Shown here piece by piece: positions 1-64,000 of a stretch of 64,000 bases of DNA. A program made the translations under genes and the position numbers. The stretch covers positions 1 to 64,000 of the forward strand of contig CANRHH010000006.1 of the NCBI GenBank assembly GCA_947630375.1. Direction: 5' to 3'. How positions within the stretch are numbered: position 1 is the stretch's first letter; each line of letters begins with the position of its first letter. The notes under the pieces were generated by a model. That model searched no databases. It was not told where the DNA came from and was given only the letters and a program-made list of their open reading frames with translations. This stretch comes from an uncultured Oscillospiraceae bacterium (GTDB lineage: Bacteria > Bacillota > Clostridia > Oscillospirales > Oscillospiraceae).

Positions 1-615
1 ACCAAGAAGGGCATCACCGCCATCCAGATGGACCTGAAAAACGACGGCCTGAAGCACGAGATCGTGAAGAAGGCCTTTGAGATGACCCACGAGGCCCGGC
101 TGCAGATCCTGGACGAGATCATGCTGCCCGTCATCAGCGAGCCCCGCCATGAGCTGGCCCCCACCGCCCCCAAGATGATCAAGATGACCATCGATCCTGA
201 CAAGATCCGCGAGGTCATCGGCTCCGGCGGCAAGGTCATCCAGAAGATCACCGCCGACACCGGCTGCAAGATCGACATCGAGGACGACGGCTCCATCTAC
301 ATCGCCAGCGCCGATATCGAGGCCTGCCGGGCCGCCCGCAAGACCATCGAGGACATCGTCTTTGAGCCCGAGGTGGGCGCGCTGTACTACGGCGAAGTCA
401 AGCGCATCATCTCCAACCTGGGCGCTTTTGTGGAGCTGGCCCCGGGCAAGGACGCCATGTGCCACATCAAGGACCTGGAGTTCAAGCGCACCGAGAAGGT
501 GGAAGACGTGCTCAACGTGGGCGACAAGACCTGGGTCAAGTTCATCGGCATCGACGAGAAGGGCCGCTGGAACATCTCCCGGAAGGACGCGCTGCGCGCC
601 CGCGGCGAGGCCTGA
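1..615 (+). CDS. pnp: Polyribonucleotide nucleotidyltransferase, C-terminal part
   Basis: The reading frame is open from the first base, so this is the 3' end of a gene that begins upstream. PNPase is a phosphorolytic 3'-5' exoribonuclease of the RNA degradation machinery. Visible are the end of the second RNase PH-like core (MTHEARLQILDEI), then a KH domain with its GxxG loop (IREVIGSGGKVIQKI, about residues 63-77 of the visible part) and an S1 domain (YYGEVKRIISNLGAFVEL, then HIKDLE). It ends in a normal position after the S1 domain, without a long acidic tail. A strong hairpin follows about 30 bases after the stop. The family assignment is secure from the KH-S1 order and the core motif. 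Confidence 0.95.
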   Translation, partial: TKKGITAIQMDLKNDGLKHEIVKKAFEMTHEARLQILDEIMLPVISEPRHELAPTAPKMIKMTIDPDKIREVIGSGGKVIQKITADTGCKIDIEDDGSIYIASADIEACRAARKTIEDIVFEPEVGALYYGEVKRIISNLGAFVELAPGKDAMCHIKDLEFKRTEKVEDVLNVGDKTWVKFIGIDEKGRWNISRKDALRARGEA

Positions 616-643
616 GGCCCCGGCCAGTACTTTTCGAACCCCC

Positions 644-680
644 AACCCCCGCGGATATTCCGCGGGGGTTTCTGCTTGTG
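644..680 (+). terminator. Hairpin terminator after pnp
   Basis: Perfect 12-bp stem (AACCCCCGCGGA / TCCGCGGGGGTT) with a TAT loop at 644-670, followed by a short T-rich stretch (TTTCTGCTT). The T tract is weak, so termination may be partial. Confidence 0.75.
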
Positions 681-696
681 AACAAAGTCTCGTTGC

Positions 697-860
697 CTTC
701 GCCGCAGAGCGGCGAAGAAAAAATTTAATCTGTTTTTGAGGCAGCTTTGCCGCCTCAAAAACTCTCTAAGGCGAGCCAAGCGAGCCCTCGCGCCGACCAA
801 GCGAAGCGCGATAAGCGCGAGTCCCTCAAATGCGAGCCCAGCGAAGCGGGTCGCATTTGA
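697..860. repeat. Intergenic cluster of three hairpins, dispersed repeat
   Basis: Three inverted repeats lie in a row: 697-717 (CTTCGCCGC/GCGGCGAAG), 733-761 (TTTTTGAGGC/GCCTCAAAAA) and 826-860 (TCAAATGCGA/TCGCATTTGA). The block between them is rich in GCGA/GCGAAGCG words. The core of the last hairpin, CTTCAAATGCGACCCGCTT on the minus strand, reappears on the plus strand near 59865-59885. I see no gene here. Confidence 0.6.
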
Positions 861-901
861 AGCGTATAGCTAAAATGGTGGAAAAACGGCGGGAGGTATA
901 G

Positions 902-930
902 TATAATAAGCGTATATAACCAAAAGGAGA
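902..930 (+). promoter_or_regulatory. -10 box and ribosome binding site before yfbR-like gene
   Basis: TATAAT at 902-907 and AAAGGAGA at 923-930, five bases before the ATG at 936. No convincing -35 box is seen. The -10 box lies very close to the start codon, giving a short leader. Confidence 0.55.
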
Positions 931-935
931 CAGAT

Positions 936-1523
936 ATGAGTGACCATTTCTTTGCCTATCTCTCCCGCATGAAGTACATCGGCCGCTGGAGCCTGATGCG
1001 CAATTCCATGCCGGAGAACATCCAGGAGCACAGCCACAGCACGGCGGTCATCGCCCACGCCTTGGGGGTCATCCGCCGGGACGTGATGCACATCCCCTGC
1101 GACCCCAACGAGTGCGCCGCCGTGGCCCTGTACCACGACTGCCCGGAGATCCTCACCGGGGACCTGCCCACGCCGGTCAAGTACCACAGCCCGGACATCC
1201 GGGGGGCCTACCGGGAGATCGAGGAGCTGGCCTGCCGCCGGCTGCTGGAGACGCTGCCGGAGGAGCTGCGGGGGGCCTATGAGCCGCTGCTCGCCGGCGA
1301 GACCCAAGCGCGGGTACACGACCTGGTGAAGGCGGCGGACAAGCTCTCCGCCTATATCAAGTGCATCGAGGAACGCCGGGCCGGGAACGACGAGTTCCTC
1401 TCCGCCGAGAAACAGACCCGGGCGCTGCTGGAGCAGAGCGGCCTGCCGGAGGTCCGGTATTTTATGGAGCATTTTATCCCGGCCTTCGAGCTGACGCTGG
1501 ACGAGTTGGGGACCATCGGTTGA
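936..1523 (+). CDS. yfbR: HD-domain 5'-deoxynucleotidase, YfbR family
   Basis: YfbR-type enzymes dephosphorylate deoxynucleoside 5'-monophosphates in the cytoplasm. The 195-aa length fits the family. The metal-binding HD motifs are present: H of ENIQEHSHSTAVIAHA (about residue 30), the HD pair in LYHDCPEILTGDLPTPVKY (about residues 68-86), and a C-terminal D in VHDLVKAADKLSAYIKC. The sequence GDLPTPVKY is characteristic of YfbR rather than of other HD hydrolases. The ATG follows a strong AAAGGAGA site. It is probably the first gene of a short transcript with the DUF896 gene 31 bases downstream. Confidence 0.85.
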   Translation: MSDHFFAYLSRMKYIGRWSLMRNSMPENIQEHSHSTAVIAHALGVIRRDVMHIPCDPNECAAVALYHDCPEILTGDLPTPVKYHSPDIRGAYREIEELACRRLLETLPEELRGAYEPLLAGETQARVHDLVKAADKLSAYIKCIEERRAGNDEFLSAEKQTRALLEQSGLPEVRYFMEHFIPAFELTLDELGTIG

Positions 1524-1554
1524 GCCCGCGCCGGCGCGAAGAGAGGAGAGGCAC

Positions 1555-1779
1555 ATGGAACAGAGCAAATTAGACCGGATCAACCAGCTGGCCCGGCTGA
1601 AAAAGGAGCGGGTCCTGACGGAGGCCGAGGCCGCCGAGCAGGCCCGCCTGCGGCAGGAGTACATCGCCGAGTGGCGCCAGGGGGCTATCCAGATCCTGGA
1701 GAACACCTATATCCAGACCCCCGACGGGAAAAAGCATAAGCTCCCCCGGCGCGATGCAAAAGGGGGCGGCCGGCGGTGA
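1555..1779 (+). CDS. DUF896 (UPF0291, YnzC-like) small cytoplasmic protein
   Basis: A 74-aa, charged, helical protein. The pattern IDRINxLARLKKE...LTEAEAAEQARLRQEYI, followed by a C-terminal ITPDGKK-like turn (here IQTPDGKKHKL), is that of the DUF896/YnzC family of Firmicutes; Bacillus subtilis YnzC belongs to the SOS-linked yneA operon. The molecular function is unknown. GAGAGGAG precedes the ATG with normal spacing. Its stop codon overlaps the GTG start of the next small gene (GTGA), which suggests translational coupling. Confidence 0.8.
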   Translation: MEQSKLDRINQLARLKKERVLTEAEAAEQARLRQEYIAEWRQGAIQILENTYIQTPDGKKHKLPRRDAKGGGRR

Positions 1780-1934
1780 GCGCGTGGACGGCTTCTCTGG
1801 GCATCATCGGCGGGGCCGACGGGCCCACGGCCGTGTTTGTCAGCGGGGGACCGGGGGCGCTCTGGGTCCCGCTCCTGCTGCTGGCCGCGGCGGTTCTGCT
1901 GGTGGTTTTCCTGCGGAAAAGAAAAAAGAAGTAA
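1776..1934 (+). CDS. 52-aa single-pass membrane protein with a decarboxylase-beta-like GGADGPT motif
   Basis: A GTG start at 1776 overlaps the preceding stop codon as GTGA, with AGGGGG 1761-1766 at good spacing. The product has an N-terminal segment reading LGIIGGADGPTAVFVS, one strongly hydrophobic helix (WVPLLLLAAAVLLVVFL) and a basic RKRKKK tail. The GGADGPT motif resembles the conserved functional loop of the membrane beta subunit of sodium-pumping decarboxylases (OadB/GcdB/MmdB), yet the protein is far too short to be one. Similar short proteins are, from memory, often annotated as decarboxylase beta subunits in Clostridia. The role is unknown; coding status is supported by the overlap, ribosome site and membrane topology. 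Confidence 0.65.
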   Translation: MSAWTASLGIIGGADGPTAVFVSGGPGALWVPLLLLAAAVLLVVFLRKRKKK

Positions 1935-2043
1935 CGGGGTCCGCCCAAAACGGCCGCCTAAGCTGCAATTTTTTGCTTGTGCTCCGCGTATATTTGGGGT
2001 ATAGTATAGGGACTGAACGATGTACGGCATGGCAGGAGGCGGC

Positions 2044-2859
2044 ATGGACAACAGACCGATCGGTATTTTCGATTCCGGCTTGGGCGGCCTGACGGCGGTC
2101 CGGGCCCTGCGGCGGCTCATGCCCCGGGAAGATCTCTTGTATTTTGGCGACACCGGCCGCCTGCCCTACGGGGAGAAGAGCCGGGAACAGCTGCGGCGGA
2201 TGGCCCGGCAGGATCTGGACTATATGGCCTCCTTCGGCGTCAAGGCCGTCTTAGTGGCCTGCGGGACCCTGTCCAGCAACGCGGAGGAGGTGCTGGAGAG
2301 CGCCCCGCTGCCGGTGTTCGGCGTGCTGAAGGCGGGCGTCCGGGCCCTGGCCCAGGCCGGGGGAAGCGCCCCGGCGGCGGTGCTGGCCACCCGGGCCAGC
2401 ATCGAAAGCGGAAGCTTTGCCCGCGCCTTTCATGCCCTGGCCCCGGGGCGGGAGCTGATCTCGGTGCCCTGTCCGGCCCTGGTGCCCCTGATCGAGAGCG
2501 GGCACACCGGGCCCGGGGACCCGCTGCTGGCAGAGGCGCTGGAGGAATACCTGGCGCCGGTGCGCCGGGCCGGGGCCTCGGCGCTGCTCTTGGGCTGCAC
2601 CCATTACGGGCTCATCCGCCGGGCCCTCTCCGCCCGGCTGGGGGAGAGAGTCGCTTTAGTGGAGGCCTCGGACCGGGGCGCGGCGGAGCTGGCCGCCTTT
2701 TTGGAGCGGCAGGGGCTCACCGGCGGCCAGGGCCGGGAGACGTTTTATGCCAGCGGCAGCCCGGAGGACTTTGCCGCCTCGGCCTCGGCCTTCTTGGGCC
2801 GGGAGCTGGAGGGGCAGGTCCGGCAGGCGCCGCGGATGGAGGTGTGGGAAAAATGCTGA
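2044..2859 (+). CDS. murI: Glutamate racemase
   Basis: Makes D-glutamate for peptidoglycan. The 271-aa protein opens with the family signature IGIFDSGLGGLTAVRAL and FGDTGRLPYG. The two catalytic cysteines are in VACGTLSSN (about residue 71) and LLLGCTHYGLI (about residue 184). The first motif reads ACGT where the classical enzyme has ACNT, and the second reads CTHYG instead of CTHYP, so this is a divergent member. An in-frame ATG lies at 2020, but AGGAGG at 2034-2039 serves the ATG at 2044, which I chose. It overlaps the next gene by a few bases. Confidence 0.87.
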   Translation: MDNRPIGIFDSGLGGLTAVRALRRLMPREDLLYFGDTGRLPYGEKSREQLRRMARQDLDYMASFGVKAVLVACGTLSSNAEEVLESAPLPVFGVLKAGVRALAQAGGSAPAAVLATRASIESGSFARAFHALAPGRELISVPCPALVPLIESGHTGPGDPLLAEALEEYLAPVRRAGASALLLGCTHYGLIRRALSARLGERVALVEASDRGAAELAAFLERQGLTGGQGRETFYASGSPEDFAASASAFLGRELEGQVRQAPRMEVWEKC

Positions 2860-3293
2860 AAGATGTGCTGATCTCCATGAAAAGCATCCTGGACTACGGC
2901 CAGGACGAGGAGAACAGCTTAGAGTTCGTGACCGAGGGCTATTATTTCTATGACGGGTCCGTGGGCTGCCTGAGCTATCAGGAGAGCGAGGTCACCGGCA
3001 TGGAGGGCACCCGCACCAGTGTGCTGGTGGGGCCTGACGGCGTGGTGGTGGACCGGGACGGGACCATCAACAGCCGGATGGTCTTCCGGGAGGGGCTGAA
3101 AAACTCCTTTCAGTATGCCACGCCCTACGGCACCGCCACCTTTGGGGTGGACACCCGCCGTATCCGGCATGACTTCGGGGAAAACGGCGGGAATATGGAG
3201 ATCGACTACGTGGTGGATATGGAGCACACCGTGGTCACCCGGAATAAATTTCAGATCACAGTGAAGGAAACGGGGGAACAGGCCCATGGCTAA
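2853..3293 (+). CDS. DUF1934 beta-barrel protein
   Basis: A 146-aa protein of the DUF1934 (calycin-like, YwiB-type) family. In Firmicutes these small beta-barrels often sit directly before argS, as here. Supporting patterns are ISMKSILDYGQDEENSLEF at the N-terminus, YYFYDGSVGCLSYQESEVTGMEG, and FGVDTRRIRHDF near the middle. The ATG at 2853 has GGAGGT nine bases upstream inside the end of murI; a GTG at 2844 is the alternative. The 3' end overlaps argS by eight bases. Biochemical function is not known. Confidence 0.8.
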   Translation: MLKDVLISMKSILDYGQDEENSLEFVTEGYYFYDGSVGCLSYQESEVTGMEGTRTSVLVGPDGVVVDRDGTINSRMVFREGLKNSFQYATPYGTATFGVDTRRIRHDFGENGGNMEIDYVVDMEHTVVTRNKFQITVKETGEQAHG

Positions 3294-5031
3294 TTTGATC
3301 CAGAGCGCGAAGGACGCGGTTGAAAACCTGATACAGGCCGCCTATACCCGGGCGGCGGAGAAGGGAGAGCTGCCCGCCGGCGCGGCGCTGACGGGCATGG
3401 TGGAGATCCCCAAGGACACCGCCAACGGGGACTTTGCCGCCAACCACGCCATGACCGGCGCCCGCGCCCTGCATATGGCCCCCCGGAAGATCGCCCAGGC
3501 CCTGATCGAAAACATGGACCTGGCGGGCAGCTGGTTTGCCTCTGTGGAGGCGGCGGGCCCGGGCTTTATCAACTTCCGCCTGGCGGACAGCTGGTACGGG
3601 GACGTGCTGCGCACCGTGGCCGCCGAGGGGGCGGACTACGGCCGCTGCCGCGACGGCGGCGGGAAAAAGCTGATGGTGGAGTTCGTCTCCGCCAACCCCA
3701 CGGGCCCCATGCACATGGGCAACGCCCGGGGCGGCGTCTTGGGGGACGCCCTGGCCGCGGTGCTGGACCGGGCGGGCTGGCAGGTCTCCCGGGAGTTCTA
3801 TGTCAACGACGCGGGCAACCAGATCGAGAAGTTCGCCTCCTCCATCGACGCCCGCTACCGGCAGCTGATCCTGGGGGAGGAGGCGGTCCCCTTCCCGGAG
3901 GACGGCTACCATGGGGACGATATCCGGGATCTGGCCGCCGCCTTCCGGGCGGAAAACGGCGACGCCTGGCTGGACAGGAGCGAGCCGGAGCGGCACCGGG
4001 CCATGGCCCGGTTCGGCCTGGACCGGAACATCCCCAAAATGCAGGCGGATCTGCGCCGTTACGGCATCGAGTACGACAAGTGGTTTTTTGAATCCGAGCT
4101 CCACGAGAGCGGCTATGTGGCCGAGACGGTGGACAAGCTGACGGAGCTGGGCCACACCTATGAAAAGGACGGGGCCCTGTGGCTGCGGACCTCCCGGATC
4201 CTGGCGGACAAGCTCCGCTCTGCCGGCAAAAAGCCGGAGGAGATCGAGAAGCTGGACCTGAAGGACGATGTGCTCCGCCGGGCCAACGGCTTTTACACCT
4301 ACTTTGCCGCGGACATCGCCTACCACCGGAACAAGTTCGAGAAGCGGGGCTTTGACAAGGTGGTCAACGTCTGGGGCGCGGACCACCACGGCCACGTGGC
4401 CCGGCTCAAAGGGGCCATGGACGCCCTGGGTCTGGACGGAGAGCACCGGCTGGACATCGTGCTGATGCAGCTGGTAAAGCTCACCCGGGGCGGCGAAGTG
4501 GTGCGTATGTCCAAGCGGACCGGCAAGGCCATCTCTCTGACAGACCTGCTGGACGAGATCCCCGTGGACGCGGCCCGGTATTTCTTCAACTCCCGGCCCG
4601 AGTCCCCGGTGGAGTTCGATCTGGAGCTGGCCGTCCGGCAGGACAGCGAGAACCCGGTGTACTATGTCCAGTACGCCCACGCCCGCATCTGCACCATGCT
4701 GGAAAACCTGGCCGCCGAGGGGCACCCGGTGCCCGCGCCGGAGGCCCTCCGGCCGGAGCTGCTGTCCACGGCGGAGGAGCGGGAGCTCATCAAGCAGCTG
4801 GCCGCCCTGCCCGAGGAGATCCGGCAGGCCGCCCGGGACTACGACCCCAGCCGGCTCAACCGCTTCGCCATGGAGCTGGCCGCCCGTTTCCACAAATTCT
4901 ATACGGTCTGCCGCCTGAAAGGGGCCCAGGAGGAGCTGCTGCGCTCCCGGCTCCTGCTTGCGAACGCCACCCGGCAGGTGCTGGCCCTGGCGCTGAGCCT
5001 CATCGGCGTCTCCGCCCCGGAGAAGATGTAA
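3286..5031 (+). CDS. argS: Arginyl-tRNA synthetase
   Basis: Class I synthetase charging tRNA-Arg. The 581-aa length is typical. The N-terminal additional domain (about residues 1-110) precedes the HIGH-like sequence SANPTGPMHMGNARGG (about residues 126-141), in which HMGN stands for HIGH. VWGADHHGHVARLKGAM and the KMSKS equivalent RMSKRTGKAISL follow (about residue 405), then a C-terminal anticodon-binding helical domain ending LALALSLIGVSAPEKM. The start overlaps the DUF1934 gene, so it is probably translated by coupling. A strong terminator follows. Confidence 0.97.
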   Translation: MANLIQSAKDAVENLIQAAYTRAAEKGELPAGAALTGMVEIPKDTANGDFAANHAMTGARALHMAPRKIAQALIENMDLAGSWFASVEAAGPGFINFRLADSWYGDVLRTVAAEGADYGRCRDGGGKKLMVEFVSANPTGPMHMGNARGGVLGDALAAVLDRAGWQVSREFYVNDAGNQIEKFASSIDARYRQLILGEEAVPFPEDGYHGDDIRDLAAAFRAENGDAWLDRSEPERHRAMARFGLDRNIPKMQADLRRYGIEYDKWFFESELHESGYVAETVDKLTELGHTYEKDGALWLRTSRILADKLRSAGKKPEEIEKLDLKDDVLRRANGFYTYFAADIAYHRNKFEKRGFDKVVNVWGADHHGHVARLKGAMDALGLDGEHRLDIVLMQLVKLTRGGEVVRMSKRTGKAISLTDLLDEIPVDAARYFFNSRPESPVEFDLELAVRQDSENPVYYVQYAHARICTMLENLAAEGHPVPAPEALRPELLSTAEERELIKQLAALPEEIRQAARDYDPSRLNRFAMELAARFHKFYTVCRLKGAQEELLRSRLLLANATRQVLALALSLIGVSAPEKM

Positions 5032-5054
5032 GGCGCTTCAAAGTCGACACGCTC

Positions 5055-5095
5055 ACCCCCCTCCGTGAAAATTCACGGAGGGGGGTTAATTTTTT
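5055..5095 (+). terminator. Strong rho-independent terminator after argS
   Basis: A 15-bp perfect stem, ACCCCCCTCCGTGAA / TTCACGGAGGGGGGT, with a two-base loop (5055-5086), followed by TAATTTTTTC. It separates the murI-argS transcript from the regulated ABC operon. Confidence 0.92.
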
Positions 5096-5098
5096 CTC

Positions 5099-5153
5099 TT
5101 GACAAAGGAATATATCTGTGTTATTGTATTAATCACTTAATACAATAACACAG
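5099..5153 (+). promoter_or_regulatory. Promoter with perfect 17-bp palindromic operator for the GntR-ABC operon
   Basis: TTGACA at 5099-5104 and TATTGT at 5122-5127 are separated by 17 bases. A perfect inverted repeat, CTGTGTTATTGTATTAA (5116-5132), TCAC, TTAATACAATAACACAG (5137-5153), covers the -10 box and the presumed start point. A dimeric GntR repressor bound there would block RNA polymerase, so autorepression by the gene directly downstream is the natural reading. AAAAGGGGG at 5154-5162 is the ribosome site for the ATG at 5170. Confidence 0.88.
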
Positions 5154-5169
5154 AAAAGGGGGCTGCCGG

Positions 5170-5553
5170 ATGGAGTGGAAGATCCGAAACGATCTGCCCA
5201 TCTATGCCCAGCTGGTGGACCAGATCAAGCTGGCCGTTGCCTCCGGGGCTTTTTCCCCGGGGGAGAGGCTGGCTTCGGTCCGGGACATGGCGGCGGAGGC
5301 GGGGGTGAACCCCAACACCATGCAGCGGGCGCTCCAGGAGCTGGAGCGGGAGGGCATCGTCTATTCCCAGCGCACCGCGGGCCGCTTTGTGACGGAGGAT
5401 GCGGCGGTGATCGAGGAGGCGAAGAGGAGCCTGGCCCGGGAGCGGACCCGGAATTTCTTAGAGGCCATGGCCGCCCTGGGCTACAGCGGGGCGGAGCTGC
5501 TGGCGCTGCTGTCTGAAAACATGGAGGAGGAAGAACATGGACGCGATTCTTGA
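5170..5553 (+). CDS. GntR-family transcriptional repressor, YtrA subfamily
   Basis: A 127-aa protein with an N-terminal winged helix (IYAQLVDQIKLAVASGAFSP, then RLASVRDMAAEAGVNPNTM, about residues 11-53) and only a short helical tail. This is the YtrA layout, in which the effector domain is reduced to a dimerisation helix. Such regulators repress their own operon with a neighbouring ABC transporter and often answer to cell-wall-active compounds. The perfect palindrome just upstream is its likely site. It overlaps the ATPase gene by 17 bases. Inducer unknown. Confidence 0.9.
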   Translation: MEWKIRNDLPIYAQLVDQIKLAVASGAFSPGERLASVRDMAAEAGVNPNTMQRALQELEREGIVYSQRTAGRFVTEDAAVIEEAKRSLARERTRNFLEAMAALGYSGAELLALLSENMEEEEHGRDS

Positions 5554-6235
5554 ATGCCGGGCCCTGGGCAAGCGCTTCGGCGCCACGCAGGCCCTGGAAA
5601 ATGTGAACATCCGCATCGAGCCGGGCCGGGTCGTGGGCCTGCTGGGTCCCAACGGCAGCGGCAAAACCACGCTGCTGAAGCTGGCCAACGGCCTGCTGAG
5701 CCCCAGCGAGGGGGAGATCCTGACCGCCGGGCAGAGGCCCGGGCCGGCGTCCAAGGCGCTGGTATCCTACCTGCCGGACCGGACTTTCCTGCCCGAGTGG
5801 ATGGGGGTGCCCCAGCTGCTGCATTTTTACGGGGACTTTTACGCGGATTTTGACCGGGCCAAGGCGGAGGACATGCTCCGGCGGCTGGGCATCCCGGAGG
5901 GGCAGCAGATCAAGCACATGTCCAAGGGCACCCGGGAGAAGGTGCAGCTGATCTTGGTGATGAGCCGGGCGGCCAGGCTGTATCTGCTGGATGAGCCCAT
6001 CGGCGGCGTGGACCCGGCCACCCGGGACTATATCCTGGACACCATCATCCGCAACTACAACCCGGAGGCGGCGGTGGTGATCTCCACCCATCTGATCGCC
6101 GACGTGGAGCAGGTGCTGGACGAGGTGGTGCTGATCCACGGCGGGCATGTGGTGCTCCAGTCCTCGGTGGACGACATCCGGGAGAAATACGGCAAGAGCG
6201 TGGACGGCTATTTCAGGGAGGTGTTCAGATGTTAG
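5537..6235 (+). CDS. ABC transporter ATP-binding protein, YtrB-like
   Basis: A 232-aa nucleotide-binding subunit. Walker A is LGPNGSGKTTLLK (about residues 36-48), Walker B is LYLLDEPIGGVDPATRD, and the switch histidine is in VVISTHLIADVEQVLDE. The signature loop reads MSKGTREKVQL rather than LSGGQ, a substitution common in this exporter group. It is coupled to the repressor gene upstream and overlaps the permease gene by seven bases. Together they form a two-component exporter; the exported compound cannot be told from sequence. Confidence 0.92.
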   Translation: MDAILECRALGKRFGATQALENVNIRIEPGRVVGLLGPNGSGKTTLLKLANGLLSPSEGEILTAGQRPGPASKALVSYLPDRTFLPEWMGVPQLLHFYGDFYADFDRAKAEDMLRRLGIPEGQQIKHMSKGTREKVQLILVMSRAARLYLLDEPIGGVDPATRDYILDTIIRNYNPEAAVVISTHLIADVEQVLDEVVLIHGGHVVLQSSVDDIREKYGKSVDGYFREVFRC

Positions 6236-7053
6236 GCAAACTGTTGAAGCATGAGGCGATCGCCACCGGGCGGATCATGCTGCCGCTGCTGGGGGCGATG
6301 GTCCTGCTGGCCGGGATGGCCAACCTCTCCTATTTGGGCGTCCAGGCCACGGACAGCGGCCTGCTCCACACGCCGCTGTATTTTATCATCGGGCTGTTTT
6401 TCCTGGGCCTCTTCGCCGCGCTGGTGCTGACCGTGGTGCTGCTGATCCAGCGCTTTTACAAGAACCTGCTGAAGGACGAGGGCTATCTGATGTTCACCCT
6501 GCCCGTGAGCGTCCATGCCCTGGTGTGGGCAAAGCTGCTGGTGGCCTGCCTGTGGCTGCTGCTGTGCGCGCTTGTCTGTGCGCTGCTCTTCACGCTGACC
6601 CTGCTCCATCTGATGCACATCGATCTGGGGCTGTTTATAAGCCGCTTTCCCGCCGTATCGGACTTCTTTGACTGGATGTTCCGGGAGATGGGGGCCAGTA
6701 TGGTGGACCGGATCCTCTTTTGGACAGAGTTTGCTCTGGCCGCCCTGCTGGGCCTGCTGAACGCGGGGCTGCTGTTTTACGCGGCCATGGCCATCGGCCA
6801 GTGCGCCGGGAAGAATAAGCTGCTGATGTCGGTGCTGGCCTTTCTGGGGCTGCGCTTTGTCAATCAGCTGGTGGTCTCCTTCTCCGCGGTGGCCGGGAGC
6901 CGGTGGCTCTGGGATGTGGGCTCGGTCCTGCTGGGAGATACGGCCCGGCTCCATGCCTTGGAGCTGATGATCGTGATCTCCAGCCTTTTGAAGGGCGCGG
7001 TGCTGTACGTGTTGACGGTCCTGCCCCTGCAAAAGAGGCTGAATTTAGAATAA
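6229..7053 (+). CDS. ABC transporter permease (multi-pass membrane protein)
   Basis: A 274-aa protein with about six hydrophobic segments. Two lie near the N-terminus (MLPLLGAMVLLAGM; FIIGLFFLGLFAALVLTVVL), one around residues 95-125, two in the middle and a last one near the C-terminus (LLKGAVLYVLTVLPL). The sequence YKNLLKDEGYLMFTLPVS is typical of ABC-2-like permeases in YtrA-regulated operons of Clostridia. It starts inside the end of the ATPase gene and is the last gene before the bidirectional terminator. Confidence 0.85.
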   Translation: MLGKLLKHEAIATGRIMLPLLGAMVLLAGMANLSYLGVQATDSGLLHTPLYFIIGLFFLGLFAALVLTVVLLIQRFYKNLLKDEGYLMFTLPVSVHALVWAKLLVACLWLLLCALVCALLFTLTLLHLMHIDLGLFISRFPAVSDFFDWMFREMGASMVDRILFWTEFALAALLGLLNAGLLFYAAMAIGQCAGKNKLLMSVLAFLGLRFVNQLVVSFSAVAGSRWLWDVGSVLLGDTARLHALELMIVISSLLKGAVLYVLTVLPLQKRLNLE

Positions 7054-7088
7054 AAAAACGTCCGGACTTTTGTCCGGACGTTTTTTTT
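7052..7088. terminator. Bidirectional terminator between convergent genes
   Basis: AAAAAAACGTCCGGAC, TTTT, GTCCGGACGTTTTTTTT: a GC-rich stem flanked by A tract and T tract, so it works on both strands. It ends the ABC operon and the MATE gene that converges on it. Confidence 0.95.
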
Positions 7089-7089
7089 A

Positions 7090-8472
7090 TTACCGTATGT
7101 GCAGGGTGTAGGTCTCCAGCCGTTTGCGCAGGACAAAGTAGCCGAGGATGAGAATAACCGCCGTGAGGCCCAGGCTGACCGGATAGACCGCCATCAGCGT
7201 GGCATAGGTGGGGCTCCGGGGGAAGACCAGGCTGACCCACAAAATGCGGGTGCCGCAGATGAACACTAAAGCGCACAGGGCCGGGATCGTGCTCATGCCG
7301 AAGCCCCGCAGATAGCCGGAGAGCACCTCCACGAACACCGTGAAGATGTACGCCAGGAAAATAATGCGCAGGCGCGTCATGCCGAAGCGGATCACCGCCG
7401 GGTCCCGGTTAAACAGGGAGAGCAGGGAAGGCCCGAAACCCAGGATCAGCAGGGCGGAGGCGGCGTAAAACAACGCGCTGAAAGTCAGGCTGACCCACAG
7501 CGTGCGGCGGCACCGGTCCAGCTTGCCGGCCCCGCAGTTCTGGCCCACGATGGTGGTACAGGCCTGGCCGAAGGAGTTCATGATGCTGTAGCAGAAGGCC
7601 TCCAGGTTGGCCGCGGCCGAAGAGCCCGCCATGACCACCGTATTCAGGGAGTTAATAGAGGACTGGATACAGATATTGGACAGGGAAAACACCATCCCCT
7701 GGACCCCGGCGGGCAGACCGATGCGCAGGATGCGCCGCAGGCTGGCGGGGTCGATGCGCAGGGAGCGGAGGTCGATATGCACATCGCCCGTTCCCCGGCA
7801 GAGCAGAGCAAACAGCACGGCGGCGCTGACGGCGTTGGAGACCACCGTGGCCACGGCCACCCCGTCCACGGTCCGCTTCAGGCCCAGCACGAAGAACAGA
7901 TTCAGCGCCACGTTCAAAAGGCCCGAGGAGGTCAGCACCAGCAGGGGCGTGCGGGTGTCTCCAGCGCTGCGGAAAATGGCCGCCTCAAAGTTATACAGCA
8001 GGACCACCGGCATCCCGGCCAAATAGATGCGCAGATACAGCGCCGACATGGGGAGCACTTCCTCCGGCACATCCATGACCGAGAGCAGCGGCAGCACCAG
8101 CAGCTGCCCGCCCAGCCCAATGACCAGCCCGCCCAGGACGGACAGCACCACCGAGGTCTGGATGGCCCGGCGGATATCCTCATGGTCGCCCAGGCCGATA
8201 AACTGGGCGATGAGCACGTTGGTGCCCAGGGAGATGCCCACAAAAAAGTTGACCAGCAGATTGACGATGGGGCTGTTGCTGCCCACCGCCGCCATGGCCG
8301 CCTTCGCCAGGTCCTCACCCCGGACAAAGCGGCCCACCACGGCCACATCCGCCGCGTTGAACAGCTGCTGCAGCATGGCCGTGGCCGCCAAAGGCAGCGC
8401 CAGCATCAAAAGCCGGTCCCAGATCTTTCCGTGCAGCATGTCAAGCTCATGCTGTGTACCTGTGCGTTTCAT
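7090..8472 (-). CDS. MATE-family multidrug/toxin efflux transporter
   Basis: A 460-aa inner-membrane antiporter with 12 expected helices in two similar halves. Family features are the N-terminal KIWDRLLMLALPLAATAMLQQLFNAADVAVVG, the repeat of PLLVLTSSGLLNVALNLFFV in half one, and GLPAGVQGMVFSLSNICIQSSIN opening half two. Length is normal. It converges with the ABC operon and stands alone. Substrate cannot be predicted; drugs, cationic metabolites or bile-related toxins are all possible. Confidence 0.92.
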   Translation of the reverse strand: MKRTGTQHELDMLHGKIWDRLLMLALPLAATAMLQQLFNAADVAVVGRFVRGEDLAKAAMAAVGSNSPIVNLLVNFFVGISLGTNVLIAQFIGLGDHEDIRRAIQTSVVLSVLGGLVIGLGGQLLVLPLLSVMDVPEEVLPMSALYLRIYLAGMPVVLLYNFEAAIFRSAGDTRTPLLVLTSSGLLNVALNLFFVLGLKRTVDGVAVATVVSNAVSAAVLFALLCRGTGDVHIDLRSLRIDPASLRRILRIGLPAGVQGMVFSLSNICIQSSINSLNTVVMAGSSAAANLEAFCYSIMNSFGQACTTIVGQNCGAGKLDRCRRTLWVSLTFSALFYAASALLILGFGPSLLSLFNRDPAVIRFGMTRLRIIFLAYIFTVFVEVLSGYLRGFGMSTIPALCALVFICGTRILWVSLVFPRSPTYATLMAVYPVSLGLTAVILILGYFVLRKRLETYTLHIR

Positions 8473-8685
8473 CGCTCCGCGTCACCGTTCTTTCCCAGAT
8501 CATCCGCGCCGGGGACCTTCTCCCAAACGCCGGCCTATCATACTCTTTTTCCCCGCCGTTTTCAAGCGCCGTTTTCAACAAATTCAGAGCCCGGGGCCGG
8601 GCAGATTTTGTTTCACAAACGGGAGAAAAGATGGTATGATATATGTAAAAAAGCGGAGGCTCAGACGGAGGAAGGAGGAGCGCAT
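8473..8685. promoter_or_regulatory. Divergent spacer; promoter for the CoA-transferase gene
   Basis: Plus-strand promoter: TTCACA at 8612-8617 and TATGAT at 8635-8640 with 17-base spacing, followed by GGAGGAAGGAGGAG before the ATG at 8686. The rest of the spacer shows no gene. Confidence 0.65.
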
Positions 8686-10023
8686 ATGGATGTACAGGCC
8701 CTCTATCGCAGCAAGCTCTGCACGCCGGAGGAGGCCGTCCGGCTGGTGAAGGACGGGGACTGGGTGGACTACAGCCAGGGCATGTCTTTCCCGGCGGCCC
8801 TGGACCGGGCCCTGGCCGCCCGCCGGGACCAGCTGCGTGACATCAAGGTCCGCAGCGCCATCTCTCTGGCGCCGGTGCAGGTGGTGGAGCAGGACCCGGA
8901 GGGGAAGACCTTCACCTATGTCCCCTGGCACTGTTCCGCCCAGGACCGGAAATATGTGGACAGGGGCCGGGCCTTCTATACGCCCATGCTCTTCCGGCAC
9001 TGCGGGCGCTACTATGAGCGGGGCTACGCCAAGGTGGATGTGGCCATGGTCACCGTCGGCCCTATGGACCGGCACGGCTGCTTCAACTTCGGCCTGACCA
9101 ACTGCGCCCAGCGGGAGGTCTTGGAGGCGGCGGAGCGGATCGTTTTGGAGGTCAACCCCCACATGCCCTATGTGGTGGGCCTGGAGGGGGACAGCATCCA
9201 CGTGTCCCAGGTGGACCGGATCGTGGAAAACGACGCGCCCTTGGCCCACCCGGCGCCGGTCCGGGTCTCGGAGATCGACCGGCGGATCGCCGCCAACATC
9301 TTCCCCTATCTGCGGGACGGCATCACCCTCCAGCTGGGGATCGGCGGGATGCCCAACGCCCTGGGCAGCCTGATCGCCGAGTCTGATTTAAAGGATTTAG
9401 GGATGCACACGGAGCTGATGAGCGACGGGTATCTGACCCTGTATCAGGCGGGGAAGATTACCAACGCGAAAAAGGAGCTGTGGCGGGGCAAGGGGCTGTT
9501 CGGTATCTGCAGCGGCTCCCAGGAACTCTATGACCTGCTGGACCGGAACAGCGGCATCCTGTCCGCCCCCATGCGGACCGTCAACGACCCGGCGGTGATT
9601 CGGCAGTTTCAAAATTTTGTGTCCATCAACGGCTGCATCGCCTTCGACCTGTATGGGCAGGTCTGTTCCGAGACGGCGGGGCTGCGGCATATCAGCGGCA
9701 CCGGCGGCCAGCTGGATTTTGTCACCGGGGCCTTTGAGGCCGAAAACGGCAAGGCGTTTTTGGCTGTGGCCTCCACCCACACGGATAAAAACGGCGTCCG
9801 CCGCTCCAATATCCTGCCCCGCTTCACCCAGGGGGACGTGATCACCACCCCCCGGGCCCAGGCCCCTTACCTGGTCACCGAGTACGGCGTGGCCAATCTC
9901 TCGGGCCTGGCCACCTGGCAGCGGGCGGAGGCCGTTATCGGCCTGGCCCACCCGGATTTCCGGGAGGGGCTGATCCGCGCCGCCGAAGAGCAGAAGATCT
10001 GGCGGCAGAGCAGCAAAAGATGA
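8686..10023 (+). CDS. but: Butyryl-CoA:acetate CoA-transferase-like protein
   Basis: A 445-aa member of the acetyl-CoA hydrolase/transferase family that moves CoA between butyryl-CoA and acetate, the last step of butyrate formation in many gut anaerobes. Supporting motifs are the CoA-binding IGGMPNALGSLI, HTELMSDGYLTLYQAGKITN containing the likely catalytic Glu, SGTGGQLDFVTGAFE, and the C-terminal YLVTEYGVANLSG...TWQRAEAVIGLAHPDFR. The last two match the butyrate-type branch better than the 4-hydroxybutyrate branch as I recall them. The long upstream frame opening is spurious; GGAGGAAGGAGGAG fixes the ATG at 8686. Acyl specificity is inferred. Confidence 0.75.
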   Translation: MDVQALYRSKLCTPEEAVRLVKDGDWVDYSQGMSFPAALDRALAARRDQLRDIKVRSAISLAPVQVVEQDPEGKTFTYVPWHCSAQDRKYVDRGRAFYTPMLFRHCGRYYERGYAKVDVAMVTVGPMDRHGCFNFGLTNCAQREVLEAAERIVLEVNPHMPYVVGLEGDSIHVSQVDRIVENDAPLAHPAPVRVSEIDRRIAANIFPYLRDGITLQLGIGGMPNALGSLIAESDLKDLGMHTELMSDGYLTLYQAGKITNAKKELWRGKGLFGICSGSQELYDLLDRNSGILSAPMRTVNDPAVIRQFQNFVSINGCIAFDLYGQVCSETAGLRHISGTGGQLDFVTGAFEAENGKAFLAVASTHTDKNGVRRSNILPRFTQGDVITTPRAQAPYLVTEYGVANLSGLATWQRAEAVIGLAHPDFREGLIRAAEEQKIWRQSSKR

Positions 10024-10249
10024 CCGGCCAGCCGGGCCCTTGCATCTTTCGGAATTTGTGGTATAATAGCCGCAAAACGGCTATTATAGATTTTATGCCG
10101 TTTTTCTCGCCGCTTGCGCGGCAACCGAAAAACATGGCGAAATGATACCAGAGCCGCGAGAAGCGGCGCTGGTATAATAGCCGCGCCGCGCGGCGGCAGG
10201 CAAGCTGCCGGCACGCGCTAACTTTCGCTTCTGTAAGAAGGGAACTGGC
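10024..10249. promoter_or_regulatory. Spacer with duplicated GGTATAATAGCCGC elements and hairpins
   Basis: TTGCAT at 10040-10045 and TATAAT at 10062-10067 form a plausible promoter. The -10 box is the start of a perfect 11-bp stem, TATAATAGCCG / CGGCTATTATA (10062-10088). A second GGTATAATAGCCGC lies at 10171-10184, inside another inverted repeat (ATACCAG...CTGGTAT, 10145-10175). The region also carries GCCGCTTGCGCGGC-type stems. The ribosome site AAGAAGGGA is at 10236-10244. Confidence 0.5.
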
Positions 10250-11554
10250 ATGAGCAACACGATCAATCAGGAATTGTTCCGCTTTATAAAAGAGAGCCCC
10301 ACCGCCTGGCACACCGCGGAGAGCGTGGCCTGCCGGCTGCGGGAGGCGGGCTTTACCGAGCTGCACGAGAGCGAGGAATGGAAGATCGAGGCCCCGGGGA
10401 GGTACTTTGTGCGCCGGGGCGGCTCCTCCCTGATCGCCCTGCGTGTCCCCGGCCCCCATTTCAACGGCTTTATGATCATGGCCGGGCACGGGGACTCTCC
10501 CTGCTTTAAGATCAAGAACCTGGACACGGTACCCACAGTGGAGATCTATACCCGCCTGAACACCGAGCGCTACGGAGGGATGCTCCTGGCCTCCTGGATG
10601 GACCGGCCCCTTTCCGCCGCCGGGCGGCTGGTGCTCCGCCAGGGGGACCGGATCGTCACCAAGCTGGTGAACGTGGACCGGGACCTGCTGCTGATCCCCA
10701 ACCTGGCCATCCACATGAACCGGGGCATCAACGACGGGAAGAGCTACGACCTGAACATCGACATGCAGCCCCTGTTCGGCGGCCGGGACGCGGCGGACGG
10801 CCTGCGTGGCATCGTGGCCCAGGCGGCCGGGGTCCGGCCGGAGGACATTCTGGATACGGACCTGTTCATGTACCCCCGCACCCCGGGGACCCAGTGGGGC
10901 GCGGCGGAGGAGTTCATCTCCGCCCCCCGGCTGGACGATCTCCAGTGCGTTTTCGCCGGGCTCACCGGTTTCCTCCGGGCCCGGGACGGGGACAGCACCG
11001 GGGTCCTGTGCGTGTTTGACAACGAGGAAGTGGGCAGCATGACCAAGCAGGGGGCCGGGTCCGGCTTCCTGAAGGATGTGCTGCTGCGCCTCAGCGGCGC
11101 GCTGGGCCGCAGCACCGAGGAGCGGCGGCGGGGCATGGCCTCCACGCTGCTGGTGTCCATGGACAACGCCCACGCCGTCCACCCCAACCACCCGGAGTAT
11201 GCCGACCGGCGGGACCGGCCGGAGATGAACAAGGGCGTGGTGGTCAAGTACAACGCCGTCCAGCGCTACGCCACCGACGCGGTCTCCGGGGCGCTGTTTA
11301 TGGAGGTGTGCCGCCGGGCGGGGGTCCCCATCCAGCGCTATACCAACCGGGCCGACCTCCAGGGCGGCACCACCCTGGGGGCCATCATCGCCTCCCACAT
11401 GGCGGTGGACACAGTGGACGTGGGCCTGGCCCAGCTGGCCATGCACTCGGCCTATGAGACCGCCGGCGCCCGGGATACGGACTACATGGCCCGGGCGGCG
11501 GAGGAATACTTCTCCTCCAGCTTCCGGCGGGATCCGTCGGGGATGCGGATCTAA
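10250..11554 (+). CDS. apeB: M18-family metalloaminopeptidase (aspartyl aminopeptidase type)
   Basis: A 434-aa cytosolic dinuclear-zinc peptidase that removes N-terminal residues, often acidic, from peptides. Metal ligands fall in MAGHGDSPCFKIKN (His, about residue 81), LDDLQCVFAGL, FDNEEVGSMTKQGAGS (catalytic Glu-Glu, about residues 261-262), SMDNAHAVHPNHPEY and the final SHMAVDTVDVGLAQLAMHS (His). All expected motifs are in the usual order and length is normal. A transcript from the preceding spacer is likely. Confidence 0.93.
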   Translation: MSNTINQELFRFIKESPTAWHTAESVACRLREAGFTELHESEEWKIEAPGRYFVRRGGSSLIALRVPGPHFNGFMIMAGHGDSPCFKIKNLDTVPTVEIYTRLNTERYGGMLLASWMDRPLSAAGRLVLRQGDRIVTKLVNVDRDLLLIPNLAIHMNRGINDGKSYDLNIDMQPLFGGRDAADGLRGIVAQAAGVRPEDILDTDLFMYPRTPGTQWGAAEEFISAPRLDDLQCVFAGLTGFLRARDGDSTGVLCVFDNEEVGSMTKQGAGSGFLKDVLLRLSGALGRSTEERRRGMASTLLVSMDNAHAVHPNHPEYADRRDRPEMNKGVVVKYNAVQRYATDAVSGALFMEVCRRAGVPIQRYTNRADLQGGTTLGAIIASHMAVDTVDVGLAQLAMHSAYETAGARDTDYMARAAEEYFSSSFRRDPSGMRI

Positions 11555-11625
11555 GGAGCTTTTAAGGACTCGCGGCTTGATTTAGGCGCTGTTTTTCGCT
11601 ATCATAAAAGTGCGGAGGGTAAAAA

Positions 11626-12807
11626 ATGAGGATGCCGGCCTGTTTCAGGAGAATACTGGTAGCGCTTTTCTGCCTGCTGCTGCTCCTCCCCGCCGCGCCG
11701 GCGGCCTGGGCGGAGGAGAACGATCCCCGGGCTGAGCGGGGCGAGCTGAGCGTGGTGGACCCGGAGGAGCTCCAGGCCATCACGGACGGGCTCATAGAGG
11801 AGCTGCAGCTGAAGGCGGAGAACATCAGCGTGGGCTACTGCTACACGCCCACCGGCGAGACCTGGTATTACAACGAGGATGCCTGGTATTACAGCGCCAG
11901 CCTCTATAAGGTGCCGCTGATGATGCTGTACGCAGAGATGGAGCACAACGGGGAGCTGACCCAGGACAGCAAGATCCGGGGCCTGACCCTGTCCTACGCG
12001 GAGGAGGCCATTCTGGTCTACTCCAACAACGACTATGCCCATGTCATGATGGACAACCTGGGCGGAGACCGGACCTGCCGGGAGATGTACCAGCAGTATT
12101 CCACCATGCAGCCGGAGGACTATGTCTCCAACTACTATGACTACAGCTATTTTACCGTCCGCTTCATGACGGATGTGCTGAAGACCCTGTACTATGAAAA
12201 CGAGCGCTTTCCCAACATCGTGGAGAGCCTGAAACAGGCCCAGCCGGGGCACTATTTCAAGTTGGGGGACTCCATGGGCTATGAGATCGCCCAGAAGTAC
12301 GGCAGCTACAAGGAGGCCACCGGCAACGATTATAACCACGCCAGCGGCATCGTCTATTCCCCCAACCCCTTCCTGATCACGGTGATGACCAAGAACACCG
12401 GCATGATCGAGAACCTGGTCTACAACTTTGAACAGAAGCTGCTGGAATATACCCTTCAGCTGGACGGGCGGCTGGAGCAGGCCCAGGCGGACTATGAGGC
12501 GGCCCAGCAGGCCCAGGCGGAGCAGCAGCGGCAGGCGGAAGAGGAGGCCCGGCGGCAGGCCCAGGCAGAGCTGGAGGCCGCCCAGGCCAGCCCCAGTCCC
12601 AGCCCTGTGCCGGAGGTCACGCCGGCCCCGGCAGAGGAGCAGGCGCCCTCCGTGGCTCCGGTGCTGATCGGCGCGGCCGGGGCGGTGCTGCTGCTGGCTG
12701 CGGCGGCGGTGGCGCTGGCGCTGCGGGGAAAGAGGCGCCGCCGGAACGCGGCGCGACCCCGGCGGACAGAGCAGAAGAGAAGGGGCGGCTATACGCCCCG
12801 GCATTAA
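11626..12807 (+). CDS. Secreted, membrane-anchored beta-lactamase-fold serine hydrolase
   Basis: A 393-aa protein. A signal peptide covers residues 1-28 (basic MRMPACFRR, then a leucine-rich core ending AAWA). The class A beta-lactamase-like domain shows SxxK as SLYK (in YYSASLYKVPLMML, near residue 90), SNND in VYSNNDYAHV in place of SDN, and a diverged third motif. Then comes a glutamine/alanine-rich coiled coil (about 280-320), a PSPSPVPEVTPAPA linker, one transmembrane helix (VLIGAAGAVLLLAAAAVALAL) and a basic tail. It therefore faces the wall from a C-terminal anchor. Probably a D,D-peptidase-like or ligand-binding protein; antibiotic hydrolysis is unproven. Confidence 0.75.
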   Translation: MRMPACFRRILVALFCLLLLLPAAPAAWAEENDPRAERGELSVVDPEELQAITDGLIEELQLKAENISVGYCYTPTGETWYYNEDAWYYSASLYKVPLMMLYAEMEHNGELTQDSKIRGLTLSYAEEAILVYSNNDYAHVMMDNLGGDRTCREMYQQYSTMQPEDYVSNYYDYSYFTVRFMTDVLKTLYYENERFPNIVESLKQAQPGHYFKLGDSMGYEIAQKYGSYKEATGNDYNHASGIVYSPNPFLITVMTKNTGMIENLVYNFEQKLLEYTLQLDGRLEQAQADYEAAQQAQAEQQRQAEEEARRQAQAELEAAQASPSPSPVPEVTPAPAEEQAPSVAPVLIGAAGAVLLLAAAAVALALRGKRRRRNAARPRRTEQKRRGGYTPRH

Positions 12808-12829
12808 ACGGATCGGTGGGATCAAGGAT

Positions 12830-13630
12830 ATGAAGAGAGCGCTGTGTATCGTTCTGGCCCTGTGCGCGCTGCTGTGCTGCGCCGCCTGCGGTGGCCGGGG
12901 CTATGGGGTGCGGGTGGTGCAGACCTTGGTGGAGCAGGATTACTCCCTGGCTTTCCGCACCGGCGACCCCCAGGCCATCTACGTGGTGGCCGCCCTGGAA
13001 CAGCTCAGCTACGAGGGCAAGGTCAACGAGTTGTCCAGCAAATGGTTCGGCAGCCGGGCGGTGGACTTCAACAGCACCGCCGACGCGCTGGAGCGCACCG
13101 GGATGCCCGAGCCCCGGGAGTTTATCATCGGGGTGGATATCAATTCCTTCCCCATGGTCTATCTGTCCAACGGGGAATACTGGGGCTTTGACGTGGAGCT
13201 GGCCACGGCGGTCTGCGAGCGCCTGGGCTGGACGCTGAAAATGCAGCCCATCGAGAAGGAAAACGTGTATATCGAGCTCTCCTCCGGCAACATCGACTGC
13301 GCCTGGGGCGGCATCGCCCTGGACCCGGAAGAGGTCAACACGGGCCTGTATCTGGAGTACGGCCCCTATCTGCACAACAATATCGTGGTGGCCACCCGCG
13401 CCGGCAGCTGGGTCTGGAACAAGCTGATGCTCACGGGCAAGGTGATGACCATGCCCTCCACCACCGAGGCCCTGGCCGCGCTGAACTCCGACGCGAAGCT
13501 CTCCAAGCGCCTGGACCAGATCACCCGTCTGGCGGGCGGGACCGCCGAGTGCTTTGAGTATCTGTACTCCGGCCGCTGCGACGCCATCCTGACCGACTCC
13601 ACGGCCGTAGATTACTACAACTGCCACTAA
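12830..13630 (+). CDS. Amino-acid-type ABC substrate-binding lipoprotein (orphan)
   Basis: A 266-aa family 3 periplasmic-binding-type protein. A lipoprotein signal (MKRALCIVLALCALLCCAAC) puts the lipidated Cys at residue 20. The domain shows FIIGVDINSFPMVYLSNGEYWGFDVELATAVCERLG, the family pattern for polar amino-acid receptors, then CAWGGIALDPEE and a final CDAILTDSTAVDYY. No permease or ATPase gene adjoins it, so it either pairs with a distant transporter or acts as a sensor. It sits 22 bases after the serine hydrolase gene, suggesting co-transcription. Confidence 0.85.
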   Translation: MKRALCIVLALCALLCCAACGGRGYGVRVVQTLVEQDYSLAFRTGDPQAIYVVAALEQLSYEGKVNELSSKWFGSRAVDFNSTADALERTGMPEPREFIIGVDINSFPMVYLSNGEYWGFDVELATAVCERLGWTLKMQPIEKENVYIELSSGNIDCAWGGIALDPEEVNTGLYLEYGPYLHNNIVVATRAGSWVWNKLMLTGKVMTMPSTTEALAALNSDAKLSKRLDQITRLAGGTAECFEYLYSGRCDAILTDSTAVDYYNCH

Positions 13631-13671
13631 AGGCAAAAAGACCTCCGGCAGCCGCCGGAGATCTTTTTGCC
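13631..13671. terminator. Bidirectional terminator
   Basis: AGGCAAAAAGACCTCCGGC, a three-base loop, then GCCGGAGATCTTTTTGCCT, with one mismatch in the stem. Symmetric A and T tracts serve both the binding-protein transcript and the converging polysaccharide operon. Confidence 0.92.
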
Positions 13672-13672
13672 T

Positions 13673-14233
13673 TTATATCCCCTTTTCCCGGCAATAGTCC
13701 CGGAAAAGGGCGTTTTTTTTGTCTTTTTCCGACATCAGCAGCGCCGCGCCGGGGTCCGGCCAGGCGATGGCCAGGTCCGGATCGTTCCAGAGCAGGCCGC
13801 CCTCGTCCTCCGGGTGGTAGAAGTCCGTGGCCTTGTAGCAGATCTCCGCCCGGTCGCTGAGCACCAGAAAGCCGTGGGCAAAGCCGGGGGGGATGTAAAA
13901 CTGCTTCCGGTTTTCCGCGCTCAGGATCTCCCCCTGCCAGCGGCCGAAGCAGGCCGAGCCGGGCCGCAGATCCACCGCCACATCGTATACCGCGCCGGAG
14001 ACCGCCCGCACCAGCTTGCCCTGGGGGTACTTTTTCTGAAAGTGCAGGCCCCGGAGCACGCCCCGGACGGACATGGACTGGTTGTCCTGGACGAAAAGCA
14101 GGTCCAGCCCCTCCTCCAGCAGCTCCCGCTGGTTGTAGGTCTCCATAAAATAGCCCCGGCTGTCCCCGTGCAGGGTGGGCTCCAGCACAAAAAGCCCCGG
14201 AATGGCCGTGGGCGTCACCTTGATTTGCCCCAT
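13673..14233 (-). CDS. rfbC: dTDP-4-dehydrorhamnose 3,5-epimerase
   Basis: RmlC-type cupin, third step of dTDP-L-rhamnose synthesis. The 186-aa protein shows SRGYFMETYNQ, the catalytic-His motif RGVLRGLHFQ, the segment QGKLVRAVSGAVYDVAVDLR and the pocket FYIPPGFAHGFLVLSD. I chose the ATG at 14233, which has AGGGAGG eight bases upstream; a GTG two codons earlier overlaps the rfbD stop as GTGA but lies too close to that site. It is the last gene of the surface-polysaccharide operon. rfbA and rfbB are not in this window. Confidence 0.94.
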   Translation of the reverse strand: MGQIKVTPTAIPGLFVLEPTLHGDSRGYFMETYNQRELLEEGLDLLFVQDNQSMSVRGVLRGLHFQKKYPQGKLVRAVSGAVYDVAVDLRPGSACFGRWQGEILSAENRKQFYIPPGFAHGFLVLSDRAEICYKATDFYHPEDEGGLLWNDPDLAIAWPDPGAALLMSEKDKKNALFRDYCREKGI

Positions 14234-14235
14234 GC

Positions 14236-15162
14236 TCACAGCCCTCCCTGTTCTTCGCCTGCCGGCAGCAGGGCCAGATACCGGTCCAAAGCGTCCTGCC
14301 AGGAGGGCAGGGGCGCAAAGCCCGCCTCTTTCAGCTTGCCCGTGTCCAGGCGGCTGTTGGCGGGCCGCCGGGCCAGGGCGCGGCCGTAGGCCGCCGTGGA
14401 CACCGGGACCACCTCGGTCTCCAGCCCCGCCCGGCGGAAGATCTCCTCCGCAAAGGCCGCCCAGGAGAGAAAGCCCCCCTCGTTGGCGGCGTGATAGCAG
14501 CCGAAGCGCTCGGTCTCGATCAGATCTGCCAGCAGCCGGGCCAGGTCCGGCGCGTAGGTGGGGGTGCCGATCTGGTCCTCCACCACCCGGACGGACTTCC
14601 GCACCGCCCCCTGCCGGAGCATGGTGCGGACAAAATTTCCGCCGTTGGGCCCGTAGAGCCAGGAGGTGCGGACCAGGAAGAACCGCTCGGTCTGCCGCCG
14701 CAGGGCCTGTTCTCCCGCCAGCTTGCTCTGCCCGTACACGTTCAGGGGTCGGGGCAGGTCCAGGTCCGGGTGCCAGGGGCGCTCTCCCCGGCCGTCAAAC
14801 ACATAGTCGGTGCTCACATACAGCAGCTTGCTGCCCAGGGCGGCGCAGGCCCCGGCCAGGGCCTCGGTGCCCCCGGCGTTGACGGCAAACACCAGCTCCC
14901 GGTTCTCCGGCAGCTCCGCCGCGTCCACCGCCGTCCAGGCGCCGCAGTGGATCACCGCCTCCGGCCGGAAGATCTCCAGGGTCCGCCGGATCTGCTCCGG
15001 GCGGCGCAGGTCCATGGGCAGATAGGGGCAGGCGGGCAGCGGCTCCTCTCCCCGGGGCTGGAGGGAGCTGCCGCTGCCGGCGGCCTCCTGCCCCCGGCTC
15101 AGCAGCTCCCGCAGCACGGCGTAGCCCAGCTGGCCGTTGACGCCTGTAACAAGAACTCTCAT
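14236..15162 (-). CDS. rfbD: dTDP-4-dehydrorhamnose reductase
   Basis: NADPH-dependent reductase finishing dTDP-L-rhamnose. A 308-aa extended SDR: nucleotide-binding VTGVNGQLGYAV (residues 5-16), YVSTDYVFDGRG, the YxxxK pair in YGQSKLAGE, and RTSWLYG. ATG at 15162 follows GGAGGAGA; longer upstream openings lack a ribosome site. Start overlaps the stop of the ATP-grasp gene before it (ATGA). With rfbC it indicates rhamnose in the product of this operon. Confidence 0.94.
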   Translation of the reverse strand: MRVLVTGVNGQLGYAVLRELLSRGQEAAGSGSSLQPRGEEPLPACPYLPMDLRRPEQIRRTLEIFRPEAVIHCGAWTAVDAAELPENRELVFAVNAGGTEALAGACAALGSKLLYVSTDYVFDGRGERPWHPDLDLPRPLNVYGQSKLAGEQALRRQTERFFLVRTSWLYGPNGGNFVRTMLRQGAVRKSVRVVEDQIGTPTYAPDLARLLADLIETERFGCYHAANEGGFLSWAAFAEEIFRRAGLETEVVPVSTAAYGRALARRPANSRLDTGKLKEAGFAPLPSWQDALDRYLALLPAGEEQGGL

Positions 15163-16250
15163 ACGGTCTCCTCCGTTTTGCCCGCTTCCTCCCGGGCCTC
15201 CTGGGCCCAGAGCTCCGGCGGGCCGTAGAAATCCAGCAGCAGCGAGGCAAATTTCCGGTAGACCCCGTGCTTGGCCGGGGCCTGGACGATGTTCATGCCC
15301 GGGTTGTGGTTGGCCTCGATGAGCTCCAGCCGGCCGCCGGGGAGGATGGCCACATCCCAGCCCACCACGTGCAGGCAGGGGAGGGTCCGGCTGGCCCGGC
15401 GGCAGAGCTCCACGATCTCCGGCCAGCAGGGGATCTCTTGGCCCTTGAAGGGCATCCCCGTCATGGGGTGGACCGGGTAGACATTGCCGCACTCGTCCAG
15501 CCCGTCGGTAAAGATCCGGCCGGTAGCCGGGTCGATCTCACAGAAGATGCCGCCGCCGTGGGCGTTGTCCACATGCAGGCCGTGGTTGCCCACCCGGAGC
15601 CCGGCCCCAAAGACGGTGAAGCGCTCCCCCCGGCTGAAGGTGATGACCCGGACGGTGTTCAGAGAGTCCGGATGGTATACGGCCAGGCGGGGGTCGGACC
15701 GGAGAAACTCCTCCGCCAGCAGGCCCTCTCCGGCCAGCTGCCGGAACAGCGGCTCCGGATCCTCCCCCAACTCCCCGGCGTCCAGCTTGCGAAACCCGAT
15801 GCCCCAGCTGGACAGGGGCGGCTTGAGGGCCACAGAGCCGTGTTTGCGCACAAAGGCGGCAAATTCCTCCGCCGTGGTCTCTGGCAGATACAGCCAGTCC
15901 CGGCTGACAAAGGGGGCGAAGGTCTTTAAAAAGAGGACCTTGTCCTTACAATAGGGCTCCTCGGCGGCGTTGTAGGGCCGCATCAGCAATGTGGCCTCCG
16001 TGTCGGTCAGGTACTCCCTGCGCTGCGCCGGACTCAGCCGGTAAAAGGCGAAGATCATATATTCGGACAGGGACACCCGTTTCTCCGGGTTCTCCCGCCG
16101 GACCTTCAGATAGTCAAAGAACAGCTGCCGGGCGGTAAAGCCCTCCGGCAGAGGGTCCACCCCCCGGATATAGGTCCGGAAACGGCGGCGCAGCCGGGGA
16201 TAGACCCGGATGCTCTGGACCAGCATATTGTCAAACAGTTTCATGCTCAT
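15159..16250 (-). CDS. Sugar-transfer-associated ATP-grasp protein (copy 1)
   Basis: A 363-aa protein of the ATPgrasp_ST type, predicted to ligate a carboxylate to an amine or similar group during surface-polysaccharide synthesis. Features are a helical N-terminus with YMIFAFYRLSPAQRREYL, the nucleotide-binding lysine region HGSVALKPPLSSWGIG, LLAEEFLRSDPRLAVYHPDSLNTVRV, the glycine-rich NAHGGGIFCEIDPATG, and the metal-binding end VVGWDVAILPGGRLELIEANHNPG. Start chosen from the ATGA overlap with the upstream gene. Four related genes lie in the same operon. Substrate unknown. Confidence 0.85.
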   Translation of the reverse strand: MSMKLFDNMLVQSIRVYPRLRRRFRTYIRGVDPLPEGFTARQLFFDYLKVRRENPEKRVSLSEYMIFAFYRLSPAQRREYLTDTEATLLMRPYNAAEEPYCKDKVLFLKTFAPFVSRDWLYLPETTAEEFAAFVRKHGSVALKPPLSSWGIGFRKLDAGELGEDPEPLFRQLAGEGLLAEEFLRSDPRLAVYHPDSLNTVRVITFSRGERFTVFGAGLRVGNHGLHVDNAHGGGIFCEIDPATGRIFTDGLDECGNVYPVHPMTGMPFKGQEIPCWPEIVELCRRASRTLPCLHVVGWDVAILPGGRLELIEANHNPGMNIVQAPAKHGVYRKFASLLLDFYGPPELWAQEAREEAGKTEETV

Positions 16251-17230
16251 AGCTTCTGTCCCATACACTCCTCTAACAGCGGCCGCTTGCCCACCCGGTC
16301 GAACTGGATGATGTTGCCCCCGGGCCAGCTCACGTTGCCCTCGATCAGCTCCGGCCCCTCCGGCCGGACAGCCACGTCCCAGCCCACATAGCCTAAGCTG
16401 GGCACCCGGTCCATGGCCTGGCGGACCAGCCCGGTCACCTGGGGCCAGAAGGGCACCTGAAAGCCCGGCATAAAGATCAGGGAGCCGGGGTGGTGCACAT
16501 ACTCGTTCAGATCCCGGTTGTTCCGCCCCGGGCCGGAGACCCGGCCGGTCTCCAGGTCCAGGGGATAGGCCAGCCCCCCGGCGTGAAAATTGTCCGACAC
16601 CGCGCACCCCGTGCCGCACTTGAGGCAGGCCCCGATGAGCCGGACCCGGCCCGCCCGGTCCCGGGCGGCGTTGATACGCACCGAGTTGAGGCTGGAGGCG
16701 TTCACCGCGGCCAGGGCCGGGTGCTGGGGGATACAGGCCTCCAGCAGAAGCTGCTCCTCCCGGCAGCGGCGGTACAGGGCCTCCCAGGCCCGGCCGGCGT
16801 GCTCCAGCTTCTCGATGCCCCGGCCCTGCAGGCCCTGGGCGGGCTTGAGGATCAGCACCGGGTTTCGGGCCAGAAAAGCGCGAAAGACCTCCGGCTCGCA
16901 GTCCGGCGCGTAGAGAAAGTCCCGGAGCACCAGGCCGGCAAAGGCCCGGTCAAAGAGCTCCTTCCGGGCGAGCAGCCGCCGCTCCTCCGGCAGCGCGGCC
17001 CGGTTCAGGACCCGGTCGGCGGCTTTGGAGCGGCCGGAGGTGAGATAGCGCTGCCGCTCCCGCTCCGGCAGAGCGAAAAAGCGCAGCACAAAATAATTTT
17101 CCGCCGAGGCCCCGTGCCGGAAACCGCAGGCGGCAGCGTCCAGAAAATACAGCAGAGGGCTGCCGCCGCGGATGGCGGCCAGGGTCCGGCTCATGGCGGC
17201 GATTTTTTTCGCTGCGGTCCACTGGGACAT
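16247..17230 (-). CDS. Sugar-transfer-associated ATP-grasp protein (copy 2)
   Basis: A 327-aa ATPgrasp_ST relative. It shows NPVLILKPAQGLQGRGIEKL (nucleotide-binding lysine and loop), LLLEACIPQHPALAAVNASSLNSVRI, SDNFHAGGLAYPLDLETGRV and the final VGWDVAVRPEGPELIEGNVSWPG with the metal-binding Glu-Gly-Asn. The last motif has EGN where its neighbours have EAN. ATG at 17230 follows AAAGGCGGTG; an ATG at 17257 would overlap the gene before it. Divergent from copy 1, so probably a different substrate rather than a recent duplicate. Confidence 0.85.
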   Translation of the reverse strand: MSQWTAAKKIAAMSRTLAAIRGGSPLLYFLDAAACGFRHGASAENYFVLRFFALPERERQRYLTSGRSKAADRVLNRAALPEERRLLARKELFDRAFAGLVLRDFLYAPDCEPEVFRAFLARNPVLILKPAQGLQGRGIEKLEHAGRAWEALYRRCREEQLLLEACIPQHPALAAVNASSLNSVRINAARDRAGRVRLIGACLKCGTGCAVSDNFHAGGLAYPLDLETGRVSGPGRNNRDLNEYVHHPGSLIFMPGFQVPFWPQVTGLVRQAMDRVPSLGYVGWDVAVRPEGPELIEGNVSWPGGNIIQFDRVGKRPLLEECMGQKL

Positions 17231-17244
17231 GGGCTCACCGCCTT

Positions 17245-18123
17245 TCAGAGAGAACACAGCTCGCCGAACATCCGGTCTGTCTCCGGCAGGCGGCGCTTGT
17301 CCATGGCGTAGTTGGGGGTAAAGGTCATCTCCCCGAAGCGGACCTGCCCCTTTATCAGGTACAGATCCACCCGCACAAAGGGAAAGCCCGCGCTGAGGAT
17401 CTCGGCGGCCTGAAAGGCCTCCTCCAGCCCGGCCGGCTTTTCCGGGGCGAAGTCCGCCGGGGCGGCCTGGGAGTCCGGGTTGATGCGCAGAAGGCGAAAG
17501 GCCCGGTCAAAGAAATAGAACTTGGGCCAGCCCTCTTCCCGGCCCTGGCAGAGCATGACGCAGTGGGCCCGGCCGTTAAAACAGTAAAATTTATAGTCCT
17601 CGGGGGGTATGCCGGCCTCGCCGATGTACTCCTCCACTAAGATCTTCTTCTCCATGTGCCGGTACTGGAGCTCGGAATAGTAGGCCCAGAAGGGCGCCCG
17701 GCCCCAGCGGGCAAACTGCCGCCGGACCTGCTTTTCGTCCAGAGCGGCCTTGTCCGCGCACAGCAGATTGAAGCCCGCGCCGAAGTTCCACTTCATGGCA
17801 AAGCGCTCCGGCAGGGCGGCCCAGTCGATTTCCGCGGCGCTGTCATACACGGCGTAGAGCCTGTTGAGGGTGTACCCCAAACCCCGGTCCCGGACAAAGT
17901 CCCGGACCCGGAGCTTGTCCGCGCACTGGCGGACCAGGGGGTCGGCGCCGTAGCGCTCCAGCTTCAGCTTCAGCAGCTTCTCGTTGAGCCCGGCCGGGTG
18001 CTCCAGGTCCGGAAAGCGGCCGAACTTCGCCCGGTACAGCAGCCGGGTGTTCAGCCGGGGGGACAGATAAGACAGCCCGGTGAAAAAGGCCCGGGAGAGC
18101 TGCCTGGTTTTCTTTTTCTCCAT
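17245..18123 (-). CDS. TupA-like ATP-grasp protein
   Basis: A 292-aa protein of the TupA-like ATP-grasp family, named after a gene for teichuronopeptide synthesis in alkaliphilic Bacillus. Diagnostic parts are LLYRAKFGRFPDLEHPAGLNEKL-like N-terminus, LPERFAMKWNFGAGFNLL (binding lysine in place), ILVEEYIGEAGIPPEDYKFYCFNGRAHCV, and the C-terminal FVRVDLYLIKGQVRFGEMTFTP with the metal-binding acidic residues. Its presence suggests an amino-acid or peptide link on the polysaccharide. It lies ten bases after the glycosyltransferase gene. Confidence 0.88.
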   Translation of the reverse strand: MEKKKTRQLSRAFFTGLSYLSPRLNTRLLYRAKFGRFPDLEHPAGLNEKLLKLKLERYGADPLVRQCADKLRVRDFVRDRGLGYTLNRLYAVYDSAAEIDWAALPERFAMKWNFGAGFNLLCADKAALDEKQVRRQFARWGRAPFWAYYSELQYRHMEKKILVEEYIGEAGIPPEDYKFYCFNGRAHCVMLCQGREEGWPKFYFFDRAFRLLRINPDSQAAPADFAPEKPAGLEEAFQAAEILSAGFPFVRVDLYLIKGQVRFGEMTFTPNYAMDKRRLPETDRMFGELCSL

Positions 18124-18133
18124 GGCGCGCCTC

Positions 18134-19057
18134 TCACAGCCCGGAGCCGGTCAGGCTCCGCGCCCCGGCGGGGACCGGGGGCTCCTCCGCCGCCTGCCGG
18201 GAGAGGATCAGCTCCTCCGCCGCCAGCAGAGACTGCTCCAGGCAGTCCATGACGAACTTGGAGTGCCTGACGATGGAGCGAAACTCCGTCTTGGTGGCCA
18301 TGTGCTGGTAGTGGAGGATCTGCAGGGAGGGCTCATAGAGCACCCGGCACCCCTCCTGGCGGCAGAGCCAGTCCAGGATCTCCATCTCGTAGTACATAAA
18401 GGTCTTGGGGTAGAAGGGCTCCGGGTGCCGGGCCAGATAGGGCCGGGAAAAGACCACGCAGGCCCCGTGGAGCACCGGCCCCTCCATGGGCCGGGTGGAG
18501 TCGATATGCTGCTTGGCCCGGCGGCGGCGGATCAGCTGCCGCCAGATGGCCGGGCTGTTTTTCTCCCCGCTGCTGAGCAGCAGCAGGATGGGGTTCTGGC
18601 TGCGCCGGACATAGGCCAGCTTTTTCCGCACCGAGTCCAGGGTGCAGCCGTGCAGGCTCTTGGGGTTCTGGTGGATGCCGGAAAAAACAGAGATAATATC
18701 CGGCCCCAGCAGATCAAAGGGGCGGCGGGCGTAGATCTCCTCCAGCCGGGGGATGAAATCCTTCTGCCGGAACTCCACATCGTTGTTCACGGCCACCACA
18801 AAGTCCGGCTCCAGCTCCTCCCAGGCGGCGCGGATGCCCAGGTTGTTGCCCCGGGCAAAGCCCGTGTTCTCCGGGCTGAGGATCACGCGCACCAGAGGAT
18901 CGTCCCGGTATTTGCGCGCCAGTTCCTTGCCGGTGCCGTCGGGCGAGGCGGCGTCTACCAGGATCATGCGTTTTTCTCCGTCCAGGGCCCGGATGCTCTC
19001 CACGCACTGGATGGTGGCCTGGATGGCCCGGTAGTGGAGAATGACAAAGGCGGTCAT
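18134..19057 (-). CDS. Family 2 glycosyltransferase
   Basis: A 307-aa GT-A-fold enzyme transferring a sugar from a nucleotide donor. Residues 1-120 carry the nucleotide-binding part: FVILHYRAIQATIQCVESI, ILVDAASPDGTGKELA, LSPENTGFARGNNLGI and the DxD-like VVAVNNDVEF. The later GPVLHGACVVFSR and YYEMEILDWLCRQEGCRVLYEP fit rhamnosyltransferase-like GT2 proteins, consistent with rfbC and rfbD in the operon. AAGGAGGCG precedes the ATG at 19057 at good spacing. Donor and acceptor are inferred only. Confidence 0.88.
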   Translation of the reverse strand: MTAFVILHYRAIQATIQCVESIRALDGEKRMILVDAASPDGTGKELARKYRDDPLVRVILSPENTGFARGNNLGIRAAWEELEPDFVVAVNNDVEFRQKDFIPRLEEIYARRPFDLLGPDIISVFSGIHQNPKSLHGCTLDSVRKKLAYVRRSQNPILLLLSSGEKNSPAIWRQLIRRRRAKQHIDSTRPMEGPVLHGACVVFSRPYLARHPEPFYPKTFMYYEMEILDWLCRQEGCRVLYEPSLQILHYQHMATKTEFRSIVRHSKFVMDCLEQSLLAAEELILSRQAAEEPPVPAGARSLTGSGL

Positions 19058-19110
19058 AAGCGCGCCTCCTTGTTTTCTTGAACTTTTTACAAAAGCGGTT
19101 TCGTGGCCGG

Positions 19111-19965
19111 TCATTTAGCCCGCAGCCGGCAGGAGAGGGCATAGGCCAGGTCGTACCACTTCCGGCTGAGCCGGAAGCTCTTCATAAAATGCGCCGCCGC
19201 CTGGCGGGGCTGGGTCTGCCGGATGCGCAGGCCCATGCGCCGGTTCATCACCGCGTCGGCGGCGGGGCAGGCGGCGTAGAGAGCCGCGTGCTTTTCGTAC
19301 AGGTGCACCAGCGCCGGGTAGGACTTCACGGCGGCGGAGATGCTGTCCCCGCCTACGGCGGAGTCCGCCAGGGCCTGGGGCAGGTAGGCCAGGCGGAAAT
19401 TCGCGGCGGCCCGGATGCCAAAGTCCCAGTCCTGGTAGCGGCGGAAGCTCTCGTCAAAGCGCAGCGCCTCCCAGACCAAACGCTTCATGAGCATGGTCTG
19501 AGTGGAGGCCCGGTTTTCGGCCAGGAAATCCGCCAGGGCGCTGTCCGGGTGGAAGCCGTGGACCGGGTAATAGAAGGGCTCTCCCTGCTCCGGGATCCGG
19601 CGCATCCCACAAAAGACCAGGTCCGCCCCGGTCTCCTTCAGAAAGTCCAGCTGCTTTTCCAGCTTCTCGGGGCGCCAGGTGTCGTCGCTGTCCTGGAAGG
19701 CCAGGTAGGCCCCCCGGGCCCGCTCCGCCCCGTAGTTCCGGGCATAGCAGGCGCCCCGGTTGGGCGTATAGCGCAGGTAGCGCAGGCGGGGGTCCCGAAG
19801 TTCTTCAAAGAGGGCGGGGGTGCCGTCCTCGGAGCCGTCGTCCACCACCAAGACCTCTATGTTCCGATAGGTCTGGCCCAGTACGCTCTCCAGACAAGCC
19901 GGGAGCCGGTCCGCCCGGTTGTAGCTGGGGATGACGACGGAGATCAGCTCCTGCCGCTCCGTCAT
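19111..19965 (-). CDS. Family 2 glycosyltransferase
   Basis: A 284-aa GT-A protein with ISVVIPSYNRADRLPACLES at the start, LVVDDGSEDGT, NRGACYARNYG and the catalytic QDSDDTWRPEKLE (DxDD, about residue 95). These are classic GT2 features. The C-terminal half is alpha-helical and basic. Its ATG overlaps the stop of the pyruvyltransferase-family gene (ATGA). The product goes to the same surface polysaccharide as its neighbours; the sugar is unknown. Confidence 0.9.
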   Translation of the reverse strand: MTERQELISVVIPSYNRADRLPACLESVLGQTYRNIEVLVVDDGSEDGTPALFEELRDPRLRYLRYTPNRGACYARNYGAERARGAYLAFQDSDDTWRPEKLEKQLDFLKETGADLVFCGMRRIPEQGEPFYYPVHGFHPDSALADFLAENRASTQTMLMKRLVWEALRFDESFRRYQDWDFGIRAAANFRLAYLPQALADSAVGGDSISAAVKSYPALVHLYEKHAALYAACPAADAVMNRRMGLRIRQTQPRQAAAHFMKSFRLSRKWYDLAYALSCRLRAK

Positions 19966-20807
19966 GGCCGTTCCAGCAGCGCCCGGGGGAAGCTCTCCCG
20001 CAGCAGGCGCTTTTTCTCCTCCACCGTGTCCGGGTCGATCGCGTACCGCGTCCGGATCTCCTCCACCGTGGGGGCGGGGGAAAGGCGCAGGTCCCAGGGC
20101 CGGTGGGCCGCGCCGTAGGCGGAATAATAATCGTCAAATTTAAAGCCGTCCCCCAACAGCCGGTCGCCAAAGACCAGGTGCAGATTGGGGATATGGAAGC
20201 TGTCGGCCACGATGAGGCCGTGCAGGCTGCTGGAGAGGATGGTCCGGCACCGGGCGATCTGCTCCACCACCGAGAGCGGGTCCTCCCGCACGTCGATGAA
20301 AACGGCGTTTTCGTAGCGCCGGAGCAGCGCCTCTGCCGCCGGGTCCTTCAGGTCGCACAGGTGGGGCACGATGCCCACCTCCCAGCGCTTTTCCGGCGCG
20401 GCCTCCAGCAGGGCGGAGGCCAGGATGCCCCCGTCTCCGGTGGGGATGTCCAGCCGGCGGCCGGTCATTTTCTCTGCCGCCCGGCGGGTCAGCTCTCCCC
20501 GCAGGGCGCAAAATTCCATCCCCCGCTTGAAAAAGCGGCCCTGACAGTCGGCATAGTGGATGAAACCGGTGCCCCACACATAGACCCGGGGATGGGTAAA
20601 GCCGTTGACCAGCTGCCGGGCGCGCATCAGCGGGCCGCCGTGGTAACAGAACTGGCCCAGGCCGCTGCCGATGGCGCTCAGCTCCCCGGTGAGGAAGGGG
20701 TGCCGCTCCGACTCCAGGCCGAAGCAGCGCCGGAGGATCAGGGGGTTGAGCAGGTCGCCCATGTTGTTGAGCTTGGCGTAATAGAGCTTGACAGGCGTTT
20801 TTTCCAT
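19962..20807 (-). CDS. Polysaccharide pyruvyl transferase family protein
   Basis: A 281-aa GT-B-like protein of the family that attaches ketal pyruvate to sugars (CsaB/ExoV type). Supporting parts are KLYYAKLNNMGDLLNPLILR near the start, YVWGTGFIH, ALRGELTRRAA, VGIVPHLCDLKDP and the diagnostic ILSSSLHGLIVADSFHIPN (about residues 190-208). Pyruvylation gives the polymer a negative charge and can anchor SLH-domain proteins. It sits nine bases after the symporter gene and overlaps the next glycosyltransferase. Confidence 0.88.
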   Translation of the reverse strand: MEKTPVKLYYAKLNNMGDLLNPLILRRCFGLESERHPFLTGELSAIGSGLGQFCYHGGPLMRARQLVNGFTHPRVYVWGTGFIHYADCQGRFFKRGMEFCALRGELTRRAAEKMTGRRLDIPTGDGGILASALLEAAPEKRWEVGIVPHLCDLKDPAAEALLRRYENAVFIDVREDPLSVVEQIARCRTILSSSLHGLIVADSFHIPNLHLVFGDRLLGDGFKFDDYYSAYGAAHRPWDLRLSPAPTVEEIRTRYAIDPDTVEEKKRLLRESFPRALLERP

Positions 20808-20816
20808 AGCGATCGT

Positions 20817-22418
20817 TTACAGGCTCCCCACCGCCTGCCTGTAGGGCAGGGCGTAGAAGAACACGAAGAACAGCCCCACGGCGATGCCGAAGAGCAGATA
20901 TATGAGCCACATCCGCCGGTCCCGGCGGCATGCGGCCTCGTCCAGGGCCGAGGCGGGGGGCACGAACAGGGCGCGCCGCTTCTCCTCTCCCTCGGGGGTG
21001 ACCTTCCAGAGCAGGGAGCCGGTCACGGCCCCGGCCAGGCTGGAGACGATGCCCACAAAGAAGGAGTCCGCCCACACGGGAGGCGTGATGCCGGCCGCCG
21101 CGTAGGCGATCTTGGACCCGGCGCAGCCCACAAAGCCCAGGATCATGCTCAGCAGGGCCCCGGCCCGGCTGAGTTTTTTGCTCCAGATGCTGCCGAAGGC
21201 CACCACGCTCCAGGAGCTGGCGATCACGGTGCCGCCGAAATACATGATGACGAAGATCTGGGGCGGGTTAAAATAGGCCAGGACCAGGATCACCAGCCCC
21301 GCCAGCAGCATGGCCAGCCGGGAGCGGCCCAGCTTCTTCCGGTCGTCCCCGCCGGAGACGGGGAACACGTCGTTCACGGCGGAAAAGCCGATGAGGGACA
21401 GAAAGGTGGAGGCGGAGGAGATGCCCGCCGCGGCGATGCCCGAGAGCATCACGATGCCCACAAAGGTGGGCAGCACGTGGGTGGCCGCCCAGAGCACGGC
21501 CTTGCTGCCCTCTAAACCGGGGTCAAGCACCCGGATGAAGGCGGCGGTGAAGTACAGCGCGGTGGTGACCCCCATCACGCCGATGGAGGACCAGACCGAG
21601 GAGCGCAGCACCACGTGCTCGTCCCGGGCCATCAGGTAGCGGCTGGTCTGCCAGGGGCTCACGGACACCACCAGGGCCCAGACTACCCCGTAGGTCAGCG
21701 CCCAGAGCAGGTTGCTCAGCCCGTCCGGGTACAGATAGCCGGACCAGCCCGCCCAGGACAGCATCCCCGGCAGCTCCTGCTGGGTGGCCAGGGCGGCGAT
21801 GCCGCTGAACCAGCCGCCGGCAGCCCGGACGATATAGGGGACCGCCGCCAAGGAGGCGGCTAAGAAGATCAGAAACATCACCGTGTCCGTCAGCAGGACG
21901 CCGGGGGACCCGGAGTAGATGGTGAAGGCGGTAAAAGTGAGCCAGACCAGGACGGTGCACAGGGAGTAATCCAGGCCGGTGACGCTGCTGATAAGGGTGG
22001 AGACCCCCTGGATGGCCGACAGCAGATAGGCGCTGACGGAGACGATCAAAATCAGGGAGGCCGCCCGGCGCAGCCCCAGAGAGCCGAAGCGCTCGCCGAA
22101 ATATTCCGGCAGGGTGGAGGCCCGGCTCCGGCGGATGTAGCGGCCGAAGAAACCGGCTCCGTAGATATAGCCGGTGGCCTGGAGGATGCCCACGATGACG
22201 ATGCCCATGAAGAAGCCGGAATAGACTTCCCCGGTGTCCCCCAAGAAGGCCCCGGTGGACAGAAAGGAGGCGATCAGGGAACCCACCACCAACAGGGTGG
22301 GGGCCCGGCGGCCGGCCACATAGTAATCGTCCGTGTCCTTGACCCGGCGGCCGGCCCAGATGCCGATGAGGAAGAAGGCCACCAGGGACAGCAGCAGGCC
22401 CAGCAGGTAGATGTTCAT
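20817..22418 (-). CDS. Sodium:solute symporter (SSS family)
   Basis: A 533-aa membrane protein with about 13 helices. N-terminal signature: GIWAGRRVKDTDDYYVAGRRAP and SFLSTGAFLGDTGEVYSGFF, the sodium-binding region of the SSS fold. Later come the SxxxF-like ISSASTFLSLIGFSAVNDV and NPPQIFVIMYFGGTVIASS. The family includes transporters for pantothenate, proline, sugars and short carboxylates; the substrate is not clear. Its ATG overlaps the stop of a 32-aa membrane protein gene. Location inside a polysaccharide operon is unusual and suggests it supplies a building block. Confidence 0.9.
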   Translation of the reverse strand: MNIYLLGLLLSLVAFFLIGIWAGRRVKDTDDYYVAGRRAPTLLVVGSLIASFLSTGAFLGDTGEVYSGFFMGIVIVGILQATGYIYGAGFFGRYIRRSRASTLPEYFGERFGSLGLRRAASLILIVSVSAYLLSAIQGVSTLISSVTGLDYSLCTVLVWLTFTAFTIYSGSPGVLLTDTVMFLIFLAASLAAVPYIVRAAGGWFSGIAALATQQELPGMLSWAGWSGYLYPDGLSNLLWALTYGVVWALVVSVSPWQTSRYLMARDEHVVLRSSVWSSIGVMGVTTALYFTAAFIRVLDPGLEGSKAVLWAATHVLPTFVGIVMLSGIAAAGISSASTFLSLIGFSAVNDVFPVSGGDDRKKLGRSRLAMLLAGLVILVLAYFNPPQIFVIMYFGGTVIASSWSVVAFGSIWSKKLSRAGALLSMILGFVGCAGSKIAYAAAGITPPVWADSFFVGIVSSLAGAVTGSLLWKVTPEGEEKRRALFVPPASALDEAACRRDRRMWLIYLLFGIAVGLFFVFFYALPYRQAVGSL

Positions 22419-22513
22419 TTTTTGCGCTCCTTCCCGCCGGAGCAGACCGCCCGGTAGACCAGGGCGGTGACGGCGATCCAGAGGCCGAAGAAGACAGAGA
22501 GCGCAAGTTCCAT
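22415..22513 (-). CDS. 32-aa membrane protein coupled to the SSS symporter
   Basis: A small gene: ATG at 22513 with AAGGAGG seven bases upstream, one hydrophobic helix (LALSVFFGLWIAVTALVY) and a basic tail ending KERKK. The stop codon overlaps the ATG of the SSS symporter gene (ATGA), so translation is coupled. The position and shape match the small accessory subunits known beside some sodium symporters. I infer that it is a subunit or stabiliser of that transporter. Confidence 0.72.
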   Translation of the reverse strand: MELALSVFFGLWIAVTALVYRAVCSGGKERKK

Positions 22514-22573
22514 CTTTATGCCTCCTTCCGGCAAAATCAGTCGAAGATCTTTTGGCAGCAGCCTCCCGGTATC

Positions 22574-23635
22574 TTACCGCAGCTTCAGCAGCACTTTTTT
22601 ATAGTGGGCCTGGGAGAAGGGCATCCCCGTCATGCCCTCGGTAAAGAGGGGTTGATAGCCGTAGCCGTCCGTCACCCAGCCGAAGCCCCGGTATTGGGCG
22701 GTGTTGAAGCCGGGGATGGTGTTGGCCTCGATGAGCAGAGGGCCCCGCTCGGTGAGGGCCACGTCCCAGCCCACGTTGGAGATCTTCTCCGCCAGGGGCA
22801 CCGCCCGGCTCAGCATGGCCAGGGTCTCCTCCCAGAAGGGGATCCGGGCCCCTTTGAACACCGCGCCGGTGACCGGGTGGGCGGCGTAGTCCACCACGTT
22901 GTTCTGGTCCACCGCGTCCGTCAAAACGACGCCGCTGCGGATGTCCACCATGGCGGTAAGCGCGTCCTGGGAGCCGTTGGAGATGTCCTGCAGGTCCGCC
23001 ACGGTGAGCACCGGGGCGAAGAGATAGGCCCCGGCGGGGGAGCACACGGAATAAAAGCGGAGGATGTTCACCGCCTGGGGGTTGAAGGCGGCCATGGCCG
23101 GGTGCTGCCGGATATAGGGCTCGGCCACGCCGGCGCCCAGCTGGCGCTTGTAGTCCAGGGCGGCCTCCATGCCGCCGGGCAGACCCAGGTCAAAGACCCG
23201 CACGCCCTTCCCCTGGCCCTTGCAGCCGGGCTTGAGCACCACCCGGCCGTCCTCCCCGGCCAGCCGGGCCAGCTCCCCGGGCCCCGCCTCCTCCAGGCGC
23301 AGGCATTCCCGGCCGGTAAACTCCCGGAAGACCCGGGAGAAGATGAATTTGTTCATCAGCATGCTGATATAGCGCCGGTCGGTAAAGGTCTTGCGAAACT
23401 CCGCCCGGGTCCACAGGGTGGAGACGCTGCGCTTCTGGCTTTCGCTCAGGGCGTAGCAGCCGGTCCACTCGTACTCATCCAGGGAGATGTGGCTGTATTT
23501 TTTGACAGAGAGAATGTCCCGCTCCAGCCAGCGCGCGTCCAGGCCGGTCCGGCCGGCCAGCTCCCGGGCAAAATCCCGGATGTAGAGCCGGGCGGCGACA
23601 GGGTTGGGAAGGGATTTGGGCTGTTTGTCTCTCAT
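22574..23635 (-). CDS. Sugar-transfer-associated ATP-grasp protein (copy 3)
   Basis: A 353-aa ATPgrasp_ST protein. It shows RVVLKPGCKGQGKGVRVFDL for nucleotide binding, VAEPYIRQHPAMAAFNPQAVNILRF, a beta-rich middle, and the end motif VGWDVALTERGPLLIEANTIPGF with metal-binding EAN. The N-terminus is helical (LDARWLERDILSVKKYSHIS). It begins 45 bases after copy 4 and precedes the small membrane protein by 60 bases. Function: predicted ligase in surface-polymer decoration; substrate unknown. Confidence 0.85.
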   Translation of the reverse strand: MRDKQPKSLPNPVAARLYIRDFARELAGRTGLDARWLERDILSVKKYSHISLDEYEWTGCYALSESQKRSVSTLWTRAEFRKTFTDRRYISMLMNKFIFSRVFREFTGRECLRLEEAGPGELARLAGEDGRVVLKPGCKGQGKGVRVFDLGLPGGMEAALDYKRQLGAGVAEPYIRQHPAMAAFNPQAVNILRFYSVCSPAGAYLFAPVLTVADLQDISNGSQDALTAMVDIRSGVVLTDAVDQNNVVDYAAHPVTGAVFKGARIPFWEETLAMLSRAVPLAEKISNVGWDVALTERGPLLIEANTIPGFNTAQYRGFGWVTDGYGYQPLFTEGMTGMPFSQAHYKKVLLKLR

Positions 23636-23680
23636 GGGGCATCCTCCCGGTTTTTATACGGATTTTCTTTAAAAATAGGA

Positions 23681-24763
23681 TCACATTTTGGATATGAGCT
23701 CTTCCAGCTCCCACCGGCGGCCGGTCCGGGTGGCGATCTGCATCCCGCCCATCTGGGCGGTGCAGTTGGCCTCCACCATGCACCAGCCTCTCTCCCGGCT
23801 CCAGGCCAGGTCCCAGCCGCAGTAGTGGTTCCCGGGGACGGCCAAGGCCGCCTCCTTCACCATGGCCACCGCCTCCTCCCAGTGGGGGATGGCAAAGCCC
23901 CGGAAGGCCACGCCGCTGTCCGGATGGACGGCATAGCGGCCGCCTTTTTTGTCCGCCCCGTCGGAGCAGACCAGGCCGGTGTCCGGGTCGATCAGGGCGG
24001 TGATGCCGCCGGCGCTGAAATTATCGACCACGCTGCTGCCCAGACCCACCCGGAGCGTGGGGTGGAACAGCCGGACCTCCGGCTCCCCGTTCTCCCCCCG
24101 GATGACGGCGGTGGGCACGCGCAGGGTGTTCACCGAGCCGCTGTGGATCGCCGCCATCTCGCTTCCCTGGTCGATGAGCTCCTCCAGCACGGCCCCCTTC
24201 TCCCGGTAGGCCTCTACGGCCTGGGCGGCGGAGGCGTAGTTCCGGGCGCTGTCCAGATGGACGCCCCGGCCGAAGGCGGCGTAAATGGGCTTGACGATAT
24301 AGTCCGGGTGCTTTTCGGCAAAGGCCCGGTAGCTCTCCTCCAGGCTGCCTCCGGCGGGAGCCTTGGCCCGTATGCATATCATATCACGTTTAAACAAATT
24401 CTGAAAGTATTTATAAGTAAGAAATTTATTTTCCAGCAAATTTGTGTTCTTAGGGTCGTTCATGCGGGGATAAAAGCTCATGCGGATGCCCTCGGTGATG
24501 AAGGAGGAGCGGTAGGCCGCGTCCCGCCCCTCATAGCCGAAGAGGAAATATTCGTTGTAATAGGAGCCGTATTTAAAGAGAGAGCGGATCATGTCCCGGC
24601 GCAGGGACCGGACATAATGCCGGTCGGCCAGTAGCTCCGGACTCTTGAAGGCGCGTATGATATCGTCGATCTGACGGCGCTTGCGGTGGTAGTAGTAGGC
24701 TTTGCGGTACCAGGTCTTAAAGCGGATCTTTTTATAGATCTTTCTTCTAAGCTCGTGGAGCAT
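23681..24763 (-). CDS. Sugar-transfer-associated ATP-grasp protein (copy 4)
   Basis: A 360-aa ATPgrasp_ST protein with a very basic start (MLHELRRKIYKKIRFKTWYRK), DYIVKPIYAAFGRGVHLDSA, LEELIDQGSEMAAIHSGSVNTLRV, SVVDNFSAGGITALIDPDTG and the C-terminal CGWDLAWSRERGWCMVEANCTA. It is the first gene of the long leftward operon; GGGAGGG stands upstream of the ATG. A short AT-rich stretch around 24395-24440 (LLENKFLTYKYFQNLFKRD) uses AT-ending codons unlike the rest of the gene. Confidence 0.85.
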   Translation of the reverse strand: MLHELRRKIYKKIRFKTWYRKAYYYHRKRRQIDDIIRAFKSPELLADRHYVRSLRRDMIRSLFKYGSYYNEYFLFGYEGRDAAYRSSFITEGIRMSFYPRMNDPKNTNLLENKFLTYKYFQNLFKRDMICIRAKAPAGGSLEESYRAFAEKHPDYIVKPIYAAFGRGVHLDSARNYASAAQAVEAYREKGAVLEELIDQGSEMAAIHSGSVNTLRVPTAVIRGENGEPEVRLFHPTLRVGLGSSVVDNFSAGGITALIDPDTGLVCSDGADKKGGRYAVHPDSGVAFRGFAIPHWEEAVAMVKEAALAVPGNHYCGWDLAWSRERGWCMVEANCTAQMGGMQIATRTGRRWELEELISKM

Positions 24764-24878
24764 GGCGATCCCTCCCCGGCCTTGCGGCGGTTTTCACGGC
24801 CTTTCGACCGCGGATAAACAGTAGAAAGGCCGCCATGCCACGAGAGGGCATGGCGGCTTTTGACAGATAACAGCGGTT
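24764..24878. terminator. Hairpin terminator region between baiE and the polysaccharide operon
   Basis: GAAAGGCCGCCATGCC (24825-24839) pairs with GGCATGGCGGCTTTT (24847-24861). On the minus strand it follows the baiE stop by about 16 bases and is trailed by TTTCTAC, so it probably ends the baiCD-baiE transcript. The promoter of the polysaccharide operon must lie between here and 24763 but no clear boxes are seen. Confidence 0.65.
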
Positions 24879-25409
24879 TTATTTCTTGACGACTTTCTTT
24901 TTCTTGGGCCGGAACATGTTGATGCTGATCCGGTGGGTCTTGTCCCGCTGGAAGGACTCCTCGTAGATCCGCAGGTAGCCGGTCTCCATGATGAGCCACT
25001 CGCCGTCCACCTTCACATACTTGTCGGTGTAGATGGCGGAACCCTGGATCTGGGTGCCCTCATAGGGGTTGCCCTCGGCGAAGATCAGGTTGTCCTGGAG
25101 GTACCATTTGCCGACAGCCTCAGTGTCGCTGACGATGGTGATCTCCGGGTTGTGGCCCTGGTGCAGGGTGATCTCCGTGGGAGGCTGGACCTCCTTGAAG
25201 TAGTCGGTGATCTCCTTGGGGCCGTGGAACACCAGCTTGCCGTTGGAGTAGGAGGTGGAGATGTCAGGGTGCATGGTCTTCTCCAGCGCGTCCCAATCCT
25301 TGGTGTCCAGCGCGCGGAAGTAGCGGCTCTTGAGGACCTTGATGGCCTCGATATCCTTCATTTTCTGGACTTCTTTTTCAAGCGCTTCCAGCCGTTCTTC
25401 AACAGTCAT
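24879..25409 (-). CDS. baiE: Bile acid 7alpha-dehydratase
   Basis: Removes the 7alpha-hydroxyl as water from 3-oxo-Delta4-cholyl intermediates, the rate-limiting step of bile-acid 7alpha-dehydroxylation. A 176-aa SnoaL/NTF2-like single-domain protein. By recalled alignment with Clostridium scindens BaiE, residues Tyr30, Asp35, Tyr54, His83 and Asp106 fall at identical positions (RYFRALD, STSYSNGKLVFH, EITLHQGHNPEIT, WYLQDN), and the active-site Arg is Arg147 (GYLRIYEE), shifted by one through a single-residue insertion. A lysine-rich tail (KKKKVVKK) extends beyond the family core. AAAGGAC precedes the ATG. It lies 42 bases after baiCD on one leftward transcript. Confidence 0.95.
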   Translation of the reverse strand: MTVEERLEALEKEVQKMKDIEAIKVLKSRYFRALDTKDWDALEKTMHPDISTSYSNGKLVFHGPKEITDYFKEVQPPTEITLHQGHNPEITIVSDTEAVGKWYLQDNLIFAEGNPYEGTQIQGSAIYTDKYVKVDGEWLIMETGYLRIYEESFQRDKTHRISINMFRPKKKKVVKK

Positions 25410-25451
25410 GATAAATCGTCCTTTCTACAAGATGTGTGGATCCGGTGGCGG

Positions 25452-27380
25452 TCAGATGGCGGTGCCGACCTCGTAGGCCTCGCGGGTGGCGTCGATGCCC
25501 ATGCGGACTTCCTTGGCGTCGCCGATCACGTCGCAGGGGACGCCCAGCTCCGCGCACTTGGCGGTGAGGGCCTCGGTGGGACGGGAGGTGATGCCGATGG
25601 CGATGACCAGGCTGTCAAAATGCCGGGTCTTGGTGGAGGTCTTCTTGAACTTGTCGGTGAACTTGTAGGTGACCTCGTGGTCGCCGATGGAGAGGATGTT
25701 GGACTTGTTGCTGCGCTTGATCTGGTCGGGGGTGTATTCCAGGTTCAGGAACATGTTGCGCAGCATCCCGGTGCCGTTGCCCACGCGGACCTTGTCCATC
25801 ACGCGCACGTCGCAGCCCTTCTCATACAGGAACTGGGCCACTTCGATGCCGTCTCCGCCGCCGCCCAGGATCAGGGTCTCCCCATGGGCCACAGCCTTGC
25901 CGGAGAGGATATCGTCCACCGAGAAGATGTCCGCCCCGTCGATGCCGGGGATGTCGGGCGCTTTGTACTCGGCGCCGATGGCCACGATCACATGGTCGGG
26001 CTTCACTTCGGCGATCATCTCGGGCGTCACAGTGACGCCGGTCTTGATCTCGATGCCCATGCGCTCGCACTCCTTGGCCTCCCACAGGGCCGCCTCGGTG
26101 AAGCCCTGCTTCTTGGGGGCCTTGCCGGCCAGGATGAAGCGGCCGCCCAGATGGTCGGAGGCTTCGTAAATGGTGGGATTGTGGCCCCGGGCCTTCAGGA
26201 ACTCGGCCGCCATCATGCCGCCCAGGCCGCCGCCGATGATCATCACATTCTTGGGCGTGTCGGTCTTGGTCAGGCCCTTGTACTCCAGGCAGGCCATGGG
26301 GTTGCGGGTGCAGGTGATGTGGGTGGCGTTGGGGTCGATGACCTTGTCATAGCAGCCCTGGGTGCAGCCGATGCACTGGCGGATCTCGTCATCCCGGCCT
26401 TCCTTGGCCTTGTTGCACCACTCTGGGTCGGTGATCTGGGCGCGGCCGATGGCCACCATGTCGCACTTGCCCTCTTCGATCAGCTGGTTGGCCAGGGCGG
26501 GGGAGACGATGCGGCCCACGCCGGCCACGGGGATCTTCACGCGGGACTTGACCCGGGCGATGATCTCCATATTGAAGCCGGGCTCCAGGTTGTAGGGGGG
26601 AACCTCATACACCGTGGCGTTGCTGCGGGCGTTGCCGCGGGACAGGTCCACGATGTCCACACCGGCGTCCGCCGCCTGGTTGATGAACTCCACGATCTCG
26701 TCCTCGCTCATGTTCTTGGGCATCATCTCGTCGATGGCGTCCAGCCGCATGAACAGGGGCATGTCCTCAGGCATGTTGGCCCGGATGGCCTTGATGCACT
26801 CTAAGGGGAAGCGGCAGCGATTTTCAAAGCTCCCGCCGTACTCGTCGGTCCGGGTGTTCAGATAGGGATTGAGGAACTCGTGGGGCAGATAGGTATGGGC
26901 GGCGTGATACTCCATGGTATCAAAGCCGGCGTCCACCACCCGCTTGGCGGCCTCGCCGAACTGGCGCACGATCCGGTGGATATCCTCCACGCTCAGGGTG
27001 TCGGGGGTCTCCAGCTTGTTGGTCTCGTCAAAGAACTGCTCGGGCACAAAGCCGCCGTGCCAGATTTGCACACCGGCCTTGCCGCCGGCGGCGTGGATGG
27101 CGTCGGTGACTTTCTTCATGCCGGCCACGTCCTCATCGGTGTACATGCCGTAGTACAGAGGGGCGTGGGACTCGGGGCAGACGGAGACGATCTCCACCAT
27201 ATTCAGGCCGCAGCCGCCGGCGGCGCGGGCCGCGTGGTAGGCCACCACGTCCTCGGCCACACCGTGCCGGTTCTTGACCATTTTGGTGTTCATGCCGGGA
27301 AGCAGAATACGGTTCTTCAGCTCCAGTCCGCGGAGCTTAATGGGGCTAAACAGAGCATCATAACTCATAAGCTGTACCAT
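25452..27380 (-). CDS. baiCD: 3-oxo-Delta4-bile acid oxidoreductase (old-yellow-enzyme/2,4-dienoyl-CoA reductase family)
   Basis: An iron-sulfur flavoenzyme that introduces, and in the reductive arm removes, the Delta4 double bond of 3-oxo bile acids. The TIM barrel with FMN covers about residues 1-340 (starting SYDALFSPIKLRGLELKNRI, with YHAAHTYLPHEFLNPYLN). The 4Fe-4S cysteines are in CIGCTQGCYD and CTRNP, and two Rossmann folds for FAD and NAD follow (IIGGGLGGMMAAEF; LILGGGGDGIEVAQF). Length 642 is close to known BaiCD (about 639). The beginning matches C. scindens BaiCD clearly as recalled. GGAAAG precedes the ATG at 27380; homology would start at the ATG at 27368. Confidence 0.93.
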   Translation of the reverse strand: MVQLMSYDALFSPIKLRGLELKNRILLPGMNTKMVKNRHGVAEDVVAYHAARAAGGCGLNMVEIVSVCPESHAPLYYGMYTDEDVAGMKKVTDAIHAAGGKAGVQIWHGGFVPEQFFDETNKLETPDTLSVEDIHRIVRQFGEAAKRVVDAGFDTMEYHAAHTYLPHEFLNPYLNTRTDEYGGSFENRCRFPLECIKAIRANMPEDMPLFMRLDAIDEMMPKNMSEDEIVEFINQAADAGVDIVDLSRGNARSNATVYEVPPYNLEPGFNMEIIARVKSRVKIPVAGVGRIVSPALANQLIEEGKCDMVAIGRAQITDPEWCNKAKEGRDDEIRQCIGCTQGCYDKVIDPNATHITCTRNPMACLEYKGLTKTDTPKNVMIIGGGLGGMMAAEFLKARGHNPTIYEASDHLGGRFILAGKAPKKQGFTEAALWEAKECERMGIEIKTGVTVTPEMIAEVKPDHVIVAIGAEYKAPDIPGIDGADIFSVDDILSGKAVAHGETLILGGGGDGIEVAQFLYEKGCDVRVMDKVRVGNGTGMLRNMFLNLEYTPDQIKRSNKSNILSIGDHEVTYKFTDKFKKTSTKTRHFDSLVIAIGITSRPTEALTAKCAELGVPCDVIGDAKEVRMGIDATREAYEVGTAI

Positions 27381-27882
27381 CTTTCCTTTTCAAAATTTTA
27401 ATTTTTTTTGCCTGTTTTTCAGGCTTTTTCGGGAAGCTGCTCGGTTGGGAAGAACACGGCAGAAAACTTTTATGACAAAATTATAACACCCGGACATTAT
27501 ACGCACTGGATATTATCTTGCGATATCATAAAAAGGAAATGTACAAAAATTGAAGTTTTACCGTCACTTTTCAAAGACTCCCGGCAAATTGCATAAAGCG
27601 TTTTCGGATAAAAGGGCGCCCGCCTGATGGAAATGTTAAAAAATAGAGGGCCTTTTTGGGGACGTCCGGGGCCGCCCGGCGGCGGAGGGAGAGAAAAAAC
27701 GCATAAAATGTAAGCGATTTATAAAATAATGACGAATAAATAAACAGAAAAATGCGGCTTTTTCTGTGGGGTTTCTGTCTGTTTCCCGATAAAAATGAGT
27801 GACATAAAATTCACATGTGCCCTATAATAACAAATAGTAAAAGGCCGCGCCGGCGGACGGCGGCGCGGGAATGGAGAGACAT
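27381..27882. promoter_or_regulatory. Divergent control region between baiCD-baiE and baiA-baiH
   Basis: About 500 AT-rich bases without a convincing gene. Rightward promoter: GTGACA 27799-27804 with TATAAT 27823-27828 (18-base spacing). Leftward -10 candidates are ATTATA at 27480-27485 and 27496-27501 (TATAAT on the minus strand) without a clear -35. A small stem with a T tract (GCCTG, TTTTT, CAGGC, TTTTT; 27410-27429) lies close to the baiCD start and is of unknown meaning. The long leaders leave room for regulator binding on both sides. Confidence 0.7.
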
Positions 27883-28641
27883 ATGGAGCTGCTGAAAAAC
27901 AAGGTGGCGGTGATCACCGGCGTCAACTCCGGGATCGGCCGCAAAACGGCGGAGCTGTTCGGGCAAAACGGCGCCAGCGTGGTGGGCGTGGATATCCGGA
28001 CGGACCGGATGGACCAGCTGCAGACCTGTATCGAGGCGGCGGGCGGCGCGTTTTTGCCCTGCCGGTGCGACGTGCGCAACGGGGCGGAGGTGAAAGAGGT
28101 GTTTGCCCGGGCCTTGGAGCGCTTCGGCCGGGTGGATATCGTGGTGAACAACGCGGGCGTGTCCTGCTCCAGCCCGGTGACCCGCATCAGCGGCGAGGAG
28201 TTTGACCGGGTGATGGACATCAACGTCAAAGGCGCCTTTAACTTCTGCAAGTACGCGGCCCGGCTCTTCAAGAAGCAGAAGCGGGGCGTCATCGTCAACA
28301 CCTCCTCCGTCAACGGGATCTATGGCTCCGGCATGGGCTGCCCCTATTCGGCCAGCAAGGCCGCCGTCATCGGGCTGACCCAGAGCCTGGCCATCGAGCT
28401 GGCCCCCTGGAATGTGCGGGTCAACTCCGTGGCCCCCGGGGTCATCAACACCGAGATGGTGAGTATGCTGACCGACCAGGCCCGGCAGACCTTTGCCAAC
28501 AGCATCCCCCTGCGGCGCATGGGCGAGGCGGAGGACGTGGCCGACGCGATCCTGTTCCTGGCCTCGGACATGGCCCGCTACATCACCGGCACCACCCTCT
28601 CTGTGGACGGCGGGTACCGTCCCAGCACCGTCAACCCCTGA
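27883..28641 (+). CDS. baiA: Bile acid 3alpha-hydroxysteroid dehydrogenase (BaiA type, copy 1)
   Basis: Short-chain dehydrogenase that oxidises the 3alpha-hydroxyl of cholyl-CoA and reduces the 3-oxo group at the end of the pathway. 252 aa: TGVNSGIG nucleotide loop (residues 12-19), NNAG, catalytic Ser in NTSSVNGIYGS, YSASK with catalytic Tyr and Lys, and the C-terminal SVDGGYRP. Asp37 at the end of the second beta strand predicts NAD. Start: ATG at 27883 behind GGAGAG, aligning with known BaiA starts; an ATG at 27871 overlaps the ribosome site. Followed 58 bases later by baiH. Confidence 0.82.
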   Translation: MELLKNKVAVITGVNSGIGRKTAELFGQNGASVVGVDIRTDRMDQLQTCIEAAGGAFLPCRCDVRNGAEVKEVFARALERFGRVDIVVNNAGVSCSSPVTRISGEEFDRVMDINVKGAFNFCKYAARLFKKQKRGVIVNTSSVNGIYGSGMGCPYSASKAAVIGLTQSLAIELAPWNVRVNSVAPGVINTEMVSMLTDQARQTFANSIPLRRMGEAEDVADAILFLASDMARYITGTTLSVDGGYRPSTVNP

Positions 28642-28699
28642 ATCCCACGCGACTGCGGAACACAAACACGAAAATATACAACGAAAAGGAGAAGGCAAC

Positions 28700-30691
28700 A
28701 TGATCACAGACATGAAAAACGCGAAACTGTTTACCCCCCTTCAGCTGGGCCGGACGACCCTGAAAAACCGCATCGCCATGGCCCCCATGAGCATGCACTA
28801 TGAGGCCTCCGACGGCACGGTCCCCAAACAGTTGGCGGACATCTTTGTGCGCCGGGCCGAGGGCGGCGCGGGCTACGTGGTCATCGACGCGGTGACCGTG
28901 GACCACAAGTATTGGTACATCGGCCGCACCACCGCTCTGGACAAGGACAAGCTGGTGCCCCAGTTCCGGGCCTTTGCCAAGCGCATCAGCGACGCGGGCA
29001 GCACCCTGATCCCCCAGATCATCCATCCGGGCCCCGAGTCCATCTGCGCCCTGAAGGGCATCAAGCCCCTGGGCCCCTCCGTGAACACCAACGCCAACGG
29101 CGCGGTGAGCCGGGCCATCAGCGTGGAGGAGATCCAGAAGATCGTCAAGCAGTACGGCCAGGCGGCCCGCCGGGCCGAAGAGGCCGGCTGCGGCGGCATC
29201 GCCCTGCACTGTGCCCACGCCTATATGCTCCCCGGCGCGTTCCTCTCCCCCCTGCGCAACAAGCGCATGGACGAGTACGGCGGCTGCATCGACAACCGGG
29301 CCCGCCTGACCCTGGAGATCATCGAGGAGTGCCGGCGGAACGTGAGCCGGGATTTCCCCATCATCCTGCGGGTCTCCGGCTCCGAGCGGCAGCCCGGCGG
29401 CAACGGCCTGGACGAGATGCTGTATCTGGCCCCCAAGTTCGAGGCGGCCGGCGTGGACATGCTGGAGGTCTCCGGCGGCGTCCAGTACGAGGGATTGCAG
29501 AACATCCTGCCCTCCCACAGCCAGAAGATCGGCATGAACGTGTACGAGGCCTCCGAGATCAAGAAGGTGGTCAACATCCCTGTGTTCGTGGTGGGCAAGA
29601 TCAACGACATCCGCTACGGCGCCGACCTGGTGGAGCGGGGCCTGGTGGACGGCATCAGCCTGGGCCGCCCCCTGCTGGCCGATCCCGACCTGCCCAAGAA
29701 GGCCTATGAAAACCGCTTTGACGATATCACCCCCTGCGGCTCCTGCGGCGGCCGCTGCATCACCCCCGAGGATCCCCAGCACCCGGTGTGCAAGTGCCAC
29801 ATCAACCCCCTGGTGGGCCGGGAGTACGACTTCCCCTTTAATCCGGTGGACAAGCCCCGGAAGATCCTCATCGTGGGCGCCGGCCCCGGCGGCATGTACA
29901 CCGCCGTCACCGCCGCCGAGCGGGGGCATGACGTGACCGTGTGGGAGAAGAGCGGCCAGATCGGCGGCCAGCTGAACCTGGCGGTGGTCTCCCCCGGCAA
30001 GCAGGAGATGTGCAAGTGGCTGGTCCACCTGAACTACCGGGCCAAGAAGGCCGGCGTGAAGTTCGAGTTCAAGAAGGAAGCCACCGTGGAGAACGTGAAG
30101 GAGTTCGCCCCCGACGCGGTGGTCCTGGCCACCGGCGCCACCCCGCTGATCCCCACCTTCATCAAGGGCGTGGGCCAGTATCCCATCATCACCACCCATG
30201 ACATCCTCAGCCGGAAGGTCACCATCCCCAAGGGCCGCGTGTGCATCCTGGGCGGCGGCGAAGTGGCCTGCGAGACCGCCGAGATGCTCATGGCCGACGC
30301 CCGGCCCAACTCCTTTGCCACCACCGGCAGCATCGGCGACGTGGAAGTGGAGCTGGTGGAGATGCTGCCCCAGATGATGACCGGCGTGTGCCTGCCCAAC
30401 CGGAACATCGCCCTGGCCAGCCTCCGCCGGGAGGGCGTGAAGATGCACGTCAACTCCAAGGTCCTGGAGGTCACCGAGCACGATGTGAAGATCCAGCACA
30501 AGGACGGCAGCGAGGAGTGGCTCAAGGGCTTTGACTACATCGTCCTGGGCCTGGGCTCCCGGAAGTACGATCCCCTGTCCGAGGCCCTGAAGGACGTGGT
30601 GCCCGAGATCCATGTGATCGGCGACGCCATCAAGCCGGGCCAGTCCAGTGACGCCATGCATCAGGGCTTCGAGGTGGGCTACAACCTGTAA
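28700..30691 (+). CDS. baiH: Bile acid Delta6-reducing iron-sulfur flavoenzyme
   Basis: Old-yellow-enzyme/2,4-dienoyl-CoA reductase family. In the reconstituted pathway BaiH reduces the 3-oxo-4,6-diene made after dehydration. 663 aa, against about 661 in C. scindens BaiH. The barrel opens with KLFTPLQLGRTTLKNRIAMA and contains ADIFVRRAEGGAGYVVIDAV and LHCAHAYMLPGAFLSPLRNK. The cluster motif is CGSCGGRC with a later CKCHINP, then Rossmann segments IVGAGPGGMYTAVTAAERGH and ILGGGEVACETAE. Several of these stretches match BaiH better than BaiCD as I recall them. AAGGAGAAGG precedes the ATG at 28700. Confidence 0.93.
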   Translation: MITDMKNAKLFTPLQLGRTTLKNRIAMAPMSMHYEASDGTVPKQLADIFVRRAEGGAGYVVIDAVTVDHKYWYIGRTTALDKDKLVPQFRAFAKRISDAGSTLIPQIIHPGPESICALKGIKPLGPSVNTNANGAVSRAISVEEIQKIVKQYGQAARRAEEAGCGGIALHCAHAYMLPGAFLSPLRNKRMDEYGGCIDNRARLTLEIIEECRRNVSRDFPIILRVSGSERQPGGNGLDEMLYLAPKFEAAGVDMLEVSGGVQYEGLQNILPSHSQKIGMNVYEASEIKKVVNIPVFVVGKINDIRYGADLVERGLVDGISLGRPLLADPDLPKKAYENRFDDITPCGSCGGRCITPEDPQHPVCKCHINPLVGREYDFPFNPVDKPRKILIVGAGPGGMYTAVTAAERGHDVTVWEKSGQIGGQLNLAVVSPGKQEMCKWLVHLNYRAKKAGVKFEFKKEATVENVKEFAPDAVVLATGATPLIPTFIKGVGQYPIITTHDILSRKVTIPKGRVCILGGGEVACETAEMLMADARPNSFATTGSIGDVEVELVEMLPQMMTGVCLPNRNIALASLRREGVKMHVNSKVLEVTEHDVKIQHKDGSEEWLKGFDYIVLGLGSRKYDPLSEALKDVVPEIHVIGDAIKPGQSSDAMHQGFEVGYNL

Positions 30692-30726
30692 AAAACCTGG
30701 CCAACTTTTTGACAAATACTATCCGC

Positions 30727-30765
30727 GCCCCGGACGGAAAATCCGTCCGGGGCTGTTAATTTTAG
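30727..30765 (+). terminator. Terminator after baiH
   Basis: Perfect 12-bp stem GCCCCGGACGGA / TCCGTCCGGGGC with an AAA loop (30727-30753), followed by TGTTAATTTT. It separates baiA-baiH from the regulator transcript. Confidence 0.88.
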
Positions 30766-30801
30766 CGCAAAACTTGACATTTTGCTAAAAGATGATACAA
30801 T
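30760..30801 (+). promoter_or_regulatory. Promoter with inverted repeat, upstream of the tandem AraC regulator
   Basis: Consensus TTGACA at 30774-30779 and TACAAT at 30796-30801, 16 bases apart. The -35 box lies between inverted arms TTTTAGC-gc-AAAA (30760-30772) and TTTTGCTAAAA (30780-30790), a likely operator. Confidence 0.8.
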
Positions 30802-30862
30802 TTATATTTGAACTATTCCATACTTTGAACGGTTCCGCGGCGCGGGACCGTCCGGGAGGGGA

Positions 30863-32110
30863 GTGACGGCGGTGAAGCAGGGCAGAGTCCTCTACGAAAA
30901 GGCGAAGGAGCGCGTGTTTACCGGCCCTGACAAATATCTGGTTTTGCAAAAGGTGCTCATCAGCGACCATATGTCCCCCGTGCTGGAATTTGACAGCTAT
31001 TTTATCCTGGTCCGGCGGGGGGAGGGCAAATTCGTCATCAACGGCGAGGCCTTTGACGCCCTGCCCGGCTGCGTGGCCTGGATCCAGGCCTCCCAGGTGC
31101 TGTCCATCCTGCCCGCCTTCGGGGAGGAGATGGAGCTGTGGGTCTGTGCCTACGACTATCAGCTGCTGAACTATTTCATGTTCGACCAGGTGAGCCTGAA
31201 CAAGGAGAGCGACATCGTCACCGAGGTGCCGGTGATCGGCCCCGAGGGGGAGAACATGCCCGCGCTGCTGAAGCTCTTCAGCCAGTTTGACCAGCTGTGC
31301 CGGATGAAGAGCAACGGGGCGGCGGTGATCCGCAGCGCCTATCTGCGGAAGATGGAGCTGCTGTATAACCGGGAGGCCCAGAAATACAAAGAGCAGTACA
31401 GGCTGGACGACATGCCTCTGGGCCGCCGGGTCAGCCTGTATATCGCCACCCGCAGCACCCTGAAGCTGACGCCGGAGTCGGTGGCGGAGGCCATCTCCCC
31501 CCAGCTCACCGGCGCGGCGGTGAACCACGCCCTGCTGGTGACCACGGGGATGAATTTCAACCAATACCTGGTCCGGCTGCGGCTGGTGATGGCGGCCTCC
31601 TACTTTTTATATTACAGCCTGCCCTTTGACTATATCGCCTCCAGCGTGGGCTTTGATATCGACGTGACCTTTTACCGCCGCTTTAAAAAGCTCACCGGCA
31701 TGACCCCGGAGACCTACCGCAGCCAGATGCTCAGCAATGGAAAAAGCGGCCGGGTCTACCGGAAGATGATCCTCAGTGAGCACATCGTCTCCACCGTCAA
31801 CTATCTGTACGAAAACCTCACCGAGCATATCGACGCGGAGACTATCTCCAAGGCCCTGTTCGTATCCGGGAGCCTGCTGCGCATCCAGTTCAAGGACTGC
31901 TTCAATACCGGCTTCAAGAACATCCTGGCCCTGTTCCGGGTCCGCTACGCCGAGGCCCTGCTCACCACCACGGACATGCCCGTGATCGACATCTCCATCG
32001 AGTCCGGCTTCAGCTCGGACCGGACCTTTAGCCGGACCTTCTGGGAGATCAACGGCGTTTCGCCCAGCGAGTTCAGAAAGCAGCGCCGGGAGAGGAGGAA
32101 GGACGCCTGA
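30863..32110 (+). CDS. Transcriptional regulator with two tandem AraC-type DNA-binding domains
   Basis: A 415-aa protein. Residues 1-170 are a cupin-like sensor (YFILVRRGEGKFVINGEAFD). Residues about 190-285 form a first, diverged AraC/XylS domain (LKLTPESVAEAISPQLTGAA, then FDYIASSVGFDIDVTFYRRF-KKLTGMTPETYR). Residues about 305-410 form a second (IDAETISKALFVSGSLLRIQ, then PVIDISIESGFSSDRTFSRT, NGVSPSEFRKQ). Two full DNA-binding domains in one chain are unusual, as AraC proteins normally have one of about 100 aa. AraC-type BarA/BarB proteins adjoin known bai operons, so a bile-acid-responsive regulator is the best inference. Confidence 0.85.
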   Translation: MTAVKQGRVLYEKAKERVFTGPDKYLVLQKVLISDHMSPVLEFDSYFILVRRGEGKFVINGEAFDALPGCVAWIQASQVLSILPAFGEEMELWVCAYDYQLLNYFMFDQVSLNKESDIVTEVPVIGPEGENMPALLKLFSQFDQLCRMKSNGAAVIRSAYLRKMELLYNREAQKYKEQYRLDDMPLGRRVSLYIATRSTLKLTPESVAEAISPQLTGAAVNHALLVTTGMNFNQYLVRLRLVMAASYFLYYSLPFDYIASSVGFDIDVTFYRRFKKLTGMTPETYRSQMLSNGKSGRVYRKMILSEHIVSTVNYLYENLTEHIDAETISKALFVSGSLLRIQFKDCFNTGFKNILALFRVRYAEALLTTTDMPVIDISIESGFSSDRTFSRTFWEINGVSPSEFRKQRRERRKDA

Positions 32111-32111
32111 T

Positions 32112-32666
32112 ATGCAAGGAAAGAAAGAAGGAACCCTCAATTCCAAATTTGGGGAGACGCACAGCTATTTTGTGCGCAACGTGCTGCCCAGCGGCATCCA
32201 GGCCCACCGGCGCAGCGTCCACAGCCCCACCTCCCTGATCCACAACCGGGATCAGACCTTTCTGCTCATCCGGCGGGGCGCCGGCATCCTGACCGTCAAC
32301 GGCCTGGAGTATGCCCTGCGGCCCGGCACCCTGGTGAGCCTGGGGCCCTTCCATATCTATTCCTACACCCCCGGCGAGGGGCAGACCCTGGAAGTGACGG
32401 AGAGCCGCATGAACAACGGGGCCTATATGTACCTGATCTCCAACCCCTATTTCCGGATGCAGAACTTCACCGTCCCCTCGGAGCCGCCGGTGGTCTATCT
32501 GGAGGGGCTGATGCGGGAGGTGGCCTACACGGCCATGGACGGGCTCCTGACCGAACAGGGGAAGAACACCTGGGACGCCGGCAGCCTCTGCTTCTGCTAT
32601 ATGACGGAGCTGTTCGGCATCGTGGCCGACGAGATGGCCCGGAGAAAGAATAAAAACAAGAAGTAA
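32112..32666 (+). CDS. Cupin-only sensor protein related to AraC N-terminal domains
   Basis: A 184-aa protein one base after the regulator stop. It has the beta-barrel pattern of AraC ligand domains: FLLIRRGAGILTVNGLEYAL and RPGTLVSLGPFHIYSYTP, similar to YFILVRRGEGKFVING in the protein upstream. No helix-turn-helix domain follows; it ends in a lysine-rich tail after FCYMTELFGIVADEMARRK. It may bind the same ligand and modulate the regulator, or be a regulator that has lost its DNA-binding half. A strong terminator follows. Confidence 0.72.
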   Translation: MQGKKEGTLNSKFGETHSYFVRNVLPSGIQAHRRSVHSPTSLIHNRDQTFLLIRRGAGILTVNGLEYALRPGTLVSLGPFHIYSYTPGEGQTLEVTESRMNNGAYMYLISNPYFRMQNFTVPSEPPVVYLEGLMREVAYTAMDGLLTEQGKNTWDAGSLCFCYMTELFGIVADEMARRKNKNKK

Positions 32667-32679
32667 TCAGTCGAGAAAC

Positions 32680-32720
32680 GCCGCCCTCCGGCTCCGCCGG
32701 AGAGGCGGCGCCGTTTTTTT
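32680..32720 (+). terminator. Terminator after the regulator pair
   Basis: GCCGCCCTCCGGC, TCC, GCCGGAGAGGCGGC stem (one extra base in one arm), then GCCGTTTTTTT. Confidence 0.9.
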
Positions 32721-33026
32721 CCGGCGGGTCCGGGGCTCCTCCGGCGAATAGTGTAGAAACTGGCCAAAGCTTTTCGACGGCGGTTTTCCGGTTTTTGTGG
32801 AATTTACATAATCCGGCGAAAGGCAAAAACGTAGCAAAATATAAAATTTTGTCAGCTGGCGTGGTATAAAATAAAAAAATTTAAACAAATACGGTGGGGA
32901 AAGAGCTGTTAAAATATTAGCGTATAGGAAGCATATTACAAAGGGGACCGGCGGGGTTTGGGAAGGCCCCGGCGGCCGGCAGAAAACTCCACAAGAATTT
33001 TTATGAACTGAGAAAGGAAGAAGCTT
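32721..33026 (+). promoter_or_regulatory. AT-rich leader of the baiA2-baiB-baiG-baiF transcript
   Basis: About 300 bases without a gene. A -10-like TATAAA lies at 32865-32870 within GGTATAAAATAAAAAAAT; the best upstream partner is poor. Further AT-rich words continue to 32935. AAAGGAAGAAGC precedes the ATG at 33027. An activator-dependent promoter would fit the weak -35. Confidence 0.5.
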
Positions 33027-33794
33027 ATGTTTGAAAACGCATTCAAAGACAAGGTTGTTGTCATCTCCGGAGGCAGCCGCGGCATCGGGTTCGCCGCTGT
33101 GAAGGGCTTCCTGGCCGGCGGAGCGAAGGTCTGCTTCCTGAGCCACTATGAAGAGACCGGCGCCAAGGCTCTGGCCGAGCTGCAGGAAATCAACCCCGAC
33201 TATGAGGTCTTCACCCGCCACATCGACCTGTGCGACTTCAAGGCCGCCCAGGATCTGTACAAAGAGGTCGAGGCCAAGTGGGGCAAGATCGATGTTCTGA
33301 TCAACAACGCCGGCAAGGACTCCAGCACCTGGATCACCAAGCTGAAACAGTCCGAGTGGGACGACGTGGTGAACCTGAACATGAAGGGCACCTTCAACAT
33401 GAGCAAGTATGCGGTCCCCTATCTGCAGAAGACCAAGGGCTGCATCATCAACACCGCCTCCGTGGCCGGCGTGTACGGCACCCCCACCGGCCTGCCCTAT
33501 CCCGCCTCCAAGGCGGCCGTGATCGCCATGACCAAGTCCCTGGCCTACTCTCTGGCTGACCGCGGTGTGCGCGTCAACTGCATCGCCCCGGGCGTGGTGG
33601 AGACCGACCTGGTCAAGAATCTGCCCAAATTTGCCAAGGACAGCATCGGCGACACCATCCCCATGAAGCGCATGGGCCAGCCCGAGGACATCGCCAACGC
33701 CATGATGTTCCTGGCCTCCGACGCGGCCTCTTACATCACCGGCGTCTGCCTGCAGGTAGACGGCGGCTACCGTCCCAACAACCAGCCGAAATAA
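33027..33794 (+). CDS. baiA: Bile acid hydroxysteroid dehydrogenase (BaiA-like SDR, copy 2)
   Basis: A 255-aa short-chain dehydrogenase: ISGGSRGIGFAAVKGF nucleotide loop, LINNAGKDSS, catalytic Ser in NTASVAGVYGTPTG, YPASK, CIAPGVVETDLVKNLP and the end VDGGYRP. The GGSRGIGFAA and VAPGVV-D-DM-like parts resemble C. scindens BaiA1/A2 more than copy 1 does. At the end of the second beta strand it has Ser39-His40 where copy 1 has Asp37, so the cofactor preference may differ. First gene of the baiA-B-G-F block; which of the two copies does which 3-oxidation or reduction is not decided by sequence. Confidence 0.82.
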   Translation: MFENAFKDKVVVISGGSRGIGFAAVKGFLAGGAKVCFLSHYEETGAKALAELQEINPDYEVFTRHIDLCDFKAAQDLYKEVEAKWGKIDVLINNAGKDSSTWITKLKQSEWDDVVNLNMKGTFNMSKYAVPYLQKTKGCIINTASVAGVYGTPTGLPYPASKAAVIAMTKSLAYSLADRGVRVNCIAPGVVETDLVKNLPKFAKDSIGDTIPMKRMGQPEDIANAMMFLASDAASYITGVCLQVDGGYRPNNQPK

Positions 33795-33865
33795 GACCCG
33801 GCCGGGCCCTTTTGGGCGTGGCGCTTTGTCCTGCGCATAGAATTTAAGTGTCAGAGGCATTTGTC

Positions 33866-35392
33866 ATGGCAGAAGCTGTCGAGCATTTTAACATCTTCAA
33901 CCGGGGCGGGTCCAGCTGCTTTACCGCCGGCAGGCAGCTGGGGAACATCGCCCGGGTAAAGCCGGACGCCCCCGCGATCATCTACATATCCCAGGAGGGG
34001 CGGGAGAGCGTGAGCACCTGGCGGGAGATCGAAGAGCTGTCCAACCGGATCGCCTGGTTCCTGATGGACCGGGGCATCGGCCCGGGGCACAGCGTGATCG
34101 CCGCCCTGCCCAACACCCCCTTCCATGTGACCCTGGCTTTCGGCATCTGGAAGGCGGGGGCCTGTTATGTGCCCGTCTCCAACCGGGCGCCCCGGCGGAA
34201 CATGGCGGAGATCTGTGAATGCGTCGCCCCCTCCCTGGTGGTGACCAACCGCGCCAAGCCCAAGGAGTTTGCCAGCCTCAGTACGGCGGAGCTCCGGGAG
34301 CTGTGCGAGGGCTTCTCCGACCAGGCCCCGCCGGACATCCAGGCCATCCCCAACCTGGCCAACTGCTCCGGCGGCAGCACGGGAAAGACCAAGGTGATCG
34401 AGCAGAATATGCCCGCCGGCGAGAGCGACGAGGGCCTGGAGACCTGGTTCAAAATGACCGGGATGGACTTCGAAATGCGCCAGATGCTGGCCGGGCCCCT
34501 GTTCCACGGGGCGCCCCACTCGGCGGCTTTCAACGGCCTGTACGCGGGCAACACCCTGATCATGCCCGCCAGTCTCAAGGCGGAGACGGTGCTGGAGCTG
34601 ATCGAGAAGTACCAGGTGGAGTACGTGCAGATGGTGCCGACCCTGATGGAGCGGATCCTCCGTCTGCCGGACTTCTCCGGGGAGCGGCTGCGGAGCCTGA
34701 AGGCCCTGTGCCACACCGGGGGCATCTGCTCCAAGGATCTGAAGCGCCGCTGGCTGGAGCTGCTGCCGCCGGAGCGGGTCTATGAGATCTATGCCATGAC
34801 CGAGTGCGTGGGCATGACCTACATCCGGGGCGACGAGTGGCTCCAACACCCGGGCAGCGTGGGCCGGATGCTCTCCGGCCGGATCGAGGTCCGGGACGAG
34901 GAGGGCCGGGACCTGCCCCCGGGCCAGATCGGGGAGATCTTCATGAGCTGGGGCGAAAACGGCCCCCAGGTGACCTACAAGAACGTGCCCCCGCTGCCGG
35001 TGGATGAGAAAGGCTTCCGCAGCGTGGGGGACATGGGCTGGATGGACGAGGAGGGTTACCTCTATTTCGCCGACCGGCGCAGCGACATGATCGTCACCGG
35101 CGGGGAAAACGTCTTTGCCGCCGAGGTGGAAGAGGTGCTGAAGAAGCACCGGAAGGTGGCCGACGCGGTGGTGGTGGGCCTGCCCGACGAGGAGTGGGGC
35201 CACCGGATCCACGCCATCATCGAGGCCTCCGAGGCGGTCAGCGACAAGGAGCTCATCAAATTCTCCCTCAACTATCTGCCGCCCTACAAAATGCCCAAAT
35301 CCTTCGAGTTTGTGGATCTCATCCCCCGCAGCGAGAGCGGGAAGCTCGTCCGGGGCGCTCTCATAGAGGAAAGTCTGAAAAAGGGTTACTGA
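33866..35392 (+). CDS. baiB: Bile acid-CoA ligase
   Basis: ATP-dependent ligase that activates cholate and similar acids as CoA thioesters, the entry step. A 508-aa ANL-superfamily enzyme. P-loop SGGSTGKTKVIEQ, then the stretch GPLFHGAPHSAAFNG, VQMVPTLMERI, LKALCHTGGICS, the AMP motif YEIYAMTECVGM, GFRSVGDMGWMDEEGYLYF, and SDMIVTGGENVFAAEVE; the catalytic Lys is in ESGKLVRG. Several of these match C. scindens BaiB as recalled. GAGG at 33854-33857 supports the ATG at 33866; a GTG at 33848 is possible. Confidence 0.94.
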   Translation: MAEAVEHFNIFNRGGSSCFTAGRQLGNIARVKPDAPAIIYISQEGRESVSTWREIEELSNRIAWFLMDRGIGPGHSVIAALPNTPFHVTLAFGIWKAGACYVPVSNRAPRRNMAEICECVAPSLVVTNRAKPKEFASLSTAELRELCEGFSDQAPPDIQAIPNLANCSGGSTGKTKVIEQNMPAGESDEGLETWFKMTGMDFEMRQMLAGPLFHGAPHSAAFNGLYAGNTLIMPASLKAETVLELIEKYQVEYVQMVPTLMERILRLPDFSGERLRSLKALCHTGGICSKDLKRRWLELLPPERVYEIYAMTECVGMTYIRGDEWLQHPGSVGRMLSGRIEVRDEEGRDLPPGQIGEIFMSWGENGPQVTYKNVPPLPVDEKGFRSVGDMGWMDEEGYLYFADRRSDMIVTGGENVFAAEVEEVLKKHRKVADAVVVGLPDEEWGHRIHAIIEASEAVSDKELIKFSLNYLPPYKMPKSFEFVDLIPRSESGKLVRGALIEESLKKGY

Positions 35393-35440
35393 TATCGTAT
35401 CTGCGACCCCCAGAAACCAGATTAAGGAGCTGGAAAAGTA

Positions 35441-36856
35441 ATGGAAAACAAAAACTATATGAAAGGTTTCATACCGTATGCCATCGCCGCTGCGGTCCTG
35501 AGCCTTTGCGGCGGCTTCACCGCCTCCGTGCCTTCTGCGATCGCGGTCGGCTGGAACGCTGACTGGTCGCTGACCTTTATCACCGTGGCCTACTCCCTGG
35601 CCGCCGCCGCCATGGCCCCCATTATGGGCAAGCTGGGCGGGACCATCGGCCGCCGGAAGATGCTGCTGATCGCCATGGGTCTGTACACCGTGGGTCAGGC
35701 GCTCATCGCCATCTGCCCCGCCAACGTCCCCATGCTGCTGATCTTCCGTTTCATGGTCGGTATTGGTGCCGCCGGTATCGCCCCGGTCGTCATGGCCTAC
35801 ATCATGATGGAGTTCCCCCCCGAGAAGATGGGCCAGGGCTTCACGATCTACATGGCGCTGTCCTGCGGCATGGTCATCTTTGGACCCACTGTGGGCGGCA
35901 TCATCATGAGCGTGATCGGCACCGCCGAATCCTGGCGTATCGTCATGTGGGTGTGCGTTGCTCTGTGCGTGATCTCCTTTGCCCTGTGCTTTGCCATGGT
36001 CCGCGACAACCCCAACCTGCCCAAGGGCTCTATGAAGGGCTTTGACTGGGTCGGCGCCGTGTTCGTGCTGATCATGTTCGGCGGCCTCGTCTGCATCCCC
36101 ACCTTCGGCCAGGATGCCACCAAGGGCTGGGGCTCCCCCTACACCCTGATCTCCATCGCGGCCTCCGTGATCGGCCTGATCGTCCTCATGTTCGTGGAGA
36201 AGAAGGCTGCCAACCCCATCCTGAGCGGCAAGTTCATGGCCCGGAAGAACTTCATCCTCCCCGTGGTCGTGCTCTTCCTCACCCAGGGCCTGATGACCGC
36301 CTGCCTGACCGAGATCATCCGCTTCGGCTATGCCATTGAGAAGGCCACCATCGCCTCCGTCGCCATGAGCATCGAGTATCTGGGCATGGCCATCGGCACC
36401 ATCGTCCTCGGACCTATGGCCGACAAGAAGGAGCCCAAGGTCGTCGCCGCTGTGGCCCTCGTGTTCGTGGCCATCGGCTCCGCCATCATGCTCCTCATCA
36501 ACGAGACGGCGGGCGTGCTGTCCATGGGCGGCGCTCTGTTCTTTGTGGGTCTGGGCCTTGGCGGCAACGCCACCATCTTCATGAAGGTCGCCCTCTCCGG
36601 CGTCGCTCCGGCCGACTCCTCCTCCGCCTCCGGCACCTTTAACGTGTTCAAGGATATGTGCGCTCCCTTCGGCGTGGCCATCTTCGTGTCCATGTTCGTT
36701 TCCAACATGACCTCGAAGGCCGCCGCCGGCGCAGCGGCTTCCGCTGCCGCCGCCAGCGCTCTGCACACCGTCGCTATGGTGCAGCTGGCCTGCGTGATCG
36801 TCGGCATCGTGGTCTGCTTCCTGCTCCCCACTGTCCACGAGAAGCAGAAAGCCTGA
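35441..36856 (+). CDS. baiG: Bile acid importer, MFS superfamily
   Basis: A 471-aa proton-dependent transporter of primary bile acids with 12-14 membrane helices. MFS loop 2-3 motif GKLGGTIGRRKMLL, then FRFMVGIGAAGIAPVVMAYI, RIVMWVCVALCVISF, FMARKNFILPVVVLFLTQGL and GLGLGGNATIFMKVALSGV, which agree closely with C. scindens BaiG as recalled. The C-terminal loop is very alanine-rich (TSKAAAGAAASAAAASA). It lies between baiB and baiF with ordinary gaps of about 50 bases. Confidence 0.92.
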   Translation: MENKNYMKGFIPYAIAAAVLSLCGGFTASVPSAIAVGWNADWSLTFITVAYSLAAAAMAPIMGKLGGTIGRRKMLLIAMGLYTVGQALIAICPANVPMLLIFRFMVGIGAAGIAPVVMAYIMMEFPPEKMGQGFTIYMALSCGMVIFGPTVGGIIMSVIGTAESWRIVMWVCVALCVISFALCFAMVRDNPNLPKGSMKGFDWVGAVFVLIMFGGLVCIPTFGQDATKGWGSPYTLISIAASVIGLIVLMFVEKKAANPILSGKFMARKNFILPVVVLFLTQGLMTACLTEIIRFGYAIEKATIASVAMSIEYLGMAIGTIVLGPMADKKEPKVVAAVALVFVAIGSAIMLLINETAGVLSMGGALFFVGLGLGGNATIFMKVALSGVAPADSSSASGTFNVFKDMCAPFGVAIFVSMFVSNMTSKAAAGAAASAAAASALHTVAMVQLACVIVGIVVCFLLPTVHEKQKA

Positions 36857-36909
36857 GCGCAGTCTGAAAACAGGCTGTCTACATTAAATTATCTGAAAGG
36901 AATTACGAA

Positions 36910-38268
36910 ATGAAGGTTATTGACAATAAGCTGACTCAGAAGTTCGACGAATATCCTGCGTTTGGCGTCCTCCAGGGCGTGAAGGTCTTTGTCACCGGCA
37001 CCAACATCGCCGGCCCCTTCGCCGGGTCCCTGATGGCCGAGATGGGCGCGAAGGTCCTCCAGGCCGAGGCCCCCAACATCGCCTGCCAGACCCGCGGCAC
37101 CCTGTCCTGGTCCCAGAACCACCGCAACGAGTTTGCCATCACCATCAACACCTCCTCCCCCAAGGGCAAGAAGATCTTCCTCAAGTGCATCGAGTGGGCC
37201 GACATTTGGATCGAGGCCGGCCGCCCCGGCACCTACAAGAAGCGCGGCCTGACCGATGAGGTCTGCTGGGAGCACAACAAGGCCCTGTCCATCGTCCACG
37301 TGTCCGGCTACGGCCAGTTCGGCCCCTCCAAGGACAAGCCCTCCTACGACGTGTCCGGCCAGGCCATGGGCGGCTACATGTACCTCAACGGCGTGTCCCC
37401 CACCGCCGGCCCCCTGAAGGTCAACCCCTATCTGTCCGACTACGTGACCGCGTACAACGCCTGCATCTGCGCCATGGCCGGCTACATCCACGCCAAGAAC
37501 ACCGGCGAGGGCGACTCCTGCGACGTGGCCCAGTATGACACCATGTTCCGTCTGCTGGACAACTATCCGGCCAACTGGTTCAACAAGGGCTATCCCAAGC
37601 CCGGCGAGCCCGTGCCTTACCGCACCGGCAACAAGAGCGACCAGGCCGCCTGCTTCTCCTTCTATGACACCAAGGACGGCGGCGCTATGTTTGTCGCCAT
37701 CGTGGGCCAGGGCCCTGTCACCCGCGGCTATCCCATCATCGGCATGGGCAAGCCCGGCGTGGACCCGGATATCCCCAAGGAGTGCACCGGCTTCCCGCTG
37801 TTCGACCCCCGCGGCCAGAAGGCCGAGGCCCTGTGCGCCAAGTTCTGCGCCGAGCGCACCTGCGATGAGCTGGAAGAGATCTTCAACGCCGCCGGCATCC
37901 CCTGCCAGCGCGCCTACGGCCCCGCCGACATCGAGAAGGATCCCCAGTACGAGGCCCGCGAGAACATCGTGGAGTGGGAGGATCAGTGCTTTGGCAAGAT
38001 GAAGGGCATCGGCGTTGTCAACATCTTCAAGAAGAACCCCTCTCAGATCGTCGCCTCCGCTCCCTGCTTCGGCGAGCACAACCGGGAGGTCCTCAGCTCC
38101 TTCGGCTACACCGACGAGGAGATCGACGAGCTGTACAAGAAGGGCGAGCTGAACACCTGGACCCCCGCCGACACAGCGCGGATCAAGAACTTTGTCCAGT
38201 GGCACTTCTTCTGGGATCCCGAGCGCCAGAGCAAGCGCATCGGCCTGGAGTATCCCCCCAAAAAGTAA
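36910..38268 (+). CDS. baiF: Bile acid CoA-transferase (CaiB/BaiF family)
   Basis: Class III CoA-transferase that moves CoA from the product thioester to incoming primary bile acid, saving ATP. 452 aa. GVKVFVTGTNIAGPFAGSLMAEMGAKV opens the domain; QNHRNEFAITIN, GRPGTYKKRGLTDEVCWEHN, VHVSGYGQFG and the region DVSGQAMGGYMYLNG-VSPTAG (containing the expected catalytic Asp) follow, then RTGNKSDQAACFSFY and IPCQRAYGPADIEKDP. The chain is about 25 residues longer than BaiF of C. scindens, mainly at the two ends. Last bai gene; a terminator follows. Confidence 0.92.
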   Translation: MKVIDNKLTQKFDEYPAFGVLQGVKVFVTGTNIAGPFAGSLMAEMGAKVLQAEAPNIACQTRGTLSWSQNHRNEFAITINTSSPKGKKIFLKCIEWADIWIEAGRPGTYKKRGLTDEVCWEHNKALSIVHVSGYGQFGPSKDKPSYDVSGQAMGGYMYLNGVSPTAGPLKVNPYLSDYVTAYNACICAMAGYIHAKNTGEGDSCDVAQYDTMFRLLDNYPANWFNKGYPKPGEPVPYRTGNKSDQAACFSFYDTKDGGAMFVAIVGQGPVTRGYPIIGMGKPGVDPDIPKECTGFPLFDPRGQKAEALCAKFCAERTCDELEEIFNAAGIPCQRAYGPADIEKDPQYEARENIVEWEDQCFGKMKGIGVVNIFKKNPSQIVASAPCFGEHNREVLSSFGYTDEEIDELYKKGELNTWTPADTARIKNFVQWHFFWDPERQSKRIGLEYPPKK

Positions 38269-38301
38269 TTCCCGCGGCCGTTTTTAAAGCGGCATGACCT
38301 G

Positions 38302-38354
38302 GGGCTGTGAAAGGAAGAGTTCATAAGGACTTCGGCTTTCACAGCCCTCTTTTA
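38302..38354 (+). terminator. Terminator after baiF
   Basis: GGGCTGTGAAA (38302-38312) pairs with TTTCACAGCCC (38337-38347), followed by TCTTTTAT. The 24-base loop is long, but the stem is perfect. Confidence 0.8.
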
Positions 38355-38477
38355 TACAAAAAGGATTTATAGGCAAACTATCTGCCATTTTTTAGCTATA
38401 TCCTTACATTTAGCAGATTTTTTGGATATATTACATAATATGCGCAAAAAACGGCGGCTCTGTCCGGCAACTATTTG

Positions 38478-38506
38478 TTGACAAGAACCAAAAACTGTAA
38501 TAAAAT
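38478..38506 (+). promoter_or_regulatory. Consensus promoter of the ABC transporter operon
   Basis: TTGACA at 38478-38483 and TAAAAT at 38501-38506 with 17 bases between. A 125-base leader with GC-rich stems (CCGGCGGGGCTCCCGCCGG at 38581-38599) follows. The region 38355-38477 is AT-rich without visible features. Confidence 0.85.
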
Positions 38507-38631
38507 AATGAACAAATGAGGGCGGAAACGGGGACCGCACAGGGGAAGCGGGCTCCGGCTCCGGCTCATATGACAGGTGTCCGGCGGGGCTCCCGCCGGG
38601 CAGGATTCAACAAGAATAAGGAGAAAAAAGC

Positions 38632-40191
38632 ATGAAAAAAACGATCGCACTGTTACTCTGCCTGGTCATGCTGGTCGGCGTGCTGGCCGGCTGCGGCGGT
38701 TCCGGCGGCGGCTCCGGCAGCTCCGCGGACAAGAAGGTCCTGCGGATCGGCACCGAGGCCGATATCGACAACCTGAACCTGCAGACCCAGCAGAACGCCA
38801 TCAACAACGTGGTGCTGAAGAATACCCACCAGACCCTGGTGTTCTTCAACAACGGCTCCCGGGGGGACGACGTCCGTTTCGACCCCTGCCTGGCCACCGA
38901 CTGGACCTTTGAGGATGACACCCATATCCTGATGCATCTGCGTGACGACGTGCACTTCAACGACGAGGCCAAGACCCCCATGACCGCTGAAGACGTGAAG
39001 TTCACCCTGGATATGGCCATGGATAACCTGGTCGCCACCGCTCTGGCCGGCTATGTAGGCTGCGAGATCGTGGACGACTATACCATCCGCATCGAGATCG
39101 AGACCTACAACAACGAGTTCGTGCAGTCCCTGGCTTCCGTGCCTCTGTCCATCCAGAGCAAGAAAGCCTATGACGACGGCGTGGAAGATCCCTATTACAT
39201 CGGCACCGGCCCCTACAAGTTCGACGAGTGGGTGGAAGGTGAGTACTGCCGCCTGGTGAAGGTGGAGGATTACTGGGGCAACGATCTGCCCGCTGACGAC
39301 AACCTGGCTCCCGGCGCCTCCGATGTGATCGAGTTCCGGCCCTACATCGAGGCCTCCTCCCGCGTCATCGCCCTGCAGACCGGCGAGATCGACGTCTGTG
39401 TCAACCCGCCCATCAACGAGCTGCAGTATCTGGAAGAGGACGAGAATGTGACCGTCTATGAGCAGCCGGGCACCCGTCTGTTCTACTTCGCCTTCAACGT
39501 GACCAAGGAGCCCTGGGACAACCAGACCCTCCGTCAGGCCGTGGCCTGCGCCATCGACCGTGACGCCGTGCTCCAGGCCGCCGTGTACGGCAAGGGCACG
39601 CCTCAGACCACCATCCTGAACCGCGGCCTGTGGGGCTTCTATGACGACATGGAAGGCTTTGACTACGATGTGGACCGGGCCAAGTCCCTGATGGCCGAGG
39701 CCGGCTATCCCAACGGCGGCATCTCCACCACCCTGAGCTATTCCAACGGCGCTCCCTATGAGCAGATCGCCACGGTCATCCAGGCCAACCTCAAGGCCAT
39801 CGGCATCGATGTGACCCTGAGCCCCATGGAAGAAGCCACCCACAAGTCCAACTGCGTGGACGGCGGCCAGGAGCTGTTCCTGTGGCGCTGGAACGAGGAC
39901 TCCAAGGTCGACTTCGTGTACCGTGACCTGTTCTACACCGGCTCCGGCTCCAACTATCACCACTACTCCGACGCCCATGCGGACGAGCTGATCGACAAGG
40001 TCGCCACCGAGAAGGATCAGGACGTGCGTCTGGCGGCTGCCAAGGAGCTGCAGGAGTACCTGGTGGACGCCTGCCCGCAGGTGCCTCTGTACATCGCCAA
40101 CCTGGTCATTGCCTACAATAAGAACCTGCAGGGGACTTATCTGTACGGCGGCGGCAACCACGACTGGCGTCACGCCTACGTGGCCGATTGA
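38632..40191 (+). CDS. ABC transporter substrate-binding lipoprotein, peptide/nickel type (family 5)
   Basis: A 519-aa extracellular receptor. The lipoprotein signal MKKTIALLLCLVMLVGVLAGC places the lipid at Cys21. Family 5 motifs: LATDWTFEDDTHILMHLRDDVHFNDE, then PMTAEDVKFTLDMAM, IGTGPYKFDEW, QTLRQAVACAIDRDAVLQAA and the C-terminal CPQVPLYIANLVIAYNKNLQG. Such receptors bind peptides, opines, nickel or glycosidic compounds. It comes immediately after the bai genes but has its own promoter. Ligand unknown. Confidence 0.92.
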   Translation: MKKTIALLLCLVMLVGVLAGCGGSGGGSGSSADKKVLRIGTEADIDNLNLQTQQNAINNVVLKNTHQTLVFFNNGSRGDDVRFDPCLATDWTFEDDTHILMHLRDDVHFNDEAKTPMTAEDVKFTLDMAMDNLVATALAGYVGCEIVDDYTIRIEIETYNNEFVQSLASVPLSIQSKKAYDDGVEDPYYIGTGPYKFDEWVEGEYCRLVKVEDYWGNDLPADDNLAPGASDVIEFRPYIEASSRVIALQTGEIDVCVNPPINELQYLEEDENVTVYEQPGTRLFYFAFNVTKEPWDNQTLRQAVACAIDRDAVLQAAVYGKGTPQTTILNRGLWGFYDDMEGFDYDVDRAKSLMAEAGYPNGGISTTLSYSNGAPYEQIATVIQANLKAIGIDVTLSPMEEATHKSNCVDGGQELFLWRWNEDSKVDFVYRDLFYTGSGSNYHHYSDAHADELIDKVATEKDQDVRLAAAKELQEYLVDACPQVPLYIANLVIAYNKNLQGTYLYGGGNHDWRHAYVAD

Positions 40192-40248
40192 TTCAGCAAA
40201 ATTCCCCCTTTCCCGGCCCCGGCGGGGCCAAAAAGACAGTATTCCGTT

Positions 40249-40289
40249 CCACAAGCCTGCGGGCTGCGCCCGCAGGCTTGTGGTTAAAA
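40249..40289 (+). other. Strong intra-operon hairpin after the binding-protein gene
   Basis: Perfect 16-bp stem CCACAAGCCTGCGGGC / GCCCGCAGGCTTGTGG with a TGC loop, followed by TTAAAAA rather than a T tract. Stems of this kind protect the upstream message and lower read-through, giving more receptor than membrane components. Confidence 0.8.
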
Positions 40290-40320
40290 AGCAGCCCCGT
40301 AAAAAAGGAGTGAATAACGT

Positions 40321-41256
40321 ATGATCAAATACATATTGAAGCGGCTGGTTATGCTGATCCCGGTTATTCTTGTGACCTCCTTCCTGATTTTCTGGGCCAT
40401 GAGCTTGACCGGCGGCGACCCTGCCCTTCAGATCGCCGGTGATAAGGCCACGCCGGAGCAGGTGGAGCAGATCCGCGAAGAGCTGGGGCTCAACGACCCC
40501 TTCCTGGTACGCTACGCCAAGTATATGGCGGGCATGGTGACCGGCGACATGGGGCAGTCCTACGTGACCAAGCGGGATGTGTTCAAGACCTTTATGGAGC
40601 GTCTGCCCAACACCCTGATGCTGGGCGGCGCGGCGGTGCTCATCGCGGTGCTGGTATCGCTGCCGCTGGGCATTTATACGGCGATCCACCAAAACACCTG
40701 GAAAGATACGGCGGGCATGATCTTTGCCCTGTTCGGCACCTCGATGCCAAACTTCTGGTTGGGCCTGATGCTGATCATCATCTTCTCCCTGACCTTAGGC
40801 TGGCTGCCTTCCGGCGGTAAGACGGGCTTCGCAAGCCTGATCCTGCCGGCTGTGACGGTGGGCTTTGGCCTGGCGGCCCTGATCACCCGTACCACCCGTT
40901 CCTCCATGCTGGACGTGCTGCGGCAGGACTACATGACCACGGCCCGGGCCAAAGGCTGCTCCGAGAAGCGCGTGATCTACACCCACGGCCTGAAAAATGC
41001 GCTGATCCCCATCATCACCGCCATCGGCCTGCAGATGTCCCTGGTGATCACCGGCTCCGTGCTGGCGGAGACCGTGTTCTCCTGGCCCGGCATCGGCCGT
41101 CTGGTCTATGACTCCATCAGCAAGCGCGACACGCCTATGGTCACAGGCTCCATCATCCTGTGCTCAGTCCTGATGTGTATCATCAACCTGGTTGTGGACT
41201 TGATTTACGCGTTCTTCGATCCGCGTATCAAGGCGCAGTACAGCAAGAAGGGGTGA
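40321..41256 (+). CDS. ABC transporter permease, DppB/OppB type
   Basis: A 311-aa inner-membrane subunit: one N-terminal helix (LVMLIPVILVTSFLIFW), an extracellular part with GGDPA and EELGLNDPFLVRYAKYMAGM, then five helices. The cytoplasmic coupling motif is TTARAKGCSEKRVIYTHGLKN (EAA loop). AAGGAG precedes the ATG. It partners the next permease four bases downstream. Confidence 0.93.
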   Translation: MIKYILKRLVMLIPVILVTSFLIFWAMSLTGGDPALQIAGDKATPEQVEQIREELGLNDPFLVRYAKYMAGMVTGDMGQSYVTKRDVFKTFMERLPNTLMLGGAAVLIAVLVSLPLGIYTAIHQNTWKDTAGMIFALFGTSMPNFWLGLMLIIIFSLTLGWLPSGGKTGFASLILPAVTVGFGLAALITRTTRSSMLDVLRQDYMTTARAKGCSEKRVIYTHGLKNALIPIITAIGLQMSLVITGSVLAETVFSWPGIGRLVYDSISKRDTPMVTGSIILCSVLMCIINLVVDLIYAFFDPRIKAQYSKKG

Positions 41257-41260
41257 GAAT

Positions 41261-42145
41261 ATGGCAACTGAGACGAAAGCAACCACCAAAGTGAAAAGCC
41301 GGACCCTGTTCCAGGAGACCTGGCGGCGGCTGATCAAAAACCGCGGCGCCATCGTGGGCATGGTCTTCCTGATCCTGCTGATCGCCGTAGCCGTGCTCAG
41401 CCCGGTCCTCTTCGACTATGAGACGGATATCATCGGCCAGAACATGGCCGAGGCGCTCCAACCCCCCAATGCCGCCCACTGGTTCGGTACCGACGAATAC
41501 GGCCGCGATCTGTTTGCCCGTGTGCTCTACGGCGCCCGGTACTCTCTGATCATCGGCGTGGGCGCGGTGATGCTGGGCCTGATCGTGGGCACGATCCTGG
41601 GCTCCGCGGCCGGCTTCAAAGGCGGCATCACGGACTCCATCATCATGCGCGGCATTGATATTTTCTACTCCATCCCCAACATCATGACCGCCGTGGTCAT
41701 TGTGTCCCTGTTGGGGACCAGTACGGTGAACCTGATGATCGCGCTGGCCTTCTCCTGTGCCAGCAGCTTCGCCCGGATCGTCCGCGCTTCGGTGATGACC
41801 ATCCGGGACCAGGAATATGTGGAATCCTCCTATGCCATGGGCCTTCCCACCTGGAAGATCATCGTCAAGCACATCCTGCCCAACTGCCTTTCTCCCATCA
41901 TCGTGCAGATCACGCTTCTGATCGGCACCACCATCATCTCGGCCTCCTCCCTGAGCTTCCTGGGCATCGGCGTTCCCGCGCCGGCTCCGGAATGGGGCGC
42001 CCTGCTGTCCGCGGGCAGAGGCCATATCCGGGACGCCAGCTACATGTGCGTGATCCCCGGCCTGGCCATCATGTTTACGGTGCTGGCCCTGAACCTGTTG
42101 GGCGACGGCCTGCGTGACGCGCTGGATCCCAAGCTGAAGAAATAG
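41261..42145 (+). CDS. ABC transporter permease, DppC/OppC type
   Basis: A 294-aa subunit with the OppC-type N-terminal segment ([21 protein letters not shown]), [21 protein letters not shown], and the coupling loop [21 protein letters not shown]. The C-terminal [25 protein letters not shown] is the family ending. It forms the heterodimeric channel with the preceding gene and is followed 11 bases later by the first ATPase gene. Confidence 0.94.
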
Positions 42146-42156
42146 GAGGGACGGAT

Positions 42157-43167
42157 ATGAACGAAGATTTGGTATTACAGATCAAAGATCTTGTTGTGCA
42201 CTATGAGACCGAGGACGCCGACGTCCATGCGGTCAACGGCATCGACATTGAGATCGCCAAAAAGCGCACCCTGGGCTTAGTGGGCGAGACCGGCGCCGGC
42301 AAGACCACCACGGCTCTGTCCATCCTGAACCTGGTGCCCAACCCTCCCGGTGTGATCAAGCAGGGCGAGATCTGGCTGGACGGCGAGAACGTCCTGGAGA
42401 TGAAGCCCCACGAGCTGGAGCACATGCGCGGCAACGACGTGGCCATGATTTTCCAGGACCCCATGACCGCTCTGAACCCGGTCATGACCGTGGGCGACCA
42501 GATCGGCGAGAGCATCATGCTCCACCAGGGGCTGGACAAGAAGGCCGCCTTTGAAAAGGCCAAGGAGATGCTGAAAATGGTGGGCATCGCCGAGAGCCGT
42601 GCTTACGACTATCCCCACCAGTTCTCCGGCGGCATGAAGCAGCGTGTGGTCATCGCCATCGCGCTGGCCTGCAACCCCAAGCTCCTGATCGCCGACGAGC
42701 CCACCACCGCCCTGGACGTGACCATCCAGGCCCAGGTGCTGGAGCTGATGAAGCAGCTGATCCGGGAAAAGGAGATGTCCATGCTCCTGATCACCCACGA
42801 CCTGGGTGTCGTGGCCGAGGTCTGCGAGGACGTGGCGGTGGTCTATGCCGGGCGTATCGTGGAAAAGGGGACTGCGGACGATGTGTTCAACCACATGCGC
42901 CACCCCTATACCGAGGGCCTGTTCGACTCTCTGCCCAACCTGAAGCAGAGAGGCGAGGAGCTGGTGCCCATCCAGGGCCTGATGCCCGACCCGTCGGACC
43001 TGCCCCCCGGATGCGCGTTCGCTCCCCGGTGCCCGTATGCCACCGAGGCCTGCACCAAGGCGGTCCCGGCGCTTCAGTCCGTGGAAGGCAGCGCGACCCA
43101 CTTCGTGGCCTGCACCGCCTATGCGGATCCGGACTTTAAACTGAGGAGGAATAGGGATGGCAAGTAA
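42157..43167 (+). CDS. ABC transporter ATP-binding protein, DppD/OppD type
   Basis: A 336-aa ATPase: Walker [15 protein letters not shown]-loop [16 protein letters not shown], signature [15 protein letters not shown], Walker [13 protein letters not shown], switch His in [12 protein letters not shown]. The C-terminal oligopeptide-transporter extension carries the cysteine cluster [15 protein letters not shown] plus a later C, a site that can hold an iron-sulfur cluster in this family. The last 11 bases overlap the next gene. Confidence 0.94.
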
Positions 43168-44110
43168 GACTATTCTGGAAGTACAGAACCTCACCAAGTA
43201 CTTTACGACTCCTGCCGGCCAGCTGCACGCGGTGGACGGCGTGAGCTTCTCCATCGAAGAGGGCAAGACCCTGGGGATCGTGGGCGAGTCCGGCTGCGGC
43301 AAGTCCACCACCGGACGGACCATCCTCAAGCTCATCGAGCCCACCTCCGGCAAGATCATCTTTGACGGGAAGGACATCACCAAATACAGCCGCAAGCAGA
43401 TGCGCCCCCTCCGGCAGGAGATGCAGATGGTGTTCCAGGACCCCTTCTCCTCTCTGGACCCCCGGCAGACGGTGATGCAGCTCATCAGTGAGCCCATCAT
43501 CGAGCACAAGCTGCTCAAGTCCAAGGCGGATATCGAGAAGCGCACCCTGGAGCTGATGGAGACCGTGGGCCTGGCCGAGCGGTATATCAACGTCTACCCC
43601 CACGAGCTGGACGGCGGCCGCCGGCAGCGGATCGGCATCGCCCGGGCTCTGGCCGTGAACCCGAAGCTGATCGTCTGCGACGAGCCCGTGTCCGCGCTGG
43701 ACGTGTCCATCCAGGCCCAGATCCTGAACCTGCTGCGGAAGCTGCAGAAGGACTTCGGCCTGACCTATATCTTCATCACCCACGACCTGTCGGTGGTCAA
43801 ATACTTCTCCGACGATATCGCGGTGATGTATCTGGGCCAGATGGTGGAAAAAGCGCCGTCGGATCTGCTGTTTGAGAAGCCCACCCACCCCTATACCAAG
43901 GCTCTGCTGTCGGCCATCCCGCTGCCCATCGTGGGCAAGGAGAAGCCCCAGCGCCAGCTGATCAAGGGCGAGATCACCTCCCCGGTGAATCTGCCGGACG
44001 AGTGCCGCTTCTGCAAGCGCTGCGACGTGGCTGCCGATATCTGCAAGCAGGGCAACCCCCAGCTGCGTGAGATCGCGCCGAACCACTTTGTGGCCTGCAG
44101 CCGGGTATAA
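43157..44110 (+). CDS. ABC transporter ATP-binding protein, DppF/OppF type
   Basis: A 317-aa ATPase: Walker [15 protein letters not shown]-loop [16 protein letters not shown], signature [16 protein letters not shown] (LDGGR in place of LSGGQ, usual for OppF-like proteins in Clostridia), Walker [13 protein letters not shown], switch His [12 protein letters not shown], and the C-terminal [14 protein letters not shown] cysteine cluster. It completes a five-gene importer. The L-serine dehydratase genes follow after three bases and may be on the same message. Confidence 0.94.
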
Positions 44111-44113
44111 AAT

Positions 44114-44773
44114 GTGAACGTATTCGATATTCTGGGGCCGGTCATGACCGGCCCCTCCAGCTCTCACACAGCGGGGGCGGTGCGCATCGGCCTGACGGCC
44201 CGGACGCTGCTGGGCAGCGAGCCGGTGTGGGCCCACATCCTGCTCCACGGTTCCTTCGCAAAGACCTACCGGGGCCACGGCACCGACCGGGCCTTAGTGG
44301 CGGGGATCATGGGGATGAACACCGCCGATCCCCGGATCCGGGACGCGCTGGAGGTGGCCCGGGAGAGAGAGCTGGAGGTCATTCTGGAACCGGGGGAGAT
44401 CGAGGGGGCCCATGTGAACACGGCCCTGATCACCCTGCGGGACGCGGCCGGAAAGGAGATCTCTCTCCAGGGCAGCAGCGTCGGCGGCGGCAACATCGTA
44501 GTGACCAAAATAAACGGCATGTCCGTCCACTACACCGGGGAGAGGCAGACCCTGCTGGTGCTGCACCGGGACCGGCCGGGCGTGATCGCGGCGGTGGCGG
44601 AGGTGACGGCGGACATAGGCGCCAACATCGCCAATTTCCGCCTGGACCGCCAGTCCAAGGGCGGGGAGGCCGTCATGTGCATCGAGCTGGACGGCATTTT
44701 CTCCGACGATCTGAACCAGCGGGTCAGCCAGCTGCCGGGCGTCCTGTACAGCATTTTGCTGCGCCCGGTCTGA
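44114..44773 (+). CDS. sdaAB: L-serine ammonia-lyase, iron-sulfur type, beta subunit
   Basis: Deaminates L-serine to pyruvate with the alpha subunit. A 219-aa protein: VFDILGPVMTGPSSSHTAGAVRIG at the start (domain binding the substrate side), SVGGGNIVVTKINGM, and a C-terminal ACT domain (LLVLHRDRPGVIAAVAEVTADIGANIANF). The GTG start lies three bases after the ATPase stop without a clear ribosome site, implying coupled translation from the transporter message. Link between serine and the transporter is conjectural. Confidence 0.93.
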   Translation: MNVFDILGPVMTGPSSSHTAGAVRIGLTARTLLGSEPVWAHILLHGSFAKTYRGHGTDRALVAGIMGMNTADPRIRDALEVARERELEVILEPGEIEGAHVNTALITLRDAAGKEISLQGSSVGGGNIVVTKINGMSVHYTGERQTLLVLHRDRPGVIAAVAEVTADIGANIANFRLDRQSKGGEAVMCIELDGIFSDDLNQRVSQLPGVLYSILLRPV

Positions 44774-44797
44774 GCGGAGGAAGAGAGGAAGCAAAGA

Positions 44798-45694
44798 ATG
44801 GCACAGTTGGAAGAGCAACAGTTGAATCTTCACTCGCTGGAGTCCATCGTCCAGGCCGCCGAGGCCAGCGGCAAGCCCATCTCCGCCCTGGTGATGGAGC
44901 AGCAGGCCGCCCAGCTGGAGATCAGCCGGGAGGCGGTCTATGAGCGGATGCGCAGCCGGTTCCAGGTCATGCGCATGTGCATCGAGCCGGGCTGTGACCC
45001 GAACCTGCGCAGCACCAGCGGCCTGACCGGCGGCAGCGCGGCAAAGATGCGCCGGGTGTCCGAGGCGGGAGAGAGCCTGACCGGCTCCCTGCTCTCCGGG
45101 GCCCTGTACCGGGCCCTGGCGGTCTCGGAGCTGAACGCCTCCATGGGCCGGATCGTGGCGGCCCCCACGGCGGGCAGCTGCGGTATTCTGCCGGCGGCGC
45201 TGCTGACCATGCAGCAGGAGCGGGGCGTCTCGGAGATGGACTGTGTGATGGCCATGTTCACCGCCTCGGCGGTGGGCGTGGTGATCGCGGAGAACGCCAG
45301 CCTGGCCGGGGCCGAGGGCGGCTGCCAGGCCGAGTGCGGTTCGGCCGCGGCCATGGCCGCCGCCGCCATCACGGAGCTGGCCGGGGGCACGCCCCGGATG
45401 GTCTCCCACGCGGTGGCGATCGCCCTGAAGAACATCCTGGGCCTGGTCTGTGACCCGGTGGCGGGCCTGGTGGAGATCCCCTGCATCAAGAGAAACGCCT
45501 CCGGCGTCGCGGGCGCCTTCGTGGCGGCGGAGCTGGCCCTGGCGGGGATCGAGAGCGCCATCCCGGCGGATGAAGTGATCTGGGCCATGAAGAAGGTGGG
45601 AGACGCCATGTCCCCCGCGCTGAAGGAGACAGCGGAGGGCGGCCTGGCGGCCACCCGCACCGGAAAACAGCTCAAAAAGCAGGTTTTCGGCTGA
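44798..45694 (+). CDS. sdaAA: L-serine ammonia-lyase, iron-sulfur type, alpha subunit
   Basis: A 298-aa catalytic subunit with an oxygen-sensitive 4Fe-4S cluster. Cysteines likely to hold the cluster are in APTAGSCGILPAALL, LVCDPVAGLVEIPCIKRN. Other family parts: GLTGGSAAKM, EGGCQAECGSAAAMAAAA, and GMSHAVAIALKNILG-like MVSHAVAIALKNILG. GGAGGAAGAGAGG precedes the ATG, 24 bases after sdaAB. The stop is followed by a terminator. Confidence 0.95.
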   Translation: MAQLEEQQLNLHSLESIVQAAEASGKPISALVMEQQAAQLEISREAVYERMRSRFQVMRMCIEPGCDPNLRSTSGLTGGSAAKMRRVSEAGESLTGSLLSGALYRALAVSELNASMGRIVAAPTAGSCGILPAALLTMQQERGVSEMDCVMAMFTASAVGVVIAENASLAGAEGGCQAECGSAAAMAAAAITELAGGTPRMVSHAVAIALKNILGLVCDPVAGLVEIPCIKRNASGVAGAFVAAELALAGIESAIPADEVIWAMKKVGDAMSPALKETAEGGLAATRTGKQLKKQVFG

Positions 45695-45704
45695 ACAGAC
45701 AACA

Positions 45705-45745
45705 TAAGAAAAAGGGGCCGCGGCTTTTGCCGTGGCTCCTTCTTA
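45705..45745 (+). terminator. Terminator, copy A of an inverted pair
   Basis: TAAGAAAAAGGGGCCGCGGC, TTTT, GCCGTGGCTCCTTCTTA: a stem with flanking A and T tracts. The same element, inverted and nearly identical, lies at 46967-47010. Confidence 0.85.
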
Positions 45746-46080
45746 CATGCCTCTCTTGTGTATGGCCAAAGCCGCACTCATGCCTCCCCTGTGCATGGCC
45801 CAGGCCACTTTCTCTTGCCGCTTCGCGGCAATTCACCTTGAGGGGAGGTGGCCCAAAGGGCCGGATGGGTTGTTCCAGCGGAACTTCTATTTTGAGAGCC
45901 AGCAGAAAATTAGTTTGGTCTCTTGGTGCATTGTTCACTTTCTTTGTTCGCCCAAAGAAAGTGAACCGAAAGAAACGGCGCCCGGGGAGGTTTCCCCGGG
46001 ACCCCTCTGGGAAAACCCCGATGCACCCTTGGGTGGTAATCGTTCCAATGGCGGCACGCGCTACTTTACATGGTCCTAAG
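45746..46080. repeat. Repeat-rich spacer without a gene
   Basis: Two imperfect 33-base tandem units starting CATGCCTC (45746-45778 and 45779-45811), a GCCGCTTCGCGGC stem near 45821, a perfect 14-bp inverted repeat GTTCACTTTCTTTG / CAAAGAAAGTGAAC (45933-45966), and CCCGGGGA/TCCCCGGG near 45987-46005. Short reading frames exist on the plus strand (for example up to 45727-46161) but have no plausible product and no ribosome site. Confidence 0.6.
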
Positions 46081-46131
46081 CCCTTTTTTTATGCTTCCTG
46101 CCGCAAAGGATGCTTACCTAAAAGTAAGTAC

Positions 46132-46187
46132 TTGACCCGGCGTGCGTTTTCGCTACAATAGGGAGAAGCCCGTATGCGGATGGAGGT
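46132..46187 (+). promoter_or_regulatory. Promoter and ribosome site of the TSUP permease gene
   Basis: TTGACC at 46132-46137 and TACAAT at 46154-46159 with 16 bases between; GGAGGT at 46182-46187, eight bases before a TTG start. Confidence 0.82.
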
Positions 46188-46195
46188 GCGTTTTC

Positions 46196-46966
46196 TTGAA
46201 CGCCGGATTGAGCCAATATCTGATCGTCTGCCCCCTGGTTTTCCTGGCGGGCTTTGTGGACGCTGTGGCGGGCGGCGGCGGGCTGATCTCCCTGCCCGCA
46301 TATATGATCGCCGGTCTGCCGGTCCACTATGCCATCGGGACCAACAAGCTGAGCTCCGGCATGGGGACCGCCATTGCCACCGGCCGGTTTGCCAGAAAAG
46401 GCTATATCCCCTGGAGGCAGGCGGGCTTCTGTGTCGTCTGCGCCCTGGCCGGGTCCGGGCTGGGCGCCCGGCTGGCGCTGCTGCTGGAGGACGGGATCTT
46501 TCGCCTGCTGATGCTGGGGATCCTCCCGCTGACGGCGGTCTACGTCACCCGGAGCAAGGCCCTGGCCGCGGAGAAGGAGCCCTTCTCTCAAGGGAAGACC
46601 CTGGCCATCAGCATGGGCATCGCCTTCTGCATCGGCGTCTATGACGGCTTTTACGGCCCCGGCACAGGGACCTTTCTTATCCTGCTTCTGACAGCCGTGG
46701 CCCACATGGGCCTGCGGCCCGCCAACGGCGTGGCAAAGGCTATCAATCTGACCACCAATGTCACCGCTCTGGCGGTTTACTGGAGCAGCGGCAAGGTGCT
46801 GTTCCTCCTGGGGCTGACGGCGGGCCTGTTCAGCATCACCGGGAACTGGCTGGGCGCTCGCTTCTTTGAGGACCGGGGCGCGCGGGCCGTGAAGCCCATT
46901 ATGCTGACGGTGCTGGCGATCTTCTTTATCCGGGTCCTGCTGGAGCCGTTTGGCCTGATAGCTTAA
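46196..46966 (+). CDS. TSUP (TauE/SafE) family sulfonate/sulfite exporter-like permease
   Basis: A 256-aa protein with about eight helices. The twin TSUP repeats are seen as FLAGFVDAVAGGGGLISLPAYMIAG (about residues 17-41) with GTNKLSSGMGTAIATGRF, and GVYDGFYGPGTGTFLILLLT in the second half with GVAKAINLTTNVTALAVY. I set the start at TTG 46196 because GGAGGT sits eight bases upstream; ATG codons further upstream are not preceded by a site. The family moves sulfite, taurine, sulfoacetate or other organic anions. Substrate unknown; flanked by inverted terminators. Confidence 0.85.
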   Translation: MNAGLSQYLIVCPLVFLAGFVDAVAGGGGLISLPAYMIAGLPVHYAIGTNKLSSGMGTAIATGRFARKGYIPWRQAGFCVVCALAGSGLGARLALLLEDGIFRLLMLGILPLTAVYVTRSKALAAEKEPFSQGKTLAISMGIAFCIGVYDGFYGPGTGTFLILLLTAVAHMGLRPANGVAKAINLTTNVTALAVYWSSGKVLFLLGLTAGLFSITGNWLGARFFEDRGARAVKPIMLTVLAIFFIRVLLEPFGLIA

Positions 46967-47010
46967 TAAGAAAAAGGAGCCACGGCAAAAGCCGCGGCCC
47001 CTTTTTCTTA
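46967..47010. terminator. Bidirectional terminator, copy B of the inverted pair
   Basis: TAAGAAAAAGGAGCCACGGC, AAAA, GCCGCGGCCCCTTTTTCTTA, reverse complement of the element at 45705-45745 apart from a few bases. It ends the TSUP transcript and the converging LarA/glycolysis operon. Confidence 0.88.
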
Positions 47011-48192
47011 TATGAGCCGGATCCGGTCCGGCGGGAGGAAGTTCGTTGAACGGGTGACGGTGGCGGGCGGCGCCGGATCCAGCGGCCGGTCCGCGATGCC
47101 TAAAATGTCCTCCGGCCGCACCCAGGGAATGTTTTGCAGGGCGCTGGTCTCCTCATGGGTCAGGACCCCCCGGTAGACGGTGAGGGCCCGGCGCAGATAC
47201 CCATCCCGGGCGCAGGCCTCCGCCACACCTAAATGCAGCAGAGCGCGAAAATGGGGGATCACAGAGGCCGCGAAGGCGATGGAGGCGGAGTTGGCAATGG
47301 CCCCGGCGATATTGGGCACGCAGTAGTGGACGACGCCCTCCTCAATATAGCGGGGGTCGTCGTGGGTGGTCTCGCGGAAGGTCTCGATGGCCCCGTTCTC
47401 GTCACAGCTGATGTCCACCAGCACGGAGCCCCTCTCCATGAGCCGGAGCATGGGCCGGTCGATGAGCCAGCCCTGGGTGCCCTTGTGCCACTTGACGCAG
47501 TTGAGCACCATGTCCGTCTCCGGCAGCAGGGCCGCGATGTTCTCCTTGCTGCTGAGGGCGGTGTCGATCCGCTCATGATACTGGCGCTTGAGCTGACGCA
47601 GCAGGCCCAGCTTGGTGTCCATCACCGTGACCCGGGCCCCTAAGGCGTAGAGCACCGACAGGGCCCCCTGGCCCACGTTGCCGGCCCCTATGATCAGCAC
47701 CTTCATGGCCGGGGCCCCGGCCAGGCCGCCCACGTATTTGCCCTTGCCTCCGTGGATGGTCAGCATGGACTCCAGGCCGAACAGAGCCCCCTGCTTCCCG
47801 GCCGCCTCGCAGTTGGGGGAGCCGTAGCGGTGGGAGTCCTCGGCGGAAAAGGCGACGCACCCGCTCTCCAGCAGGCCCCGGACCTCTGCCGGGTGAGCCG
47901 CCGGGTGGATGCAGGTGAAGACCATCTGCCCCGGCCGCAGCAGGCCAAATTCCGGGGGCTCCAGCTCCTTGACCTTGGCCACCAGATCCGCCTGGGCGTA
48001 GATCTCCTCTAAGCTGTCCGCCAGCTGGGCCCCGGCGGCCGCGTAGGCCCCGTCCGGGAAGCCGGCGGCCTCGCCCGCGCCCCGCTGGACCAGGGCCCTG
48101 TGCCCGTCGCCCACGATGGAGGCGATCTCCAGAGGCGTGGCGATGGTCCGGTATTCCCCGGGCTTCGTATCTTTCAGAAGACCGAATACCAT
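47008..48192 (-). CDS. Alanine dehydrogenase/PNT-family NAD(P)-dependent dehydrogenase
   Basis: A 394-aa two-domain protein. The N-terminal domain (GLLKDTKPGEYRTIATPLEIASIV, then ADLVAKVKELEPPEFGLLRPGQMV) and the Rossmann domain (KVLIIGAGNVGQGALSVLYALGARVTVMD) match the alanine dehydrogenase/pyridine nucleotide transhydrogenase fold; CEAAGKQGALFGLESML links them. Classical Ald is about 370 aa. Oxidative deamination of alanine is likely but related opine-type activities, such as N5-(carboxyethyl)ornithine synthase, are possible. It is the last gene of a leftward operon behind the LarA paralogue. Confidence 0.75.
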   Translation of the reverse strand: MVFGLLKDTKPGEYRTIATPLEIASIVGDGHRALVQRGAGEAAGFPDGAYAAAGAQLADSLEEIYAQADLVAKVKELEPPEFGLLRPGQMVFTCIHPAAHPAEVRGLLESGCVAFSAEDSHRYGSPNCEAAGKQGALFGLESMLTIHGGKGKYVGGLAGAPAMKVLIIGAGNVGQGALSVLYALGARVTVMDTKLGLLRQLKRQYHERIDTALSSKENIAALLPETDMVLNCVKWHKGTQGWLIDRPMLRLMERGSVLVDISCDENGAIETFRETTHDDPRYIEEGVVHYCVPNIAGAIANSASIAFAASVIPHFRALLHLGVAEACARDGYLRRALTVYRGVLTHEETSALQNIPWVRPEDILGIADRPLDPAPPATVTRSTNFLPPDRIRLI

Positions 48193-48211
48193 GGCTTTCT
48201 CCTCCTGGCCC

Positions 48212-49705
48212 TCAGCCGCCGCAGGGGTGGCCGGCGCCGTCCCGGCTGTGGCTGTTCTGGGCGGGGTCCTTCATGCACAGATGCACCGCCGCGGTGGTAA
48301 AGGTCTTGGGCAGGGCCAGGATATTGGGATTCGGGCCCACATATTTCTTCATGGCGTCCGCCAAAGCCTCCTCCACGGTGGCCCGGGTCTTGAGCCCCAT
48401 GCTCCGGGCGATGCCCGGTTCCCGGGCGCCCACGATATAGATGGCGCTGGTGTGTTCCTCCGCCAAGTGCCCGCAGCTCATCATGGAAAAGCCGTGGAAG
48501 GGGTGGAAAGCGTTGGCAAAGCGGTATTTGCGGATATACGCCTCGTTGGTGGCGAAATACTCCCCATAGCGGTCCATATCCGGGAGGATGTTCATGCTGT
48601 CGTGCTGGAACATCTCATAGAGCTCCCGCAGATAGGGCCAGCGCTCCTCGTGGAACCAGCCGTCGCAGATGCTGGGCACGATGAACACACAGCGGTCCGC
48701 CAGGACCCGCTTGTGCCGGATCACCTGGGCGGACAGGGCCTGCATCATCTGAATGGGGTTGGTGCCCATGCCGTCCCCGTAGTGGAAGTTGGTGGGCATC
48801 CCGAAGACCACCACATCGTATTTCTTCTCCGCCCAGTGGACATAGGTCCGCTTGTCCGCCGTTTTCCAGGAGACGGGCTGCATCTCTTTGGCATAGCCGG
48901 CGTTGATCTCGATCTGGCGGCTCTTGGTGTCCAGCACCGCGTCGCAGCAGAAGAACCGTTTGCCCATCTTCTCTTCCATGAACATGCCCTGCTCGTCAAA
49001 CTTGGCGCGCATGACGCTGTTGGTGGAGACGGGGACAAAGTCCGGCTGGTGCATCACCCGGGGCACGTGGTGCCCGGCGATGCTCCGCCAGTGGGTGATG
49101 CCGGTGGCGCAGTGTTTGTAGCCCCCGGAGTAGCCCCCGTAGGGGTTGCCCTGGGTGTGCCCGATGAGGATGGGCAGGTCCGCGTCAAAGACATATTTGT
49201 TCATGATCACATGGTCGCCGGAGGCGGTATAGCCCAGGTCCACCAGATGCTCGTAATCCTCGCTGTCGTGGCTGGTGATCTGGCCGGAGGGGTAGAACTC
49301 GTTGAAAAGCGCGTCCCCCAAAATGGTGCGCATCTCCTTCACCGTGGCCCGGGGGTGCAGACCGTTGGAGAACAGGAGCAAAATGTCCTTCTTCTCCACC
49401 CCGGCGGCGTACAGCTCGTCCAGGCAGGCCCGGATGGCCACCTTCCGGTGACTGGTGGGCTGGTTGCCGCCCTTGACGATGTCCGGGATGACGATGACCG
49501 CCGTTTTCCCCGGCCCTGCTAGCTCCCGCAGGGGCGGCATCCCGATGGGGTGCCGGATGCTCTCCAAGGTGGCGGCATAGAGGCTGTCCCAGTCCTGGGG
49601 CAGGCAGGGCGGGTCGGGCACGGTCTCCCCGGGGATGAACACGTCCGTGGAGTCCGGCAGCTCGGCGCTCATGAAGCCGTTGCCGTATTCAAAATCCAGT
49701 TTCAT
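48212..49705 (-). CDS. LarA-family (nickel-pincer) racemase/epimerase paralogue
   Basis: A 497-aa DUF2088-type protein, longer than lactate racemase (about 425). VIVIPDIVKGGNQPTSHRKV in the N-terminal domain corresponds to the first His region, GHTQGNPYGGYSGGYKHCATGI holds the lysine expected to bind the nickel cofactor, and HHVPRV has the following histidines. The loop differs from the classical GFSGGAKSILPG. Substrate specificity in this family varies (lactate, malate, other 2-hydroxy acids). No larB, larC or larE for making the cofactor is present in the window, so they must lie elsewhere. Confidence 0.78.
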   Translation of the reverse strand: MKLDFEYGNGFMSAELPDSTDVFIPGETVPDPPCLPQDWDSLYAATLESIRHPIGMPPLRELAGPGKTAVIVIPDIVKGGNQPTSHRKVAIRACLDELYAAGVEKKDILLLFSNGLHPRATVKEMRTILGDALFNEFYPSGQITSHDSEDYEHLVDLGYTASGDHVIMNKYVFDADLPILIGHTQGNPYGGYSGGYKHCATGITHWRSIAGHHVPRVMHQPDFVPVSTNSVMRAKFDEQGMFMEEKMGKRFFCCDAVLDTKSRQIEINAGYAKEMQPVSWKTADKRTYVHWAEKKYDVVVFGMPTNFHYGDGMGTNPIQMMQALSAQVIRHKRVLADRCVFIVPSICDGWFHEERWPYLRELYEMFQHDSMNILPDMDRYGEYFATNEAYIRKYRFANAFHPFHGFSMMSCGHLAEEHTSAIYIVGAREPGIARSMGLKTRATVEEALADAMKKYVGPNPNILALPKTFTTAAVHLCMKDPAQNSHSRDGAGHPCGG

Positions 49706-49717
49706 GGTCTTCTCTCC

Positions 49718-50554
49718 TTATTCCCCTAAGTAGAGGGCGATGATCTCCAGATATTCCTCTGGGTAGAAGCCGATCTGGCCGCTGAAGCGGGTCAGGGCGA
49801 TGAGGCCCCCGTCGATCTCCGGGATGGAGGCCAGCATGGCGGCGTTGTCGGCCTTCAGGCCGCCGCCGTAGACCACGTCCATCCCCCCGGTCCGCTCCTT
49901 GACGAAGCGGGCGATCTTCCGGATATAATCCCGGTCCGCAGGGGTCTTCCCCGGCCCGATGCTCCACACCGGCTCATAGCCGATGACCACCCGGGACTTG
50001 TCCACGCCCGCCAGGCCCAGGTCCAGCTGCTCGCCCAGGACCTGCTCCCAGGCCGGCTGCTCCTGGCTGGTCTCGCCGATGCAGTAAAGCACCGTGAGCC
50101 CCGCCTCCTGGGCGCGGAGGATCTCCTGGTTCAAAAGCCGGTTCACCGCCGCGCTGTCCTGCACCCCGGCCTCGGCCAGGATGCCTTTTTTGTCGTTGCG
50201 CTCCTCACAGTGGCCGATCAGGGTGGAGGTGCAGCCCAGGGCCTTCACCACCGAGGCGGGCCGGTTGGTGGTCAGCGCGCCGAAGTTGCCGCCCACCGCC
50301 GTGTTCACCCGGTAGACCCCCTGGCTGCCGATCTGCACGGGGCTGTTGGCGCACAGGGCGCCCACGGCGCCCAGCAGATGGGCCTCCGGCAGATACTGGA
50401 CAAACTCCACCTTTTCAGGGTCGTATTTTTTCAGCGCCTCCTGGGTGCCCCGCACCACCGCTGCGCCCCAGTCCTTCAGGGGGGAGAGCCGGTTCACGCC
50501 GCCGTATTCCGCGGGCACGTCAAAGCGCTTCAGGTTCAGATAGATGTGTTTCAT
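49718..50554 (-). CDS. tpiA: Divergent triosephosphate isomerase
   Basis: A 278-aa TIM-barrel enzyme, longer than the usual 250. Catalytic residues: Lys in YLNLKRFD (residue 9), His in TLIGHCEERND (GHSERR in the classical enzyme), Glu in IGYEPVWSIGPGKTP (AIGTG in the classical enzyme), then VYGGGLKADNAAML for the phosphate. The altered loop residues suggest a secondary isomerase, as in erythrulose-phosphate or other sugar-phosphate catabolic operons, rather than the main glycolytic one. It lies between phosphofructokinase and the LarA paralogue with 9-12 base gaps. Confidence 0.85.
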   Translation of the reverse strand: MKHIYLNLKRFDVPAEYGGVNRLSPLKDWGAAVVRGTQEALKKYDPEKVEFVQYLPEAHLLGAVGALCANSPVQIGSQGVYRVNTAVGGNFGALTTNRPASVVKALGCTSTLIGHCEERNDKKGILAEAGVQDSAAVNRLLNQEILRAQEAGLTVLYCIGETSQEQPAWEQVLGEQLDLGLAGVDKSRVVIGYEPVWSIGPGKTPADRDYIRKIARFVKERTGGMDVVYGGGLKADNAAMLASIPEIDGGLIALTRFSGQIGFYPEEYLEIIALYLGE

Positions 50555-50563
50555 GGCCGCTCC

Positions 50564-51724
50564 TTATCTTAACAGGGCATATTCCGGGAAATTCCCGCCC
50601 ATGAGAGGCATGGCGTATTGGAAAAACGCGTCGGAGATCCGGTTCCCGTCCACGATCCATTCCAAGGGAAATTTCTTTTCCGCGTTGGCCACCTGCTCCA
50701 GCGGGGCCAGAAACAGGCTGCTGCTGTACTCCGGCTCCCGGCAGGCGCTGATGGCCGCCATAGAGCCGCTCTCGCCCCGCAGCGCCGCGTTCACCGCGTA
50801 GCGCCCGGCGGCATAGGCCTCGGCCCGGTCCACCGGGGAGACGTAGGGGATGCTGGCCCGGCCCAGCAGGCCCGGCTTCTCCGCCCGGGACTTGATATGC
50901 AATTGCCGCATGATCAAGTCGCTGATGTGCTGGGCGGTGCCGCCGGGCACCGTGTGCCCGAAGCCGTCCACGATCCCCGTGTCCGCTAAAGGCTTGCCGT
51001 CCGTGCCGCAGATCCCCTCGCTGACCACCACCAACAGGCCCTTGCCCCTGGCGTAGCCCGCCTCGATGTCGGCCAGCATCCGGTCCGTGTCCACCGGCAG
51101 CTCCGGCAGATAGGTGAGCACCTGGCAGTCCGTCAGCCGGGCGGCCATGGCCCCCGCGGCGGTGACCCAGCCGGTGTTGCGGCCCATGAGCTCCAGCACT
51201 ACCACATGAATGGGCAGGGCCGAGGCGTCCAGCGCCAGCTCAGAGGCGCTGAGGGCCGCATACCGGGCCGCGGAGCCGAAGCCGGGGCAGTGGTCCGTGA
51301 CCTCCAGGTCGTTGTCCATGGTCTTGGGGATGCCCAGCACCCGCAGATCCAGGCCCTCCCGCCGGGCCAGGGCGCTGATCTTGCAGCAGGTGTCCATAGA
51401 GTCGTTCCCGCCGTTATAGAAGAAACAGCCGATGTTGAATGCTTTCAGGGTCTCCAGCACCTGGGGGTAGTCCGCGTCCTCCAGCTTCCGGCGGCAGGAG
51501 CCGATGGCGGAGGCGGGGGTATGCCCCAGGCGGGTGACGGTCTGGGCGGGGATGTGGGTCAGGTCGATCAGATCCCCTTTTAAAATGCCCTCCGCGCCGA
51601 AGCGGGCGGCGTAGATCCTGTCCACCCGGCCGCTGTCCCGGGCGGCCTCGATGACGCCCTGGAGAGAGCTGTTGATGACCGCCGTGGGGCCGCCGCCGTG
51701 GGCGACTAAAATATTCATCCCCAT
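50564..51724 (-). CDS. 6-phosphofructokinase, pyrophosphate-dependent type
   Basis: A 386-aa PFK-A superfamily protein. N-terminal HGGGPTAVINSSLQG, then YNGGNDSMDTCCKIS and GIPKTMDNDLEVTDHCPGFG. The Asp of GGNDS and the Lys of PKTMDND indicate PPi rather than ATP as the phosphoryl donor. ELMGRNTGWVTA and VVVSEGICG are the substrate-side motifs. Between aldolase and triosephosphate isomerase genes in the same operon. It may act on fructose 6-phosphate or a related ketose phosphate. Confidence 0.85.
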   Translation of the reverse strand: MGMNILVAHGGGPTAVINSSLQGVIEAARDSGRVDRIYAARFGAEGILKGDLIDLTHIPAQTVTRLGHTPASAIGSCRRKLEDADYPQVLETLKAFNIGCFFYNGGNDSMDTCCKISALARREGLDLRVLGIPKTMDNDLEVTDHCPGFGSAARYAALSASELALDASALPIHVVVLELMGRNTGWVTAAGAMAARLTDCQVLTYLPELPVDTDRMLADIEAGYARGKGLLVVVSEGICGTDGKPLADTGIVDGFGHTVPGGTAQHISDLIMRQLHIKSRAEKPGLLGRASIPYVSPVDRAEAYAAGRYAVNAALRGESGSMAAISACREPEYSSSLFLAPLEQVANAEKKFPLEWIVDGNRISDAFFQYAMPLMGGNFPEYALLR

Positions 51725-51727
51725 GGC

Positions 51728-52885
51728 TCAGATGCCCTTCTTCCGGTAGCGCTCGGCCATCTCGTCCAGGGAAACCGGCTCCACCAGCGGGGCCCTGCCC
51801 ACGCTGTCAAACTCCACGATCAGGGTGCCCACCACCTCTTTGACGCCCCGCTCGATGCAGTCCACGATCCGGGCCACGTCTCCGTCCGGCACCACGCCGT
51901 ACATGACGGTGTCCATGATGGGCGGGAAAAAGACCCGGGGGTCAAAGGCGGCGGGATTGGCCAGCAGCAGCCGGTAGATGCCGCCGATGGAGGCGCTGGC
52001 GCGCAGAGCGGGCTCGTCCCGGAACAGCTCCCGCAGGTTCCGGGTGACGGCCAGGCGGATATCCGTGTCCACATTGATCTTGCGGATGCCTAACTTGGAG
52101 ACCTCCTTCAGCTGCTCTTTCTTGATGCCGTAAGCGTCGTGAATGTCGCCCCCTAAGGCGTTGATCTCGGAGACGATGTACTGGGGCACGGTGGAGGAGC
52201 CGTGGCTCACCAAGGTGCCCTCGATGCCCTCGTGGAGCATACACTCCTTGGTGGCGATGGCGATCTCCTTGCGGATTACCGTGTCCTTGCCCTTGTTGGC
52301 CCCGTGCTTGGTGCCGTAGCTGATGGCCAGGGCGTCCACCCCGGTCTGGCGGAAGAACTTCACCGCGTCCAGGGGGTTGGTGTAGGTGGAGCTGGCGGCA
52401 AAGACGTGGTCCTCCACGCCGGCCAGGACGCCCAATTCTCCCTCCACGGTGACGCCCCGCTCATGGGCATACTTGACCACCTCCCGGGTCAGCTCCACGT
52501 TCTCCGCGAAGGGGAGGGAGGACCCGTCGATCATCACCGAGGTATAGCCTCCGGCGATGGCGGCGGCGCAGGACTCAAAGGTCTTGCCGTGGTCCAGGTG
52601 CAGGGCGATGGGGATGGGGCTGTGCTCGCCGTATTTTTTCACGGCGTTGGCGATGTTCTGGGCGCCGATCTTCTTGTCCTCCAGGGTGCCGTTGGCAAAG
52701 TCCGTCCGGCCGCCCATGAAGGCGTTGGCCAGGTCCGCCCCCTGCAAAATGGCGGCGGAGCGGAACATCTCGTGGACCTGGATCACCGCCTTGGCCTGGC
52801 ATACGGCGTTGACGTTGAAGGCCCCTTGGGCATAGTTGTATTTCTCCGCGGTGTCCAGGATCGCTTTCATCGGGACTAAAGGCAT
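51728..52885 (-). CDS. fba: Class II (zinc) fructose-bisphosphate aldolase family protein
   Basis: A 385-aa metal-dependent aldolase with an extended C-terminus (normal short forms are near 285-310). PMKAILDTAEKYNYAQGAFNVN starts the barrel; ALHLDHGKTFESC contains the catalytic Asp and zinc His, DGSSLPFAENVELTREVV and GELGVLAGVEDHV are the second signature, then ISYGTKHGANKG and VSHGSSTVP hold further zinc ligands, and INVDTDIRLA closes the site. AAGGAGGAA precedes the ATG at 52885. Substrate could be fructose or tagatose bisphosphate or another ketose phosphate. Confidence 0.88.
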   Translation of the reverse strand: MPLVPMKAILDTAEKYNYAQGAFNVNAVCQAKAVIQVHEMFRSAAILQGADLANAFMGGRTDFANGTLEDKKIGAQNIANAVKKYGEHSPIPIALHLDHGKTFESCAAAIAGGYTSVMIDGSSLPFAENVELTREVVKYAHERGVTVEGELGVLAGVEDHVFAASSTYTNPLDAVKFFRQTGVDALAISYGTKHGANKGKDTVIRKEIAIATKECMLHEGIEGTLVSHGSSTVPQYIVSEINALGGDIHDAYGIKKEQLKEVSKLGIRKINVDTDIRLAVTRNLRELFRDEPALRASASIGGIYRLLLANPAAFDPRVFFPPIMDTVMYGVVPDGDVARIVDCIERGVKEVVGTLIVEFDSVGRAPLVEPVSLDEMAERYRKKGI

Positions 52886-52914
52886 ATGGGTTCCTCCTTC
52901 TTTGTTCGGTTCTT

Positions 52915-54063
52915 TTATTGGGCCAGGTGCTGCTGCCACCAGTCGGAATAGTCCGCGCCCTCGCTGTCCGGCGTGAAGCTGCCGTTGAGCATACTCAGCA
53001 CCCGCTCGTATTCCTCGGTCCCCTCCTCGTAGGGGGTGGGCTTATAGTCGTTGTAATTGGTCTTGGCCACATAGGGCTGGGAGCTGACGGAGCAGGGGAT
53101 GATCCGAATATCCCGGTTGGTGACGCTCCCGTCAGAGGCCCGGTCCACCACCACCTGGACGATGGCCGTCTCCGGGTAGGTGGGCATGGTGCTGCCGCCG
53201 TAGGTCCAGTTGCCCATGCCGTAGAGGATGACGGCGCCGTTATACTGCTCGATGGGCTGGAGCATGTGGGAGTGGCAGCCGTAGATCAGGTTGGCCCCCG
53301 CGTCCACACAGGCGTGGGCCAGCTCGATATCCGCGTCCGAGAGGTGATACACCAGCTCGCCGCCCCAGTGGAACATACAGATGATGTACTCCGCCCCGTC
53401 GGCCTCCAGGCGGCGCACCGCCGCCGTGGCCTCGTTTTTGTCCGGCTCCAGGTCGTTATACGCGCAGTAGATGCCCAGCTTCAGGCCGCTGCCGGTGGTG
53501 AGGATCTGAGCCTGGCCCTCCTTGCCGTAGGGGATGCCGTACTCCTCCAAGGCGGCATAGGTATCCTCCTCGCCCTTGCTGCCGAAGTCCTCCAACAGGT
53601 GGTTGTTGGCGGCGGTGACAAAGTCCACCCCGCCCTCGATGAGGATGTTGGCGTAGTCGGTGGGGGCCTTGAAGTGGAACTGGGAGTGGTAATCCGGCGT
53701 CAGGCGCCGGTCAGACAGGACGCACTCCAAATTGGCCATGGTAAAATCGTCTTCCGTGAAGTAGGACACGGTGTTGGAAAAAGGATAGGCGTAGTCCCCG
53801 TTCATTTTCCCGTCGTAGCCGTAGGGGCTGCCGACAAAGTTTTCGTTGGGGGCCAGGGTGCAGTCCCCAATGGCGGAGAGCACGAAGGTCCCGGGCTCCA
53901 CGGTGGGCGCGGGCGTCTCCGCCGGGGCCTCCTGCCGGGCGGCGGGCGGAGCGCCCAGGGGCGTGGAGACGGCCCCCAGCTCGTGGCGTTTGTGCACCAC
54001 GATCCCCAAGGGAATCAGCAGCAGGATCAGGATGAGGGACTGAATAAGGGTGGATTTCTTCAT
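52915..54063 (-). CDS. CapA-family membrane-anchored metallophosphatase-like protein
   Basis: A 382-aa protein of the PGA_cap (CapA/PgsA) type, associated with poly-gamma-glutamate capsule formation. One N-terminal membrane anchor (LIQSLILILLLIPLGIVV), a proline-rich linker to residue 60, then the domain: SAIGDCTLAPNENF, MANLECVLSDR, TAANNHLLEDFG, CMFHWGGELVY, YGCHSHMLQPIE and ILYGMGNWTYGG, which carry the metal-ligand residues in order. First gene of the leftward operon, 30 bases before the aldolase gene, an odd partner for it. Confidence 0.85.
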   Translation of the reverse strand: MKKSTLIQSLILILLLIPLGIVVHKRHELGAVSTPLGAPPAARQEAPAETPAPTVEPGTFVLSAIGDCTLAPNENFVGSPYGYDGKMNGDYAYPFSNTVSYFTEDDFTMANLECVLSDRRLTPDYHSQFHFKAPTDYANILIEGGVDFVTAANNHLLEDFGSKGEEDTYAALEEYGIPYGKEGQAQILTTGSGLKLGIYCAYNDLEPDKNEATAAVRRLEADGAEYIICMFHWGGELVYHLSDADIELAHACVDAGANLIYGCHSHMLQPIEQYNGAVILYGMGNWTYGGSTMPTYPETAIVQVVVDRASDGSVTNRDIRIIPCSVSSQPYVAKTNYNDYKPTPYEEGTEEYERVLSMLNGSFTPDSEGADYSDWWQQHLAQ

Positions 54064-54105
54064 GACTTGCCGACCTCTGTATCTTTAGACAAGATGGACA
54101 GTTTT

Positions 54106-54134
54106 ATTATACTGAAATTCCCCCGGATGCGCAA
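54106..54134 (-). promoter_or_regulatory. Promoter of the CapA-aldolase-LarA operon
   Basis: Read on the minus strand: TTGCGC (54134-54129) and TATAAT (54111-54106) with 17-base spacing, about 45 bases before the ATG. Confidence 0.72.
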
Positions 54135-54169
54135 GAGAACGCCGTGCATTTTTAAGAAATACTTTCCGT

Positions 54170-54204
54170 ATAAAAACCGGCGGGCGCTTCACGCTGCCCG
54201 CCGG
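54170..54204 (-). terminator. Terminator of the heat-shock operon
   Basis: On the minus strand CCGGCGGGC (54204-54196), a ten-base loop, GCCCGCCGG (54185-54177), then TTTTTATACGG. Confidence 0.88.
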
Positions 54205-54217
54205 GATCGCTGCCGCG

Positions 54218-55348
54218 TTATTTCTTCTTTTTGCCGAAGATGCCGCTGCGGCCGTTGTCCAGCTCGCCCATGGAGGCGGCAAACTGGCGCAGCAGCTCCT
54301 TCTGGGAGGAGCTCAGGTTCTTGGGCACGGCGATGGTCACGGTGATGAACTGATCCCCCCGGCCGCCGCCCCGCAGATAGGGGATGCCCTTGCCCCGCAG
54401 GCGGAACACCGCCCCGGGCTGGGTGCCCTCGGGGATGGTCAGCTTGATGTTGCCGTCCAGGGTGGGGACCTGGATCTCCGCCCCCAGCACCGCCTGGGCG
54501 TAGCTGATCTCCTGCTCCAGCAGCACCGAGGTCCCGTCCCGCTCAAAGCGGGCGTGGGGCCGCACGATCACAGATATCAACAGATCCCCGGCGGGGCCGC
54601 CGTTGGAGCCGGCGCTGCCGTAGCCCGGGCGGGAGATGGTCTGCCCGTCGTCGATGCCGGCGGGGATGTTGACCTTTATCTTGTGCTGCCGCCGGACCGC
54701 CCCCATGCCCCGGCAGGTCTTGCAGGGCTGGTGGATGATCTTGCCGGTGCCCCGGCATTTGGGGCAGGCGCTGGTGGACTGGGCCAGGCCGAAGGGGGTG
54801 CGGGTGGTGGTGCGCACGGTGCCGCTGCCCTTGCAGTCCGGGCAGATCTCCGGCGTGGTGCCGGGGGCGCAGCCGGTGCCGTTGCAGTCGGCGCAGGACT
54901 CCACCCGGGCCACCGTCACTTCCTTCTCACAGCCGAAGGCGGCCTCCTCGAAGCTGATGTTCACCGTGGCGCGGACGTTCTCGCCCTTGCGGGGGGCGTT
55001 GGGATTGCGCCCGGTGCTCCCGCCGAAGCCGAATATGTCCCCGAAGCTGCTGAATATGTCCCCAAAATCGCCGAAGCCGCCGAAACCGTCCCCGAAGCCG
55101 CCGCCAAAGCCCGCGTTGGGGTCAAAGGCCGCGTGGCCGAACTGGTCGTACTTCTTGCGCTTCTCCTCGTCGGAGAGCACCTCGTAGGCCTCGTTGGCCT
55201 CCTTGAAGCGCTCCTCGCACTCTTTGTCGCCGGGGTGCAGATCCGGGTGGTTGGCCTTGGTGATCTTCCGGTAGGCCTTCTTGATCTCCTCCGCCGTGGC
55301 GCCCTTTTCGACGCCCAGCACCTCGTAGTAGTCTCGTTTTTCTGCCAT
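54218..55348 (-). CDS. dnaJ: Chaperone DnaJ
   Basis: Hsp40 co-chaperone that stimulates DnaK. 376 aa. J domain with DYYEVLGVEKGATAEEIKKAYR and HPD in KANHPDLHP (residues 35-37), glycine/phenylalanine-rich stretch (residues 75-110), four zinc-finger repeats (CADCNGTG, CPDCKGSG, CPKCRGTG, CKTCRGMG, about 145-210) and the two C-terminal beta domains. Everything in usual order and length. Lies 79 bases after dnaK. Confidence 0.97.
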   Translation of the reverse strand: MAEKRDYYEVLGVEKGATAEEIKKAYRKITKANHPDLHPGDKECEERFKEANEAYEVLSDEEKRKKYDQFGHAAFDPNAGFGGGFGDGFGGFGDFGDIFSSFGDIFGFGGSTGRNPNAPRKGENVRATVNISFEEAAFGCEKEVTVARVESCADCNGTGCAPGTTPEICPDCKGSGTVRTTTRTPFGLAQSTSACPKCRGTGKIIHQPCKTCRGMGAVRRQHKIKVNIPAGIDDGQTISRPGYGSAGSNGGPAGDLLISVIVRPHARFERDGTSVLLEQEISYAQAVLGAEIQVPTLDGNIKLTIPEGTQPGAVFRLRGKGIPYLRGGGRGDQFITVTIAVPKNLSSSQKELLRQFAASMGELDNGRSGIFGKKKK

Positions 55349-55374
55349 GGGAAACTCCGTTCTTACAGCACTTC

Positions 55375-55399
55375 ATCCCGGCGGCCGGGCCGCCGGGAT
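55375..55399. other. Palindromic stem between dnaK and dnaJ
   Basis: Perfect 12-bp arms ATCCCGGCGGCC / GGCCGCCGGGAT around one G. No T tract, so probably a message-stabilising or attenuating stem that sets the DnaK:DnaJ ratio. Confidence 0.65.
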
Positions 55400-55427
55400 A
55401 AAGGCGCTGCTCTGTTTTAGTGTATGC

Positions 55428-57272
55428 TTACTTGTTGTCGTCGTCCACGACGGTGTAATCCGCGTCGTAGTAGTCCTGGCCGCCGTTGGGGCCGCCCTGG
55501 CCCTGGCCCGGGTTGTAGCCGCCGGCCTGGCCCTGGGGATTGGCCGCCTGGTACAGCTTCTCGGACAGCTTGTAGAAGGCCTGGGTCAGCTCTTCGGTGG
55601 CGTGCTTGATGGCGGCGGTGTCGGTGCCGGTGAGGGCCTGCTTCAGGGCGGACAGCTTGCTCTCCACCTCGGCCTTCTCCTCGCCGCTGAGCTTGTCGCC
55701 CAGGTCGGCGATGGTCTTCTCGGTCTGGTACACCATCTGGTCGCCCTGGTTGCGCACGTCCACCTCTTCCTTGCGCTTGGCGTCCTCGGCGGCGTACATC
55801 TCGGCCTCCTTGACGGCCTTGTCGATGTCCTCCTTGGACATGTTGGAGGAGGCGGTGATGGTGATGTGCTGCTCCTTGCCGGTGCCCAGGTCCTTGGCGG
55901 AGACGTTCACGATGCCGTTGGCGTCGATATCAAAGGTGACCTCGATCTGAGGCACGCCGCGGCGGGCCGGGGCGATGCCGTCCAGATGGAAGCGGCCCAG
56001 GCTCTTGTTGTAGGCGGCCATCTCCCGCTCGCCCTGGAGAACGTTCACTTCCACGGAGGTCTGGTTGTCCGCCGCGGTGGAGAACACCTGGCTCTTGCGG
56101 GTGGGGATGGAGGTGTTGCGCTCGATGAGCTTGGTGAACACACCGCCCAGGGTCTCGATGCCCAGGGACAGAGGCGTCACGTCCACCAGGACGATGCCCT
56201 CCACGTCGCCGGACAGGACGCCGCCCTGGATGGCCGCGCCGATGGCCACGCACTCGTCGGGGTTGATGCCCTTGAAGCCTTCTTTGCCGATCAGGGACTT
56301 GACCATCTCCTGCACGGCGGGGATCCGGCTGGAGCCGCCCACCAGCAGGACCTTGCTGATGTCGCTGGGCTGGAGGCCGGCGTCGGACAGGGCCTGCTTC
56401 ACGGGGCCCACGGTCTTCTCCACCAGGTGGTGGGTCAGCTCGTTGAACTTGGCCCGGGTGAGGGTCACGTCCATGTGCTTGGGGCCGGTGGCGTCGGCGG
56501 TGATGTAGGGCAGGTTGATATTGGAGGTGGTGACGCCGGACAGCTCCACCTTGGCCTTCTCGGCGGCCTCACGCAGCCGCTGCATGGCCACCTTGTCGCT
56601 GCTCAGGTCCACGCCCTCGGTCTTCTTGAACTCGTCTACCAGGTACTTGGTGATGCAGGCGTCAAAATCGTCGCCGCCCAGGCGGTTGTTGCCGGCGGTG
56701 GCCAGCACGTCGATGACGCCGTCGCCGATCTCCAGTACGGACACATCGAAGGTGCCGCCGCCCAGGTCATAGACCATGATCCGCTGGTCATTCTCCTTGT
56801 CCAGGCCGTAGGCCAGGGCCGCGGCGGTGGGCTCGTTGATGATGCGCTTCACGTCCAGACCCGCGATCTTGCCCGCGTCCTTGGTGGCCTGGCGCTGAGA
56901 GTCGGTAAAGTAGGCGGGGACGGTGATGACCGCCTCGGTGCCGATCTGGCCCAGATAGGCCTCCGCGTCGGCCTTCAGCTTCTGCAGCACCATGGCGGAG
57001 ATCTCCTGGGGGGTGTAGGACTTGTTGTCAATGGTCACTTTGTAGTTGGAGCCCATCTCCCGCTTGATAGAGGAGATGGTCCGGTCCGGGTTGGTGATGG
57101 CCTGGCGCTTTGCCACCTGGCCCACCATGCGCTCGCCGGTCTTGGAGAAGGCCACCACGGACGGCGTGGTCCGGGCGCCCTCGGCGTTGGCGATGACGAC
57201 GGTCTCGCCGCCTTCCATGACGGCTACGCAGCTGTTGGTCGTTCCAAGGTCTATGCCTATGATCTTACCCAT
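55428..57272 (-). CDS. dnaK: Chaperone DnaK (Hsp70)
   Basis: ATP-driven chaperone. 614 aa. [19 protein letters not shown] at the start, [31 protein letters not shown] and [17 protein letters not shown] complete the ATPase domain; the substrate domain begins at [14 protein letters not shown], and the lid ends in a glycine/glutamine-rich tail ([14 protein letters not shown]). The AxxxE-like end VVDDDNK differs slightly from EEVD-like tails. GGGAGG precedes the ATG. Confidence 0.98.
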
Positions 57273-57337
57273 TGTATTTTCCTCCCGTATCGATATAGAT
57301 GTTTTTATAAATTATTTATAACTAAAGGGAAAAACCC

Positions 57338-57970
57338 TTAGTTTGCCACTTTGACCATGGCGAAACGGATGACCTTTTCGCCCATTTTGAAGCCCTTCTG
57401 AAAGACCTCCACGATCTCGTTTTCCCCTTTGCTCTCATCCTCCACATGCATCACCGCGTTGTGCAGGCTGGGATCAAAGGTCTGGCCCAGACAGTCGATG
57501 GGGCTGATGCCCAGCTTCTCCAGGGTGGCGCAGAACTGATTCATGATCATCTCCACCCCTTTGCGGTAGGCCTCGTCGTCCGTGCTCTGGTTCAGCGCCC
57601 GCTCCAGGTTGTCATACACCGGGAGAAACTGCACCGCCGTATCGGCCTTGATGCCGCCGTACAGAGCCTCCTTTTCCTTCTGGCTCCGGCGGCGGAAATT
57701 GTCATACTCGGCGCACAGGCGCAGGTATTTGTCGTTCAGCGCGGCCAGCTCCTGCTCCGCTTTCTCCGCCCGCTGGACGGCTTCCTTGCCGGCCTCTTTT
57801 TTGGCGGCCTTTTTCTCCGCCCGGCTCTCCTTGGCCTTGGGGGCCTCCTTTGGAGTCTCCTTGGACTCTTCCGGGGCCGCCTCCGGCTGGGGCGCCTGGG
57901 GCTTCTCTTCAGGCTCCGGCTGAGGCGCCGGCTCCTGCTTTTCCTCGCGCAGCTTATCCTCCGTGCTCAT
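57338..57970 (-). CDS. grpE: Nucleotide exchange factor GrpE
   Basis: Releases ADP from DnaK. 210 aa. A long acidic, low-complexity N-terminus (EEKQEPAPQPEPEEKPQ region and KESRAEKKAAKKEAGKEA, to about residue 75), a coiled coil (ELAALNDKYLRLCAEYDNFRRR), and the beta-wing domain FLPVYDNLERALNQ...GQTFDPSLHNAVMHVED...VFQKGFKMGEKVIRFAMVKV. I chose ATG 57970 because AAGGGAG stands nine bases upstream and abuts the alternative ATG at 57979. Overlaps the end of hrcA by 17 bases. Confidence 0.96.
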   Translation of the reverse strand: MSTEDKLREEKQEPAPQPEPEEKPQAPQPEAAPEESKETPKEAPKAKESRAEKKAAKKEAGKEAVQRAEKAEQELAALNDKYLRLCAEYDNFRRRSQKEKEALYGGIKADTAVQFLPVYDNLERALNQSTDDEAYRKGVEMIMNQFCATLEKLGISPIDCLGQTFDPSLHNAVMHVEDESKGENEIVEVFQKGFKMGEKVIRFAMVKVAN

Positions 57971-59054
57971 TTGGGTCATCTCCCTTGATAATCAGTTTGT
58001 TGTGCATCCCTTCCGGCGGCGCCTCGCCCCCGCCCAGGCGCTTGGACAGGCCCGCGGCCAGGAAGCTGAGCTTGGCGGCCACGGCGGAATAGTCCATCCG
58101 GGTGGGCCCCACCACACCGATGAGCCCCCGGGTGTTGTCCCCGGCGTCATAGCTGGCGATGATCACGCTGGAATCCTTCAGCTCCTCGGCCACGTTCTCC
58201 GGCCCAATGAGCACCCGGACCTCCCCGGCGCTCACCATGCTCTCCTCCTGACCGGAGGGGAGGATGTACCCGCCGCCGGACAGATAGCTCATGAGCTTGT
58301 GGGCTTTCTCCGGGTCCTTGAACTCCGGCTGGTTCAGCAGCCGGTTCTCGCCGGAGATAAAGGCGGTGGGGGTGTTGGCCTCGGTCAGCGTCTCGATCAA
58401 AAAGGCCGCAACGACGGAGGTCAGGCCCATGGTGTCGTCCGCGGCCCGCTCGGTGGAGTGGATCAGCAAAGGCGTGATCTGGTCGGCGGTGAGGCCGGTA
58501 AAACCGGCGTTGAACAGGGAGGCCAGCCGCTGCACCATGTTCTGGTCCACCGACAGGGGCAGATGCACCAGCTTGCTCTTGACGGAATTGCTGCTGAGCA
58601 TAAGAACGATGATGAAGGTGTTGGCGTCCACATAGATCAGGTCAAAGCGCTTGGCGGTGACGGAGCTCTGGGCCGTCAGCGCCAGGGCGGGATAATCCGT
58701 CAGCTGGGAGGCCAGGCGGCTCACGTCGCTGATAGTGTCGTCCAGCTGCTGGAGCTTCTGGTTCAGGCGGCGGTTGATCTCCTCCGTCTCCTCCAAGCTC
58801 AGCTTCTGCTGCTCCATCAGCTCATTGACGTACATCCGGTAGCCCATGGGCGTGGGCACCCGGCCCGCCGAGGTGTGGGGCTGCTCTAAGTAGCCCATGT
58901 TCACCAGCTCCGCCAGCTCGTTGCGGATGGTGGCGGGAGAACAGCCCAGGCCGGCGGTCTGGGCGATGGACTTGCTGCCCACCGGCTCCGCCGTGCGGAT
59001 ATATTCCTCCACCACCGCGGCCAGTATTTTCTTTTTCCGCGCGCTGATCTCCAT
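57954..59054 (-). CDS. hrcA: Heat-inducible repressor HrcA
   Basis: Represses class I heat-shock genes by binding CIRCE. 366 aa. Winged helix at residues 5-75 (ILAAVVEEYIRTAEPVGSKSIAQ, SPATIRNELAELVNMGYLEQPHTSAGRVPT), followed by the GAF-like domain; YSAVAAKLSFLAAGLSKRLGG near the end is typical. The CIRCE element 39 bases upstream of the ATG makes the operon self-regulated. First gene of hrcA-grpE-dnaK-dnaJ. Confidence 0.97.
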   Translation of the reverse strand: MEISARKKKILAAVVEEYIRTAEPVGSKSIAQTAGLGCSPATIRNELAELVNMGYLEQPHTSAGRVPTPMGYRMYVNELMEQQKLSLEETEEINRRLNQKLQQLDDTISDVSRLASQLTDYPALALTAQSSVTAKRFDLIYVDANTFIIVLMLSSNSVKSKLVHLPLSVDQNMVQRLASLFNAGFTGLTADQITPLLIHSTERAADDTMGLTSVVAAFLIETLTEANTPTAFISGENRLLNQPEFKDPEKAHKLMSYLSGGGYILPSGQEESMVSAGEVRVLIGPENVAEELKDSSVIIASYDAGDNTRGLIGVVGPTRMDYSAVAAKLSFLAAGLSKRLGGGEAPPEGMHNKLIIKGDDPNEHGG

Positions 59055-59069
59055 ACCGGCCTCCGCCTG

Positions 59070-59146
59070 TTAGCACTCCTGCCCCGAGACTGTTGGCACT
59101 CTTTCCTTACGAGTGCTAATATAGCACCGAAGGCTGGCTTTGTCAA
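59070..59146 (-). promoter_or_regulatory. Heat-shock promoter with CIRCE operator
   Basis: Minus-strand TTGACA (59146-59141) and TATATT (59123-59118), 17 bases apart. The CIRCE inverted repeat TTGGCACTC-N9-GAGTGCTAA lies at 59093-59119 and overlaps the -10 box by two bases; only one base differs from the consensus. An extra TTAGCACTC half-site stands at 59070-59078. Confidence 0.95.
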
Positions 59147-59326
59147 TAGTTTCGCCCTGGCGGGGGCGGAAAATTCACAGTTTGTACAATTCTCCGACGG
59201 GGTCCGGAAAGGCTTGAAATGCGTAGAATTTTTCCCGAAAATTCCCGGAAAATCAAGGAATTTCCATATACAAAATGTTAATTTAGGTATACAATATAGA
59301 TAAAGTATTTGAAGGGGGGCGATGGC
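59147..59326 (+). promoter_or_regulatory. Spacer and promoter of the MarR gene
   Basis: AT-rich stretch. TACAAT at 59290-59295 is the best -10; TATACA at 59268-59273 is a weak -35 at 16 bases. AAGGGGGGC at 59312-59320 precedes a GTG at 59327. Confidence 0.5.
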
Positions 59327-59761
59327 GTGCTCGAAAAGAGTTTCATGGACGTGTATGACAAGTTCAAGCTGCACTTTTACCGCGGCGTGTTCGAGCGCGT
59401 GCGGGAAAGAGAGGGGTCTCTTTCGGCCATGGAGGTCTTCTCTCTGGAGATTATCAACTCCCTGGGCCGGCCCACGGTGGGCCAGTTCGCGGACTTCTTG
59501 AACATCTCCCAGTCAAACGCTACATACAAGGTCAATAACCTCATCAAAAAGGGCTATCTGGATCGGGAGAACTCCACCAAGGACCGGCGGGAATACCATC
59601 TGGTCCTCTCGGAGAAGTTTTACGGGTATCAGTCTCTGATGAGCTCGTATGAGAAAGAGGTTATGGAGCGGGTAAAGCGGCGTTTGCCCAAGGCCGACGT
59701 GGATAAGTTCGACGAGATCCTGGCGATCATGTCAAAGGAGCTTATGCCCGAGTGTGAGTAA
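59327..59761 (+). CDS. MarR-family transcriptional regulator
   Basis: A 144-aa winged-helix protein. SLSAMEVFSLEIINSLGRPTVGQFADFLNIS then QSNATYKVNNLIKKGYLDRENSTKDRREYHLVLSEK form the recognition helix and the wing with the DxRxx-like turn (DRREY). N-terminal and C-terminal helices make the dimer interface. GTG start with AAGGGGGG seven bases upstream. Effector and targets are unknown; the symporter gene about 350 bases downstream has dyad sites in its promoter that could be targets. Confidence 0.85.
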   Translation: MLEKSFMDVYDKFKLHFYRGVFERVREREGSLSAMEVFSLEIINSLGRPTVGQFADFLNISQSNATYKVNNLIKKGYLDRENSTKDRREYHLVLSEKFYGYQSLMSSYEKEVMERVKRRLPKADVDKFDEILAIMSKELMPECE

Positions 59762-59924
59762 GGCTGGCGGAAAAAAGGGACGGAAGCGGGCCCTCGGAAA
59801 AAAGGAAAAGAAATTTTCCCTTTTTCCGGGGGCCCGGCTTTTGCGCGCCGGCAAAGCCGGCACGCTTCAAATGCGACCCGCTTGTGCCCTGCGGGCACTT
59901 CGCCGGGCTCGCCTACAGCTGAAT
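59762..59924. repeat. Spacer with stem-loops and a copy of the dispersed repeat
   Basis: Long imperfect inverted repeat from AAGCGGGCCCTCGGAAAAA (about 59785) to TTTTTCCGGGGGCCCGGCTT (about 59820-59840), probably a terminator for the MarR gene. Then GCCGGCAAAGCCGGC, the word CTTCAAATGCGACCCGCTT shared with 841-863 on the other strand, and a GTGCCCTGCGGGCAC stem. Confidence 0.6.
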
Positions 59925-60001
59925 TTTATACGGCCCGTATATGGCCTGTATACGGGCCGTATAAAAAAGTTCTTGCCAAGCGCCGGGATTTCCTATATAA
60001 T
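59925..60001 (+). promoter_or_regulatory. Dyad-array operator and promoter of the symporter gene
   Basis: Two 15-base near-palindromes, TATACGGCCCGTATA and TATACGGGCCGTATA, form the arms of a perfect 17-bp inverted repeat (59925-59941 and 59949-59965). Directly downstream are TTGCCA (59973-59978) and TATAAT (59996-60001), 17 bases apart. The array is placed where an activator or a looping repressor would bind. Confidence 0.8.
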
Positions 60002-60014
60002 GGGAATCGGAGAG

Positions 60015-60083
60015 GTACTGAACAAACCGTGCCGAGGCTTGTTCAGTACAAGTTGTTTATAGGCGGCGCATCCGCGCGCCTAT
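60015..60083 (+). promoter_or_regulatory. Structured leader of the symporter mRNA
   Basis: GTACTGAACAA (60015-60025) pairs with TTGTTCAGTAC (60039-60049); a second stem ATAGGCG...CGCCTAT spans about 60059-60083, ending just before the ribosome site GAAAGGA (60094-60100). No known riboswitch is recognised. Confidence 0.55.
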
Positions 60084-60108
60084 GGGAAGAAAAGAAAGGA
60101 AAACTGGT

Positions 60109-61335
60109 ATGAAAAAGAAAAAGCTCCCCCTGGCCGCGTGGATCTTCGCGGGGCTGGTAGCCGGTATCGTGCTGGGCCTGATCCTCATGGCAGTGCCCAA
60201 CGGGGTGGCCTTCGCCAAGGCGTACATCTCCCCCTTCGGTACCATCTTCCTGAACCTGTTGAAGTTCATCGTGGTCCCCATCGTGGTCTTCTCCATCACC
60301 GCCGGCGTCATCTCTATGCGGGATGTGCGCAAGGTGGGCTCTGTGGGCGTGAAGACCCTGGTGTATTACCTGTGCACTACCGCCGTGGCCGTGGTCATTG
60401 CCCTGATGCTGGCCACCCTGGCCAAGGGCATGTTCCCCCTGCTGGACCCCTCCGGCGCCAGCTATGAGGCCAATACCGCCAACATTATGGACACCATCGT
60501 GGGGATCTTCCCCTCCAACCCCATCACCCCGCTGGCCAACTCCACCATGCTCCAGGTCATCGTGATCGCCCTGCTGCTGGGCTTCGGCATCCTGCTGGCC
60601 GGGGAGAAGGGCCAGGTGGCGGCCCAGGTGGTGGAGAGCTTCAATGAAGTCTCCATGAAGATCATGGACCTGATCATCAAGCTTTCGCCCATCGGCGTCA
60701 TTTGCCTGCTGGCCCCGGTGGTGGCCGAGAACGGCCCGCTGCTCTTGGTGGGCTTGGGCGCGGTGCTGCTGGTGGCCTATGTGGGCTATGTGATCCACGC
60801 CCTACTGGTCTACTCCCTGACGATAAAGACCCTGGCCAAGATCTCGCCGCTGGCCTTCTTCAAGGCCATGGTCCCCGCCATGGTGATGGCCTTCTCCTCC
60901 GCCTCCTCCGTGGGCACCATGCCCTTTACCTTGGAGTGCGCGGAGAAGCTGGGCGCCAAGAAAGAGGTCTCCTCCTTCGTGGTGCCCCTGGGCGCCACCA
61001 TCAACATGGACGGCACCGCCATCTATCAGGGCGTCTGCGCCGTGTTCATCGCCGCCTGCTACGGCATTGACCTGAGTTTCGGCCAGATGATCACCATCGT
61101 CCTCACCGCCACCCTGGCCTCCATCGGCACCGCCGGCGTCCCCGGCGCGGGCATGGTCATGCTGGCCATGGTGCTGGAGAGCGTGGGCCTGCCGGTGGCC
61201 GGCATCGGCCTGGTGATGGGCGTGGACCGGATCTTCGACATGGGCCGCACCACCATCAACATCACCGGCGACGCCGCCTGCGCCGTCATCGTCTCCAAGT
61301 TGGAGGAGAGAAAGGCCGCAAAAGCCGCGTCCTGA
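60109..61335 (+). CDS. Dicarboxylate/amino acid:cation symporter (DAACS family)
   Basis: A 408-aa GltP/SstT-type transporter with eight helices and two re-entrant hairpins. NLLKFIVVPIVVFSITAGV is the helix 2-3 region; the serine-rich AFSSASSVGTMPFTLECAEKLG is hairpin 1; PLGATINMDGTAIYQGVCAVFIA is the sodium-binding NMDGT motif; GVPGAGMVMLAMVLESVGLP is hairpin 2, and DRIFDMGRTTINITGDA the final substrate helix. Asp in TINITGD position and Arg in GRTTIN bear on glutamate, aspartate or serine choice, which I cannot decide. ATG 60109 is supported by GAAAGGA. Confidence 0.92.
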   Translation: MKKKKLPLAAWIFAGLVAGIVLGLILMAVPNGVAFAKAYISPFGTIFLNLLKFIVVPIVVFSITAGVISMRDVRKVGSVGVKTLVYYLCTTAVAVVIALMLATLAKGMFPLLDPSGASYEANTANIMDTIVGIFPSNPITPLANSTMLQVIVIALLLGFGILLAGEKGQVAAQVVESFNEVSMKIMDLIIKLSPIGVICLLAPVVAENGPLLLVGLGAVLLVAYVGYVIHALLVYSLTIKTLAKISPLAFFKAMVPAMVMAFSSASSVGTMPFTLECAEKLGAKKEVSSFVVPLGATINMDGTAIYQGVCAVFIAACYGIDLSFGQMITIVLTATLASIGTAGVPGAGMVMLAMVLESVGLPVAGIGLVMGVDRIFDMGRTTINITGDAACAVIVSKLEERKAAKAAS

Positions 61336-61390
61336 CGAAGGGCAAAAAGCGTTTGTACATTTTGCCCGCTTTGTATAATTTAAACGCTCG

Positions 61391-61428
61391 TTCTGGCAGA
61401 CAGGGAACCTGTCTGCCAGAATATTTTT
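61391..61428 (+). terminator. Terminator after the symporter gene
   Basis: Perfect 14-bp stem TTCTGGCAGACAGG / CCTGTCTGCCAGAA with a GAA loop, followed by TATTTTTG. Confidence 0.92.
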
Positions 61429-61499
61429 GCGCCAATTTGTACAAATCAGCCAATTTTATAAGGCTTTCGTGTGCAAAAAGATGAAATTTTGTGTACAGA

Positions 61500-61528
61500 T
61501 TGACTTGTGGTTAAAATAACGATAAAAT
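61500..61528 (+). promoter_or_regulatory. Promoter of the 2-hydroxyacyl-CoA dehydratase genes
   Basis: TTGACT at 61500-61505 and TAAAAT at 61523-61528, 17 bases apart; a 60-base leader with GGGAGAGTGA upstream of the ATG at 61589. Confidence 0.8.
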
Positions 61529-61588
61529 ACAAATTGTATAAACTGGAAACTGTTCCGTAAAATCCGAACAAGGGAGAGTGAAGCCTGT

Positions 61589-62785
61589 ATGAGAGATTTA
61601 AAGCACCTGCAAACCTTTGAAGACCTGCTGCAAGTGGCGAACAACCCGCTGATCGGCCAGGCCCAGAGCGAGGGCAAAATCTGCGTCGCTTACCCCTGCG
61701 AGAATATCCCGGAGCCGCTGCTGAACCTGAAAGGGGCCTTTTCCGTGCGCCTCTTCGCGCCCAACACCGGCTCTACCGACATTGCCACCTATTACATGAC
61801 CAACCTCCTCTGCGAGACCAGCCGGGCCCTGCTGGAGCGGGCCATCGAGGGCGGCTTTAATTTTGCCGACTGCATGATCACCCCCGACGGCTGCACCATG
61901 GTCAACCGCTGCGCGGAGAATATGCAGCTGCTGCAGACCATGGGGAAGGGGAAGGAGCGCTTCTTCTGGCAGTATATGGAGATCCCCCTGAAGTGCGACG
62001 ACAACGGGCTGAATCTGTATGTGGTCCAGTGTAAAAACCACATCCTCACGCCCCTGCAGGAAGCCTACGGGCTGGACATTTCCGACGCCGCCATCCGCCA
62101 GGCGGTGGAGGAGCACAACAAGGTCTGCCGCCTGATCCGCGCCATCGGGGACTTCCGGAAGGAGGAGCGGCCCCGCATCACCGGGTATGAGTTCCATGTG
62201 CTGACCCTGGCCACCTATGTCTGCCCCAAATATTTGTTGATCGACAAGCTGGAGGAGACTCTGGAGGAGCTGAAGACCCGGGAGCCCGACAACAGGAAGT
62301 ACCGGGCCCGGCTGCTGGTGGTGGGCTCGGAGCTGGACGACAGCGGGATGATCAAGCTGGTGGAGGAGACGGGGGCCTATGTCTGCGCCGACCGGTTCTG
62401 CTTCGGCTCCCTGCCCGGGCGGGACCCCATTGAGCTCAACGACAGCGAGGACGCCCTGACCCAGGTCTGCCGGCACTATATGGTCAACTGCCAGTGCCCC
62501 CGGATGATGAACATGGCCAAGGTGTACGGCCGCAAGGCCTATGTGGCCGACCTGGCCAAAGAGTACAAGGCCGACGGCATCATCTATGAGCAGGTGAAAT
62601 TCTGCGACCCCTGGGCCTATGAGCGGACCCTGGGCTCCGTCATGCTCCGGGAGGATTACGGCTACCCGGTGCTCTCCGTGGACCGGCCCTACAACATCGG
62701 CTCTTCGGTGGGCCAGATGCGCACCCGGGTCCAGGCCTTTATCGAGAGCGTGGAGATCAAGAAATTGCAGAGAGGTGAACGCTGA
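61589..62785 (+). CDS. 2-hydroxyacyl-CoA dehydratase component D, smaller subunit type
   Basis: A 398-aa protein of the HgdB/HadC/FldC family, oxygen-sensitive 4Fe-4S enzymes that remove water from (R)-2-hydroxyacyl-CoA by a ketyl-radical route in amino-acid fermentation. Family signs: CMITPDGCTMVNRCAENM with cluster-type cysteines, VVGSELDDSGMIKLVEETGAYV (pattern G-x-P/E...D in the second domain), NCQCPRMMNMAKVYG, and the CDPWAYER region preceded by ADGIIYEQVKFC, near the conserved cluster-binding Cys. It overlaps the next subunit gene as TGATG. No activator (HgdC-type) gene is seen here. Confidence 0.87.
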   Translation: MRDLKHLQTFEDLLQVANNPLIGQAQSEGKICVAYPCENIPEPLLNLKGAFSVRLFAPNTGSTDIATYYMTNLLCETSRALLERAIEGGFNFADCMITPDGCTMVNRCAENMQLLQTMGKGKERFFWQYMEIPLKCDDNGLNLYVVQCKNHILTPLQEAYGLDISDAAIRQAVEEHNKVCRLIRAIGDFRKEERPRITGYEFHVLTLATYVCPKYLLIDKLEETLEELKTREPDNRKYRARLLVVGSELDDSGMIKLVEETGAYVCADRFCFGSLPGRDPIELNDSEDALTQVCRHYMVNCQCPRMMNMAKVYGRKAYVADLAKEYKADGIIYEQVKFCDPWAYERTLGSVMLREDYGYPVLSVDRPYNIGSSVGQMRTRVQAFIESVEIKKLQRGER

Positions 62786-64000
62786 TGATCGTAAAACAGG
62801 AAGACTGGTCCCGGCCCGGCGACCAGAGGCTGGGCGTACTGTTTGACGGGGGCAAGGTCCGCCGCCGCCGGGAGTGGCGGGGCGTGAAGGACACGCTGTA
62901 TGATTATGGCCGCTGGGTCTATATCATGTCCATCCTGGCCCGGTTTATCGTCAAGCCCCGGAACATCAAGGCCATGTTCCGCTACCGCTGGATGGCAAAC
63001 TACCTGGCCGTGCCCCATATGGTGGACAAGTTCACCATGGGCCTGCGGGACGAGCCGCTGCGCATCGTTCACACCGCCATGGACTTTGTGGTGTACGACG
63101 TGGCCCAGACCATGGAGAACATTTTCCGGGGCGACCGGCGCACCGGCAACGACAAGAAATTTTCCGACAAATGCGTCCTGACGGATGAAAACGCCATGAC
63201 CGCCTTCATGATGGGCTTCCCCACGCTGAAGGCCATCCTCCGGGAGGTGCCCACCATGTTCGTGGCCAACCTCCTCAACCAGTACTCCACCACCCACTAC
63301 CTGGATGTGGCCCAGGCCGCCGGCATCCCCGGCGACGTGTGCCCCATGCCGGAGGCGGAGGCGGGCATCTCCATCGACGACGACTTTGCCGTGCTGGGGG
63401 CCTGCGCCGTGCAGGTGAACACCACCTGCGACGGCTCCCTCATGGGCAACGGCATCATCGCCAAGCGCCTGGAGCGGGAGTACGGCATCCCCACCTTCCA
63501 GCTGGTGGCCCCCATGCGCCACCGGGAGGAGGACGTGCAGGACTACGCCGCCCAGGATATCAGGAACGCCATCGCCTTCATCGAGGAGCACACCGGCGAG
63601 AAGTGGGACTGGACCGCCTATTTCGAATGCGCCAAGCGGGTCAACGACATCACCCGCAACCGCCTGGCCTGGCTGGAGATGAACAGCACCAACTATCCCC
63701 AGTTCGTGGGCGCCCCCTTCTCCCTGTATAACGACACCAACTATATGGGCAACTGCGGCCGCTCGCCCAAGTTCCCGCCCATCGACCGGAAGATCATGAA
63801 ATACGCCCAACACGGCTACGAGGCCAAGCGGATGATGGCCCCCGAGTACCGGCACCGGGCGATCATCTGGGGGGTGCAGCCCCAGTATGTGATCGACATG
63901 CTCAACTGGATGATCCACTGCTGGGGCATCGTCCCGCTGACGGACATGCTCTCCATGGTCAACACCCGCCAGATCGCCGAGGAGGACACGCCGGAGAACC
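62785..64000 (+). CDS. 2-hydroxyacyl-CoA dehydratase component D, second subunit (3' truncated by window)
   Basis: ATG at 62785 overlaps the preceding stop (TGATG); AGAGGTGA stands upstream. The frame stays open for 405 codons to the window edge. Related to the first subunit: LTDENAMTAFMMGFPTLKAIL, VCPMPEAEAGISIDDDF, LGACAVQVNTTCDGSLMGNG (cysteine pair), EYGIPTFQLVAPMRH, and RVNDITRNRLAWLEMNSTNYP as in the family helical domain. The end and any third cysteine region lie outside. Together they form the heterodimeric dehydratase; acyl specificity unknown. Confidence 0.85.
   Translation, partial: MIVKQEDWSRPGDQRLGVLFDGGKVRRRREWRGVKDTLYDYGRWVYIMSILARFIVKPRNIKAMFRYRWMANYLAVPHMVDKFTMGLRDEPLRIVHTAMDFVVYDVAQTMENIFRGDRRTGNDKKFSDKCVLTDENAMTAFMMGFPTLKAILREVPTMFVANLLNQYSTTHYLDVAQAAGIPGDVCPMPEAEAGISIDDDFAVLGACAVQVNTTCDGSLMGNGIIAKRLEREYGIPTFQLVAPMRHREEDVQDYAAQDIRNAIAFIEEHTGEKWDWTAYFECAKRVNDITRNRLAWLEMNSTNYPQFVGAPFSLYNDTNYMGNCGRSPKFPPIDRKIMKYAQHGYEAKRMMAPEYRHRAIIWGVQPQYVIDMLNWMIHCWGIVPLTDMLSMVNTRQIAEEDTPEN

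Follow-up and report, generated by a model that had tools for sequence, protein, structure and literature searches.

The window (the whole 64,000-nucleotide stretch of DNA analysed here) contains a bai cluster which is real and complete by gene content, and which belongs to a group already reported, with a layout already reported. Judged from the sequence, this is very probably a complete chromosomal bai set in an Oscillospiraceae genome, converting cholate to deoxycholate; the cluster is probably active, and the bacterium is probably a gut member of the family. The six enzymes BaiB, BaiA, BaiCD, BaiE, BaiF and BaiH, which suffice for 7alpha-dehydroxylation according to a review (PMC10382948), are all intact here. 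The analysis shows that the split bai layout occurs in a large Oscillospiraceae genus (10 of the 101 sampled genomes) and singles out a second SDR of the locus, A1, which bears on whether the carriers make plain deoxycholate or something else.

Gene content and layout of the locus

All the Bai genes listed in the original prediction, except for a second BaiA, were found to be present, intact and on the strands given there, as judged from open reading frames, Pfam and NCBIfam (Table 1). The mechanical open reading frame of baiH spans 28493-30691, with a likely start at 28700 that gives 663 aa, and the AraC_binding match of the barB-like protein is borderline (21.0 bits, cut-off 21.1). The block is not a product of chance, since other genomes have it too. 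The divergent, split arrangement expected for the locus was borne out (CD-E runs leftward; H and A-B-G-F form separate rightward units), as was the placing of regulators between the units, barA-barB lying upstream of baiA. Three transcripts had been predicted: the CD-E, A-H (here A1-H) and A-B-G-F units stand, but the count does not, since barA-barB looks like a transcript of its own, and there are probably four transcripts (CD-E, A1-H, barA-barB and A-B-G-F).

Table 1 Position, strand and supporting evidence of the genes (with predicted products) and upstream elements of the bai locus (24879-38268) and its flank.
Feature	Position	Strand	Length and evidence
Flank: sodium:solute symporter	20817-22418	-	co-inherited with the cluster
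Flank: two ATP-grasp genes	22574-23635, 23681-24763	-	co-inherited with the cluster
baiE, bile acid 7alpha-dehydratase	24879..25409	-	176 aa; SnoaL_4; PDB BaiE matches
baiCD, 3-oxo-delta4 flavoenzyme	25452..27380	-	642 aa; NF041087; Bai clade; four-cysteine motif
Conserved element upstream of baiCD	27474..27489	-	AAATTnTAAC core on the + strand
Promoter-like site before A1-baiH	27799..27828	+	11/12 matches
A1, second SDR of the locus	27871..28641	+	256 aa; outside the BaiA group
baiH, flavoenzyme, reductive arm	28700..30691	+	663 aa; Bai clade; four-cysteine motif
12-pair terminator-like hairpin after baiH	30727..30753	+	
Promoter-like site before barA	30774..30801	+	11/12 matches
barA-like AraC-family regulator	30863..32110	+	415 aa; HTH_18; 35-36% to the Extibacter/Dorea D27 barA-place gene
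barB-like protein	32112..32666	+	184 aa; borderline AraC_binding; 27-28% to barB-place genes
Conserved element upstream of baiA	32906..32924	+	TGTTAAAATATT core
baiA, 3alpha-hydroxysteroid dehydrogenase	33027..33794	+	255 aa; PDB 4is2; groups with C. scindens BaiA2
baiB, bile acid CoA ligase	33848..35392	+	514 aa; NF038344
baiG, MFS importer	35441..36856	+	471 aa; MFS_1; 47-49% to single-operon baiG-place genes
baiF, CoA transferase	36910..38268	+	452 aa; CoA_transf_3; 43-44% to baiF-place genes; Asp177

The promoter scan of positions 24700-38700 gave 12 sites against 3.6 expected, the three best (11/12 matches) being those that precede A1-baiH, barA and the downstream ABC transporter; the region of the first is conserved in the four genomes in which A1 precedes baiH. 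Besides the hairpin after baiH, G+C-rich hairpins follow barB and baiE, terminator-like matches overall being not above chance (14 found, 12.2 expected). The core of the element before baiCD is identical in 9/9 aligned upstream regions, and that of the element before baiA in 8/8.

Compared with G363 (the genome of the MAG Lapin-022 bin48), the bai enzyme genes are under purifying selection: dN/dS is 0.011 in baiE, 0.056 in baiH, 0.079 in baiCD, 0.096 in baiF and 0.18-0.20 in baiA, baiB and A1, with 0.22 in barA and 0.52 in barB. Measured with the dnaK gene alone as reference (0.77), codon use is dnaK-like in baiH (0.76), baiF (0.75) and baiCD (0.69), and not in baiE (0.59), A1 (0.57) and baiB (0.54); the value for baiA is 0.63. 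In the same comparison with G363, dS is low in baiE, baiCD, baiH and baiF (0.17-0.22) and reaches 0.47-0.71 in three flank genes, A1, barA and baiB, with baiA (0.31) and barB (0.41) in between. Recombination as the cause of the low values was set aside, since low values recur against G383 in E, F, A, CD, H and G and the codon use of baiH, baiF and baiCD is dnaK-like; exchange may have occurred at baiE, whose codon use is not.

Identity of the Bai proteins

Trees were used for BaiE, BaiCD, BaiH and BaiA/A1, and scores for BaiB, BaiF and BaiG. In the PDB, BaiE matches the three solved BaiE sequences before any other (E 1.7e-72 for 4l8o, 5.9e-68 and 3.2e-64), and its identity to the two that were aligned is 64 and 63%. 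Residues Y30, D35, H83, D106 and R147, which we take to be the active-site positions of the dehydratase, are kept, the five positions being conserved in 20/20 aligned rows; three orphan BaiE-like rows keep them too, so that these positions alone are no proof of bile-acid activity. In a quick tree the protein groups with the BaiE of other bai clusters, apart from the orphan BaiE-like group.

BaiCD scores 821.3 bits with NF041087, 3.7 below a cut-off (825) that is a curated naming line and not one of function. In the tree of BaiCD/BaiH-type proteins (39 rows, including six paralogs: five flavoproteins from the host genome and one from G339), BaiCD (17 rows) and BaiH (16 rows) form separate Bai clades apart from the paralogs, each supported at 100/100 and each also holding the sequences from Extibacter, Dorea D27, Lachnospiraceae CE91-St61 and Peptacetobacter. 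A four-cysteine motif, presumably catalytic, is present in 17/17 BaiCD rows and 16/16 BaiH rows. In all three trees (BaiE, BaiCD, BaiH) the proteins stand inside the Bai clades, as the original prediction had expected.

BaiB reaches 839.5 bits with NF038344 (cut-off 650), a cut-off passed by 0/14 control genomes and by one BaiB in the host genome. The best curated models of BaiF and BaiG are a carnitine CoA-transferase and an EmrB-type efflux protein, both under cut-off, and the best PDB match of BaiF is likewise carnitine CoA-transferase. With no curated model of their own among the matches, these two names rest on identity to the genes in the same place in the bai operons of Extibacter, Dorea D27, Lachnospiraceae CE91-St61 and Peptacetobacter (43-44% for BaiF, 47-49% for BaiG). 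There is one BaiF match in the host genome, and Asp177, which we assume to be catalytic, is conserved in 17/17 BaiF rows. The gene at 33027-33794 is likely the BaiA ortholog: the best PDB match of its product is 4is2, a bile acid 3alpha-HSDH (E 3.1e-57), and it groups with the BaiA2 of C. scindens, Peptacetobacter and G041 with moderate support (81/80), in a fork that also holds one long-branch SDR of G041.

The second SDR of the locus, A1

The claim of two BaiA genes was overstated, as there is one likely BaiA ortholog and A1 does not group with BaiA. A1 is 40% identical to the BaiA found here, 41% to C. scindens BaiA2 and 54% to the A1-type gene of G041, and it falls outside the BaiA2 group at a deep fork that has a support of only 58/85, is drawn open and holds generic SDRs on long branches. 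Its best PDB match is a yeast-type hydroxyacyl-CoA dehydrogenase and the second is BaiA2 (E 4.6e-54); only one further SDR was found in the host genome at E 1e-20. No description of A1 was found in the literature text searched (figures were outside the search).

Within the genus, A1 (at least 66% identity) is present in 9/10 BaiCD carriers (Fisher 5e-12), and the other 91 of the 101 same-genus genomes gave no match at E 1e-60; because A1 is physically linked, this co-occurrence is an association and no proof of a role. Among the ten carriers it lies between CD and H in four, after baiE in four and on another contig in G367; G325 has none, and carries a second BaiA-type gene and a flavoprotein in that place.

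A1 is probably a second hydroxysteroid dehydrogenase. With a chance a little short of even, it is an undescribed part of the pathway with a role of its own, for example a 3-oxo reductase or a dehydrogenase acting at another position; A1 may, for instance, serve the last reductive step alongside BaiH, and BaiA with BaiB the first oxidative step. If so, the secondary bile acids released by these Oscillospiraceae would depend on whether A1 is present. It is also plausible, though we hold it below an even chance, that A1 is a spare BaiA, that is, one of two diverged copies serving the same first and last step as in C. scindens, where BaiA2 and BaiA1/3 are interchangeable (Meibom 2024, PMC10936602); the BaiA2 match in the PDB agrees with this, as does G325, in which A1 is missing but a second BaiA-type gene lies close to that place. 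The C. scindens copies, however, are about 90% identical (PMC10936602), whereas A1 is about 40% identical to both BaiA and BaiA2; moreover, G041 keeps the two types side by side, and the codon-use value is lower for A1 than for baiA (0.57 vs 0.63).

Carriers, predicted pathway and known systems

The predicted Oscillospiraceae context agrees with the nearest named records, which are 'uncultured Oscillospiraceae' MAGs: two 'Lapin' MAGs (L012, L013; BaiE 99%) and UBA1701 (L017; BaiE 85%). Nucleotide identity over the aligned pieces is 78-89% to L012 and 69-80% to L017, so both are probably other species. The isolate name 'Lapin' suggests rabbits, animals that served in early studies of deoxycholate and allo-deoxycholate (PMC10382948). 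BaiE was matched at E 1e-20 in 7 of the 300 sampled genomes of the family, three of which (G070, G147, G204) have the orphan BaiE-like gene only. BaiCD was matched at E 1e-80 in 19/101 same-genus genomes, at about 70% identity or more in ten and with a best identity of at most 37% in the other nine.

The loci compared were those of the window and the nine other same-genus carriers. Genes A, B and F are all present in the eight carriers (window included) whose contig spans the region, where the BaiG place holds a BaiG-lineage gene in three (window, G339, G383) and another MFS in two (G363, G325), while no gene separates B from F in three (G392, G374, G310). The contig of G367 is cut beyond CD-E; in G306 no barA was found in the 2.97 kb beyond baiH, and a 44% BaiA-like match lies on another contig. 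The flanking sodium:solute symporter was matched at E 1e-180 in 8/10 carriers vs 1/91 others (57%). In G041, which belongs to a different genus of the family, the gene order resembles that of C. scindens (B-CD-E-A-A1-F-H), and BaiG gave no match.

DnaK (from 20/21 genomes) separates the genus from G153, G208 and G041, weakly (82/93); the BaiCD and BaiH of G153/G208 nest within the genus, and the flanking symporter shows a similar nesting. A single genus clade was rejected for both BaiCD and BaiH (AU p 0.0006 with 10 rows, 0.03 with 9; run on quick trees, the nesting having been seen before testing), indicating that bai genes have probably been exchanged between genera. It is scarcely credible that the cluster was mis-binned in this genome or is a decaying remnant: all frames are open and under purifying selection, the same 64-kb stretch carries dnaK, which groups with that of G363 at 100/99, and other carriers show identical neighbours on the flank, against a draft assembly of 64 contigs with 2.65% contamination and the lack of the cluster in most of the 101 sampled same-genus genomes.

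In the pathway proposed from the orthologs (gene content and conserved residues being observed directly), BaiG would import free cholate and BaiB would ligate it to CoA; BaiA would then oxidise C3 and BaiCD C4, and BaiE would carry out the dehydration at C7; BaiF would move the CoA, and the 4,6-dienone would be reduced to deoxycholate by BaiH, BaiCD and BaiA. Bile acid would probably lead BarA/BarB to activate the CD-E and A-B-G-F transcripts; A1-baiH has a promoter close to consensus. It is unlikely that the set is intact and serves mainly other steroids (other bile acids, bile alcohols), cholate not being its natural substrate: in the UBA11811 set, which is closely similar, BaiA and BaiB accept cholate in vitro (PMC9426597), and the split-layout strain c-25 makes deoxycholate (PMC8623032), although substrate choice is not readable from sequence, the importer is replaced or missing in 5/8 genomes with a contig spanning it, and BaiA, BaiB, BaiF and BaiG share only 42-50% identity with the single-operon lineage, a level that also counts against the cholate pathway proposed here.

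The absences reported for the host rest on an assembly that is 95.9% complete. No choloylglycine hydrolase match was found in it (control matches in 4/14 genomes), so the host should depend on its neighbours for deconjugation; a missing bile salt hydrolase would be a real difference, since one is reported in all 41 MAGs of Kim 2022 (PMC9426597). A second BaiF was not found in the host genome either. A BaiJ/BaiP-like query (the flavoprotein of the G325 cluster, so called from its place and FAD_binding_2 domain, not by comparison with BaiJ or BaiP) was matched at E 1e-30 in 10/13 bai-carrying genomes, with no match in the window genome, G383 and G041; an allo-bile-acid side branch was set aside for the window genome for lack of such a match. 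BaiP/BaiJ relatives have been described in Oscillospiraceae MAGs (PMC9645264). The adjacent Opp-type ABC transporter (38632-44110) found no support as a bile-salt importer: one ATPase subunit was matched (29-36%) in the mapped regions, and the binding protein and permeases had no match there. Two full-length HI0933-type proteins of the host genome were candidates for BaiN and were rejected, this family being widespread (control matches in 14/14 genomes, 5 above cut-off) and showing no tie to bai.

The further group of secondary-bile-acid producers announced by the original prediction is not new, as it is in print in Kim 2022 (PMC9426597), where uncultured Oscillospiraceae of 62% GC are described with BaiA and BaiB active in vitro and the order baiE-/baiCD-/baiH+/barA+/barB+/baiA+/baiB+/baiG+/baiF+/baiF+; Oscillospiraceae are also named as a recognised group in the review (PMC10382948). 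The window shares family, GC class, gene order and strands (baiE-, baiCD-, baiH+ through baiF+) with the Oscillospiraceae 'cluster 1' (Clostridiales bacterium UBA11811 / Firmicutes CAG:103; PMC9426597), and differs from it in that A1 stands between baiCD and baiH, there is a single baiF where cluster 1 has two, and neither a bile salt hydrolase nor a BaiJ/P-like match was found. The window BaiE is 82-83% identical to that of G153/G208. The protein lengths of G208 fit the table of that paper for 8/10 genes, so G153/G208 are probably the UBA11811 / CAG:103 lineage.

Song 2021 (PMC8623032) likewise reported the split layout, in Eubacterium sp. c-25, a cultured strain that makes deoxycholate and in which cholate induces baiB, baiCD and baiH; the split set occurs in Dorea sp. 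AM58-8, AF36-15AT and Sporofaciens musculi as well. Like this type, the window has baiCDE, baiH and baiA2BGF as separate units, with barA/barB upstream of baiA2BGF; c-25 has another MFS and no BaiG ortholog, whereas the window has a BaiG-lineage gene, and c-25 has baiI elsewhere. A1 is not mentioned for the c-25-type set in the text available of that paper, figures aside. The single-operon type (Extibacter, Dorea D27, Lachnospiraceae CE91-St61 and Peptacetobacter; the C. scindens type) has the same enzymes and importer as the window in one operon instead of a split set, with identities of 57-73% for E, CD and H and 42-50% for A, B, F and G; barA/barB are divergent in its loci (L014, L015, L016, L028), and baiA lies inside the operon in Peptacetobacter only. 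The window layout, with A1 before baiH, is found in UBA1701 (L017, G383 contig) and in the rabbit MAG Lapin-022 bin48 (L012, G363 contig), both of which share the flanking symporter and ATP-grasp genes of the window; unlike the window, G363 has another MFS in the BaiG place and an inserted second barA/barB/CoA-ligase/CoA-transferase set.

Genes flanking the split bai cluster

Each of the 10 BaiCD carriers (of the 101 sampled same-genus genomes, those with BaiCD at about 70% identity or more) has the pair of ATP-grasp genes seen beside baiE adjoining its bai cluster, as do G153 and G208, genomes from outside this genus. The accompanying symporter was found in 8 of these 10 carriers vs 1 of the 91 other genomes of the genus sample. 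The Opp-type ABC transporter that follows baiF in the window comprises a binding protein, two permeases and two ATPases.

Locations of flanking, additional and related features
Feature	Location	Position
Sodium:solute symporter gene; ATP-grasp gene pair of sugar-transfer type	window 20817-24763	flanking baiE
Opp-type ABC transporter, then two-subunit iron-sulfur L-serine dehydratase	window 38632-45694	directly 3' of baiF
Second BaiA-type SDR and FAD_binding_2 flavoprotein	L086 15888-18486 (G325)	between baiH and barA
Additional SnoaL_4 protein, 170 aa	L090 4544-5056 (G383, UBA1701)	after baiF
Only further SDR of the window's own genome at E 1e-20	G000 C3:55239-55961	
baiB-baiCD junction, Extibacter muris DSM 28560 record	L014, about 7920-8060	

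Additional genes in related genomes

The flavoprotein encoded in G325 is perhaps BaiJ/BaiP-like. G363, which shares its contig with the rabbit MAG Lapin-022 bin48, carries in the barB-baiA gap (loci L093/L091) an inserted, diverged extra set of barA (43%) and barB (32%), together with a CoA ligase (35%) and a CoA transferase (24%).

Related genes outside the cluster

Only one other SDR was present in the window's own genome at E 1e-20, and an in-frame TGA was counted within its matched stretch. Orphan BaiE-like proteins, 36-40% identical, are encoded at L067, L068 and L069 (G070, G147 and G204), all of them keeping the five conserved BaiE positions; their genes are adjoined by two look-alike reductase genes (ketopantoate-reductase type in one checked example) and by a GntR/FCD regulator (checked in L069), and no further bai genes were seen in the 14-19 kb mapped at each of the three loci.

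Single-operon locus of Extibacter muris

The baiB and baiCD frames of the Extibacter muris record are not separated by a stop, unlike those of its close relative L015, where stops are present at this junction.
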